Below, piece after piece: positions 1-64,000 of a stretch of DNA of 64,000 nucleotides. Numbering within the stretch: position 1 is the stretch's first letter; the number at the start of each line of letters is the position of its first letter. The DNA is from Antedon bifida (lineage: Eukaryota; Echinodermata; Crinoidea; Comatulida; Antedonidae), in NCBI GenBank assembly GCA_963402885.1, contig OY727094.1:33668501-33732500 (forward strand), given 5' to 3'. The position numbers were made by a program, and so were the translations under genes. The notes under the pieces were generated by a model, which searched no databases, had not been told where the DNA came from, and saw only the letters and a program-made list of their open reading frames with translations.

Positions 1-3000
1 AAGCAAGCAAACTTTGGTTTGTAAGCTAGTCTAGGTTATAAATATTTTGGCACACATGGCGTTTCATATCAAAACACGTCCTGAGGGGTGGCCTAACATA
101 ATATAAGACTTGTGGCAGTCTACAGATAAGTCAGAGATCGGCAAAACTTCAATTGACATATGCAATAACAATCAGTAGATTTGATTACCTCTGCACATGG
201 AGGAGATCTGGAAACTTCAAACCAGGCACTTCTATTTAAGTATTTACAGTAAAATCTCTAAAGGTCACCGATTCTACAACTATATTTACTTTCCCACATA
301 AAGCTCCGAACTAACAATCATAAACTCAAAGAATAAAATGTCTGCCCTTTTTTAATTGCAGTAATCAGTATTGCCCTTATAAGTGACGTAAGTTTCCTTA
401 TATTTTGCATAGGTAATCCAGTGTAATTGCAAGGTTTGCCACCCCGATTTAGGGAAGCATTTCCTCGACAACACTGAGGAAAGGTACAGTACCATAAGGA
501 TGGAGAAAGCACCTTAACAAAGAAACATCTCAAAATAGATAAAAACAACCATTTGTTTCCTTGCAGTTATTTATTTGTAACTTATTTCTCCATTCTTTAA
601 GTATAATAATAGCACGCTATTTTTTATTCAGGTTGTATTAAAAACACGCCAACATTTTTGACAATAGAACAGCTAAAGTATTGACTTCTGAACAGTGTAT
701 AACTTAGCCTTCTCTTGCCCAATAAAATATACTTTATACATTTTCTCACATTATTATTAGTATCATGAATCCCTGTGCCCTACACACACGATGTACATGA
801 TGGACTCATAATAAATACTTTTGGTTTTCTATCTAGTAACATATTAAATTTACAACTCTATCTCAAATAAAACATTTGCAAATTGTGTTGAAACAAGTGT
901 TATTTAAAAAAAATGTTTTATGGCATTTTTTTATTAACCTTTTATTGAAAGGTGCTCAAGTTATTTTAAATATTATAACACTTTTTTTTCATATTTTTAC
1001 AGTTATTTATTCTATTTTAGAATTCTAAAACGTTGCATTTTTCAAACTGTAAAAAAATACTTTGGATTTATTAGAATGGGGTCAGTTAAAGTCAGTTAAC
1101 TGAATGAAATATCCCAAACCTCAATTCGTGGATTTCATTACGTTGGGTATTTTGAGACATTCGTGACTAAATTAGTGTTTGAAAGTTATACATAGCCATG
1201 AATACATTCAATAGCTTTTGGTGCAACTTAAGTATAAATCTGGTTTGTTTTACCCGTCTACCAATTTTCACTATTAAATCTACTGTATCTGTATCTGTTT
1301 GTTACTTCCAATTTGTTGCCGAAATTTTAACAAAATAATTTACTCAAATTCTAGATTGAGGAAATAAATAACGAGTTAAGATTGTTGTAAAAAATGAATC
1401 GTAATTTTTTTTTTATTCTTTCCATTGAAATATTCAATTCATCAAAGTTTCAAATTACAATAGAATCATTTTTATATAAAATTTTACTTTTAATAAACTC
1501 AGCCCATTTAATTCCTAATGTTATAGTATACAATTGTTTTATTTAAATTAAATATGAGTGTTTAAATAAATAATGTAACTGATTTTTATTATGAATATTT
1601 AAAATGTACTCAATTATTTTTACATTCCAACATATTAAAAATTGTATATATATTTATAATATACATTTTTTTATTAGTAATTACAATATTATGATGAAAT
1701 TTATTTGTTTAAAATAAATGTATTCGTTGTTTTTTCCTTTTTTAACCTAATTTGAACATAAATATATGTTTATTGAAAGACATTATCTACTACTACTACC
1801 AATAAAATAATTAAGTATATTTTAGGGGAATTATAAAACTTATTTTTTTTAAACACTTATTACTATCTTGTTTCCTGTTGATCTAATAAAAATGTCATGA
1901 TATATATCAATCATTAAGGTATTTATTTGTGTTGACAAGACTACAACGAATTTGCCTTAGTGGTAAAAAAGGTGTCGTGATCATTTTCACCCATGCTTTC
2001 TCCTAATTACTTTGCATTTTTCATTTCATGTTTTCAAATGTATAGTGACTTGTCGATAAGTGTGTCACATTTATTAAACATGTTGTTAGGCCCGACAAGG
2101 CAGTAAATAATGGTGCTGAAAAATTACGTGAAATTTAATCAAGATTTAACGTATTGATTTCTGTAAAAGAGATATATCATATCCTACTTAGCGAAAGCAA
2201 ATAATTTTAAAGAACTATTTTGTATATTTAGTAATATTTTTTATAATTTATTTATACATTTTTTGTGGTTATTTTAAGACTCATTTTTCATACCATGTGT
2301 TTATTGCTATTTATTAACAAATATTTTGGGTTTTTTTAATTTGGGTGTAGATGGTAAATGACCTAGTTAATGGTAATAAGCTTTGGGCAGAGCTAATGGT
2401 ACATATACTGTTTTGCGCATTGATACGGGACATTGATATTGGTTACTTGTAAACTTAACTGAACAGGATTAGAATTTGAAGCAAAGTAGTGTTAATGTAA
2501 ATGCATGTCGCATTGCTTTAAAAAAAAATGCCCAAATGGTGATGTCCCTAATCGGTTCCCAGAGGTTTCTTCCCAATGCCTATCTTTGTCATTTGCCTCG
2601 ACCTGATTTACTCTTACTCTTTTCGTATGGAATTTTCCCCCATGGAGAATGTGTGTTGGGAATCGCATGTTCTCATTATAACTTGATTACAAGGAACCGA
2701 CCTACTTCTGTTACCATGCAAGCTGGACTACCAAGCCTATATTTGTTTCTGAGTCATCCAAATAGAGGGGGCACTCCATAAATTTCAGATGTTCCAAGTT
2801 ATTGCATGTGTCTATTTTTTTTCACTCACTATTTATTAAGTACAGTAGCTTTATGTTTAATACACCACCTAATTAGTATATGTAGTTACTTATGTTAGTC
2901 ACTTATGTTATTATATATAAAGCAGATGGGAACGCCATGTATAGATTGTAATATATTATTTATGATATTTGTAGCATTTCGTAATGAGAGTATAATGTTC

Positions 3001-4309
3001 ACACTAAAATGATAGTACTATGGTGTGAAATTGAATATACAAACAATATATTTAAATTTTCTTTAACTTATTTTGTAAAAAAAGGTCTTGCTAATTTTTA
3101 GTTGTATCTTCAGGGAGATACATTATCTATTGAGGATATAGGATAATTGGAACAAGGAATGGTTGAATATCAGTCACACAGGAATAATACATTGAATGTA
3201 TTACCAGACTATGTTGTTACATGCCACTTATGAATGCAATTTCATGTTTGTTTTGGGGTATAGTACATTATTGCATTGGCTTTTCATGTGATAATATTGA
3301 TCGTAATAAACATGTTTTATCGTTTTAATTCTTAATTAAAGTTAAATGAACCACCATTTTGTTTTATTATACCCACTATTTATAATCACAAATTATTGAT
3401 TACTAATCACAAAAGAATATAACTATTAAAGAAATTAATATTTTTTTTAATGCACACCAATTTTTCCATTTTTTCTAAAACAGTAATAAAACTTAATGAA
3501 ATGTGACCAAATCTATAAATTCTCATCCGTCAACAAAAGTGAATAATTGGTATGCAAATTAAGCAACCTAAAGCAATCATGTAAAATGCAAAAAAAAAAC
3601 GTAATTTAAATACAAAAATATTATTTTAATAGTGTTTTATGAGAATTTCTCAATTATTTATTATTATACTGTAAACTACTTGCCAAATTTGTTTAGTGTC
3701 TGTAGACGTCGCTATATATTGTGACTAAACATATTTGTATAAATATTTTTGTTGTATTTAGCCTACAAATAATTCCTATAGTCTTCCCTTTTATGGTAGG
3801 CATAGGATGATGAATGGATATGGTAGCATCAATCACAATGCTAAATAAGAAAAAATGTTAAAATTATGTTCACTTTCTTTTTTGTTAAAAAAATATTTAT
3901 CAAAGAATATTGAATACCAAATGGTTAGCTTGTGTAGATGGTAACAACAGTGATTCTGTATGTAGGGATGTTTATACGTGTATTAAATTTGTCATATAAA
4001 AGTAGTGTAGCTATATTAGTATCATTCCACTAAACAAATCAGGTATATGGAAGACATATTACCTTATATGGAACTTTTGTTTAATTATTTACTTTTTAAA
4101 GTATCATGTTCTGTACAAACATTTTAAAGCATGTTTTAGTCACATGATATACTAAGAGCACTGAAAGAAGTATCTGTTAAATGTAATAGTGCCCTCTAGT
4201 GTTCAGATTAATAAAAGCTACATGCTACAGTAGAACTCTTTTTTTTTCTCTGTTTTGTTCGTCTATATTTTTGAACTTTTGATTGTACTCAAGATTGTAT
4301 GATCATAAA
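1..4309. other. Copy A of segmental duplication, left part; no gene seen
   Basis: AT-rich DNA that reappears in the same order at about 47207-51990 with small indels. No exon chain, domain or RNA gene is recognisable. Open frames at 318-548 (-) and 2476-2781 (+) are present in both copies, but their reading frames are changed by small indels between copies, so they do not look like conserved proteins. Copy B has about 400 extra bases, including a poly-C tract, at the point matching A position ~205. The right edge (about 4268-4309) is the start of the 1.1-kb repeat unit that was interrupted by the Harbinger insertion. Confidence 0.75.
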
Positions 4310-4420
4310 GGCTGGTATTCATGAAAGGGGACTAACTTTAGTCCTGGACTATCTCTGGATTTAGTCCTGGACTATTTTGAAATGGTATTCATGAAAGGGG
4401 ACTATCTTTAGTCCTGGACC
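4310..4420. repeat. Harbinger left terminus
   Basis: The terminal motif (GGTATTCATGAAAGGGGACT followed by TTTAGTCCTGGAC) occurs twice in direct orientation, starting at 4314 and about 4383. Shorter TTTAGTCCTGGACTAT units lie between. This is a subterminal repeat structure typical of transposase-binding ends. Outermost base 4310. Confidence 0.85.
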
Positions 4421-4511
4421 AAACCTAATTCATTAATTGTGTTTAAAAAAACCGTCAAACTGTTGAGTAAGTGACTTTTTTTTCTTTAGGTTATAATTAC
4501 TGTATACTACG

Positions 4512-5227
4512 CAAAGGGACATTAGTTTAAAAATATATATATTATTATTATTTTTCGAGGGAACGCAATAGTATTTCGAAATATTATTTCATTCCCTCGA
4601 AATCATATTGTTCCCTCGAAATATTATTTCGTTCCCTCGCAATAATATTAGCCCTTGATCTGACGCGTCATAGTACTAATCTTACACCAATTCATGTGTA
4701 TACTATCACCTGACTTAGAAAATGTATTGCTAGTATAAAGATTATAGACTGTAGCATAATGATATTCAATATTATTTAAACATTTATATAGCGTCAATTA
4801 TCAACTGTGCAATGTATTCTGCATTGATAAATAAATGATTCTTTATATTATTTTAAATGCATAAAAATTGAGTGAACGTTTGACAAAAGGTGGGAGTTCG
4901 TTCCAAAGAGAAGATGCAACAAAGAAAAAGTCTTATTGTGAAAACAGGGAACAGATAGGCCTAGTAATAATTTGTCAGAGGGAACGAAGGAAGGCGTCGA
5001 GATATAAATATTGAGGAACAAATTGTGGTGATATAATACAGAGACAAAAATAATATTTCGAGTGAACGAAATAATATTTCGAAGGAACGATATTATTTCG
5101 AGTGAACGAAATACTATTTAGAGGGAACGAAATAAAATTTCGAAGGAACGAAATGGATTCGAGGGAATGAAATAAGACTTCGTTCTCTAGAAATAATATA
5201 CATTTTTTTCAACTAATGTCCCTTTAC
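4512..5227. mobile_element. Nested foldback element (about 716 bases)
   Basis: The left end reads CAAAGGGACATTAGTT (4512 on) and the right end AACTAATGTCCCTTTAC (to about 5227), an inverted repeat. Just inside both ends are arrays of ATTTCG-(A/G)GGGAACG-type units, in opposite orientation on the two arms (about 4553-4645 and 5055-5195). There is no coding capacity. It sits between the Harbinger left end and its transposase gene, so it is a later insertion or an acquired piece. Target duplications are not clear. Confidence 0.6.
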
Positions 5228-5496
5228 AGGCTCCGTAGGCGCAGTAGGGTAGTCTTGTCTGCGCCAGCCTAGTACTAAGTATAGGCCCGTGCCAGCATAG
5301 TACTAGGCCTAAGTAGTTTAGGCAAATTTAACTTGTGAATTGATACAAATTATATATTTATAAAATTTTATTTTGGCTAGACCTGTGTAATGATTGTTAC
5401 TAGGGCCTAGGCCTAGTATGCCTATTTAAAAATACATGTATGTTTTTGTTCCCTTATTAATTATTTTCTTTTGGTATCGTATTCAGTATCACAATA

Positions 5497-6895
5497 ATGG
5501 ATAGTAGCAGTGAAGATGAAATTATTGTAAGCTTGATTTTAAACAGAAGAAGAAAGAAACGTACAAAGAGATCTGTTTGGATCAACGAAATTAACAAAAA
5601 AAGAGCAAACATGGGCCAGTATATGTGTCTTATAAATAATGATTTGCAATCTATGGAAGACGAATATTACAAATATTACAGAATGACAGAGGAACAGTTT
5701 GAAACCATTTTAGACCTAATCAATGCCGACATAAAAAAACAAGACACTCGTTTTAGAAAAGCAATTACACCCAGAGAACGTCTATCAGTTTGTTTAAGGT
5801 AAAACAAATAACCAAGTTTTATTTAATTAACCGACAATTACTAACAATAATGAGAATGAAGAAAATATTAGTTTTTACTGGAATGCTATCCATATATACA
5901 ACCATTGCATAAATTGATCATTGGATATAATAATAATTATCTTATTATTTATCTTTCTGTACAGGTTTTTGGCTACAGGCGACTCATATGGATCATTTCA
6001 TTATAACTATAGAATGGGCGTATCAACTGTCTCTATGATAGTGGTGGAAGTGTGCATAGCCATCTGGAATAGACTCAGTGGGATATATATGGCAATACCA
6101 TCATCATCTGACGATTGGGAGCGTTTGGCTAGGGACTTCTACATACGATGGAACTACCCTAATGCATTGGGCGCAATTGATGGAAAGCATGTTCATGTTA
6201 CAGCTCCTAACAACAGCGGGTCTCAATATTTCTGTTACAAGGGCCATTTTTCCATCGTACTTTTGGCATTGGTAGATGCTGATTATTGCTTTACATATAT
6301 TGATGTAGGCAATTTTGGATCAGCGAGTGATGGAGGGATATACTCTAGAAGCTCCTTGGCAGAGGAAATCGATAATGGCAGAATTCAATTTCAAGGGCCC
6401 ACATCTTTACCGGATGCTCCTGAATTGGGTGCAATGCCACATGTAATACTCGGAGACGAGGCATTCCCATTGAAGTCAAACATGATGAGGCCCTTTCCCG
6501 GTAAGCACTTAACCGACGAAAAGAGAATTTACAATTACAGGCATTCTCGAGGAAGAAGAATATCAGAAAATGCTTTTGGTCAACTGTGTGCACGATTCAG
6601 GATTTTTTTCCGCGTCATCAATTTGTCTCCAAATAACGTTGATCATGTTATAAAGGCAACATGTGTCCTTCACAATTTCATAAAGAAGACAAGCCCCAGT
6701 GGGATGCCTACTTGTAACTCCCACATTGAAAGCACACAATCAATTTTAGACAATTGTGAAGGAATCTCCAATTTGGATAAATTAGGTTACCGTGGGTCAC
6801 AAGACGCAATAGAAGTACGCAACAAGTTTGCAAAGTATTTTAGTTCTGAGGCAGGCAAGGTTTCTTGGCAAAACAAGCATTGTTTTGGAAATTAG
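5497..6895 (+). CDS. Harbinger DDE transposase (HARBI1-like), two exons
   Basis: Model join(5497..5798, 5965..6895), 410 residues. The 166-base intron has a GTAAAA donor and a TTTCTGTACAG acceptor; joining it gives ...SVCLR/FLATGDSYG, the conserved PIF/Harbinger block. The catalytic triad is visible as D173 (AIDGKH), D265 (LGDEAFP) and E302 (RRISENAFGQL), spaced as in HARBI1 relatives. The N-terminal 100 residues are basic and charged (RRRKKRTKR), a probable nuclear signal and DNA-binding part. The enzyme should cut and join the element ends in the nucleus, normally with the MADF/Myb-like partner encoded downstream. AATAAA motifs follow near 6990. No frameshift or stop is seen, so it may still be functional. 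Confidence 0.88.
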
Positions 6896-7921
6896 AGTTG
6901 GTGTTTAGCACCTGTTTGGTCTTTCCGTGCCTCCTTTTATAATTGTTTTTGTCTTCTTTGTTATGTATATGGCAGAAATTGAATAACTAAAATAAATAAA
7001 TAAAAATAAAACTCAATGATAAAATAGAAAACCATCTAAGAATGTAAAATTGAACTGTACAATTTTTATTGCAAGTGAAAAGATGCAGTAAAGTTGCATA
7101 TAAAAACACTTGATTCTCAAATAAAGAAATACACAGAATACATTACAAAGAACTGGATCAACAGTGTGTAGTTGCTTGCTTATTTATGAATTGATTAAAC
7201 TGACTGATAATACAGTATTATATAGATGCATGTAGACAGTAATCTGTAAAATCTTGTTCAATAAATAGTGAATTTTCTTGCTGTTAACCTAGGCCACCAG
7301 TATTATAATAATTCACTGTCAAAATAATCAAAACATTATTTCTGGTATTTACAATGAGTCCCATTTGACTGTCAATCTAGACCGATATTATAATACTGTA
7401 ATTCGCTGTCAGATAATCATTGAATTATTATCAAAACAGTCCATATCTTGTTTAGATCTAATGTAAGGTCACAAACTATATGGTTCTATTGTGATAACTT
7501 TTTTCATCTTTGAATGGTTAAAAATGTGAAAAATAAGTAGATTCTAATCATTTTAGCGGCCTGCTATAAATCCTAACATGCATTGCATTGCATATAAAGA
7601 TACCATGGAACCACGTCAGGTCAAGTTCAATATTGAATATCGAAACGTGGCAGGCAATAGGCGCTTGACCTTTGACAAGATCGTCTAAAATTTATAATTT
7701 AAATCTACGATACTTAGTATTGTATATTCAGGAATAGCCGCTCCATAGTCTCTTTGCTTTTCTTCCTTATATCTTATTCTTATTAACTCAAAATTATTTT
7801 TACTAACAAACATTACTATTTGTATGCCTAGTGTGTAATTCACCTAATTTCAATCGATCATGAAGGCTACAATAAATGGAATAATCGTAACTTTCCCCCC
7901 ATTTGTATTACGGATTCTGGC

Positions 7922-9914
7922 TTATTCTTCTGACTGTGCCAATTCCATCTCTATTGATGAAATTAATGAAAAAATTTTGGTTTTAACTTCGATTTGCCGT
8001 TTTATTGGAAAATGTTTAACACAATGATACTGAGATAAAAAAAAGGTTTTTAGACTGTCCTCATTAGTTTCTTCATTCCTCTTTTTTTCTTTTCTTTCCA
8101 AGTATTCTATCAGCCAATCATCATCACCCCCCTTTCTTTTTTTCCCCTTATTTGCAGTTTCTGAAAAATTGTAAAAGAAGAATAAAAATGTATATACAGT
8201 CAATTTTATTCAATTGACTTGGCTATAATGCCAACTGTTATTTTGTTGATATCTCATTATTCCTTATACTTCATACTGCTGGTAATTTCAATAAAAAATT
8301 ATTGGGTGTTTTTTATTCATTTAATTTTACCTGACTTGTCTGTACCCTTTTCATCACATTCTACACCATACAGTTCATAATCATCATTCTCTGGATATAA
8401 TTCTTTATTGGTGTTCTGAATTGCAGTAGTAGATGGAGAAGTAGTTATTGTACTTAAGTTACTGTAGGTCCTGAATTTGATACAAAAAATAAAATATCAG
8501 CATTTATTTCATAAACAAGAATTGTTATAATTTAAATTAGCCCAATAAGGTTTTCAGTTTGAGAATCACACAATTTTTATTCCTTAGTTAATTTTTTTAG
8601 TTACATTTTATTTAAAAGCAACAGAACTTACTTTCTTGGTTGCATATGTGGCAACAAAAACTGCATTTGCCTTGCCCATTTGTATGGCCTAAACATCATG
8701 GCACCCGCTCCACTTCTCTTTGCCTTTCTTTCTTTCTCTATATTCTTTCTTAGGGAATCCCTCATGTGATTAAATTTGGCCTTAACTTGATCACCTATAA
8801 TATATTAGTATATAAATATACAATGTACAAATAAAACAAACTAGGTCTAGGCCCCTTTATACTCTACTCACTCTATCTAGGCCTAACTCTAGTAGGGTGC
8901 ATATTATTTACATTACATTTGTTAATTCCTAGACTATTTATTATTATTTATTAAGAGAAGGCCTCTTTAGGCCTATTTATTATTATTAGCATCCCATTAC
9001 TAGCAGGCCATTCGGCCTAGCCTATAGCTGCACCTACCTCTAGGCCTAGCCTAGTACAGTAGTAGGCCTAGTATTAGGCCTAGGCTAGGCCTAGTAGTTA
9101 GTAGGCCTGGTCCTAGTAGTAGTAGTAGGCCTACATACCTCCTAGGCCTAGCTAGTTAGGCACGTAATCCTACTAGCCTAGACATAGCATAACCATAGCT
9201 AGGCCTAAGTAAGGCCTAAAACTAGGTAGGCTGACTACTATTACTCCGACCCTGGGGGGCCTAGTAGGCAAGCCCTAGCTAGGAAGTACTAGCTAGGTCT
9301 AGAGGGGGGCGGCCTAGTTTAGTTAGGCCTAGCCTTTAGTAGCTAGTTTTTAGGCCTCAATGAATGCCTACTTACATAGCTATAATATAATTATAATAGG
9401 CCCTCTACTAGCTAGGAGTAGGCCTCTATACTAGTACTAGGCCTAGGGCCTAGCCTAGTTAGACCCTAGCTAGCTAGGCGTAGCCTACTAGCTAGGCTAG
9501 GCCTAGCTAGTAGATAGTAGCCTAGCCTAGGCCTAGGCCGCGCCTAGGCTAGGCCCGACCGCGCCAGGATATGCGCGCCCTAGAGAGAGACCGGCCAGGA
9601 GCGCCCATCATAACTAAAAAGGTAATAATATTGAATAGACCTAGGCTAGGCTAGGCCTATCTAGCCTAGCCTAGGCTAGGCCTATATGCCTAGCCTAGCT
9701 AGGCCTAGCCTAGGCCTAGGCCTACTTACTACTACTACTAGCCTATTCCCTACATACCCGTCAGCTCTAACATTTCTCCGATCTGCCTATAAATAACACT
9801 TCTTTTGAAGTCGTTTTTGTATTCTGCATGGCTTTTATCAAACAGAATTGAGTTTTCTGAAATTAAAAGTAACATTCGTTCAACCACATCATCACCGCTC
9901 TTGTCAGACGACAT
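7922..9914 (-). CDS. Harbinger accessory protein with MADF-like DNA-binding domain, four exons
   Basis: Model complement(join(7922..8160, 8331..8470, 8632..8794, 9758..9914)), 232 residues. Every junction is GT-AG and phases match. Exons 1-2 form a MADF/Myb-like domain (ERMLLLISENSILFDK... then GDQVKAKFNHMRDSLRK... and an FRPYKWARQMQFLLPHM end), typical of the second Harbinger protein that carries the transposase to DNA. Exon 3 is an acidic, Ser/Thr-rich linker. The C-terminal exon has a KKRKGG basic patch and a BESS-like helical tail (DSLKTFFLSQYH...). Intron 1 (8795-9757) is almost entirely AGGCCTAG low-complexity DNA. The gene converges on the transposase. Start ATG is at 9914. It could equally be called a MADF-BESS or Myb/SANT-like protein. 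Confidence 0.82.
8850..9757. repeat. AGGCCTAG low-complexity tract in MADF intron 1
   Basis: Irregular runs of CTAGGCCTAG, GCCTAGCCTAGG and short TAG repeats, rich in palindromic 6-8-mers. The same composition recurs at about 10700-10950, 12430-13025, 30970-31090, 35100-35220 and 61380-61440, so it is a genome-wide compositional habit and not a defined element. Confidence 0.7.
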
Positions 9915-10320
9915 GATGATTTATGGCCACCAAAAACTTTTTTTGCCAACACAGAGCGTCGACGTCATTGATGACAAATAAATACCTGCCTTGTGATTGG
10001 TCATAATGAACAGGTTTTCATCCGGCAGAAAAGTTAATCGCTTCTCAACCGGTTCTCATCCGGTCGCTGGAAGCAAGACGCCGTCGCTGGATACCGGACC
10101 GGAACAGATGTGAACAGGACACATCTACAGCATTGAAAACATAGAGACGCGATTTGTTTTTCGCCGTGCCGGCGCCGGACTGGAACCGTGCCGGAACCGT
10201 GCCGGAACAGGTGTGAAAGACCCTTTAACCTGGACTAAAACCGGCAAAAGATAGTCCACCCAAGGGGTAGGTTTAAGAAAGTTAGTCCTGGACTATCTCA
10301 AGAATAGCTCGAAAAAAATG
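9915..10320. promoter_or_regulatory. GC-richer upstream region of MADF gene with internal terminus-like motifs
   Basis: Upstream of the minus-strand MADF start the DNA becomes GC-rich with repeated CCGG(A/T)CCGG and GTGCCGGAAC units (about 10020-10220), a plausible promoter. At about 10228-10300 come AGATAGTCC and AGTTAGTCCTGGACTATCTC, matching the Harbinger subterminal repeats. This may be a former element end left inside the present 9.2-kb element. Confidence 0.35.
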
Positions 10321-13300
10321 GCGGCCTGAGGTAAGGTAGGTTACAAGTGTGACAACTTTAAAACCATATTTAAGAAACAAAATATTATTAATCATTTTTA
10401 TTTGTATCAAATTAGTAAATATAACGTATATTTGATATAATAAAGTACTTTAGAAAGTAAAAAAATTATATTTAGTAAGTTAATTTAGTGTGTTTAATCT
10501 AGGCCCAAAAGCTAGGCCCACAGTTTCAATTCTGACAGCGCTTGCCTAGGGCGATATTGCCTAGCAACCACCCTATACTGCTAGTGTTAAAATGATTTGT
10601 TCTTCATTAAGCGCACATTTAACTTATTTTAAAGATGTAAATCACTCTATATATCTTAATTTGTAATATATTTTACATATTATAATTTTTGTTAAAAATG
10701 ATGATAGATGGATATAGCCTAGCTAGCTAGGCCGAAGTCTAGTATTTAGTAAGCCTAGCTAGCTAGAGTACCTAGTTAGTAGCCTAGGCCTACTACTAAT
10801 TAACTAGGCCTCTCTAGACTCTGCCATTGGCTAAGTCGATGGGCATTGCAAGGCCCTACATCAGGTAGTCCGTAAACAGTAGTCTTAGCCTATTGTAGGC
10901 ATACCTTGTATTACTTAGTATGCCTTGTCTAGGCCTAGACTGGAATGCAGTGTTAGGTATTTTCAAAATATTGGATCAATTTACATAGGACGTCCTGTTG
11001 AAGTAATTTTAATTTGGCATAATAAATGCAATAGGCCTAGGCTAATAGTTAGTAGTAAATATTAGATACTGTATATATTTTAATATCATTTATTTATTTT
11101 TCTATTAGTATTGGTTTAGACAGCTGAACAAATGTTTGGTGAATATTATATGCCTCCACTACCGTCCTAGTTACATGGAATGCTGCTGTTGGTCAGGTAA
11201 GGTATTATTAAGATAAAAATAAAACAATTTATATACAACCTGTTGAATTAATTTTAATTTGGCATAATAAATGTAAAATACCTAGGCTAGTATTAGTTTC
11301 AATATTTTTTTAGATAATATAGTTTAATTTCATTTATTTTTCTATTGGTTTAGACTGCTGAACACATATATCTGGTCAATATTACATGCCTCCTCCACTG
11401 CCATCCTAGTTAGGCTACATGGAATGATGCTGTTGGTCAAGTAAGGTAATAAGATAAAGACAAATATTTAAAATGTATTAATAAATTGTCTAAAAAAATT
11501 GCATCCTGCAAACTACACAAGATGGGTGGGGGATCGAATTAAAAAATCCTGGATCCACCCAATTTATAGTTATATAGGGGGAAGGCTTAATTTTCTGGAT
11601 ATTTTCATCATAATTATTCGAGTACAAGTTAAAGAGGTATTATTGAAAACAAAAATGAAGTGGAGTATTGTGACAAATTATCTAGGCTTGTAAGCCGACA
11701 GTCTTTATTGGCCAGGGCTAGCGATTGTCTATCGTCTACCGCTATTATCTGTACTGTCTTTCAGTTGTAAAGCTGTTTGGATGTAATTTAACATTATTTA
11801 AATATTTTTTTTTAGATACAATTGCTAACAAACCTGGATGGAGCACAATAATCATGCAGAGAGAAACAGGACTATCAAAACAATTGTATACGTTTTAGTA
11901 TGTGTGTTGTGTAGTAATAAATGAAAATAAGAAAATCCATATAAAAACCACATATGAAACTTTTTAAATTACTCTATTGTTTTATTCAAAAACAGTAAAT
12001 AAATAAATTCAAATACCATATTACTGTAGTACATTCATGTTCAGATCACAGCATTCTGTCCAACTTTTATTTAGATAAATAATTCCTGACTGAAATATAT
12101 ATTATATACAATTGTCATCAAAATAAATAGTTTTGTTACTTAAAGATGGTCATCATGTGACTTGTCTTGAATTATTTATGTCCAATTCTCAATTCTGCAG
12201 TTTATACTCTGATAATTTTGCAACCACAGCTCCAACAATGAAAATAGTAGTATAGTCCTAACAACAGTATTTAATTTAATCAGTCTTTAAACAATGTTGA
12301 TGCCTTGCTGACTTGAAAATCTGTGTAGATAAAAAAAAGGTAATTTACAATAAATATTGTGTTATCTCATTTTAAATATTATGGAACACAGATCTTCAAT
12401 TAAATAATGCATATGTTATTGTTATGCCTACTACCAGGAGAGACTACCCTGGTCAGTAGCTAGTAGAAGGCAGGCTATTGCTCTACTCTAGTCTAGTAGT
12501 AGGAACTAGATGGACAAGGTTGCAGCTAGCTAGGTTAGGCCTAGTTTTTTTTAATTTAATCATCATATAATATTATTATTATGAATCAACCTACTGTAAC
12601 AGATCAATTAATAACAAATGATGCATCCATTTTTTTAAACAAAATATAAAAAAGTACTACTAGGCCTAGTACTAGCCCTTTGGATAGTAGCACTACTACT
12701 AGTAGTAGCAGTAGTAGAAGGAGTCTGCCTATAATCCTCCTATATATAATATAGGCCTAGTAGTTAGCTAGGGCCTAGGCTAGTCTAGATCTAAAAGAAA
12801 AGAGTAGACAGTAGTTACTACTGGAACTAGCCTAGGCCTAGGTAATAGGCCATATTTTTAGTGAAATTAGTGTAGCCTAGGACTATAGGTAGAATAGTGG
12901 GTAGGAATACTAGGCCTAGATAGTAGTTGCGCCTAGGCTAGTCTAGGTAGGCCTAGAGAGAGGTAGGCTAGGCCAACAAGGTAGGCCCACTACTACTAGG
13001 CTAGCTAGCTAGATGCTAGGCCTGAAGTTCGCCTTAAAATTCAATTTCTTTACATGAAATTCAAATAAAATTACACAAGAGTCTTCTTTAAATATTCAAG
13101 ACTTACTTTGTTTTCCAATAATTTCATTTATGCTTCTGGTTTAATGGCAAAATTGGTTGTTTTATGTTACTATTTATTCATCAGGCATCTGTCACACGTG
13201 TACAAGTACTGTGTGCAGAACCTATAATCTGACCTCTAGTTGAACTTGTGCAGGGTAAATTATACCCTGGACGCGTAGTACGCGAATGCAATGCTAGCGT

Positions 13301-13369
13301 GTTTAGAACAAGTTTAGAAGGAAACATCATGGACCACCTAGCTGCTGTAATTTTCCATGGCTTAATCCA
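10321..13369. other. Right part of Harbinger element; no convincing gene
   Basis: Mostly AT-rich DNA plus AGGCCTAG tracts. About 10985-11210 and 11228-11455 are two diverged copies of one ~230-base segment (shared TTTTAATTTGGCATAATAAA, GGTTTAGAC.GCTGAACA and CTGCTGTTGGTCA followed by GTAAGGT). The GTAAGGT donor-like ends and an acceptor-like T-run/AG at about 11800-11815 followed by AATAAA (~11918) hint at a non-coding transcript. No protein is supported. Confidence 0.5.
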
Positions 13370-13500
13370 GGACTAGTTAGTCCAGGTTTCATGAATACGA
13401 TATCAAGGATAGTCCAGGATTATCCTTAGTCCTGGACTAGATAGTCCAGGACTAAGGATAGTCCAGGACTAAAGATAGTCCCCTTTCATGAATACCAGCC
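13370..13500. repeat. Harbinger right terminus
   Basis: Inverted counterpart of the left end. It carries repeated AGTCCAGGACTA motifs from about 13369 to 13479 and ends CATGAATACCAGCC at 13500, the reverse complement of the left tip. A degenerate second CATGAATAC occurs near 13389, mirroring the duplicated tip on the left. Confidence 0.85.
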
Positions 13501-13959
13501 AAAGAAATTAGTTTAATTGCCAAGGAATCACCTGCGCAGATCCTGGTGGGGACATGTCTCCCCCTCCCACATATTTTTAGTGGGGACTGTCCCCCTCACA
13601 CTCCCAACAGAAAAATCATTAAATTGTTAAAATGAATAGAAAGTATGACTTCTATGACGTGCATGACAGCCTAAATGTACTAAAAAGTATTTCATTTTTA
13701 TACGTGCCTTCCCCCCCCCCCCCCCTCCGATATTAAAAACGGATCTGCGCCGTTCAATGAATGCATCCTTTTTCAGATTACCAACAATCTCCGAATTTCC
13801 CATAAAGTTAGATAGTAAAACAGACTTCCTTCTTCCAACAAAAATAGTATAATATATTATAAAATAGAATGATATTGTAAATTAAAGTAAATAAGTATAA
13901 TATCATATTCAATAAAGGTTGTATGTACTCCTAGATTGACACCAATGTAGGCAGGCTTA

Positions 13960-14055
13960 CTCACCACCGAGTTTGAACTGCATGACTCTTGCGGTAGTTC
14001 GCCGGCTGGGCGTATCTCCTCAGGCTGACTTGGAATGACTTTTTTCCACACACAG
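13960..14055 (-). other. Conserved exon-like open block, repeated in every 1.1-kb unit
   Basis: Read on the minus strand, each unit has an open stretch (VWKKVIPSQPEEIRPAGELP..., about 95 bases) preceded by AATCTAG, an acceptor-like AG, and ending TCGGTG followed by GTGAGTAAG, a near-ideal splice donor. It recurs near 15059-15154, 16160-16255, 17261-17348 and 52405-52502. Unit 4 has a 2-base insertion (GTATCTCTCC) that breaks the frame. There is no ATG in frame and no linked exons could be found. It might be an old captured exon or chance. I recognise no family. Confidence 0.3.
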
Positions 14056-14299
14056 GCCTAGATTTTTAGGCGAAGACTTAGACCTCAAACATGTGACGTT
14101 TTCACGCTAAAATGTTGTCCTCTATCTGTTCGAAGATTTTATATTTTACACTTATTAGTTATGCAATAATCGTTACGATAACATTTATGATTTGAGCTCT
14201 TGTTCATCCTCTAATAATAGTAGGCACGCACTATCTGGCTGCTGGGTTTTTGTGCACGGGTATTTTGAAACAACTATCGCGACGTGATGTTTGAACTTA

Positions 14300-14456
14300 A
14301 GCTCTGTCTACACTGTCAAACTTTATGTGACAAAAAGTGTGATGTGTCCATATGGACATGATGATGTCATAGAACTACCATATTTAAGCATTCCCATATC
14401 AATGGGCACATCACACTTTTTTTGTCAAAGTAGTTTGATAGTGTTTTGACAGAGCT
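14300..14456. mobile_element. MITE (AGCTCTGTC family) in unit 1
   Basis: Inverted ends AGCTCTGTC...GACAGAGCT flanked by TTA on both sides (14297-14299, 14457-14459). Subterminal parts (GTGTGATGTG / CACATCACAC) also pair. Non-coding. A 3-base TTA flank fits a Harbinger-type TWA target duplication. Confidence 0.75.
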
Positions 14457-15398
14457 TTAGGGAGGCGCGGCCTAAAATAAATAGTATAGACGCTGTCGTC
14501 AAAAAAAAGTTTGGTAATGGTAGCGTGCGTGTCAAATAAGGAGACGGCGCAAATTTTTGAACTTTTGATTGTACTCAAGATTGTATGATCATAAAGAAAT
14601 TAGTTTAATTGCCAAGGAATCACCTGCGCAGATCCTGGTGGGGACATGTCTCCCCCTCCCACATATTTTTAGTGGGGACTGTCCCCCTCACACTCCCAAC
14701 AGAAAAATCATTAAATTGTTAAAATGAATAGAAAGTATGACTTCTATGACGTGCATGACAGCCTAAATGTACTAAAAAGTATTTCATTTTTATACGTGCC
14801 TTCCCCCCACCCCCCCCCCCCCCCTCCGATATTAAAAACGGATCTGCGCCGTTCAATGAATGCATCCTTTTTCAGATTACCAACAATCTCCGAATTTCCC
14901 ATAAAGTTAGATAGTAAAACAGACTTCCTTCTTCCAACAAAAATAGTATAATATATTATAAAATAGAATGATATTGTAAATTAAAGTAAATAAGTATAAT
15001 ATCATATTCAATAAAGGTTGTATGTACTCCTAGATTGACACCAATGTAGGCAGGCTTACTCACCACTGAGTTTGAACTGCATGACTCTTGCGGTAGTTCG
15101 CCGGCTGGGCGTATCTCCTCAGGCTGACTTGGAATGACTTTTTTCCACACACAGGCCTAGATTTTTAGGCGAAGACTTAGACCTCAAACATGTGACGTTT
15201 TCACGCTAAAATGTTGTCCTCTATCTGTTCGAAGATTTTATATTTTACACTTATTAGTTATGCAATAATCGTTACGATAACATTTATGATTTGAGCTCTT
15301 GTTCATCCTCTAATAATAGTAGGCACGCATTATCTGGCTGCTGGGTTTTTGTGCGCGGGTATTTTGAAACAACTATCGCGACGTGATGTTTGAACTTA

Positions 15399-15555
15399 AG
15401 CTCTGTCTACACTGTCAAACTTTATGTGACAAAAAGTGTGATGTGTCCATATGGACATGATGATGTCATAGAACTACCATATTTAAGCATTCCCATATCA
15501 ATGGGCAAATCACACTTTTTTTGTCAAAGTAGTTTGATAGTGTTTTGACAGAGCT
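15399..15555. mobile_element. MITE (AGCTCTGTC family) in unit 2
   Basis: Same 157-base element at the same place within the repeat unit, so it was copied by the tandem amplification and not inserted independently. TTA flanks are kept. Confidence 0.75.
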
Positions 15556-16499
15556 TTAGGGAGGCGCGGCCTAAAATAAATAGTATAGACGCTGTCGTCA
15601 AAAAAAAGTTTGGTAATGGTAGCGTGCGTGTAAAATAAGGAGACGGCGCAAATTTTTGAACTTTTGATTGTACTCAAGATTGTATGATCATAAAGAAATT
15701 AGTTTAATTGCCAAGGAATCACCTGCGCAGATCCTGGTGGGGACATGTCTCCCCCTCCCACATATTTTTAGTGGGGACTGTCCCCCTCACACTCCCAACA
15801 GAAAAATCATTAAATTGTTAAAATGAATAGAAAATATGACTTCTATGACGTGCATGACAGCCTAAATGTACTAAAAAGTATTTCATTTTTATACGTGCCT
15901 TCCCCCCCACCCCCCCCCCCCCCCCTCCGATATTAAAAACGGATCTGCGCCGTTCAATGAATGCATCCTTTTTCAGATTACCAACAATCTCCGAATTTCC
16001 CATAAAGTTAGATAGTAAAACAGACTTCCTTCTTCCAACAAAAATAGTATAATATATTATAAAATAGAATGATATTGTAAATTAAAGTAAATAAGTATAA
16101 TATCATATTCAATAAAGGTTGTATGTACTCCTAGATTGACACCAATGTAGGCAGGCTTACTCACCACTGAGTTTGAACTGCATGACTCTTGCGGTAGTTC
16201 GCCGGCTGGGCGTATCTCCTCAGGCTGACTTGGAATGACTTTTTTCCACACACAGGCCTAGATTTTTAGGCGAAGACTTAGACCTCAAACATGTGACGTT
16301 TTCACGCTAAAATGTTGTCCTCTATCTGTTCGAAGATTTTATATTTTACACTTATTAGTTATGCAATAATCGTTACGATAACATTTATGATTTGAGCTCT
16401 TGTTCATCCTCTAATAATAGTAGGCACGCATTATCTGGCTGCTGGGTTTTTGTGCGCGGGTATTTTGAAACAACTATCGCGACGTGATGTTTGAACTTA

Positions 16500-16656
16500 A
16501 GCTCTGTCTACACTGTCAAACTTTATGTGACAAAAAGTGTGATGTGTCCATATGGACATGATGATGTCATAGAACTACCATATTTAAGCATTCCCATATC
16601 AATGGGCAAATCACACTTTTTTTGTCAAAGTAGTTTGATAGTGTTTTGACAGAGCT
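16500..16656. mobile_element. MITE (AGCTCTGTC family) in unit 3
   Basis: Same 157-base element, TTA-flanked, co-amplified with the unit. Confidence 0.75.
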
Positions 16657-17593
16657 TTAGGGAGGCGCGGCCTAAAATAAATAGTATAGACGCTGTCGTC
16701 AAAAAAAAGTTTGGTAATGGTAGCGTGCGTGTAAAATAAGGAGACGGCGCAAATTTTTGAACTTTTGATTGTACTCAAGATTGTATGATCATAAAGAAAT
16801 TAGTTTAATTGCCAAGGAATCACCTGCGCAGATCCTGGTGGGGACATGTCTCCCCCTCCCACATATTTTTAGTGGGGACTGTCCCCCTCACACTCCCAAC
16901 AGAAAAATCATTAAATTGTTAAAATGAATAGAAAGTATGACTTCTATGACGTGCATGACAGCCTAAATGTACTAAAAAGTATTTCATTTTTATACGTGCC
17001 TTCCCCCCCCCCCCCCCTCCGATATTAAAAACGGATCTGCGCCGTTCAATGAATGCATCCTTTTTCAGATTACCAACAATCTCCGAATTTCCCATAAAGT
17101 TAGATAGTAAAACAGACTTCCTTCTTCCAACAAAAATAGTATAATATATTATAAAATAGAATGATATTGTAAATTAAAGTAAATAAGTATAATATCATAT
17201 TCAATAAAGGTTGTATGTACTCCTAGATTGACACCAATGTAGGCAGGCTTACTCACCACTGAGTTTGAACTGCATGACTCTTGCGGTAGTTCGCCGGCTG
17301 GGCGTATCTCTCCTCAGGCTGACTTGGAATGACTTTTTTCCACACACAGGCCTAGATTTTTAGGCGAAGACTTAGACCTCAAACATGTGACGTTTTCACG
17401 CTAAAATGTTGTCCTCTATCTGTTCGAAGATTTTATATTTTACACTTATTAGTTATGCAATAATCGTTACGATAACATTTATGATTTGAGCTCTTGTTCA
17501 TCCTCTAATAATAGTAGGCACGAATTATCTGGCTGCTGGGTTTTTGTGCGCGGGTATTTTGAAACAACTATCGCGACGTGATGTTTGAACTTA

Positions 17594-17750
17594 AGCTCTG
17601 TCTACACTGTCAAACTTTATGTGACAAAAAGTGTGATGTGTCCATATGGACATGATGATGTCATAGAACTACCATATTTAAGCATTCCCATATCAATGGG
17701 CACATCACACTTTTTTTGTCAAAGTAGTTTGATAGTGTTTTGACAGAGCC
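17594..17750. mobile_element. MITE (AGCTCTGTC family) in unit 4
   Basis: Same element; the right tip has AGCC instead of AGCT. TTA flanks are kept. Confidence 0.72.
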
Positions 17751-17830
17751 TTAGGGAGGCGCGGCCTAAAATAAATAGTATAGACGCTGTCTGGTAATGG
17801 TAGCGTGCGTGTAAAATAAGGAGACGGCGC

Positions 17831-19164
17831 AACACACAGGAATCAAATATTCCAGATTGTAATTTTATCTTTGAAGACAAGTTTAAATAAAAATCGCAAT
17901 ACAAAAAAAAACATTTAAAAAACGTGGTCATTAAACTATGATACCATGATATTTTTACTTCCTTTAAATAATGATAAATAAAAGTAAAAAGAAAAAAATA
18001 AGTAAAAATTAAATAATAATAATATAGTTATGTGGTTATCTTGTACACAATTATTTTACTTTGGTGTCGTCGATAACTGTAATATCTAGCCTTCTTCTGA
18101 TTCTATTGCACCTCTTTCAAGCAGACCTGGATCGGCTCTAGACTGCGAAAATGGTATGAGCAAAAAAAAAATCCAATAGGCCTAGAGGTGGCAATACATA
18201 ATAAATACAGTTTGTTTTTCAACATACTTTTTAGTTTCTGAAATCTTTAAATAATTCTATACAAGGGTTTAGCAAGACTGTGTTATATCCAGGTAGTGTT
18301 ATTTAAGAACAGCCAGTTAAAAAAACATTTTAGGCATGAACCATACCTCAGACATGAATTAGATCATGGAGCTTTTTATTTTTAAATGTTCATCGTTAGG
18401 CCTATATGTTTTTTTGTACCTTTATATTATCTCCAAATGCAACTAAATTGAATACTATACTATAGAGAACATATGAAAGTAAATTATTCAAAATAACCTA
18501 CATAAACAAAAACAATTTCAAAAACAACAAAATACAATTGGGCCAATTTGAAGATATTATTGAATAATAATATAGAGAGATTGTTCCTCCGCGTCAATGC
18601 AATACCTAATATATGGAGAGACTGACTGTATAGAGAGTTTCTTTGTTTATTTCTGACCTAATAAAACATGGACTGCTATTAAACAAATCGATGTGCACTC
18701 GTAGTCTTACACAAATTAGTGTGTAGGCCCATTTTTAATGATTTGAACTGTACTTAAATACAATGCAACTTATTGCTGAATGCTTAAGTTTATACCGTTA
18801 AAACGTTCATTTTCATAACCAATATAAATACTATCAATTTAAAACCATGATGCGTACAGTATCTTGTCAAAAGTTGTACTAACTGAAATCTGTAGAGGGC
18901 AGCAGACTATAACTTTGTTAGGTTTTAGATGGAATAGATTTTCCCAATTTCACATACCTTAGTTCTTCACGAAAACTTGCCATCGAGTGGAGGGGGTCCA
19001 GGGGCGAGATTAGTGCCATCAGATTCGAGGCTCTGACTACGTGACTATAGCAAGGAAGTAAACACATTTATAAAAGTGTATTTATTTATTGATTAGACAC
19101 GCCATGCACCTGGCCATACCATGAACGTAACATTTGTCCTTACCAACAGGCCATTGCTAGTACT
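17831..19164. other. Gene-free duplicated DNA (pair of 52993-54310)
   Basis: Almost identical to copy B over its whole length, with a few substitutions and small indels. It has no exon chain. At 18862-18960 it contains a block resembling the last GSTK1 exon (shared CTGTAGAGGGCAGCAGACTA). At about 19010-19130 it contains a partial copy of the upstream module found before NLR1 (CTCTGACTACGTGACT, GGAAGTAAACACATTTATAA). Confidence 0.7.
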
Positions 19165-19495
19165 ACATTAATTTATTTCAGTAGCAAACATAGGCAAAGC
19201 CAATAGAACGAACTACTGGATGATTTGAAGAAAACGGGACATTTAGACCAGACAATTTTACATTACTTTATATAACAATAAAAGTAATCAACAGGTTGGT
19301 GTACAACAAAACATAAACAATCTGTTCTCGAAGAAGTTCAAGAAATCAAGAGTATAAATTTCACCCCATATCGACACTGGATTGCAGATTTTGAAAGCGA
19401 ATTAAGAAAGGCTGTCATTAGGAAAATTGATGCACTCTACAATAATCCCATAAAGAATTATGAAGACGATTTGAGTATGATTATAGATAAAATTT
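19165..19495 (+). pseudogene. Decayed DED exon of NLR family
   Basis: Aligns by eye with NLR1 exon 2 (about 24060-24385): shared TTTCAGTAGCA, ATAGGCAAAGCCAA, GAAAACGGGAC and AATTTCACCCCATATCGACA. The frame is broken within the first 60 bases and stops follow. The upstream start and donor are gone. It is an old copy of the receptor's 5' end, also present in copy B (54311-54640), so it predates the segmental duplication. Confidence 0.75.
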
Positions 19496-19589
19496 GTAGA
19501 TAAAATCATGGTAACATCCTTGTTGCTTGTGTCTGCAAACATAATGCTCCATAACTCTAAAATGTATTGTAGATGGAGAAGCATTCTAT

Positions 19590-19680
19590 ATACTTAAGTT
19601 TAGTTTTATGGTTTATAAGTTTATTAATATGGATGATATTTCCAAAATAAAATGAAATTGAATTGAATTGAATTGAATTG
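19590..19680 (+). mobile_element. Possible LINE 3' tail with GAATT-repeat end
   Basis: The sequence ...GATATTTCCAAAATAAAATG runs into (AATTG)n at 19660-19680. Non-LTR retrotransposons of the CR1/L2 type often end in such short repeats. No coding part remains. A similar (AATTG)n lies near 37580. Confidence 0.3.
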
Positions 19681-20074
19681 TCATAATCAATATTAATATA
19701 GACCACTGTATTTCCATTGTTTACGTATTTTTGGCTCTTCGCAAAAAAAAGATAATCGAGGGGTACAGGGGCAGGGTAGAAATTAGGGCTCTGACTACGT
19801 GACTTATAGCATGGAAGTAAACACATTTATAAAAGTTAAAATTGTATTTATTTAGTGATTAGACATCACGCCATACACCATAAACGTAACCTTTGTCCAT
19901 CATACCATTGTTTGGTGCTCTAATCAGCGCAAACGCCTATGTTATCAGATATACTTTGAATTCACATCATTTAGTTGTTGAGAAATTATTTTGTTTTGTC
20001 CTTAACCCGTTGAGAAAAAGACAATAACACATTAACCTTTCTTTAGCAGAGGAACTCGTCACAAGGCAATGAAT

Positions 20075-20250
20075 GAACATTGAACATACAAAACAGAAGT
20101 TGAGGAACATTGAACATATCACAGAAGTAGAGGAACATTGAACATACAAAACAGAAGTAGAGGAACATTGAACATAGCACAGAAGTAGAGGAACATTGAA
20201 CACACAGTACAGAAGTAGAGGAACATTGAACATAGCACAGAAGTGAAACA
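20075..20250. repeat. Minisatellite, ~28-base unit
   Basis: Imperfect repeats of GAGGAACATTGAACATA followed by CAAAACAGAAGTA or GCACAGAAGTA, about six units. Overlapping minus-strand open frames here (VQCSSTSVLYVQCSS...) are simply the repeat read in different frames. Confidence 0.85.
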
Positions 20251-20894
20251 GAGAAAAATTGGTCTGCTTAAGAATAAAGAGGGAACAGACCACACCACCA
20301 TTATTTTCTGTAAGTAGACTTATGTTTTTCTACTAGAAGAGAAACAGCGATTTGTTTGTTTTGGTAATTTCTGCATAAACAATTATAGGATAGAACATAA
20401 TACGTTGAGCACTCCATTAATTGCGATCAACTGTCCGTTTACGATCGTGACTGTCTGTTCTGCTGATGATCATAGAAGCCTCGTCGTCACTCCGTTTTTT
20501 ATGTTGGACCTAAGCTCTGGCGTGTTACCTCACACGACTTAAAAAGAAAATGCACAGTCTCCAGTTTTAAATAAAAATTACAAAAAGCTTTTAGTCTCTG
20601 AATAAAATCTATATAAATATTAATGCTACTAAATTGGTCGCGTAATTTTACGTATCTCCTCCGAAACCGCTGAATGATACGAGTGGTCGCATTTGGCACA
20701 CTGATGTTTCTTGATGGGCTGCACAAGATATTCTATATCACTTTCCTAAATTTTAAGGATAAACACAAACAAAAGGCAAAAAATAACAGGCCATGTTTCG
20801 CGAGTTGTTACGTCACGTTTCAACTACGCAACCTCCTCTGCTGTGTACCGCAATGGCCAGATCTACAAATTCCATGCCGAGCCGCCAAATTAAT

Positions 20895-20990
20895 ACAGCT
20901 GTTATTAGGAAAATTGATGCACTCTACAATAATCACTTACAGAATTACGAAGACGATTTGAGTATGATTATAGATAAAATCTGTAGATAA
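20895..20990 (+). pseudogene. 3' tail of a second DED exon relic
   Basis: Matches NLR1 exon 2 around 24300-24390 (AAATTGATGCACTCTACAA, AAGAC.ATTTGAGTATGATTATAGA). Only the last third of the exon is present, joined directly to unrelated sequence, and it ends in stops. Confidence 0.7.
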
Positions 20991-21384
20991 AATCATTGTC
21001 ATAATCAATATTAATATAGACCACTGTATTTCCATTGTTTACGTATTTTTGGCTCTTCGAAAAAAAAAAGATAATCGAGGGGTACAGGGGCAGGGTAGAA
21101 ATTAGGGCTCTGACTACGTGACTTATAGCATGGAAGTAAACACATTTATAAAAGTTAAAATTGTATTTATTTAGTGATTAGACATCACGCCACACACCAT
21201 AAACGTAACCTTTGTCCATCATACCATTGTTTGATTCTCTAATCAGAGCAAACGCCTATGTTATCAGATATACTTTTAATTCACCTCATTTAGTTGTTGA
21301 GAAATTATTTTGTTTTGTCCTTAACCCGCTGAGAAGAAGACAATAACATATTAACCTTTCTTTAGCAGAGGAACTCGTCACAAG

Positions 21385-21565
21385 GCAATGAATGAACATT
21401 GAACATACAAAACAGAAGTTGAGGAACATTGAACATATCACAGAAGTAGAGGAACATTGAACATACAAAACAGAAGTAGAGGAACATTGAACATAGCACA
21501 GAAGTAGAGGAACATTGAACACACAGTACAGAAGTAGAGGAACATTGAACATAGCACAGAAGTGA
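21385..21565. repeat. Minisatellite, ~28-base unit, second copy
   Basis: Same GAGGAACATTGAACATA-type units as at 20075-20250, in the paralogous position. Confidence 0.85.
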
Positions 21566-21744
21566 AACAGAGAACAATTGGTCTGCTTAAGAATAAAGAG
21601 GGAACAGACCACACCACCATTATTTTCTGTAAGTAGACTTATGTTTTTCTACTAGAAGAGAAACAGCGATTTGTTTGTTTTGGTAATTTCTGCATAAACA
21701 ATTATAGGATAGAACATAATACGTTGAGCACTCCATTAATTGCG

Positions 21745-22025
21745 ATCAACTGTCCGTTCACGATCGTGACTGTCCGTTCACGATATCGTGTCAACTGTCC
21801 GTTTACGATATCTTGTCAGCTGTCCGTTTTCAATCGTGACTGTCTGTTTACGATCGAACTGTCCGTTTACGATATCGTGTCTACTGTCCGTTTACGATCG
21901 TGACTGTCCGTTTACGATCGTGTCAATTGTCCGTTTACGATATCGTGTCAACTGTCCGTTTACGATATCGTGTCAATTGTCCTTTTACGATATCGTGTCA
22001 ACTGTCTGTTTACGATATCAAATGA
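21745..22025. repeat. Expanded CTGTCCGTTTACGATATCGT minisatellite
   Basis: About a dozen units of TGTCCGTTTACGAT(ATCGTG)TCAAC with length variants (about 16-27 bases). Relic copy 1 has only about two units at 20430-20462, so the array grew after that duplication. Confidence 0.85.
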
Positions 22026-22262
22026 CAAACTTATAAGGAAGTCACGAGCATTATTATATGCGGAACTTTTTAAGTTTAACTTTCTGAACATTCATGATTT
22101 GAATAAGCTTCAGATAGCTCTGCTTATGTTCCGCCTATCTAAAAATATGTTGCCTTCCATATGTTCTCTATTTTCAAAAACTGCTGATGGTCATAGAAGC
22201 CTCGTCGTCACTCCGTTTTTTATGTTGGACCTAAGCTCTGGCGTGTTACCTCACACGACTTA
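22026..22262 (+). pseudogene. LINE reverse-transcriptase C-terminal remnant
   Basis: Open stretch with FNFLNIHDLNKLQIALLMFR and then LSKNMLPSICSLFSKT. This resembles the short conserved tail of CR1/L2/RTE-type LINE ORF2 proteins (pattern: initiation helix, LMFR/K, LLP..F). No upstream RT domain is present. It is bounded by the minisatellite on the left, and the right part (HRSLVVTPFF) is shared with relic copy 1. Confidence 0.4.
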
Positions 22263-22625
22263 AAAAGAAAATGCACAGTCTCCAGTTTTAAATAAAAATT
22301 ACAAAAAGCTTTTAGTCTCTGAATAAAATCTATATAAATATTAATGCTACTAAATTGGTCGCGTAATTTTACGTATCTCCTCCGAAACCGCTGAATGATA
22401 CGAGTGGTCGCATTTGGCACACTGATGTTTCTTGATGGGCCGCACACGATAGACTATATCACTTTCCTAAATTTTAAGGATAAACACAAACAAAAGGCAA
22501 AAAATAACAGACCATGTTTCGCGAGTTGTTACGTCACGTTTCAACTACGCAACCTCCTCTGCTGTGTACCGCAATGGCCAGATCTACAAATTCCATGCCG
22601 AGCCGCCAAATTAATACAGTGTCTC

Positions 22626-23449
22626 GGCAACTGTATCGACTGATCGAGTCGTTAAAGTTTTAATTAATTACCATATCCTTCCTTTTTATAACAATTTACT
22701 TTACCTGATGATGTGCTATGCACAAAACAGATTTAAAACTATTTGATTTTTATTTTATCTACAGTATCCATACTCTGCCTATGCAGCTCTTTAATTTTCT
22801 TATATATTTACTTAATAAATTAATTAACTTACTTCCGAGCATTTTAGGGGAAACTGTTTTTATTAGACTAAATAGAAATAAAATATGTTCCAAACAATTT
22901 GAAACCAAAAGTAACGCTCTACGACAAATATTTCTTGAGATATGGTAAAAGATATATGGATAGGTCAATAACCTCACTTCCGGTCATTTTGGGATAAAAT
23001 ATTTCCTTACACAACAAATGAAAATATGCATGTTCTGAGCAATTTGAACCGAATCTCAATTATCTATGACAAGCCATTACCGAGATATAATAAGACCATG
23101 TCAAAGGTCAAACTGGTAGAAACTGCAGTAGCGGCCATTAAAAAAAAATGTCTGTTAAAGCAAATAGGAATGTATATAGTTTTGGACCTTTCCTGACAAA
23201 ATCAGCTTGTTACGAACAATTTGCGGGTCAAACCCTAATGCTCTTAGACTAACAGTCTTGTCAAAAATTTTACTAACTGAAATCTGTAGAGGGAAGCAGA
23301 CTATAACTTTGGTTTTAGATAGAATATAGAACTTCCCAATTTCAGCTATTTTTGCCTCTTCACAAAAAATTGCCATCGAGGAGAGGAGGTCCAGGGGCGA
23401 GAGCAGGACCATCAGATTCGAGCTGGTAGAAATTAGGTATTAAAGTAGC
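22626..23449. other. Gene-free DNA with GSTK1-exon-like block
   Basis: AT-rich, no exons. At about 23255-23345 it holds another copy of the block resembling the last GSTK1 exon (ACTGAAATCTGTAGAGGGA, GCAGACTATAACTTTG), followed by GCCATCGAGGAGAGGAGGTCC as at 18980-19010. Confidence 0.6.
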
Positions 23450-23858
23450 TATGACTACGTGACTTATGGAAGTAAACACATAAACGTTAAAATTGTATTT
23501 ATTTAGTGATTAGACATCACGCCACACACCATAAACGTAACCTTTGTCCATCATACCATTGTTACATGCTCTAATCAGAGCAAACGCCTATGTTATCAGA
23601 TATACTTTGAATTCACCTCATTTAGTTGAGAACTTAATTTATTTTGTCCTTAACAGCTAACCGTTGAGAAGAAAATGAACTTTTTAACTGTTATTAGCAG
23701 GGAACTCTTTAAGGCAATGAATGAACAGAAGTAAAGGAAGTAACTTAAAAAGAGAGGTCTACTCTGAAAAGCACACTGGTGACATGGTTTGACAGCATTT
23801 ATTGTAAAAACAAAAATTTTGCTGTTCAGAAATGAAGATAGAAAACTGAATTGACATC
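23450..23858 (+). promoter_or_regulatory. Probable NLR1 promoter / 5' UTR module
   Basis: Immediately upstream of the NLR1 start. It starts with ACTACGTGACTTA, an E-box/CRE-like palindrome (ACGTGA), then GGAAGTAAACACAT, then ATTTAGTGATTAGACATCACG. The same module is found at about 19040, 19795, 21113 and 54175, each time in front of a DED exon or its relic, which suggests it is the functional 5' end of this receptor family. The transcription start cannot be placed. Confidence 0.4.
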
Positions 23859-26800
23859 ATGGCGGCAACAGGTAACAAACAATAAATAGTCTTTATGTAT
23901 TGCATCGAGAAGAACAATTTTAAAAATGTTTTCTCTAATCTTTTTTCCTTTTTCCCACTTTTTATATCTTTAGAAATAGATTTTAGTGTGGACTTGGTGA
24001 ACTTTTCAGAATGGTATGATAAAAACAACCTGGTCAGACAGCTGAAGGTTTTATACCACGATTTAATTTCAGTAGCAGACATAGACAAAGCCAACACAAC
24101 GATAGATCTACTGAATGCATTGAGGAAAACGGGACGTTTAAGCCCAGGCAATCTGGAGTTACTTTATGAAACGATAAAAGTAACCCAAACGTTTGGAGCT
24201 ATCAAAGTTTTCCAACAATCTTTCTTCGAAGTTCAAGAAATACAAATTATAAATTTCACCCCATATCGACACTGGATTGCAGATTTTGGAAACGAATTAA
24301 GAAAGGCTGCTGTTAAGAAAATTGATGCACTCTACAACAATCCTTTAAAGAATTATGAAGACTCTTGGAGTATGATTATAGACTTGGAACAAAGACAAAT
24401 ACTTTGTGAAGAAAGAAAAGAAGAGTTTATTAACATTCTTAATAAAATTGGACTGGCATCAACGATGAAATGCCTGACACAAGGTATGTAACAGGAACGA
24501 ATTAGCAAACAAATAATTAGTTGGAGAAGATTATAAAAAATAGCCTATAGTTAATATCGTTCCCAAGCGTAACTCAGAATTGGATTAGAACAGGGCATCT
24601 TGCCTAATGACACAAACATCAGCATGGTACAAATATGGTCGAACTCATGCCTATTCTAGCTCGATTTCCATCATTCCACCACTTGGTCTATAACAGCAGC
24701 CGACGCGATATTTCCAGACGGTATTTTCAAAAACGCAACCAGGCCCAACGAATTGCTTAACTTCCGGCAATCTGACGAGAACCGGTGTTTCAACGCATTA
24801 TGTCCGAACATGGAGAAATAAGTTATTTCTCCATAGTCCGAATAAAAGAGGTACACACAATGACCAACAAATATATGCCCGTATTTACCACCACCGCTAC
24901 TCTGATCTGATAATAATGCTCCCAATTTGATTTTCATTAAGTAGGAAATTATTATTTTATCATTTGAATTGTATTGGTATTATTTTGTATTATTTCTTAT
25001 TAATATTATTTATTAAACAGTAAATGCGCCGAACACCAGTAACGAAGCACAAAGAATACAGATTGAACATGAAACAAGTGAGTTATTAGTAATAGTAAAT
25101 ATTATATTTTCTGCACTATACGGAAAAAACATAACAAATATTGTAATAAGCTTAATCAAAATTATGATCTAGTATTAGAACAATCCATCGTTGTCTTACA
25201 TAACACCTCATTAGTGCAGTCGGATATGATACAGAATTTAGATGTCAGATTGTTTATGACACCGTATTTATTCGAATAAATGCATGCCCCGGGGAGTTTA
25301 TGGTTCGGCAGGGTTTTACGGGGGACGTATAAGGGAGGCAATTTTGTTTTAATTCATGTGAATATTGCCTATAGTTTGTTTTATAAAGTTGAAACACATT
25401 TATTGTGACTTTATTATACTACTTAGGTTTTCATTACGTAAAAATCACTGTATTTTCATGTGTTTTTATTAGTTTACACAGAGGAAGAGCCGACTAGTAG
25501 TAACGCAAGCATGAGAGCAGATGTGAAGTTACAAACAGGTAAGTTACAGTACCGCTGTTCAACAAACAACATGATTTATTGTGTTGGTAATGTGTAATAA
25601 TGACATTTTTTTTTATGCATGAATGAATTGTTTGCTGAATTGCGCTACTAATATTACTTTAGAGTCAGATTGTTTTGTTTATTACTTATTTGTTTATTTA
25701 TTAAACAGTGGAAGTGCCGACGACCAGTGGTAATGAGGGAACACGAAAAGAAGTTAAATCAGAAACAGGTTAGTTACTGTTTACCATTAAGCTTAAAAAC
25801 AAGCCACGTAACACAAGATATTATAGAAAGTTTCTTATTTTGTGATTATACCTATAAATTGTAAATAAATATGGAGATTGAGGAACACTGAAATAGATTT
25901 AGGTGGTTCCTTATCACACAAGTGGAATCAATAGACTTCCAAAAATAGTAGTGTGCTATGGAAGCCAAATCAACCACAAATACATTCCATTTATCATTCG
26001 TACTAAAGTATAATTAAAAAAAACTTGAAATTGTTATAATATAAAGCTTGGACTAAAATAAAAAAGAAAGGGCATACTAAAAATAATTACGGGAAAACCC
26101 AATCTAAAAAAAATAATTACAACAATCACTCAATCAATTTGTTTGTTCGCCACAAACACTGATCATTGGCTGAATATTTAGCAAAACTTGTTTGGCCATT
26201 ATTTGAATTTAACTCGAATGGTTTAGGTTTTTTTATATCTTAATTAGATGTTTATGCTGAAATGAATCCCAAAAATTATTGTAATTTCACATTTTTCCTG
26301 TTTTATTTATTACACAGAGGAAGTGCCGCCGACCAGTGGTAGGCCTAACGAAGGAACGCAAAAAGAAGTTAAATCAGAAACTGGTGAGTAGGCAGATTAA
26401 CAAATAATATTACAATTCAATGGGTGGAAGGTTTGTGAATTTATGCTCTCTGTAAAATGTATCTAATCTCAAATTTTGTTAAATATTTAGTATTTTTTGC
26501 TTTGTTTGTTATTGTCTCTTGTTATTACAAAAACAGTTTGACGTCATTTTCGATTAATGTTTGAAGTTTTCTTCTTATGATTGATTTCAAATTGTGTTTG
26601 TCGCCCTCTATATACAAGTGCGTTACTAGAAAAGACAATTTTTGGTGAAAAAAGACCTTACTGGGCTATTTATCATTAGTAAATGTGCCGAACACTAGTA
26701 AAACAGAACAACGAACGCAAATAGAGTTTAAATCAGAAACAGGTTTGTTATTAAAATGTAATGTATACATTTTCACCCAAAAGAAGTTTATTATGCGGTA

Positions 26801-29800
26801 GAATAATTGTTGTAAATTCTAATTATAATAATTGTAAGGTCGGTTTGTTAATAATTATTATGGAACTTATTCTTTATTTATTTATTAAACAGTAGATGTG
26901 TCGACTACTAGTAACAAAGAACAAGGAACGCAGAATAAGGTTGAGTCAGAAACAGGTTAGTTATTAGAATGTATCTATAATTTTTCTCCCATAAAGACGT
27001 TTTGCGGTAGAATATTTATCGTTATAAAATTCTGATTTATTAAGTATTAAAAGTTTTAAACAAGTCGCATATAAGAAAAAAAACATGAACAATGTAATTA
27101 TAATTAGGATTAGTATGAAATAAAATATAGAGAGGATTAGTATGATCTAGAATTAGTCTTTAATTGTCTCTCTCAGTGCAGTCGGATATGAACACTTCTT
27201 TTGTTGCAGCGAAATTAACAACTAAATATAAAACTTACATACATATATATCGTTTTTTGACCGAGTTAGTTTGATTTAAATCTGAAATACCGTGGTCTAC
27301 CGGCCTGAAAGTACATCTACAGTTTTTAGATTTGTGATAAATTTATTTTTCGGTTTGCTGCCCTCTTTATTAATTAAAGTTTTCTGTTTCTCATAGTAAA
27401 GAAAATGTGTTTGTCGCCCTCTATAACATTAATATTTTAAAGTACGATACAAATCTACACAGAGTCTGCTATAACTGATAACAGATAATAGTTTAAAATT
27501 GCTATAATAAGATTATAGCAATTTTTTATAACAAATTTAAAGTTAATTTATACCTAGGATGACATTATCTAGGCCTGTAAAAAGAACAACCAAACCACTA
27601 TAATTTAGGCCTACTAAAATAAACTATAGGCCTATAAATGAATAATTAAGATGAATTAATATCAACAATAATAATAATAATATATAAAAGGCTTAATAAA
27701 ATATCATTAGGGGCTACGTATAAGATTCTCTCTATTGAATAACTGTCTTTGTTTTTAGAAAAGATACAAACATATCTGATTAAAATACAAAAGAAAAAGT
27801 GCAGACAGGCCAGTATATTTACACCAGAAACAATGCGTGAGAGATACCAAGTTGACATTTCACAGATGTTTACCGATATTGAACTGCTTAAAGGACGTGA
27901 AAACAATACAGAAACCAGCAAATCAACAACATTAGAAGAAATGATAGATGTAATTAGTTCCACACCTGGATGTAGAGCTCTCATAGAAGGAGAGGGAGGT
28001 ATTGGTAAAACTACCATATTAAGACATTTATCATACACATGGGCTACTAAATCCAATAATGTCTTTGAAGGTAAAATTGTATTTCTTTTATGTGTTAGAG
28101 ATTTGCTAAATGATGACAATATATTTGATCTAATTGTAAAGCAACTGGATATGAAAGATTTCAATTTAGACACAGATCTCCCAAAAGATCCACGGTTAAT
28201 TCAGAAATTCATAAAGGAACATGACACTAAAGTTGTGTTGCTACTAGACGGATTAGATGAGTTGAGATTTGATAATCAAAGTGTATTAAGTCTTTTCAAT
28301 AAAACCAACCTTAAAGAAAGTACTGTGATACTTACTTCACGACCAGAAAGCATAGATAAATTTAAAAGAGAGTGTAACGTACATGTAAGAGTTAAGGGAT
28401 TTAATCAAGAGAGCATATGCGAGTATATTGAGAAATATTTTAATTATTTTAGAGAACCACAATTGGGAAAGTCGCTTACAAGGGAATTAGGTATTGGCAA
28501 TACTTCGTATTATAATCAAAAACATCAAGAAGCATATTCAATGTGCAAAAACCCTATGTTACTTCTTTCAATTTGCATGCTATGGGAAGACAATCAAAGT
28601 CTTCCCAGTAACAGTGCTGATCTTTTTAAACAACTCTTTCTTAGTGTTTTAAATCAGTTTAACAAACAAAATCAATTCTCAAAATTGTCAAAATTTGAAG
28701 ACATCCCAGCGAATTATGTAAATGCTATGATTTTATTAGGGAAGTGTATGTATAAAAGCTTAAAAAAGAATCAACTTTCAATAAACATGAAAGATTTGAA
28801 AGACACACATTCCACAAGAGATATGATTGACATGGCCGTAAATCTTGGATTTGTTTACGAAGAAGAAGCACCAATTTCAAAATCTAGCTTTGAAAGGATT
28901 TTCATGCCTCCTCACAAGTTGATCGTAGAGTCATTGGTAGGATTCTATTTGTGCAAATTGTGTGAAAGTGATGGTATCGAGAGTGAATACACAACAGAAG
29001 ATGTAAGACAAATACTTACACCATTGGATGATAATGAATGGAAAGTAATAAGAGAAAGTGAGTATTTAAACAAAGCAAGAGAGTTTGCAATTGGTTTCCT
29101 TGGTGCTAACGCTAATGCATTTTTAAAGCACTGGGTTACAAATAGTTTGTCAACATATCGTTCTCTGCCGAGTAATTTAATGTTTGTTAAAGAACAACAT
29201 AAAGATGCTGTGGTAAATGTATTAATTGATCACATTCAAGATTTAGAAATAAAGACACATTTGGACAATATATCTACCTCCATAAAAATGTTTATTCATC
29301 ACATTAATCCAGGTGTGCAATGTAATAAGCATTTCATACGTCTAATTATGCAACTTTATTGCATGGCATATGACAAAGAACCGAGAGTTGCACAAGGGAA
29401 TAAAATGTTGAATACATTTTGTAGTAAGATGGCATTGAAACGCAAGGGAAACGTTATTGCACATATTTTAGGAATTGAAGCTAAATGTAAAAGTGTTGTT
29501 ATTGATCATCTATCACGTAATGTATTTCATGACTTTCTTACAGAATGTTCTCTCAAACAAGTTCAATTAGCATTAGAATATCTCGATATCTCTCGTAATA
29601 ACTTTCACAACATTGATGTTAATTCAATGTCTTCATTACTCATTATGTGTCCTAAGCTGATGTGGCTTTACATGATGAGTTGCAATCTATCAGGTGACGT
29701 CATCAATCACTTGGTTACAGAATGTTCTCTCAAACAAGTTCAATTAGCATTAGAATATCTCGATATCTCTGGTAATAACTTTCACAACATTGATGATAAT

Positions 29801-30457
29801 TCAATGTCTTCATTACTCATTATGTGTCCTAAGCTGAGGAACCTTGACATGAGGGATTGCAATCTATCAGCTGACGTCATCAATCACTTGGGTACAGAAT
29901 GTTCTCTCAAACAAGTTCAATTAGCATTACGTATTCTCGATATCTCTGGTAATAACCTTCACAACATTGATGTTAAGTCTTTATTACTCATTATGTGTCC
30001 TAAGCTGATGTGGCTTACCATGAGGGATTGCAATCTATCAGGTGACGTCATCAATCACTTGGGTACAGAATGTTCTCTCAAACAAGTTCAATTAGCATTA
30101 AGTCATCTCGTTATAACTCGTAATAACCTTCACAACATTGATGTTAATAAATTGTCTTCATTTCTCATTATGTGTCCTAAGCTGAACTTGCTTTACATGA
30201 ATGATTGCAATCTATCAGGTGATGTCATCAATCACTTGGGTACAGAATGTTCTCTCAAACAAGTTCAATTAGCATTACATCGTCTCAATATCTCTGGTAA
30301 TAACCTTCACAACATTGATGTTAATAAATTGTCTTCATTTCTCATTATGTGTCCTAAGCTGGGGGTGCTTTACATGAGTGATTGCAATCTATCAGGTGAA
30401 GTAATTAATTACTTGACTGAAGAGTGTTTGAAGAGAGACATATCTTTCTATTATTAA
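23859..30457 (+). CDS. NLR1: DED-like / NACHT / LRR receptor, nine exons
   Basis: Model join(23859..23871, 23974..24483, 25021..25077, 25482..25538, 25709..25768, 26318..26383, 26680..26742, 26893..26955, 27759..30457), 1195 residues; all junctions GT-AG and phase 1. Exon 1 is MAAT; exon 2 gives a DED-like helical domain (about residues 5-90, with LVRQLKVLY and RKTGRLSPGNLELL) and an unknown helical part. Exons 3-8 encode a linker of repeated 19-22-residue modules ending KSETG. The last exon holds NACHT: Walker A GEGGIGKTT (~374-382), Walker B LLLDGLDEL (~457-465), then ILTSRPES. From about 890 come five 57-59-residue LRR repeats (TECSLKQVQLAL...). NLRs are cytosolic pathogen sensors that oligomerise; DED implies death-fold signalling. 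Exon 7 has the weakest splice sites. Confidence 0.85.
24809..24835. mobile_element. 27-base hairpin insertion with 7-base direct repeats (NLR1 intron 2)
   Basis: Palindrome with arms CATGGAGAAATAA and TTATTTCTCCATA around one G. GTCCGAA flanks it on both sides (24802-24808 and 24836-24842). The paralogous sequence in copy B has a single GTCCGAA (55205-55211) and no hairpin, so this is an insertion with a 7-base target duplication. Confidence 0.8.
25021..26955 (+). repeat. Six duplicated linker exons with their introns
   Basis: Exons 3-8 of NLR1 (57, 57, 60, 66, 63 and 63 bases) are phase 1-1 and alignable: start V/E-x-x-P-x-T-S, end KSETG or similar. Flanking introns share phrases too (ATTATTAAACAG acceptors, TTGTGTTTGTCGCCCTCTAT), so exon plus intron was the duplicated unit. 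Confidence 0.75.
29541..30410 (+). repeat. LRR-coding repeats, five ~177-base units
   Basis: Units beginning CAGAATGTTCTCTCAAACAA at about 29541, 29718, 29898, 30068 and 30245. They are near-identical at the DNA level apart from a few codons at the variable positions; unit 3 lacks three codons. NLR2 has three units of the same type (from about 60303, 60480 and 60657). Confidence 0.85.
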
Positions 30458-32428
30458 ATTCACGATCATCATCCGCCAATAACTACAGTATGTAATGTGC
30501 ACTACGTCTCAATTCATATAAAGAGCGCATTTGTAAAAGTCGCAGTACACAAGTGTCAATATTGTAATTAAAAAATAGAATTGTATCTGTAAATCTAAAT
30601 ATGGCATGTAATTAATTGATATGTTATAAAAACTGTTTAGTAATAATTTGTTATTATAATTGTGGTTTTTAATGAAATAAATTTTGTTTTAGTTATATAT
30701 TTGGTCGCGATCATCAAATTCATCCATATTCATCTTCCTTGTCGCGCGCGTGTCTACATCATACGCGTAATCAAAACAGCTGCAGCATGCAGCAGCAGCT
30801 AGAGGAGATTTTCATTTTCAAATTCGTTCATTTTATTTGGTTCTATCTGACTGAATGTTTGCAGCCACAAAGAACAAAAATCTGTATAAATTGTCCATCA
30901 AGCACTATTATTATTACTAGAGTAGGTAGGCTACAACATAGGCAAAAATGTCTAAAAAATGATGAGTCTATCTAGGCGGCCTAGAAAGTAGGCTAGGCTC
31001 TAGACTAGGCCTAGGCCTAGTAGGCCTAGCCTAGCTGAAAACTGTGTAGGCATAGGCCTAGCCTAGGTCTAGCCTAAACAGGTCTAGAACTTATACCTTG
31101 TTTGTCTGTGCTAGGCCTACTTACTAGCCTACTACTGACTGCCTCAACTCGGCTTGTCTAGTCTGCACATATTTGAGGTATGTTCTTTTCATTCAGTCAT
31201 TCGATTGCTAAAGTTGAAGTTGTATGTAGGCTAGGGATTAATAATGTAATGTAATGTAAGTATTTAAATATTGTAAAGACTTGGTGAGACACTAGCTAGC
31301 TAGTAGGACTAGAATAAGAACAGACAGAAATGATATTTATTATTGTGTTCACTCTCTCTTTCTTTAAATTCTTTTACATTAAAACATGAATCTTATTATA
31401 AACAATTATTTCCTTCTAATATATGATTAAATAAATATAAAGATATGATTAAATAAATAATATATTATTAAATGATATATGTTCAATTTAGACTTGCTTG
31501 ACTTTCCAATGAAACACTAATTTGCACAAAATATGATCTTGTTTGTATCTTTAGAAAACCAAAAGTAGGCCTAAACCAGTGCCTATTTCATAATATCTTG
31601 ATATATTTCATTTGTAGTGAATGTGAATGTGTATGCAGTGAGCATACTGCCTTATTACATTATGTGATAGTTGTGTATGAATGCCTATAGTATTATATAT
31701 TAATGTGTTATAAGAAAGAAAATATTAAATCATTTAATAATATAATAATAATCTACTTTGCTGCAGTATAATGTTATTTTTTAATATTTTGCATAATAAA
31801 GGAATGCTTTATGTTCAGTTTGTAACAGTGATAAGTTCAGTCAAAATGCCAACCTAATAATTCTAATACAAGGAGTGTTTTTGATTACTATTTTCGAGAG
31901 GCGCAGATCAATTTAAAGTTAAAATACACATGTAGTGTTTTAATAGAGAGAATACAATGGTTTGGCGGGGGAGGGGGTGGTGTTTTAGGGGATGGACCTA
32001 ACTTACTCTAAATTTAATTTCTGTCATTTTTTGTAAAGGTCTAAGTCTTCGATTAATAAATATTTTAGCTGTTTCAATAAAAACTATACACTATGCAAAT
32101 AAACTGGTGATAATTCTTTTACTTTAATGTTACACATTATTTTACAACAAAGTCACCATTTATATTATATATTGTTTATAAAATATCGTTGATATTCATA
32201 AATTTTAAAGGTTTGGTTATAATCAATTTTTCACAATATTACATCCTAAATTGGTTTCTTGTAATGATGAATTAAAAATAGTGGTTGCAATGAATATACT
32301 GTAATAGATAAACACAAATATTAACTGAAATCACAATTAAAACCATGATACAATGTTTGTTTAAAATAACAGTAATGTTGATCTTGTTTAAAAAGTTTGA
32401 CAAACTGAAACCTGTAGAGGGCAGCAGA
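30458..32428. other. NLR1 3' flank; gene-free duplicated DNA
   Basis: A polyadenylation signal AATAAA lies at 30676-30681 (NLR2 equivalent 61089-61094). The stretch to 31925 is matched by copy B (60871-62136, then 63845-64000). It includes a CpG-bearing GCGCGCGTGTC segment and an AGCTGCAGCATGCAGC palindrome (30720-30800), then an AGGCCTAG tract. A G-rich run (GGCGGGGGAGGGGGTGG) lies at 31963. I see no protein gene. Confidence 0.7.
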
Positions 32429-35364
32429 CTATAATTTTGATGATGGTTTTAATGGACCTTCCCATTTTTCACCTGTAAAGTATGAAATAATATTATCACA
32501 GTATTAATTTCTAATGAAAACATTGACAAAGATATGATGACAATACTGATAATAATACAGTGATTTTAAAATACTAAAATATGTATGCCTACTACAAGTA
32601 TTTGTTAATTTGCATGCGTTTTTACCTATTACATGAGCTAAAAGAGGTATTTTATCTGTACCCCAAAATGTCTTTACTTCTCCATCATTGTGAGCTAATA
32701 TCCATGGTGCGCCAAATGCCTACAAATTAAAATCACATTTTTTATTTGAATATGTAATTGTATACAACAGACTCGCCAATATATACTGTAAATTGAATTA
32801 AATTTTAAAAATAAAACATAAACTATAAAATCAGATTACTTACACCACTTTCGAGTGCAATGCCTGTTATTCTTTTTAACTCTTCTTTTGTTGATTGATC
32901 TTTGACCTTTGACATGCATTTATTAGCAACCTCTTCAGACATTCCAGCAGCCTGGGCTGCCTAAAAATAATTGAAGATGTAGATTTGATATGACAATAAA
33001 TATCATGTAATATAATATTAAATTTAAATTAAATAATTTTTATTTAATTTTGATTTCCAAATAAGTTTTATAAAAAAAAAATTAGATATTCACATACCTC
33101 AAGAACGGATGTAGGATCTGTAATGTCTTTATCCTGTTTATTTAAAAGTTATATATGTAATATATAATATTATAATATTTATGTAATAATAAGTCCATAA
33201 AATTATATATTCCATTGGGGTTCAATTGTTTTAAAATTGGGAACATACTAATATGGGAAAAATTTAGTCTGAGATATATACATTTTAAGTTAATATAATT
33301 ATATTATATAGAAATAATAAATGTTTGGAACTAGTTGACCTTTGACCACATCCTTATCCATAATTGTCTTGATACTTCTTCAAGGTCATCTGGATGTTGG
33401 TCATTTACAACGGTCAAAAATCTCTGTGCTGTCAATGAACCTAGAATGACAAAATGACATTTATCACAATTGTAACAAAGTATGATTTAATACATTCAGA
33501 GAAACTCTAATTCTCCCTACACATTTAAAGTCAGTTTTGTGGTACGATAACATGATATCCCTGAACCTTTGTGGTATGGTAACATGATGTCCCCCAACCT
33601 TTGTGGTATGGTAACATAATGTGCATAACCTTTGTGGTACGGTAACATGATATCCCCCAACCTTTGTTGTACGGTTATATGATGTTCCTCAACCTTTGTG
33701 GTATGGTAACATGATGTCCCTCAACCTTTGTGAAATGGTAACATGATATCTCTCCAACCTTTGTGGTACAGTAACACGATATCCCTCCAACCTTTGTGGT
33801 ACGGTAACATGATATCCCTCCAACCTTTGTGGTACGGTAACATGATGTCCCTCTAACCTTTGTGGTACGGTAACATAATGTCCCTCAACCTTTGTGGTAC
33901 GGTAACAGGATGTCCCTCCAACCTTTGTGGTACGGTAACATGATATCCCTCCAACCTTTGTGGTACGGTAACATGATGTCCCTCCAACCTTTGTGGTACG
34001 GTAACATGATATGCCCCAACCTCTGTGGTATGGTAACATGATATGCCCCAACCTCTGTGGTATGGTAACATGATATGCCCCAACCTTTGTGGTATGGTAA
34101 CATGATATGCCCCAACCTCTGTGGTATGGTAACATGATATGCCCCAACCTTTGTGGTATGGTAACATGATATGCCCCAACCTTTGTGGTACGGTAACATG
34201 ATATGCCCCAACCTCTGTGGTATGGTAACATGATATGCCCCAACCTTTGTGGTATGGTAACATGATATGCCCCAACCTTTGTGGTACGGTAACATGATGT
34301 CCCCCAACATTTGTGGTACGGTAACATGATGTCCCCAACCTTTGTTTTTCTTTGCCATGCAAACCATCAAACAATCTTGTTTTCTTAATTTCTTTTGACT
34401 TACTTTGTTCAAAGAATGACGTTGGGACGGATTTTGAAAACGGAACACCAGTGTAATCACGTTGCATTGCTAAATCATCAAACATGTACACTGCTTTCAT
34501 AGGATTCAACCCTGGCGGCTTATTATCTGAAAAATTTAAAAATAAGTGAAGTTTCACCACATCTAAATATTACAAGTAAAATCCTATAGAATGCTACTCA
34601 AACTACCTTAGTTTATACTTATTAATCAGGTGCTATTTTAGGTACACTTGGTGTGAAGGTCAACGAACTATAAACGACATTTGTCTTTTTTACAGCTCAG
34701 CTATTGAGCACAATATTTGGCCGGGATACGAGCCTAAAATACGGGAGTCTCCTGGCCAAAAACGGGAGTGTTGGAATGTATGCTTCAGGCCTAGATACAG
34801 TATAGAAATAACAAATGTTATATCACCTGCTCCCTGCATTATACCTCCTAGAAAAAACGGCTTGTATTGTAAGTCTATATTCCATCTTTGCCTGTACCTT
34901 CCTAATATCTAAAACAATAAATAATAATTATTCAATGTAAATGTCAAAACACACCAATGATTGATTGTTGGCCGTCCCAAAATAGAAAACTTTCAATGCA
35001 AAAAAAAAACAAACAAAACAATGCAATGAATAAGTGATCATGCTAGACAATTGTCAGAAGACAGAAGAGCATACAGCACAGCCTTTTATTTTAGCCTGGC
35101 CTCTTGTCTGGCCTAAAACCTATACTAGGGCCTAGCTAGGCCTCCAGGAGGAGGACCTTTACTCTCCATGTATGGGAGGACTAGGCCTAGCCCTAGGCTA
35201 GACTAGACTTAGCTTGCCTTTTAGTTTGTAGCTAGAGTAGCTAAATAAGAGTCAAGACTAAGATTTTGAAGTGTATTATTATTAATTACTTCAAATGCAA
35301 GCCAAGAATATGGTGATATAACGTCGTAAAACAACTCTATCGTTTTTTTTATAGGCGCAGCCAT
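32429..35364 (-). CDS. GSTK1: Glutathione S-transferase kappa 1, eight exons
   Basis: Model complement(join(32429..32472, 32626..32719, 32844..32960, 33098..33133, 33340..33440, 34404..34526, 34827..34908, 35290..35364)), 223 residues, close to the vertebrate ~226; all introns GT-AG with matching phases. Family marks: N-terminal ELFYDVISPYSWLAFE with the active-site SPYS serine, ILGRYRQRWNIDLQYKPFFL, NKPPGLNP, SLTAQRFLTVV, DITDPTSVLE, AAGMSEEVA, AFGAPWILAHNDGEVKTFWG, and C-terminal GEKWEGPLKPSSKL. The kappa class is a thioredoxin/DsbA-type fold with a helical insert, mitochondrial and peroxisomal, conjugating glutathione. The 3' end is unlike the usual tail: last exon and stop resemble a block repeated elsewhere in the window. 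Intron 3 holds a minisatellite. The frame is intact, so it is probably functional. Confidence 0.93.
33535..34350. repeat. Minisatellite, 32-33-base unit, in GSTK1 intron 3
   Basis: About 25 units of CCAACCTTTGTGGTACGGTA plus ACATGATGTCCCT or ACATGATATGCC. Because the period is not always a multiple of three and the unit has no stops, all three minus-strand frames stay open for over 190 codons; these are not genes. Variants are clustered: ATATGCC types at about 34015-34280, TCCCTCC types before that. Confidence 0.93.
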
Positions 35365-35519
35365 TTTCTTTATTTTGTTAGGCCAGTACTGTACTCTCTG
35401 CTGCTGCTGCCAGTTGAGTTTTGTAGCGCAGATGGCTAGGATCGGAGAGAGAGGAGGCGAGGCCTCTACTCGCTAACTTCTCTCCGTCGGCGGTGAGGGC
35501 GCAATATTGATAAACAATA

Positions 35520-35547
35520 CAGAGCCATATATATATATATGGCTCTG
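35520..35547. repeat. 28-base hairpin with 8-base flanking direct repeats
   Basis: Perfect palindrome CAGAGCC(AT-run)GGCTCTG. AAACAATA occurs directly on each side (35512-35519 and 35548-35555). Its sequence differs from the CATGGA hairpins, but the arrangement is the same. Confidence 0.6.
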
Positions 35548-35753
35548 AAACAATAAACATCAAAGAAGTCGTTTATGGAGGGCTAGGGAGAAATGCAGTA
35601 ATTGCAGGTAGGTAGGAGGATACCGTAGGCAGGCCTAGGTATTTATAGTATAAAAACAAACAAAAAACACTGTTGGTGTTTCATTGATAGTAAATTAACA
35701 CATTGAAAGAAGTACAAGATCCCGTTGTTTAACGAATTGTGTTTTTTGAACAA

Positions 35754-35785
35754 CATTAGGCGCAGGAGCCCCGGATAGCGTTACG
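35754..35785 (+). repeat. Perfect 32-base inverted repeat, left arm
   Basis: Starts CATTAGGCGCAGGAGCCCCG and ends GATAGCGTTACG. The exact reverse complement is at 44029-44060. Flanking sequences do not match. Confidence 0.85.
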
Positions 35786-36799
35786 TTTGAAAACCCCAAA
35801 AAGTGAGGTTTTCAACCATTAGCGGCATGACTGATGTGAGTGATTAATGTGTTTTACGGACGGTTTCAAGGACTATCCTACCAGTGGGCTGTTCACTGGT
35901 CAAATGATTGACACTTTGTATCACCGTTTGTAACTGGAGCTGTGACGACCTTTGTAACTGGAGCTGTGACGACCTTGCAAGAATACTAGGCCAGAATTTT
36001 TAATTGAAAAGTGCCTTGGTATTAACATGGAGATGGAAACAAATTTTTCTATCTTTCTTTCTAAAATAAATGGTTAATATAGTTTCAAACTAGGCTTAGT
36101 CCACCACCGTAGTAATTACGAATCGAATTAAAATTGTTGGTATTCTTTGGCCGTTGTTTGATTAATTACATCTTCATGCCATGTTTTCTTTCTAATGATT
36201 TGGCGATACGCTCCTATATTAATTAGGCCTACTAGCAGAGGGTTCGATGAGTTTTGAAAAGTTATGGAAATGTGGTCTAACATATAGAAATTCAGTTTTT
36301 TAAGACCCTTCTTCCATGTCCGAGCCTTTGGAAATATTAAAAAGTTATATTAATATAGTATATTCTGTGTTTTCATGTTTTAAGAAATTATATATCATTT
36401 CAGATGTTTCGCGCTGCGTTTTATTTGTTTCGCGCTTCGTCTTGTTGGCAAAAGTAACCATCGACTTCCGCTCGAGCTTTCTCCGTACATACCGATAATT
36501 AATATGATTATTCATTTCATTTTGTGTACATTATTAAAAAATAGCATACAGAACCCCATACGGAACATACCCTGCTCTGAGAAAACACTTGTGGGCGATT
36601 CCCCGAATACGGCATGATGGAATAGCTTTGGAGACTTTGACTTTAGAGTAAATCGAAACGTCGACCAACTCAACAGTTCTTTTCAGAACTAATATATGTG
36701 GTGTACCGCAAACTTCTATTAACAAATATGTAACTTGTTTAGCACGTTTAAAATGGATAGGTAAACATATTCAAAACAAAAAAACTTGAATTATTTCAA

Positions 36800-37580
36800 A
36801 CAGACAGCACATTAGTTTAAATGGATAGCACAATAGGTAGCACAATCAAATGGATATAACTGTACTGTACATTCTATACGGATTATCGGGTAGCACATTC
36901 TTTCAAATGGATAGCACATTCTTTCAAATGGATAGCACATTCTTTCAAATGGATAGCACATTGGGTAGCACAATCAAATGGATATAGTACTGTACATTAT
37001 TCTATAAGGATTATCGGGTAGCACATTCTTTCAAATGGATAGCACATTCTTTCAAATGGATAGCACATTGGGCAGCACAATCAAATGGATATAGTACTGT
37101 ACATTATTCTATAAGGATTATCGGGTAGCACATTATTTCAAATGGATAGTCACATTATTTCAAATGGATAGCACATTATTAGGTAGCACAATCAAATGGA
37201 TATAGTACTGTACATTATTCTATAAGGATTATCGGGTAGCACATTATTTCAAATGGATAGTCACATTATTTCAAATGGATAGCACATTATTAGGTAGCAC
37301 AATCAAATGGATATAGTACTGTACATTATTCTATAAGGATTATCGGGTAGCAAATTCTTTCAAATGGATAGCACATTATTTCAAAGGGATAGCACATTAG
37401 GTAGCACAATCAAATGGATATAATTGTACTGTACATTATTCTATATGGATTATCGGGTAGCACATTCTTTCAAATGGGTAGCACATTATTTCAAATGGAT
37501 AGCATGGATTGGGTAGCACAATCAAATTGAGCACATTGGGTAACACATTGTATCAAATGGGAGCCTAGTTATTCTATTGA
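36800..37580. repeat. Satellite block with higher-order structure
   Basis: Basic unit about 20 bases (CAAATGGATAGCACATT plus a short spacer). Groups of these are separated by ACAATCAAATGGATAT...TACTGTACATTATTC and ATAAGGATTATCGGGTAGCA, giving larger repeats of about 100-125 bases, roughly six in a row. It has no coding capacity. Confidence 0.9.
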
Positions 37581-38462
37581 ATTGAATTGAAATATATATT
37601 TATACTGGGTAACCTCTTCAGTCAAAGACTGGTCTCCCAGAGGGCCCAGCTGTGATCAGTGGCTGTGATGTACTAATACACCGGGGTAACCCCCTACTCG
37701 TCTCGAAAGATGTACTAGGTTCTTTAAAGTGCACACGAGCTAGATGTGTATTCTATTATCGGGTGAAGCACATTAAAATTGAGAGGACATAAGATGGACA
37801 CCATCATTTATTATTAAGGGGCGAAACAGCCAATCCTTACTGAGGGGACACTCCTATAAAGGGGACATTAAGTGGACGGGGAACATTTAAGCTCAGTGCC
37901 AATGTTCACTCAATATTTTTTCCATCACAAAATAACAAAAAAGACGAAATATTTATATCCATTTATCGCTATTAAATAAAAATGGATATCATAATAATTA
38001 TGATACTTTGTCTGTCTTGAAAGTTTTCATTGGTGAAACGTTGCCTGCTACATTTTTAATTTCCGAGTCCAGATCAGTATTGGTATTGGTTTTTTTCTGC
38101 GAAACCTCTATGAAGAGGACATGTTTTTTTAGGAATTGTTCCAGGGGCAGTAGAACCCCTATTAAGGGGACACTTTCTACTGTATTTTTAACGGAGGATA
38201 TCACAAATCAAGTACGTGTTTCCAAGTACAGTACAGTGTTTAAAAAGAATTATTTCATTTAAATCTTTTTTAAAACAGAAATAGGTCTGTTTTGAATGGT
38301 TTTTGTTTTTTATTTGTTCTTTTCCCATGTGTTACTTGGCAATACAGAGATATATTAGAAGGACAATTTTGGCGGGATGTTTGCATTGTCGCCCCTGAAA
38401 CTTGTGACCTGAACTGAAGAATATGGTATGTTGTTAGTGCTGAATTCTGTAAATTTTGTGTC
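37581..38462. other. Dispersed-repeat-like DNA; no gene
   Basis: It starts with an (AATTG)n run, then a moderately GC-rich segment (TAACCTCTTCAGTCAAAGAC ... GGGCCCAGCTGTGATCAGTG, to ~37750) of repeat-like character, then segments with repeated AAGGGGACA(C/T) phrases (about 37820-37870 and 38155-38170). The open frames at 37998-38262 on both strands overlap these and match no family I know. Confidence 0.4.
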
Positions 38463-38467
38463 ATATC

Positions 38468-38754
38468 TGTCACATCACCTTCACCTCAGTGAAAGCTAGG
38501 GCAAATTGGACCACTGGACAGCAACACTTGTTTATACTTGTTTATAGTAACTCCCATTAGAAATCCCATTAGAGCTATAATAAATTCCACAATATACCAA
38601 CTCAGTGAACAGTTAATAGATTATCATATTCTCTCCAGTCTTCGGACAACCAACATTAAGTTCAATCCAATAAAGCTTATATATATTCAACAGTATAAGT
38701 GTATTACTTGTTTTAATGTAAAACAACCGTCAACGTATATCAGAAGATATTACA
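38468..38754 (+). repeat. 5' LTR of Gypsy element
   Basis: TGTCACATCACC ... GATATTACA. Contains AATAAA-type and TATATATA motifs suited to promoter and poly(A) functions. The primer-binding site candidate starts at 38755. Confidence 0.92.
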
Positions 38755-38836
38755 TGGTGGCAGCGGTGGGATATAATAATAAAACCTTTGTGCTAGTACA
38801 GTTTAAAGGAATTTTTGTATCAAAAACCAACGCATC

Positions 38837-41800
38837 ATGGCGGATAAACAACCACATATGGATTGGAACTCTGCAAACATAGGCGATTCGTTTCGGATGT
38901 TTAAACGACGAACTGAATTGTATTTTACAGTAAAGAATATTTCACAGGAGGACCGCATCAACCATCTATTATTAATGGTAGGTGAAGAGGGACTTAAAAG
39001 ATTTGATTCGTGGGGACTAACCGAAGAAGATAAGGAGAATATCAATACTATTTGGGAGAAATTTGAGGAGCAAATAGAGCCACAATCGAATTTCCGTGTC
39101 TCAAGAATGTATCTTCAGAAACTAAAACAACAACCGGGTGAGTCGATTGATGACTACATTACTAAACTTAAATTCCATGCAGAAAAATGCGCATTTACAG
39201 CCGCAGAAAAAGAAACGAGAATCATAGAACAAATGACCATAGGAACCATATTTAAAGATCTCCAAAAAGAACTTCTCACAAAAAACCAAGAATACAGACT
39301 TGAGGAGGCCATAACCCTAGCTAGGGGACACGAGGCATCCCTCATGCACCACAAGCAATTAGATGAATTTGATACACAACATGCAAAAATAAGCTACGTG
39401 TCACGTGCCAAAAACAAATGTAAAGCGTGTGGACAAATGCATCGCCCTCGAGAATGTCCAGCATATGGCTCAACTTGCCACAACTGTGGTAAATTAAACC
39501 ATTGGGCCAAAATGTGTAGATCGTCGAAACAAAATGTGCATCCTCGTAATGATCAAAGTACCGACCGTCATCAACAAAAACGACAAAAACCAAAAAGCCA
39601 TGGAAAAGGCAAGCTAAAATCTAGAAGTGGAATACACTCAATGAATCAATATGAGTCTGATTCGGATGATGACATACTTGAACAGCATATGGAAAAATTG
39701 ACATTTGGTTCAGTGCGCATGAGCAGCATCAACGCTAGTGAAAAATTCACTAAACTTGACATAAAGTTACCACGTATGGAAAACCAAATAGCTGAACTGA
39801 ACATCAAAGTTGATACTGGAGCTGAGGGTAATACTCTTCCATTGCGAATATTTGGAAATATGTACCCAAATCATATAAACGCACAAGGATATCCCAAAAG
39901 CGGAATCCTAAAAGAATCAAACACTAAACTTACCGCATACAATGATGCACATATTCCTTGTTATGGAATATTACCGATAAAATGCAAGCATCCAACCAAT
40001 TGTATTTATACAGAGGAAACATTTTACATTGTGGATTGCAAAGGCCCAGCGATTTTGGGATTACCGACGATACAGAAACTAGAATTAATAAAATTCAATT
40101 GCAGTATCACAACAAAGGAAAACAAATCAAGTCCGATAATAGACACTGCAGACCTAAAAAACAGGTATCCTGACAGATTTGACGGTATGGGAGATTTTGC
40201 GAAACCGTACCACATAGTAACGGACAAAAACGTCACACCCATTGTGCACGCTTGCAGGAAAACACCGATTAAACTTGCAGGACAGATCAACGCCGCACTT
40301 GATGATATGGAAGCAAAAGGTGTAATAAAGAAAATTGATGAACCAACAGATTGGGTAAGTTCAATAACGTACCCAATCAAACCAGACGGGTCAGTGCGAA
40401 TCTGTCTTGACCCTAAAGACCTCAATGAGGCGATAAAGAGAAGCCATCATAAGACTCCGACCTTAGAGGAACTCACTCACAAACTAAATGGAGCAAAATA
40501 CTTCTCTAAACTTGATGCCAAGAATGGCTACTGGTCGATACACCTTGACAATGCTTCTCAAAAACTAACAACATTTAATTCTCCGAAAGGCCGATACTGT
40601 TTTAAACGCCTTCCTTTTGGTTTAAACGTATCACAAGATGTTTTCCAACAGAGAATGGATATGATATTAGAAAAATGTCCAGGAACAATTGGGATAGCCG
40701 ATGACGTAGCAATATTCGGCAAAACTGAAGCCGAGCATGACGCCAACCTCCACAACCTGATGGAAATTGCGAGAGAGTCAGGATTAATGTTCAACTCTAA
40801 AAAATGTAAAATTAAGCAACGAGAAATAACATTTTTTGGTATTGTCTACAGCAGCGAAGGGGCACGACCAGACCCAAAGAAAATATGTGTCATTCAACAA
40901 CTAAAAGTACCCGAAAACAAACAAGAGCTCCAAGAATTTCTTGGCATCGCCAACTACATGGGTCCCTTTATTCCCCATCTCGCTGATTTGACAGAACCCC
41001 TACGTCAATTGCTAAAAAAGGATACGCAATACAGTTGGACACCTGCACATACAAATGCCTACCAACAGACAAAACAGGCAATCTGCAGTGAAATCCGACT
41101 TTCATACTTCGACCCGAAAAAACCTGTAATATTACAGGTGGACGCAAGTAAAGTTGGACTCGGAGCAGTGTTGCTCCAGCCAAATGACAAAAACGAAGAA
41201 ATGCCAGTAGCGTTTGCCAGCAAAGCACTTACAGACACTGAGAAACGATACGCAAACATCGAACGCGAACTACTGGCAGCAGTTTTTGCGTGTGAAAAAT
41301 TTCACACTTACGTTTATGGAGGAAAATTCATAATATACACAGACCATAAGCCGCTTGAGATGATCGCCCTCAAAAACTTGAATGCAGCTCCACCACGATT
41401 ACAAAGGATGCTACTAAGACTGCAAGGATACAACTGCCAGATCATATATAAACCAGGAAAAGAAATGACACTGGCAGATTCACTCTCCCGAATTGGAAGC
41501 TCAAAGGAAAATGAGCAAGTGGACCAACGTTATACGGAACTTGATATAAGAGTGTGTCCAGTACAGTTTAGCGAAAACCGGTTAACTGAACTTAAGCACC
41601 ACACCAAGTGTGACAAAACACTTTGCGAACTCGGCAAAATAATATTTGAAGGTTGGCCAGAAAAACAAATTAAGCTCTCCAAAGGCGTTAAAGAATATTG
41701 GTCAATGCGCGATGAGCTAACCGTAGAAGACGGCATAATTTTAAAAGGGCAGCAAACTGTTATACCAAATGAAATGAGAACATACATATTGGATCAACTA

Positions 41801-42820
41801 CATGCCGGCCACCAAGGCATAACAAAAACACGACTAAGAGCAAGAACCGCCGTATATTGGCCGGGCATAAACAACGACATAAAAACAATGTGCGAGAGAT
41901 GCACAGTTTGTGAACAATTTCAAAACACTCAACCTAAAGAACCACTAATTCCTATGAAAATACCAGAACGCCCATGGCATACTCTCGGAACTGACCTTTT
42001 TCATTTTAATTCAGAAGACTATCTAATCATAGCAGACTATTACAGCAAAATGTTCTTCATACGGAAGATGCCCACAAATGTGACGAGCAGTGCTGTAATT
42101 CAAGCAACGAAACAAATTTTCGCAGAACAAGGGTCACCACACACTATCATCTCCGACAATGGCCCACAATTTGCTTCGGAACAATACAAACTATTCTGCA
42201 AAGATTGGAAAATAATTCATACCACCAGCTCACCTCACTACCCCAGATCAAACGGTTTTATTGAACGCATGATACAGACAGTAAAATCAACACTTAGAAA
42301 ATGCAAAATTTCTGGCACCGACCCAGACTTAGCATTTCTGTGCTTACGTGCAACTCCAATAAACTCACATCTACCAAGTCCAGCAGAAATATTATACAGA
42401 CGACGCATACAAGCAAACCTACCAGAAGTGATAAAATCTAACGACCCTGAAAGCAAACAGATACAAAAACAATTAGTGCAGCGCCAGACAGATCAAAAGT
42501 TTCATCACGATAAAAACAAAACAAAATTTCTTCCAACGCTTTCGAAAGGCCAAAACATCACAATCCAGCATCCACATAAAAAAACATGGACGCCTGGTAT
42601 CGTAACTAATCAACTACCTCAGCCAAGATCGTACATCGTAGAAACTACAAATGGAACATATCGACGAAATCGAAATCAAATACGGAATAGACAAACGCAT
42701 TCATCTGGACCGGATACGTACGATTTGACCATTGATAAACAACCACCATTTATACCACCCTACACTCCACCAATAACAAGAAGTAAAACTCGAAAGACGA
42801 GGAAGGATGATAGAAAATAA
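38837..42820 (+). CDS. Gypsy gag-pol polyprotein, 1327 residues
   Basis: One uninterrupted frame from ATG 38837. In order: gag (LKQQPGESIDDYITKLKFHA, ~100-120), two CCHC knuckles (CKACGQMHRPREC and CHNCGKLNHWAKMC, about 194-225), aspartic protease (VDTGAEGN, ~326), reverse transcriptase (DPKDLNEAI, LPFGLNVSQDVFQ, IADD at ~619 instead of YxDD), RNase H (LQVDASKVGLGAVL, IYTDHKPLE), integrase with an HHCC finger (HAGHQG...CERCTVCEQ, ~986-1035) and DDE residues (TDLF ~1051, SDNGPQFAS ~1106, FIERM ~1142). The tail is basic with no obvious chromodomain. The product makes cDNA from the element RNA and integrates it. No stop or frameshift is seen. Gag and pol are fused without the usual frameshift site, as in some Gypsy clades. 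Confidence 0.95.
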   Translation: MADKQPHMDWNSANIGDSFRMFKRRTELYFTVKNISQEDRINHLLLMVGEEGLKRFDSWGLTEEDKENINTIWEKFEEQIEPQSNFRVSRMYLQKLKQQPGESIDDYITKLKFHAEKCAFTAAEKETRIIEQMTIGTIFKDLQKELLTKNQEYRLEEAITLARGHEASLMHHKQLDEFDTQHAKISYVSRAKNKCKACGQMHRPRECPAYGSTCHNCGKLNHWAKMCRSSKQNVHPRNDQSTDRHQQKRQKPKSHGKGKLKSRSGIHSMNQYESDSDDDILEQHMEKLTFGSVRMSSINASEKFTKLDIKLPRMENQIAELNIKVDTGAEGNTLPLRIFGNMYPNHINAQGYPKSGILKESNTKLTAYNDAHIPCYGILPIKCKHPTNCIYTEETFYIVDCKGPAILGLPTIQKLELIKFNCSITTKENKSSPIIDTADLKNRYPDRFDGMGDFAKPYHIVTDKNVTPIVHACRKTPIKLAGQINAALDDMEAKGVIKKIDEPTDWVSSITYPIKPDGSVRICLDPKDLNEAIKRSHHKTPTLEELTHKLNGAKYFSKLDAKNGYWSIHLDNASQKLTTFNSPKGRYCFKRLPFGLNVSQDVFQQRMDMILEKCPGTIGIADDVAIFGKTEAEHDANLHNLMEIARESGLMFNSKKCKIKQREITFFGIVYSSEGARPDPKKICVIQQLKVPENKQELQEFLGIANYMGPFIPHLADLTEPLRQLLKKDTQYSWTPAHTNAYQQTKQAICSEIRLSYFDPKKPVILQVDASKVGLGAVLLQPNDKNEEMPVAFASKALTDTEKRYANIERELLAAVFACEKFHTYVYGGKFIIYTDHKPLEMIALKNLNAAPPRLQRMLLRLQGYNCQIIYKPGKEMTLADSLSRIGSSKENEQVDQRYTELDIRVCPVQFSENRLTELKHHTKCDKTLCELGKIIFEGWPEKQIKLSKGVKEYWSMRDELTVEDGIILKGQQTVIPNEMRTYILDQLHAGHQGITKTRLRARTAVYWPGINNDIKTMCERCTVCEQFQNTQPKEPLIPMKIPERPWHTLGTDLFHFNSEDYLIIADYYSKMFFIRKMPTNVTSSAVIQATKQIFAEQGSPHTIISDNGPQFASEQYKLFCKDWKIIHTTSSPHYPRSNGFIERMIQTVKSTLRKCKISGTDPDLAFLCLRATPINSHLPSPAEILYRRRIQANLPEVIKSNDPESKQIQKQLVQRQTDQKFHHDKNKTKFLPTLSKGQNITIQHPHKKTWTPGIVTNQLPQPRSYIVETTNGTYRRNRNQIRNRQTHSSGPDTYDLTIDKQPPFIPPYTPPITRSKTRKTRKDDRK

Positions 42821-43120
42821 AATAAATTGAACTATAGAATAATAATAATAATTAACAAATATGAACTCTAATACTTATTATTGCTTAACTTTGTCGAATG
42901 AACTAAATAAAAAAAACTGCTCGCAGCTCTATATGGACAGCTAAATTTTGTACAATCGAAACTACTGTATACAGTATAACTTTTTATAATCTCAAATGTA
43001 ATTGCTAATATAGGACAGAAAGCTGTATATAACTAATGCTTCAAATAGCCCGAATAACTAACTAAAATTAGCGTATTCCCAAGGCACCATGTAAATTAAT
43101 GAACAATTACACCTTGTACT

Positions 43121-43132
43121 AAAAAGGAGGGA
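43121..43132 (+). other. Polypurine tract of Gypsy element
   Basis: AAAAAGGAGGGA immediately upstream of the 3' LTR; primes plus-strand DNA synthesis in this class. Confidence 0.8.
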
Positions 43133-43419
43133 TGTCACATCACCTTCACCTCAGTGAAAGCTAGGGCAAATTGGACCACTGGACAGCAACACTTGTTTAT
43201 ACTTGTTTATAGTAACTCCCATTAGAAATCCCATTAGAGCTATAATAAATTCCACAATATACCAACTCAGTGAACAGTTAATAGATTATCATATTCTCTC
43301 CAGTCTTCGGACAACCAACATTAAGTTCAATCCAATAAAGCTTATATATATTCAACAGTATAAGTGTATTACTTGTTTTAATGTAAAACAACCGTCAACG
43401 TATATCAGAAGATATTACA
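43133..43419 (+). repeat. 3' LTR of Gypsy element
   Basis: Same length and, by eye, same sequence as the 5' LTR. Followed by the ATATC target duplication. Confidence 0.92.
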
Positions 43420-44028
43420 ATATCAACTGAGAATTTGTATCATTTCTGTAGGCCCAACAGTAAACATCATCGTTTTGGGCCGCCAATATAATTGACTATT
43501 TTTTCAATCACATTGTCAGAAAATGAAAATGTGATGTGAATATAACAATGGAGAAACTTTCATGGAGAAATAACTTACTTATTTATAACTAACTTATTTT
43601 TCCGTGATATAACTAATGAAACAATGTTTAGAAAATGATATATCTGATAGATATCATCTAAGTGATGTTTTACATATAACGTTTAACTTTTTTTTTTCAT
43701 GTTCCATACATTCAATTCTTTTAATATAGTTCTTGTATAACACCATATCAAGTAGTAGTAAATATTATTGTAGGGTTTTCTTATTATTTAGTCAATTCAG
43801 TGTTTCTATACAGAAAAGAGTAGTCAATGGCCTTAACATCAATTAATTGTATAATTTGCACCCAAGGTCGAATAGCAAGAAACTCAGGTCCAGTTACATT
43901 GGTGTTCATTGGTCAATAGAAAATGAACAGCACACTTATGGGTGGTGACAAAGTTTAGTTATTGATAAATTGTCCTTGGGAAAAACACATTAGTTGGGCT
44001 GACCATGGGCTGACAGAGTTAACGACTT

Positions 44029-44060
44029 CGTAACGCTATCCGGGGCTCCTGCGCCTAATG
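44029..44060 (-). repeat. Perfect 32-base inverted repeat, right arm
   Basis: Reverse complement of 35754-35785. The pair encloses 8.3 kb with the satellite block and the Gypsy element. Confidence 0.85.
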
Positions 44061-44189
44061 ATCAATATTTGACAAAATGATTTGAAATGAATGATATGCG
44101 CAGCCTCAGTCTCAGGAGGCGGAGGAGGTACTAGGCCTACCACCAGATAGTATACCTCCCTGGTACTACAGTACAGTAGGTAGTAGTAG

Positions 44190-44233
44190 CATGGAGCTAT
44201 AAAATTTTATAAATACAATTTTATAGCTCCATG
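44190..44233. mobile_element. 44-base hairpin insertion with 7-base direct repeats
   Basis: Perfect 17-base arms (CATGGAGCTATAAAATT and its complement) around a 10-base loop. GTAGTAG flanks both sides (44183-44189, 44234-44240). The flank is simple sequence, so the match alone is weaker here. Confidence 0.65.
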
Positions 44234-44461
44234 GTAGTAGTTTTAGTAGGCTAGTAGGCCTACCTAGGATATCCCGATAAAGAGTACCTGCACTTTTTTA
44301 CATATAATAATAATAATAATAATATTTATTCGGCAAAAGTTCATAAAGTACAATTCAATTCAATTCTAGCTTGTGACGTGTTGGCAGGGGTGTGGCAAGT
44401 ATGGTGCCAGTGTGGTAAACCAGCTGTGCAATTTCAGTATTATATTACTAACTAATATCAT

Positions 44462-44489
44462 GGAGCTATAAAATTATAGCTCCATGCTA
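44462..44489. mobile_element. 28-base hairpin insertion with 7-base direct repeats
   Basis: Perfect palindrome, arms CATGGAGCTATAAA and TTTATAGCTCCATG sharing the centre AATT. CTAATAT flanks both sides (44455-44461, 44490-44496). Same arms as the 44190 element but without its loop. Confidence 0.75.
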
Positions 44490-45344
44490 ATATTATTAAT
44501 AGAAAGTAGTAGTAGTGGCCTAGTCTTAGACGTCTTAATAGCACTCGCTCGGAAAGAACACCGAATCAAACGTTTAATATGCTATTTTCAACTAATTTAC
44601 TATAAAATGATTATTTTTATTTTATTTATCAGGTTCAACCATGCATCTTAGGATTTATTTACAATAACATTTATCGTTTGCAAGCATGTACCAGTCAATT
44701 CGGTATCAAGTTGTCTGTTCCATGCGAAGTTGTCACTATAGCAACAGGACATCCTCTTCTTGGATAACAGAAAATGTTTTCTCGTCAAACAACAAAGAAA
44801 GAGCAATAGAGACTATGGACCAAGTACATCCTCTAAGAAGAATGTTGAAAGGGTTGAAATTAAACGCAGCCGTTTGTATCCCAATGTGTATAGTGAACAA
44901 TCAACCATCCATCTTATTCACTCTAAGGTCAACAGAGCTTAAATCTCATAGAGGTCAAGTTAGGTAGGTCAGATTGTCTTTAGGGTTAGTCCATGACACG
45001 GAAACGCTTATGCACTTGTCAATTGTATGACCAACACAATCCGCATCATGGTGCATCATTACAAATAATTACTGACACTGGGGTGCGTCAAAAAACCAGT
45101 AGATGGTACGTCACATCAATGAACAATGGTGTGTCAATGTCCGTCACTTTACCACCCACCCATCATATCATAAACAACATGGTAACAGTGCATCAAAATG
45201 GATGCGTCATGGTCACCTAAAGGTAAGTCACATTTTTACACAGGGGTGCGTCATGGTATTCATAAGGTATGATGCACATTGTACAAATGAAAGGGGTCAC
45301 AAAGTGGGTAATACAATTGACAAGTGCATTATCATTACTTGAAC

Positions 45345-45371
45345 CATGGAATTCTAATTTATAGGTCCATG
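45345..45371. mobile_element. 27-base hairpin, CATGGA family (NUDT8 intron 1)
   Basis: CATGGAATTCTAATT...GGTCCATG, imperfect in the centre. Flanks CTTGAAC (45338-45344) and GTTGAAC (45372-45378) agree at 6 of 7 bases, consistent with an older 7-base duplication. Confidence 0.55.
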
Positions 45372-45939
45372 GTTGAACCTAGCCCTAAAAACATTAGCGC
45401 AAGTAAACCTGAACGTGACCATTTTATCTAATTAAAATGTCATAATCCTGATGCAGTCATACAGTTAGGATTCTCTGTAGCATACATGATGGCTCTCAGA
45501 ACAACAACTGCCATTGGACAGGATTTGAACCCAATACTTTGGAATTGGTAAGCGAGTAATTATTTTCCATTCTCTCTTTGTTTTTCAGTTTTCCAGGAGG
45601 TAAATGGCAGGAAGGTGATGCTGAGAGAAATGCATGAAGAGATAGATATCCTGCCAAGCTCTGTAGAAGTCTGGGGAAAGCTTAACCCTATTCCAGACTA
45701 TGTATGTACTTTTGATGTAATACTACCACACAATACCAGGATGTTGTAATAAATAGCACCATCCTAAAGGCCCTGTAACAATAGTTTAAAAAAAACAATG
45801 GCTAACTTATCACCGTCTGTTTTTTAAAATTTTATTATTTCAACAGACCAAGACAATTGCAGTAACTCCAGTTTTATGTAACATAGGAAAAATTGAATTG
45901 GATCAAATTAAATTTAATCAATCAGAGGTGAGTGAGGGT

Positions 45940-46445
45940 AAAAACAAATCAAATAACAGAATTTGCTAATGAAACATTTCACCAATCAAATAACAGGGTT
46001 TTCTGTTATGAAACATGCCACCAATCAAATAACAGGGTTTTCTGTTATAAACATTCCACCAATCAAATAACAGGGTTTTCTGTTATGAAACATTCCACCA
46101 ATCAAATAACAGGGTTTTCTGTTATAAACATTCCACCAATCAAATAACAGGGTTTTCTGTTATGAAACATTCCACCAATCAAATAACAGCATTTAAAAAA
46201 AAATAAACATTCCACCAATCAAAATCAGTGCTTTCTATATGGAACCTTCCACAGTATTTGCTGTTATGAAATATCCTAACAGACAATTAATAAGAATATG
46301 TTCTGTTTTGAAACATCCCACCAATCAAAATACAGAATCTTTTGTTATAAAACATCCCACCAATCAAAAGCAGAATCTTTTGTTATAAAACATCCCACCA
46401 ATCAAAAGCAGTGTTTTCTGCTATGGAACTTTTCACCAATCAAAT
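45940..46445. repeat. Minisatellite in NUDT8 intron 3
   Basis: About a dozen units of roughly 37-40 bases: CCACCAATCAAATAACAGGG then TTTTCTGTTAT(G)AAACATT. The first units are regular; after ~46190 they diverge (AAAAGCAGAATCTTTTG types). The plus-strand open frame at 45932-46147 is the repeat itself. Confidence 0.9.
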
Positions 46446-46754
46446 TCTTTGTACTTTTTTTTGTATATACAGGTTACAAGTATATTCAGCATCCCCATCG
46501 CTGTCCTTTCAGACCCACTGTTCACCCGTTATACCCGTTTTCGGGAACCTGCAACACCTAGTCGAGCAAGCTTTACATACACTATGCCGATATTTCTGGG
46601 AGGTGCCCACAAAGTTTGGGGTTTGTCAGCAATAGCGACGGACGAATGCTTGAAAGTGCTTTTACGGGAAATGTACACTCCGACTGTTAAACAGGTGTTG
46701 GATATCAAAGCTAGTTCTACCGATTCAACAAAGCAGCCTGTCTCAAGAAGTTGA

Positions 46755-47206
46755 TGTTGGCCTTTAATTTTAAAATGATGAGTATTGGTTTTACCATAAA
46801 TTCTGTAACCGCATAACCATATTGGACAGGGAGGCGTTGTGCAGCAAATGTCTTAAAACTTAAATTGATAATACTGTATGCAATATTATATTATTAAATT
46901 AATTTTAACATAATTTTATATTTATTTTAGTGGAATAAATGACATAAACTATTAATTTGTCCCCTTTTGTTTTGTTTGTTTAATCCTACTACCTGTACAA
47001 TATCACAAAAAAACTAGAGACACCTAGTAAAGTGGATACATAAGTATGGCAAGCCAAGTCTGCTTAATACTTACGGTCAAAATCAAATTGTTTAATGTAT
47101 TCTGAAAATTTTCCCCAGGTAACAGAGTTTTGTCAGAGGAGGGGTTGGGTTGTCGGTATGTGTAGAAACATACTTATTTCTTTTTATAATTAATGAACAC
47201 AGCTAC
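46755..47206. other. NUDT8 3' flank; nothing else seen
   Basis: AT-rich. Polyadenylation signal near 46935. It ends where copy B similarity begins. Confidence 0.6.
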
Positions 47207-50200
47207 AAGCAAGCAAACTTTGGTTTATAAGCCATTCTTGGTTATAAATATTTTGGCATACATGGCGTTTCATACGTATAATGACAAAATCAAATCACGT
47301 CCTGAGGGGTGGCCTAACATAATATAAGACTTGTGGCAGTCTACAGATAAGTCAGACATCGGCAATACTTAACTTGACATAAGAAATAACAAACAGTAGA
47401 TTTGATTACCTTTGCACATGAAGGAGGGTGCATCTTGTGAATTTTTATGGGTGCCTGGAAACTCCCCCCAACCCCCCCCCCCCCCCCCCCCATCTTGGAT
47501 GTGCCTATAAAAAACCGTACAGTAATATTTCTTACTCTTCAATTTACTTGAAAACCTACTAGACAAATACAGTACATGTAATCATGTTAAATGTTGTTAC
47601 ATTGAACATTGAAAACTGGTTAAGATAATAAAAAATCTGGAAGATAAAACAACACAAAGTGACACAAGTTGGTTTGACGAATCCAGCTTCTTCATATTTA
47701 TTAATGCATTATTGCACACATTAACTCATTAAAATATAAAATACATATTTTGATTACACAGAATATATTATAGTTGCTGTCCATAGAAATATACAATTGT
47801 TAGCATACACCTTAAATAAACATGTTAATATCATTGTTACGTTCCCATTTACATTGCATCTTTCAAACCAGGCACTTCTATTTAATAAGTATTTACAGTA
47901 AATTATAGATATTTCTAAAGGTCACCGATTCTACAACTATATTTACTTTCCCACATAAAGTTCCGAACTAACAATAAACTCAAAGAATAAAAATGTCTGC
48001 CCTTTTTAAATTGCAGTGATCAGTTTTGTCCTTATAAGTGACGTAAGTTGCCCTATATTTTGCATAGGTAATCCAGTGTAATTGCAAGGTTTGCCACCCC
48101 GATTTAGGGAAGCATTTCCTCGGCAACACTGTGGAAAGGTACAGTACCATAAGGATGGAGAAAGCAACTTTACAAAGAAACATCTCAAAATAGATAAAAA
48201 CAACCATTTGTTTCCTTGCAGTTATTTATTTGTAACTTATTTCTCCATTCTTTAAGTATAATAATCGCACGCTATTTTTTATTCAGGTTGTATTAAAAAC
48301 ACGCCAACATTTTTGACAATAGAACAGCTAAAGTATTGACTTCTGAACAGTGTATAACTTAGCCTTCTCTTGCCCAATAAAATATACTTTATACATTTTC
48401 TCACATTATTATTAGTATCATGAATCCCTGTGCCCTACACACATGATGTACATGATGGACTCATAATAAATACTTTTGGTTTTCTATCTAGTAACATATT
48501 AAATTTACAACTCTATCTCAAATAAAACATTTGCAAATTGTGTCGAAACAAGTGTTATTTAAAAAAAATGTTTTATGGCATTTTTTTATTAACCTTTTAT
48601 TGAAAGGTGCTCAAGTTATTTTAAATATTATAACACTTTTTTTTCATATTTTTACAGTTATTTATTCTATTTTAGAATTCTAAAACTTTGCATTTTTCAA
48701 ACTGTAAAAAAATACTTTGGATTTATTAGAATGGGGTCAGTTAAAGTCAGTTAACTGAATGAAATATCCCAAACCTCAATTCGTGGATTTCATTACGTTG
48801 GGTATTTTGAGACATTCGTGACTAAATTAGTGTTTGAAAGTTATACATAGCCATGAATACATTCAATAGCTTTTGGTGCAACTTAAGTATAAATCTGGTT
48901 TGTTTTACCCGTCTACCAATTTTCACTATTAAATTGTGATATCCATCTACTGTATCTGTATCTGTTTGTTACTTCCAATTTGTTGCCGAAATTTTAACAA
49001 AATAATTTACTCAAATTCTAGATTGAGGAAATAAATAACGAGTTAAGATTCTTGTAAAAAATGAATCGTAATTTTTTTTTTATTCTTTCCATTGAAATAT
49101 TCAATTCATCAAAGTTTCAAATTACAATAGAATCATTTTTATATAAAATTTTACTTTTAATAAACTCAGCCCATTTAATTCCTAATGTTATAGTATACAA
49201 TTGTTTTATTTAAATTAAATATGAGTGTTTAAATAAATAATGTAACTGATTTTTTTTATGAATATTTAAAATGTACTCAATTATTTTTACATTCCAACAT
49301 ATTAAAAATTGTATATATATTTATATACATTTTTTTATTAGTAATTACAATATTATGATGAAATTTATTTGTTTAAAATAAATGTATTCGTTGTTTTTTC
49401 CTTTTTTAACCTAATTTGAACATAAATATATGTTTATTGAAAGACATTATCTACTACTACTACCAATAAAATAATTAAGTATATTTTAGGGGAATTATAA
49501 AACTTATTTTTTTTAAACACTTATTACTATCTTGTTTCCTGTTGATCTAATAAAAATGAATAAAAATGTCATGATATATATCAATCATTAAGGTATTTAT
49601 TTGTGTTGACAAGACTACAACGAATTTGCCTTAGTGGTAAAAAAGGTGTCGTGATCATTTTCACCCATGCTTTCTCCTAATTACTTTGCATTTTTCATTT
49701 CATGTTTTCAAATGTATAGTGACTTGTCGATAAGTGTGTCACATTTATTAAACATGTTGTTAGGCCCGACAAGGCAGTAAATAATGGTGCTGAAAAATTA
49801 CGTGAAATTTAATCAAGATTTAACGTATTGATTTCTGTAAAAGAGATATATCATATCCTACTTAGCGAAAGCAAACAATTTTAAAGAACTATTTTGTATA
49901 TTTAGTAATATTTTTTATAATTTATTTATACATTTTTGTGGTTATTTTAAGACTTATTTTTCATACCATGTGTTTATTGCTATTTATTAAGGAATATTTT
50001 GGGTTTTTTTTTATAATTTGGGTGTAGACAGTAAATGACCTAGTTAATGGTAATAAGCTTTGGGCAGAGCTAATGGTACATATACTGTTTTGCGTATTGA
50101 TACGGGACATTGATATTGGTTACTTGTAAACTTAACTGAACAGGATTAGAATTTGAAGCAAAGTAGTGTTAATGTAAATGCATGTCGCATTGCTTTAAAA

Positions 50201-51964
50201 AAAATGCCCAAATGGTGATGCGGTCCCTAATCGGTTCCCAGAGGTTTCTTCCCAATGCCTATCTTTGTCATTTGCCTCGACCTGATTTACTCTTACTCTT
50301 TTCGTATGGAATTTTCCCCCATGGAGAATGTGTGTTGGGAATCGCATGTTCTCATTATAACTTGATTACAAGGAACCGACCTACTTCTGTTACCATGCAA
50401 GCTGGACTACCAAGCCTACATTTGTTTCTGAGTCATCAAAATAGAGGGGGCACTCCATAAATTTCAGATGTTCCAAGTTATTGCATGTGTCTATTTTTTT
50501 TTCACTCACTATTTATTAAGTACAGTAGCTTTATGTTTAATTCACCACCTAATTAGTATATGTAGTTAATAAGTCATTTATGTTATTATATATAAAGCGG
50601 ATGGGAACGCCATGTATAGATTGTAATATATTATTTATGATATTTGTAGCCTTTCGTAATGAAAGTATAATGTTCACACTAAAATTATAAAGTACTATGG
50701 TGTGAAATTGAATATACGAACAATATATTTAAATTTTCTTTAACTTATTTTGTAAAAAAAAAAGACTTGCTAATTTTTAGTTGTATCTTCAGGGAGATAC
50801 ATTATCTATTGAGGATATAGGATAATTGGAACAAGGAATGGTTGAATATTAGTCACATAGGAATAATACATTGAATGTATCACCAGGCTATGTTGTTACA
50901 TGCCACTTATGAATGCAATTTCATGTTTGTTTTGGGGTATAGTACATTATCACATTACTGCATTGGCTTTTCATGTGATAATATTGATCATAATGAATAT
51001 CGTTTTAATTCTTAAAGTTAAATGAACCATTAAGTTTGTTTTTATACCCACTACTTATTTATAAATTACAAATTAATGATTACTAATCACAAAAGAATAT
51101 AATTATTAAATTAATTTTAAAATAATTTTTGTTTTAATGCACACCAATATTTCCACGATTATTTTTTCCAAAACAGTAATAAAACTTAATGAAATGTGAC
51201 CAAAACTATAAATTCTCATCCGTCAACAAAACTGAATAATTGGTATGCAAATTAAGCAACCTAAAGCAATGATGTAAAATGCAAAAAAAAAGTAATTTAA
51301 ATACAAAAATATTATTTTAATAGTGTTTTATGAGAAGTTCTCAATTATTTATTATTATACTGTAAACTACTTGCCAAATTTGTTTAGTGTCTGTAGACGT
51401 CGCTATATATTGTGACTAAACATATTTGTATAAATATTTTTGTTGTATTTAGCCTACAAATAATTCCTATAGTCTTCCCTTTTATGGTAGGCATAGGATG
51501 ATGAATGGATATGGTAGCATCAATAAGAATGCTTAATAAGATTCAAGAAAAATGTTAAAATTATGTTTACTTTTTTTTGTTAAAAAGATATTTATCAAAG
51601 AATATTGAATACCAAATGTTTAGCTTGTGTATAGATGGTAACAACAGTGATTCTGTATGTAGGGATGTTTATACGTGTATTAAATTTGTCATATAAAAGT
51701 AGTGTAGCTATATTAGTATCATTCCACTAAACAAATCAGGTATATGGAAGACATATTACCTTATATGGAACTTTTGTTTAATTATTTACTTTTTAAAGTA
51801 TCGTGTTCTGTACAAATATTTTAAAGCATGTTTTAGTCACATGATATACTAAGAGGACTGAAAGAAGTATCTGTTGAATGTAATAGTGCCCTCTAGTGTT
51901 CAGATTAATAAAAGCTACATGCTACAGTAGAACTCTTTTTTTTCTCTGTTTTGTTCGTCTAAAT
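47207..51964. other. Copy B of segmental duplication, left part; no gene seen
   Basis: Pairs with 1-4270 in order and orientation. The poly-C tract at ~47470-47490 and about 400 neighbouring bases have no counterpart in A. Elsewhere there are only small indels and substitutions. Confidence 0.75.
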
Positions 51965-52992
51965 TTTTGAACTTTTGATTGTACACAAGATTGATTGATT
52001 AGTTTAATTGCCTACAGGGGCCAAGGAATCACCTGTGCAGATCCTGGTGGGGACATGTCTCCCCCTTCCACATATTTTGATTGGGGATTGTCCCCCTCAC
52101 ACTCCAACAGAAAAATCATTAAATTGTTTAAATGAATAGAAAGTAAGACTTCTATGACGTGCATGACAGCCTAAGTATACTAAAAGTATTTCATTTTTAT
52201 ACGTGCCCCCAAACCCCCACCGCCCCCCGCCCCACCAAATTAAAAACGGATGTGCAAGTAAGATAGTAAAACAGACTTCCTTCTTCCAACAAAAATAGTA
52301 TAATATATTATAAAATAGACTGATATTTTAATTAAAGTAAATAAGTATAATATCATATTCAATAACGGTTGTATGTACTTCTAGTTTGACACCAATGTAG
52401 GCAGGCATACTCACCACTGAGTTTGAACTGCATGACTCTTGCGGTAGTTCGCCGGCTGGGCGTATCTCCTTAGGCTGACTTGGAATGACTTTTTTCCACA
52501 CACAGGCCTAGATTTTTAGGCGAAGACTTAGACCTCAAACATGTGACGTTTTCACGCTAAAATGTTGTCCTCTATCTGTTCGAAGATTTTATATTTTACA
52601 CTTATTAGTTATGCAATAATCGTTACGATAACATTTATGATTTGAGCTCTTGTTCATCCTCTAATAATAGTAGGCACGCATTATCTGGCTGCTGGGTTTT
52701 TGTGCGCGGGTATTTTGAAACAAAAATCGCGACGTGGTGTTTTAATTAAGCTCTGTCTACACTGTCAAAAAAGTGACAAAAATGTGATGTGCCCATATAT
52801 AGATGGACATGATGATGTCAGAACTACAATATTTTAGCATAGCACTCCCATATATGGGCACGTCACACTTTTTTGTCAAAGTAGTTTGATAGTGTGGACA
52901 GAGCTTTAGGGAGGCGCGGCCTAAAATAAATAGTATAGACGCTGTCGTCATTTGGTAATGGTAGCGTGCGTGTAAAATAAGGAGACGGCGCA
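51965..52992. repeat. Single 1.1-kb unit in copy B
   Basis: Counterpart of the four-unit array in A, more diverged at its start (deletion around the poly-C tract; CCCCAAACCCCCACCG instead). It carries the exon-like block (52405-52502) and one MITE. No Harbinger insertion is present. Confidence 0.88.
52749..52905. mobile_element. MITE (AGCTCTGTC family) in copy B unit
   Basis: Inverted AGCTCTGTC ends with TTA flanks; internal part diverged from the A copies (CATATATAGATGG). Confidence 0.72.
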
Positions 52993-54310
52993 ACACACAG
53001 GAATCAAATATTCCAGATTGTAATTTTATCTTTGAAGACAAGTTTAAATAAAAATCGCAATACAAAAAAAAACATTTAAAAAACGTGGTCATTAAACTAT
53101 GATGCCATGATATTTTTACTTCCTTTAAATAATGATAAATAAAAGTAAAAAGAAAAAAATAAGTAAAAGTTAAATAATAATAATATAGTTATGTGGTTAT
53201 CTTGTACACAATTATTTTACTTTGGTGTCGTCGATAACTGTAATATCTAGCCTTCTTCTGATTCCATTGCACCTCCTTCAAGCAGACCTGGATCGGCTCT
53301 AGACTGCGAAAATGGTATGAGCAAAAAAAAAAATCCAATAGGCCTAGAGGTGGCAATACATAATAAATACTGTTTAGTTTCTGAAATCTTTAAATAATTC
53401 TATACAAGGGTTTAGCAAGACTGTGTTATATCCAGGTAGTGTTATTTAAGAACAGCCAGTTAAAAAAACATTTTAGGCATGAACCATACCTCAGACATGA
53501 GTTAGATCATGGAGCTTTTTATTTTTAAATGTTCATCGTTAGGCCTATATGTTTTTTTGTACCTTTATATTATCTCCAAATGCAACTAAATTGAATACTA
53601 TACTATAGAGAACATATGAAAGTAAATTATTCAAAATAACCTACATAAACAAAAACAATTTCAAAAACAACAAAATACAATTGGGCCAATTTGAAGATAT
53701 TATTGAATAATAATATAGAGAGATTGTTCCTCCGCGTCAATGCAATACCTAATATATGGAGAGACTGACTGTATAGAGAGTTTCTTTGTTTATTTCTGAC
53801 CTAATAAAACATGGACTGCTATTAAACAAATCGATGTGCACTCGTAGTCTTACACAAATTAGTGTGTAGGCCCATTTTTAATGATTTGAACTGTACTTAA
53901 ATACAATGCAACTTATTGCTGAATGCTTAAGTTTATACCGTTAAAACGTTCATTTTCATAACCAATATAAATACTATCAATTTAAAACCATGATGCGTAC
54001 AGTATCTTGTCAAAAGTTGTACTAACTGAAATCTGTAGAGGGCAGCAGACTATAACTTTGTTAGGTTTTAGATGGAATAGATTTTCCCAATTTCACATAC
54101 CTTAGTTCTTCACGAAAACTTGCCATCGAGTGGAGGGGGTCCAGGGGCGAGATTAGTGCCATCAGATTCGAGGCTCTGACTACGTGACTATAGCAAGGAA
54201 GTAAACACATTTATAAAAGTGTATTTATTTATTGATTAGACACGCCATGCACCTGGCCATACCATGAACGTAACATTTGTCCTTACCAACAGGCCATTGC
54301 TAGTACTACA
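52993..54310. other. Gene-free DNA, near-identical pair of 17831-19164
   Basis: Only a few differences from copy A by eye, including a ~20-base deletion near 53370. It contains the GSTK1-last-exon-like block at about 54000-54090. Confidence 0.7.
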
Positions 54311-54640
54311 TTAATTTATTTCAGTAGCAAACATAGGCAAAGCCAATAGAACGAACTACTGGATGATTTGAAGAAAACGGGACATTTAGACCAGACAATT
54401 TTACATTACTTTATATAACAATAAAAGTAATCAACAGGTTGGTGTACAACAAAACATAAACAATCTGTTCTCGAAGAAGTTCAAGAAATCAAGAGTATAA
54501 ATTTCACCCCATATCGACACTGGATTGCACATTTTGAAAGCGAATTAAGAAAGGCTGTCATTAGGAAAATTGATGCACTCTACAATAATCCCATAAAGAA
54601 TTATGAAGACGATTTGAGTATGATTATAGATAAAATTTGT
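54311..54640 (+). pseudogene. Decayed DED exon relic, copy B
   Basis: Same broken DED exon as 19165-19495, with the same frame damage. It is the only DED-like sequence in copy B, so NLR2 has no intact DED exon in this window. Confidence 0.72.
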
Positions 54641-54954
54641 AGATAAAATCATGGTAACATCCTTGTTGCTTGTGTCTGCAAACATAATGCTCCATAACTC
54701 TAAAATGTATTGTAGATGGAGAAGCATTCTATATACTTAAGTTTAGTTTTATGGTTTATAAGTTTATTAATATGGATGATATTTCCAAAATAAAATGAAA
54801 TTGAATTGAATTGAATTGAATTGTCATAATCAATATTAATATAGACCACTGTATTTCCATTGTTTACGTATTTTTGGCTCTTCGCAAAAAAAAGATAATC
54901 GAGGGGTACAGGGGCAGGGTAGAAATTAGGGCTCTGACTACGTGACTTATAGCA

Positions 54955-54966
54955 TGGAAGAATTGG
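54955..54966. other. Deletion junction in copy B
   Basis: Copy B follows A up to 19817 (ending GCATGGAAG at 54960) and then continues at the equivalent of 24578 (AATTGGATTAGAAC at 54961). 4760 bases of A are missing, with AG as the only shared bases at the join. The lost piece contains the NLR promoter module and DED exons. Confidence 0.85.
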
Positions 54967-57039
54967 ATTAGAACAAGGCAATGAGAGACTGAGTAAAGCA
55001 ACTTGCCTAATGACACAACAATCAGCATGGTACAGTATGGTCGAACTCATGCCTATCCTAGCTATCGATTCCCATCATTTCACCACTTGGTCTATAACAG
55101 CACCCGACACGATATTTCCAGACGGTATTTCCAAAAACACAACCAGGCCAACGAATTGCTTAACTTCTGGTAATCTGACGAGAACCGGTGTTTCAACGCA
55201 TTATGTCCGAATAAAAAAGGTACACAAAATGACCAGCAATATATGTCCGTGTTTACCGACGCTACTAGAATTAATTAATCTTATTTTTATACTAAGGCTC
55301 CCAATTGATTTGATGGAGTAGAATAATATTATTTTATCATTTTAATTGTATTTGTATTATTTCTTATTAAACAGTAAATGCGCCGACTGACACCATTGAC
55401 GGAGAACAAAGTATACATATTGAACATGAAACAAGTGAGTTATTAGTAATAATAAATATTATGTTTTCTGCACTGTACGGAAAAAACCATTATGATCTAG
55501 TATTAGAACAATTCATGTCTTATATACACCTCATTGTGCAGTCGGATATGACAAAATCCGTTATTGTAACAACATTAACAATTGTATCTATATAATTAAT
55601 ATGTTTGCTAAATTGTAGAGATCATGAAAGTCAATAAATTCTACTATGTAGGTCTTATTAATCATTCATAATATCAATTACCCACCAGACCGATTAATTA
55701 CAGTTGTATCCTTGCTTGGTTTTAATGGGGTGTTTATTTGAGAGAGGCGTGTATTTTGAGAGAGGCGTTTGTTCGAATAAATATGATATACGGTTGTGTG
55801 TTGGTTTAATTGTTTTAATCTGAAAGACCGCTGACTATTTCAGATTTGTGATTTACTTTTTGTCGATCACAAATTGTGTTTGTCGCCCTCTATAAACCTA
55901 ATTAATTTCCATATTTATACGTTATTATTAGCTTATTTTATACTCCGATCATTAGTTGTTCACGAGATAGATACCATATTGTAAATTCGGTTTATTCTTT
56001 TAAACAGAAGAAATGCCAACCACCAGTTGTAGGCCTAACAACGAACAAGGAATACAAGCAGAGGATAACAGCGGCGGATCCAAAATGATAGAAAGGAAGA
56101 AAAGGCAGGCGAACGGGTCTGAGTCAGAATCAGGTATTGTATTTACAGTATATACATTAACCATAAAATAATGCAATTCAATTTGAATAACATTCACAAA
56201 CGTATTATTTTGAAAATAAACAATATCTAGAAATAATCATTTCATTCACTAGGTAAAAGTCATTGTATTTGTTTTTTCTATCAGAAGTGCATAGTAGTAA
56301 CACAAGAATGAGAACAGATATGAAGTTACAAACAGGTTAGTCACAACTGTTTGGACATACAGTAACACTAACAAAATGATTTCATTTTGTTGGTAATGTG
56401 TATATAATGGTAAATAGTTTTTTTTTGTATAAATTATTCTATGCTGAATTGCGCTCTTAATATTAATTCAGATTGTTTGCCGACGACCAGTAGTCATGAA
56501 GGAACACGAAAAGAAGTTAAATCAGAAACAGGTTAGTTACTGTTATGAGACCTGGAGATATACATTAAATATTTAGCAACGTCGTGAATTGACCAATCAC
56601 AAGCGATGCATTATTCGAACTGTCGCTTATCATTGGTCTATTCGCTTGCGTTGCGTCTACATTATTGCGTTACGTTAGTGTGAACCAAACAAGTCGTAAC
56701 ACGACATATTGTATAATTGTGATTGTTTTCCAGTCAATATTTGGTAGTGTTATTAACACCTTTATTAGACGATAGCTTAATAACTATACTCATTAAGATA
56801 CAACGTTATCATCATTTTTTATACTTACCTTATTGTAAATAAATGAATAGGCCTATGACGATTGAGAAAACCGATAAAAGATAGAGGTTCCTTAACACAC
56901 ATGGAACCAATATCTATATATTTAACTAAAATGATGTATCAACTCATGTCAGACAAATATTGCCACAGTATAATAGTACTAATTTTTAATTTTTTTTTTT
57001 TTAATCTTTTAACTTTGTAAATTAGCTTAAGTATCCGTA

Positions 57040-57150
57040 TCCGTCATTTTATGTTAATTGTGTTTAATATGGATGCACCACTTACTGTGTGTGCCACCGA
57101 TGTGAAGGTGCAATTTCCAAATAAATTGATTGATTGATTGATATCCAGAG
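57040..57150 (+). mobile_element. Possible short retroelement 3' fragment in NLR2 intron
   Basis: GGATGCACCACTTACTGTG ... CCAAATAAATTGATTGATTGATTG, absent from the matching NLR1 intron. The terminal (TTGA)n looks like a LINE or SINE tail. Confidence 0.3.
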
Positions 57151-58062
57151 GCATGTTTTCAATTATTGAACAAATATAATATAGAGATGATATTATTGAA
57201 GCCAAATCAACCACAACTACATTCCATTCATCATTCCTAATCTAATTCAACAAATTTGTGAAAAAAAGGATTATTATAAATCTAGAAAACTTTGACTCTA
57301 AAATCAACTGGTAGGTTGAGCAGGGCATACTAAAAATATTTACGGGGAAAACAACAATCAATCACATCACCATTGATTTGTTTAATATGTAAAAAAACTC
57401 GTTTGGCCATTACTTTAATTTAATTCGAATGGTTTAGGTTTTTTATATCTTAATTAGATATTATTTATGCTTAAATGAATCCCTAAAATTATTGTAAATT
57501 CAGATTTCTCCTGTTCTTTTTATTACACAGAGGAAGTGCCGCCGACCAGTGGTAGGTTCAACAAAGGAACACAAAAAGAAGTTAAATCAGAAACTGGTGA
57601 GTAGGCCTACAGATTAACAAATAATATTACAATTCAATGGGTGGAAGGTTTGTGAATTTATGCTCTCTGTTAAATGTATCTAATCTCGGATTTTGTTGAA
57701 TATTTAGTCTTGATTTGTTTTGTTATTTTCTCTTTTGGTTAATAAAAAAAACAGTTTGACGTCATTGCCGATCAGTACAGAAATAAAATAAAATAATAAT
57801 AAAATAAAATAAATAAAACAAATAAAATTGAAGTTTTCTTCTTCTGATTGATTTCAAATTGTGTTTGTCGCCCTCTATATACAAGTGCGTTACTAAAAAG
57901 GAAATTTTTGTTAAATGAGAATATTTCTGCAATGAAAACTGTGTTTTTTTATATTAGAATTGCATTTTTATATTATGAAATTTATATTTATTCTGAATTA
58001 ATTCTTCCAATCACTTGTCGGGTAGTTAAACTATTATCTATTCTTATTTTATCATTAAACAG

Positions 58063-58093
58063 TAAATGTGCCGAACACTAGTAAAAAAGAACA
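58063..58093 (+). pseudogene. Truncated linker exon in NLR2
   Basis: Good acceptor (ATTAAACAG) followed by the start of the module (VNVPNTSKKEQ), then an abrupt change to TTTTTTTATGCG, which matches the intron after NLR1 exon 8 (about 26998). A deletion therefore removed the rest of exon 7, its intron and all of exon 8. Confidence 0.75.
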
Positions 58094-60870
58094 AGTTTTT
58101 TTATGCGTTAAAATATTTATTGTGTTGTAAATTCAGATCTATTCTTATTATTTATTTTGATTGATTACAAATTGTGTTTGTCGTCCTCTATATTTACAAG
58201 CGCGTTTTACTAAAAATACTAAATGAAATTTATAAAAAGGATCTGCAAAGAGATTTCTTTTTTATTAACAACATTTTATGTGTAATTGGTGTTGCATTAT
58301 TATATATAAAAATATAATTATCATCAACAATACTATTTAAAACGCTGTATAAATAAGTTTACGATTTTCTACTGACAAATTGAATAGGCCCATTGTTTTT
58401 TTTTAATCTTATTTATTTTGTTAATATTTATTTATTTTTCTTCGTATAGAAAAGATAGAAAAATATCTGCTTCAACGACAAAAGAAACTGTGCGGGAAGG
58501 CCAGTATATTTACACCAGAAATAATGGGTGGCAGATACAAAGTTGATATTTCGCAAATGTTTACCGATATGGAACTGCTCAAGGAAACTGAAAACAATAA
58601 AGGAAGCAAACAAACAACATTAGAAGAAGTGGTAGATGTTATACAATCCACACCTGGATGTAGAGCCCTCATAGAAGGGGAGGGGGGTATTGGAAAAACT
58701 ACTATATTAAGGCATTTATCGTACAACTGGGCTACGCCTGCTCGATCAATTAAAGTATTTGAAGGTAAAATTGTATTTCTTTTAAATGTACGGGATTTAA
58801 AAAAGAATGATAAAATTTCCGATCTAATTGTAAAGCAATTGGATATGGAAGATTTTAATTTAGACACAGATCTCCCAGAGGACCCACGGTTAATTAAGAA
58901 ATGTATAAAGATACATGAAGACAAAATTGTTTTGCTACTAGATGGGTTAGATGAATTAAGGTTTAATAATCCAACCATAACCAGAATTTTCAGCGGGAAT
59001 AGCTTTGAAAAAAGTACTGTGGTGCTTACTTCCCGATCGGAAAACATAAATTATTTCATAAAATCGTGCAACGTACATGTAAGAGTTAAGGGGTTTAACA
59101 AAAATAGTATTGGTAAGTATATTGACAGGCATTTTAAGTATTTTGGAAAACCAAAATTGGGAAAGTCGCTTAAAGAAGAGTTGGATATTGACAATTATTG
59201 GGCTGGGGAAAAACATCCAGAAGCATATTCAATGTGCCAAAACCCAATGCTACTTCTTTCAATTTGTATGCTATGGCAAGACGCTCAGTCAGAAGTCAGA
59301 AGTCTTCCTAGTGACAGTTCTGATCTTTTTAAACAACTATTCCGTAGTATTTTAAATCAGTTTAACAAACAAAAACAATTTGCCAACATTTCTAAATTTG
59401 AACACACTCCAGCAAAATATATACATGCTATGATTTTGTTAGGAAAATGTATGTATAAAAACTTAAAAGATAATCAACTTTCAATAAACATGAAAGATTT
59501 GAATGATACACATTCTACAGAAAATATGATTGACATGGCCGTCAAACTTGGATTTGTTTACGAAGAAGCACCAATTTCAAAATCTAATTTTGAAAGTGTT
59601 TTCATGCCTCCCCACAAGTTGATAGTTGAGTCATTGGTAGGACTGTACTTGAGCAAATTATGTGAAAGTGAAGGTTTGAAGTTTGAATGCGAAGACGATG
59701 TAAGAGGATGATAATACATGGGATAAGTGTAAATTATGTGAAAGTGAAGGTATGACGTGTGGATGTAAGAAAGATATAAAACGATTACTTGCACCATTGG
59801 ATGATACTGAATGGCAGGTGATAAGAGAAAGTGAGTATTTATACAAAGCAAGAGAGTTTGCAATTGGTTTCCTTGGTGCTAACGCTAATGCATTTTTAAA
59901 GCACTGGGTTACAAATAGTTTGTCAACATATCGCTCTCTGCCGAGTAATTTAAAGTTTGTTAAAAAAAAACATAAAGAAGCTGTGGTAAATGCTTTGAAT
60001 TACCACATTCAAGATTTAGAAATAAAGAATCCTTCGGACGATATAGCTACCTCCATAGAATTGTTTATTAAACACATTAGTCCAGGTGAACAGTGTGATG
60101 GGCATTTCAAACGTCTGATTATGCAACTTTATTGCATGGAGGATTTTAATGAAAAAATCAAGCATTTTAGTAGTGGTAGGATGGAAGGGGAATGCAAGGG
60201 AAAAGTAATTGCACACATTTTAGCCATAGCTGAATGTAACGAACACACGATTATTAAGAATCTAAGACTAGGAGACTCTGATGCATTCAAACACTTCGTT
60301 ACAGAATGTTCTCTCAAACAAGTTCAATTATCATTACATTATCTCAATATCTCTGGTAATAACCTTCACAACATTGATGTTAATTCAATGTCTTCATTAC
60401 TCATTATGTGTCCTGAGCTGTGGGCGCTTGACATGAGTAATTGCAATCTATCAGGTGACGTCATCAATTACTTGGGTACAGAATGTTCTCTCAAACAAGT
60501 TCAATTAGCATTAAAATCTCTCGATATCTCTGGTAATAACCTTCACAACATTGATGTTAATTCAATGTCTTCATTTCTCATTATGTGTCCTGAGCTGACG
60601 TACCTTAACATGAGGGATTGCAATCTATCAGGTGACGTCATCAATCACTTGGGTACAGAATGTTCTCTCAAACAAGTTCAATTATTATTACGTTATCTCT
60701 ATATCTCTGGTAATAACCTTCACAACATTGATGTTAATACATTTTCTTCATTTCTCATTATGTGTCCTGAGCTGAGGTGGCTTTACATGAGTGATTGCAA
60801 TCTATCAGGTGAAGTAATTAATTACTTGACTGAAGAGTGTTTGAAGAGAAACATAACTTTCTATTATTAA

Positions 60871-62136
60871 ATTCACGATCATCATCCGCCAATAACTACA
60901 GTATGTAATGTACACTACGTCTCAATTCATATAAAGAGCGCATTTGTAAAAGTCGCAGTACACAAGTGTCAATATTGTAATTAAAAAATAGAATTGTATC
61001 TGTAAATCTAAAAATGGCATGTAATTAATTGATATGTTATAAAAACTGTTTAGTAATAATTTGTTATTATAATTGTGGTTTTTAAAGAAATAAATTTTGT
61101 TTTAGTTATATATTTGGTCGCGATCATCAAATTCATCCATATTCATCGTCCTTGTCGCGCGCGTGTCTACATCATACGCGTAATCAAAACAGCTGCAGCA
61201 TGCAGCAGCAGCTAGCTAGAGGAGATTTTCATTTTCAAATTCGTTCATTTTATTTGGTTCTATCTGACACTGAATGTCTGCAGCCACAAAGAACAAAAAT
61301 CTGTATAAATTGTCCATCAAGCACTATTATTATTACTAGAGTAGGTAGGCTACAACATAGGCAACAATGTCTAAATAACTAGGCGGCCTAGAAAGTAGGC
61401 TAGGCTCTTCTAGACTAGGCCTAGGTCTAGCCTAAACAGGTCTAGAACTTATACCTTGTTTGTCTGTGCTAGGCCTACTTACTAGCCTACTACTGACTGC
61501 CTCAACTCGGCTTGTCTAGTCTGCACATATTTGAGGTATGTTCTTTTCATTCAGTCATTCGATTGCTAAAGTTGAAGTTTGTAAGTAGGCTAGATAGAGA
61601 TTATTGTAATGTAAGTATTTAAATATTGTAAAGACTTGGTGGGACACTAGCTAGCTAGTAGAAGGACTAGAATAAGAACAGACAAAAATGATATTTATTA
61701 TTGTGTTCACTCTCTCTTTCTTTAAATTATTTTACATTAAAACATGAATCTTATTATAAACAATTATTTCCTTCTAATATATGATTAAATAAATATAAAT
61801 ATATTATTAAATAAATAATATATGATTAAATGATATGATATGTTCAATTTAGACTTGTATGCTTGACTTTTCAATGAAACACTAATTTGCACAACATTTG
61901 ATCTTGTTTGTATATTTAGAAAACCAATAGTATGTCTAAACCAGTGCTTATTTCATAATATCTTCATATATTTCATTTGTAGTGAATGTGAATGTGTATG
62001 CAGTGAGCATACTGCCATATTACATTGTGTGATAGTTGTGTATGAATGCCTATAGTATTTTAATTAATGTGTTATTATAAGAAAGAAAATATCAAATGCA
62101 TTTAATAAATATATTAATAATCTACTTTGCAGTATA
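60871..62136. other. NLR2 3' flank, paired with 30458-31775
   Basis: Very similar to the NLR1 3' flank. AATAAA at 61089-61094. The AGGCCTAG tract is shorter than in A. No gene seen. Confidence 0.7.
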
Positions 62137-62454
62137 ATAAATAACAATTGTCATTTTAAAGTACAGTAATATGTTCTGTACGGTTATATTCCATCTGTGT
62201 ATACTTATGTCTTGTATATATTGTTATATTACATAGCCTATGTAAATACGTGAACGTGATTGGTTGAAACTGCATCACATGACAACCACTGCGAGGATCG
62301 TAAATCGTATATATCCTCGAGAACGATGATATTGACTGAGTAATTTTCGCGTAATTATCGTGTCCCTGTCATTAATCATATAAATTCTCGAGTTCGATGA
62401 TATTGACTGTGTAATTTTCGTGTGGCAACACTCGCGTTAAACAAAAGTCATCTA

Positions 62455-62533
62455 CTGGATCTTGAACCTGCGATGGAATGCGGTGGAATTGTCACCTCCA
62501 TCACAAGACAACGCTTCACGCACTGCGCCACGG
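62455..62533 (-). mobile_element. tRNA-derived SINE head (possible)
   Basis: On the minus strand, TGGCGCAGTGCG (A-box-like, 62519-62530) and GGTTCAAGATCC (B-box-like, 62457-62468) lie about 50 bases apart, as in internal pol III promoters. The segment does not fold into a clean cloverleaf by eye, so a SINE or tRNA relic is likelier than a working tRNA gene. Confidence 0.4.
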
Positions 62534-62991
62534 AACTTGCTTGAAAAAATTAATCAACTAAACTATTTAAACTATGCATACATAGCGCCCTCATTTGTTA
62601 TTAGTCCTCCCTAGATGTGATGAAAGACCATTTGTGATTGGTTAATACTCACAGTAGTAACCGGTACGCGCGCGACGCACGATACTCGCAACTGAACATC
62701 CGGTGATTCGGCTCGAAGGAAGAAGACGAATTGTTATTTATTCGGCCTATGATAATATTATTATTATTAATGTAGGCTTATTGATGGAAATTCTTCTGTT
62801 ATTATTTAAACGACCTAGGCTAGTGAATATTTTATTGCCAAGGAATCATTAATTAGTAATTATCTGTATATTATTCTTCACAAGGTAAGGTGTCTAGGCA
62901 GCTTGTTTACATACAATACAACACAAGGAGGCTTAGATATAGCCTAGCCTAGCTTCACCCGACCCAGACTTGTTCTTGGCTATGTAATATA

Positions 62992-63178
62992 ACAGATATC
63001 GCCTTTTATATCGGTAAAATATAAGATTTAACATCCCCTCGGGATGATATTATGTTCTCGGGGAATTATATATATCCCTCAGCTGCCGCTTCGGGATATA
63101 TATATTCCCTCGAACATAATATCATTCCCTCGGGGATGTCAAATCTTATATTTCACCTCTAATCAGGCAATATCTGTA
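62992..63178. repeat. Large foldback element (~187 bases)
   Basis: Near-perfect palindrome: ACAGATATCGCC at the left, GGCAATATCTGT at the right; AAATATAAGATTT/AAATCTTATATTT and TCCCTCGGGG arms inside, centred near CAGCTGCCGCTTC (about 63085). Its CCCTCG-rich arms recall the nested foldback element at 4512-5227. Confidence 0.75.
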
Positions 63179-63565
63179 TAATATTCCATCTGTGTATACT
63201 TATGTCTTGTATATTATTGTTAAGTTTTTAGAATATTTTTATGTAATTATTACCTCCGCCAAGGAGGTTATATTTATTATTAGTATAATGTTAATTATTA
63301 TGAATGTTGTTCCAATGACTCGAGAAAATAACTTTTTCTTGAGGACAAAATTAATAATAAAGTTTTTTTTTAAATGTTATCTTTTTGTTAGTATTGTGTG
63401 ATGTTTACAGTATGTCAAAAATAAACCTGCAGAGACCATGATGTCATAATCATGTGATCAGGGGCAGGTCCAGTGGGAGGGGTAGCACTAGTTTCACGAG
63501 GTCCACCATTTGTCACCCAAAATCAAATCACATTTTTTAAGTCTAAATAATTATAAACAAACTTA

Positions 63566-63702
63566 AGCTCTGTCTACATGACCAACAAAGTGTGATGTGC
63601 CCAAATATGGTAGCGATATGCCCAAATGGTAGAGATACGATATCATAATGTCCATATATGGACACACCACATTTTTTTGTCACAAAGTGTAAAGACAGAG
63701 CT
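63566..63702. mobile_element. MITE (AGCTCTGTC family), independent insertion
   Basis: 137-base shorter member, inverted AGCTCTGTC ends, TTA on both sides (63563-63565, 63703-63705). A further solo end (GTGGACAGAGCTTTAG) follows at about 63734-63750, perhaps from an older or longer copy. Confidence 0.7.
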
Positions 63703-63844
63703 TTACAATTCATCACTCTTCTTGCTCTCCAGTGTGGACAGAGCTTTAGTAGCAAACCCATAAAAAACAAACTATTTATTAAAAACTTTCATTCAAAAAC
63801 CTATCCACCTCCTCCTAACCAATTAAACCAGAAGGTAAACAAAA

Positions 63845-64000
63845 ATGTTATTTTTTAATTTTTTGCATAATAAAGGAATGCTTTATGTTCAGTTTGTAAC
63901 AGTGATAAGTTCAGTCAAAATGCCAACCTAATCATTCTAATACAAGGAGTGTTTTTGATTACTATTTTCGAGAGGCGCAGATCAATTTAAAGTTAAAATA
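63845..64000. other. Copy B resumes (pair of 31772-31925)
   Basis: GCATAATAAAGGAATGCTTT ... GAGAGGCGCAGATCAATTTA matches copy A just upstream of GSTK1. The duplication therefore continues beyond the window and may include a second GSTK1. Confidence 0.85.

What the first reader, a model, noticed from the sequence alone, without database searches (positions are those of the whole stretch)
24802..24842. Ultra-short palindromic insertion with a 7-base target duplication and an empty site in the paralogue
A 27-base near-perfect hairpin (arms CATGGAGAAATAA / TTATTTCTCCATA) lies between two copies of GTCCGAA. Copy B has one GTCCGAA and no hairpin at 55205-55211. That is the signature of transposition, yet the insert is far smaller than any ordinary MITE. 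I know of no described family of this size; of known eukaryotic classes, Dada elements make 6-7-base duplications, but a link is speculation.
Basis: seen in the sequence. Interest (0 to 1): 0.85.

Follow-up and report, generated by a model that had tools for sequence, protein, structure and literature searches.

The report
Scars left by jumping DNA excision
The tiny hairpin is one of several similar marks in this DNA that look like scars left behind when a jumping gene of the P-element type cut itself out, rather than a record-small jumping gene.

Summary
In detail: a 27-bp near-palindrome (24809-24835) lies between exact GTCCGAA copies, and the paralogue has one copy and no hairpin. It is not alone. 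The window holds inserts of 60, 44 and 28 bp with exact 7-bp duplications, one of 27 bp (6 of 7), and a doubtful 96-bp relic (5 of 7), all with CATGGA...TCCATG-like ends.

Best explanation: fossil excision footprints of a P-superfamily transposon of the 1360/Galileo kind. P transposase leaves 17-nt tails of the inverted repeat on both flanks; repair joins them into a short palindrome. Three ends share exactly 17 nt and then diverge. Two 17-nt tails taken from other loci anneal over 7 nt to give the length and core of the given insert. The 44-bp insert is 17 + 10 filler + 17, like published Drosophila junctions. Target sites match the P-group motif (22 of 30 positions; 0 of 200,000 random draws).

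Dada is disfavoured because it lacks terminal inverted repeats. True ultra-short MITEs remain the main rival. The host genome could not be searched, so no parent element was seen.

The parts
24802..24808 (+). left copy of 7-bp target-site duplication GTCCGAA (E1)
24809..24835 (.). E1: 27-bp palindromic insert, the finding; best read as two 17-nt transposon ends overlapping by 7 nt
24836..24842 (+). right copy of GTCCGAA
55205..55211 (+). empty site in the paralogue, single GTCCGAA
43547..43606 (.). E2: 60-bp insert between ATATAAC copies (43540-43546, 43607-43613, 7/7); its outer ends pair at only 7 of 12, but it holds an inner palindrome 43561-43606 readable as 17-nt end + 12-nt filler + 17-nt end, preceded by 14 nt that look like a second partial end
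44190..44233 (.). E3: 44-bp insert = 17 + 10-nt filler + 17, between GTAGTAG copies (7/7; the flank is itself a GTAG-type repeat, so this duplication is the least secure of the four exact ones)
44459..44486 (.). E4: 28-bp insert between CTAATAT copies (7/7); left 17 nt identical to both ends of E3
45345..45371 (.). E5: 27-bp insert with diverged ends, between CTTGAAC and GTTGAAC (6/7)
499..594 (.). E6: 96-bp doubtful older relic with related ends, flanks CCATAAG/CTTTAAG (5/7, no better than the best crossed-flank control); also in the second paralogue
48154..48249 (.). E6 copy in the second paralogue (if an insertion, older than the duplication)

Best explanation
E1 and its kin are fossil excision footprints of a P-superfamily DNA transposon, closest in behaviour to 1360/Galileo. 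Inferred steps: (1) a larger element with ends CATGGAGAAATAA(C/G)TTA or CATGGAGCTATAAAATT inserted, duplicating 7 bp; (2) its transposase later cut one strand at the element tip and the other 17 nt inside, so both flanks kept a 17-nt 3' tail of the element's end; (3) alternative end joining (polymerase-theta type) annealed the tails or filled between them, leaving duplication-palindrome-duplication. E1 fits annealing of the last 7 nt of two complete tails (17+17-7=27). E3 fits two complete tails with 10 nt of filler (44). E4 fits a complete tail joined to 13 nt of the other through 2-nt microhomology (28). Shown: the structures, the 7-bp duplications, the 17-nt boundary in the E3/E4 set, the target motif. 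Inferred: the parent element, its transposase, and excision itself.
For: Exact 7-bp duplications at 4 of 6 loci, 6/7 at a fifth, 5/7 at a sixth; crossing left and right flanks of different loci gave at least 2 mismatches of 7 in all 30 combinations. E3L, E3R and E4L share exactly 17 nt and then read T, G, A; E4R shares 13. With tails taken from other loci (E6R or E2R, and E2L), two complete tails anneal to a 27-bp product at assumed tail lengths 14-17 of the 12-22 tried, with the longest overlap (7 nt) at 17; at 18-22 no product that uses both complete tails has this length. The product differs from E1 at 2 or 3 bases, in the outer part of the ends. P transposase leaves 17-nt 3' extensions (PMC7776569, passages), and Drosophila excision junctions have this layout, e.g. 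8-bp duplication, 16 nt, 10-nt filler, 16 nt, duplication (PMC2895639, section 7 with Table 1). 1360 makes 7-bp and P 8-bp duplications (PMC3276498, passages); Galileo makes 7-bp, rarely 8-bp (PMC4168063, passages). The P-group motif A|GTnnnAC|T scores 22 of 30 over five sites; random window positions average 1.66 of 6, 0 of 200,000 draws reach 22, and shifts of 1-4 bases give 3-13. E2L matches the Drosophila P 17-nt tail at 14 of 17, the best of 534 CATG 17-mers in the window; 9 of 534 reach 12. Deleted Drosophila P elements are reported to need at least 138 and 216 bp of their two ends to move (PMC1562414, passage).
Against: No parent element or P transposase was found: a search for CATGGA-like ends up to 8 kb apart with 7-bp duplications gave no convincing long element, and the host genome could not be searched. 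The 17-nt rule is clean only for the E3/E4 set: E2R and E6R also match at 9 of 13 positions beyond 17 (101 of 20,000 random window 13-mers do as well), and so do E2L and E6R, so that subfamily's shared end may be longer. Longer tails of 18-22 nt, trimmed back, give the same E1 product through the same 7-nt overlap, and E4 is reproduced at assumed lengths 15-22; annealing both complete 17-nt tails would give 30 bp for E4, not the 28 seen. E6 (96 bp) and E2 (60 bp) are long for simple footprints. Fillers copying 6 and 7 nt of the ends are not rare enough to prove templating (336 and 204 of 5,000 controls). Any 27-bp palindrome can be cut into 17+17-7; only tails from other loci make this a test, and for E1 it rests mainly on the length and one central base. 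The motif was put together from published halves after I had seen the sites; the outermost pair of the duplication (positions 1 and 7) is complementary in 0 of the 5 sites, against 5 of 5 for 2/6 and 4 of 5 for 3/5.
Confidence: 0.65

Rival explanations
1. A true family of ultra-short MITEs: units of 27-96 bp made of little more than two inverted ends, moved in trans by a P-superfamily transposase.
For: Several inserts with like ends and 7-bp duplications. E4 could be an internal deletion of E3 (inspection). E2 and E6 share some similarity beyond the 17-nt ends.
Against: In E1 the two 17-nt ends overlap by 7 nt. I saw no interior shared between inserts in the printed arms, apart from the E2/E6 similarity. 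A 27-bp piece leaves little DNA to bend for pairing the ends (general knowledge), and Drosophila P is reported to need more than 100 bp of each end (PMC1562414 passage).
Confidence: 0.23
2. Relics of another cut-and-paste superfamily making 7-bp duplications, such as Dada or an undescribed group.
For: Dada makes 6-7-bp duplications (PMC3706591, passages). The superfamily of the parent is not shown directly.
Against: Dada is described without terminal inverted repeats and in small-RNA genes. Target motif and ends resemble the P group.
Confidence: 0.08
3. Palindromes made by template switching or hairpin-primed repair at breaks, with the direct repeats incidental.
For: Near-perfect palindromes are a usual product of template switching (general knowledge).
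Against: Four of six loci have exact 7-bp duplications, the ends are alike, and the sites share a target motif; 0 of 60 shuffles gave any insert passing the strict scan.
Confidence: 0.04

Closest known systems
End-joining footprints of Drosophila P element excision (PMC2895639, section 7 read)
   Same: Target duplication, up to 17 nt of each inverted end, microhomology or short filler between, target duplication
   Different: 8-bp duplication there, 7-bp here; made in the laboratory in repair-deficient flies, whereas these are in a natural sequence; the parent element is unknown here
1360 and Galileo transposons, P superfamily (PMC3276498 and PMC4168063, passages)
   Same: 7-bp duplication; palindromic target motif of GTnnnAC type (1360 GTTNAAC, Galileo GTANTAC)
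   Different: Those are known from whole or deleted copies; here only ends are present and no transposase was seen
P-MITEs of Anopheles gambiae (PMC1562414, passages)
   Same: Non-autonomous relatives carrying P ends
   Different: 8-bp duplications there, and P sequences of less than 100 bp at each end around an unrelated centre; here 27-96 bp in all and 7 bp
Zebrafish Pdre2 / THAP9 element (PMC10983969, passages)
   Same: Short (13-bp) inverted ends beginning CAT
   Different: 8-bp duplications; a full-length element with its gene is known there
Dada transposons (PMC3706591, passages)
   Same: 6-7-bp duplications
   Different: No terminal inverted repeats; insert into U1, U6 or tRNA genes

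Membership tests
P-superfamily excision footprint | flanking target-site duplication of P-superfamily length (7 or 8 bp) | tested here: met
   exact 7 bp at 4 of 6 loci, 6/7 and 5/7 at the other two
P-superfamily excision footprint | insert made of the element's two inverted ends, at most 17 nt from each, plus optional filler | tested here: inconclusive
   fits E1, E3, E4; E5 fits but has no independent ends to test it; E2 and E6 carry more sequence and some similarity beyond 17 nt
P-superfamily excision footprint | target-site motif of the P group | tested here: met
   22 of 30 motif positions over 5 sites, 25 of 36 over 6; 0 of 200,000 random draws reach either; motif assembled from published halves after the sites were seen
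P-superfamily excision footprint | full-length parent elements with the same ends and a P-type transposase in the genome | not tested
Ultra-short MITE | copies at different loci share the same interior | tested here: inconclusive
   no shared interior seen among the window's inserts, except the paralogous E6 pair and a partial E2/E6 similarity; genome not searchable
Dada | 6-7-bp duplication | tested here: met
Dada | no terminal inverted repeats | tested here: not met
   inserts end in inverted repeats; definition from passages
Dada | insertion into small-RNA genes (U1, U6, tRNA) | not tested
   no RNA-gene search of the sites was run

The most novel reading that the evidence does not exclude
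The 27- and 28-bp palindromes are themselves transposing units, smaller than any cut-and-paste element I know of, recognised through 13-17 bp ends alone by a P-type transposase with a 7-bp target stagger.
Probability: 0.18. Interest if true: 0.85.

Novelty: new member of a known kind. Interest (0 to 1): 0.5.

Why it matters
If these are footprints, natural genomes carry a readable record of past P-type excisions, including how far inside the element the second strand was cut. In the passages I read, the 17-nt stagger is described only for Drosophila P. Counting such scars genome-wide would show whether 7-bp-duplication relatives in other hosts cut the same way, and how the breaks were closed. 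It also warns against naming short palindromes with target duplications as mini-transposons.

Tried and rejected
Dada: disfavoured for lack of inverted ends (passages). Chance palindrome: rejected. KolobokP: its solo elements have duplications of 3-4 or 4-5 bp (PMC9587614, passages). A long parent element inside the window: the search for CATGGA-like ends up to 8 kb apart returned 13 rows with at most 1 mismatch in 7; 5 are inserts listed here, and the other 8 (153-7915 bp) have 4 or 5 mismatches in 12 between their ends, so I took them as chance. E6, with 2 mismatches, was below that threshold and came from the list of short pairs in the same call. Templated filler as proof of polymerase theta: not supported statistically.

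Literature: a search with terms for ultra-short MITEs returned no paper. Of the searches for footprints and excision scars, one search returned one paper (passages read), and the listed rows (15 of 29, 10 of 77, 6 of 6, 12 of 28 papers) showed no title or abstract start on natural P-type footprint surveys. I saw listings only there, so this is not a claim that none exists. Searches served to find the papers cited or led nowhere.

Four inserts (E2-E5) lie within 1.82 kb. Four of six falling so close had a chance of 235 in 200,000 under uniform placement, but the span was chosen after seeing it. Local hopping is a possible cause, untested.

Full report
What is there. The 27-bp near-palindrome at 24809-24835 lies between two exact GTCCGAA copies, and the paralogue at 55205-55211 has one copy and no insert. 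The window looks like animal DNA: among 8 open frames scanned against Pfam are NACHT and leucine-rich-repeat frames, a death-effector-domain match (34.2 bits, just under Pfam's cut-off of 35.9), a DDE_Tnp_4 transposase and a retroelement polyprotein; 2 of the 8 had no match. That it is an animal is inference, and the organism was not identified.

It is one of a set. I number the inserts E1 24809-24835 (27 bp), E2 43547-43606 (60 bp), E3 44190-44233 (44 bp), E4 44459-44486 (28 bp), E5 45345-45371 (27 bp) and E6 499-594 (96 bp, also at 48154-48249 in the second paralogue). Flanking duplications are exact over 7 bp for E1-E4, 6 of 7 for E5 and 5 of 7 for E6. Of lengths 2 to 12 tested, only 7 matched exactly at E1, E2 and E4; E3 also matched at 4; E5 and E6 matched exactly at none. 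Crossing left and right flanks of different loci gave at least 2 mismatches of 7 in all 30 combinations, so E6's own 2 mismatches are no better than the best control and E6 is doubtful. Sliding the right flank gave 1 mismatch for E3 at a shift of 9 and 2 at several others, because its flank is a GTAG-type repeat.

A scan not tied to the CATGGA ends, for maximal direct repeats around pieces of 22-130 bp with ends inverted at 9 or more of 12, gave outside tandem arrays: 19 cases at 5 bp, 2 at 6 bp, 4 at 7 bp (E1, E3, E4 and one weak 128-bp case), 1 at 8 bp (a different palindrome at 35520) and none at 9 or 10 bp. E2, E5 and E6 do not pass that scan: E2's outer ends pair at 7 of 12, and E5 and E6 lack exact duplications. 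In the stricter scan 0 of 60 shuffles gave any case.

What the ends show. E3L, E3R and E4L are identical for exactly 17 nt and differ from the 18th base; E4R agrees for 13. E1, E2 and the better end of E6 share a second version of the end, CATGGAGAAATAA(C/G)TTA; E1 and E2 each have C at position 14 on one end and G on the other, and E6R has G. For E1, tails taken from other loci (E6R or E2R on one side, E2L on the other) anneal over their last 7 nt when cut at 17 and give a 27-mer that differs from E1 at 2 or 3 outer bases. Of the tail lengths 12-22 tried, 14-16 give the same product with shorter overlaps, and 18-22 give it only if the tails are trimmed. For E4, joining a complete 17-nt tail to 13 nt of the other through 2 nt reproduces it exactly, but so do other assumed lengths from 15 to 22, and annealing both complete tails would give 30 bp instead of 28.

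Why P. P transposase cuts 17 nt inside the element on one strand (PMC7776569, passages), so the donor flanks keep 17-nt 3' tails, and Drosophila repair junctions show the same layout as E1, E3 and E4 (PMC2895639, section 7 with Table 1). Within the P superfamily, 1360 and Galileo make 7-bp duplications (PMC3276498 and PMC4168063, passages). The five better sites fit the published P-group target motif at 22 of 30 scored positions, against about 8 expected from the window average of 1.66 per site; 0 of 200,000 random draws did as well, and shifting the motif by 1-4 bases gave 3-13. All five have T at position 2 and A at position 6 of the duplication; 10.8% of window 7-mers do. Positions 3 and 5 are complementary in 4 of 5 sites, positions 1 and 7 in 0 of 5. 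E2L matches the Drosophila P tail at 14 of 17, the best of 534 CATG-starting 17-mers. I combined the motif from published halves after I had seen the sites, and hobo (hAT, 8 bp) has a similar motif, so this is support rather than proof.

Results against. E2R and E6R agree at 9 of 13 positions beyond the 17th base, which 101 of 20,000 random pieces do, and E2L and E6R agree at 9 of 13 as well, so in that subfamily more than 17 nt may be shared. The fillers in E2 and E3 copy 7 and 6 nt of the ends, but 204 and 336 of 5,000 random pieces do as well. No parent element was recognised in the window, and the genome could not be searched in 13 attempts (listed in the membership table).

Judgement. The transposition part of the reading stands, Dada is disfavoured, and an ultra-short transposon is less likely than a set of excision scars from a 7-bp-duplication P-type element. 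Footprints of this kind are known from Drosophila experiments; a natural set of them would be a new example of a known thing. The genome-wide count would decide.

Noticed in passing
35512-35555: A 28-bp palindrome CAGAGCC(AT)nGGCTCTG lies between two exact 8-bp copies of AAACAATA: a second kind of ultra-short palindromic insert, with hAT- or P-like duplication length.
   Followed up: partly
38468-43419: A gypsy-type (recalled label) retroelement with two identical 287-bp terminal repeats (38468-38754 and 43133-43419), an open frame of 1337 codons and a 5-bp flanking repeat ATATC: apparently a recent insertion, directly beside the E2-E5 cluster.
   Followed up: partly
13501-17832: About four tandem copies of a 1.1-kb unit, about 98% identical to each other; a related stretch in the second paralogue is 84-87% identical over about 1 kb.
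   Followed up: no
43547-45371: Four of the six inserts lie within 1.82 kb, which may reflect local hopping or a hot spot.
   Followed up: partly
5918-6895: Open frame for a DDE transposase (Pfam DDE_Tnp_4, 1.6e-31); the label Harbinger-type is recalled.
   Followed up: no
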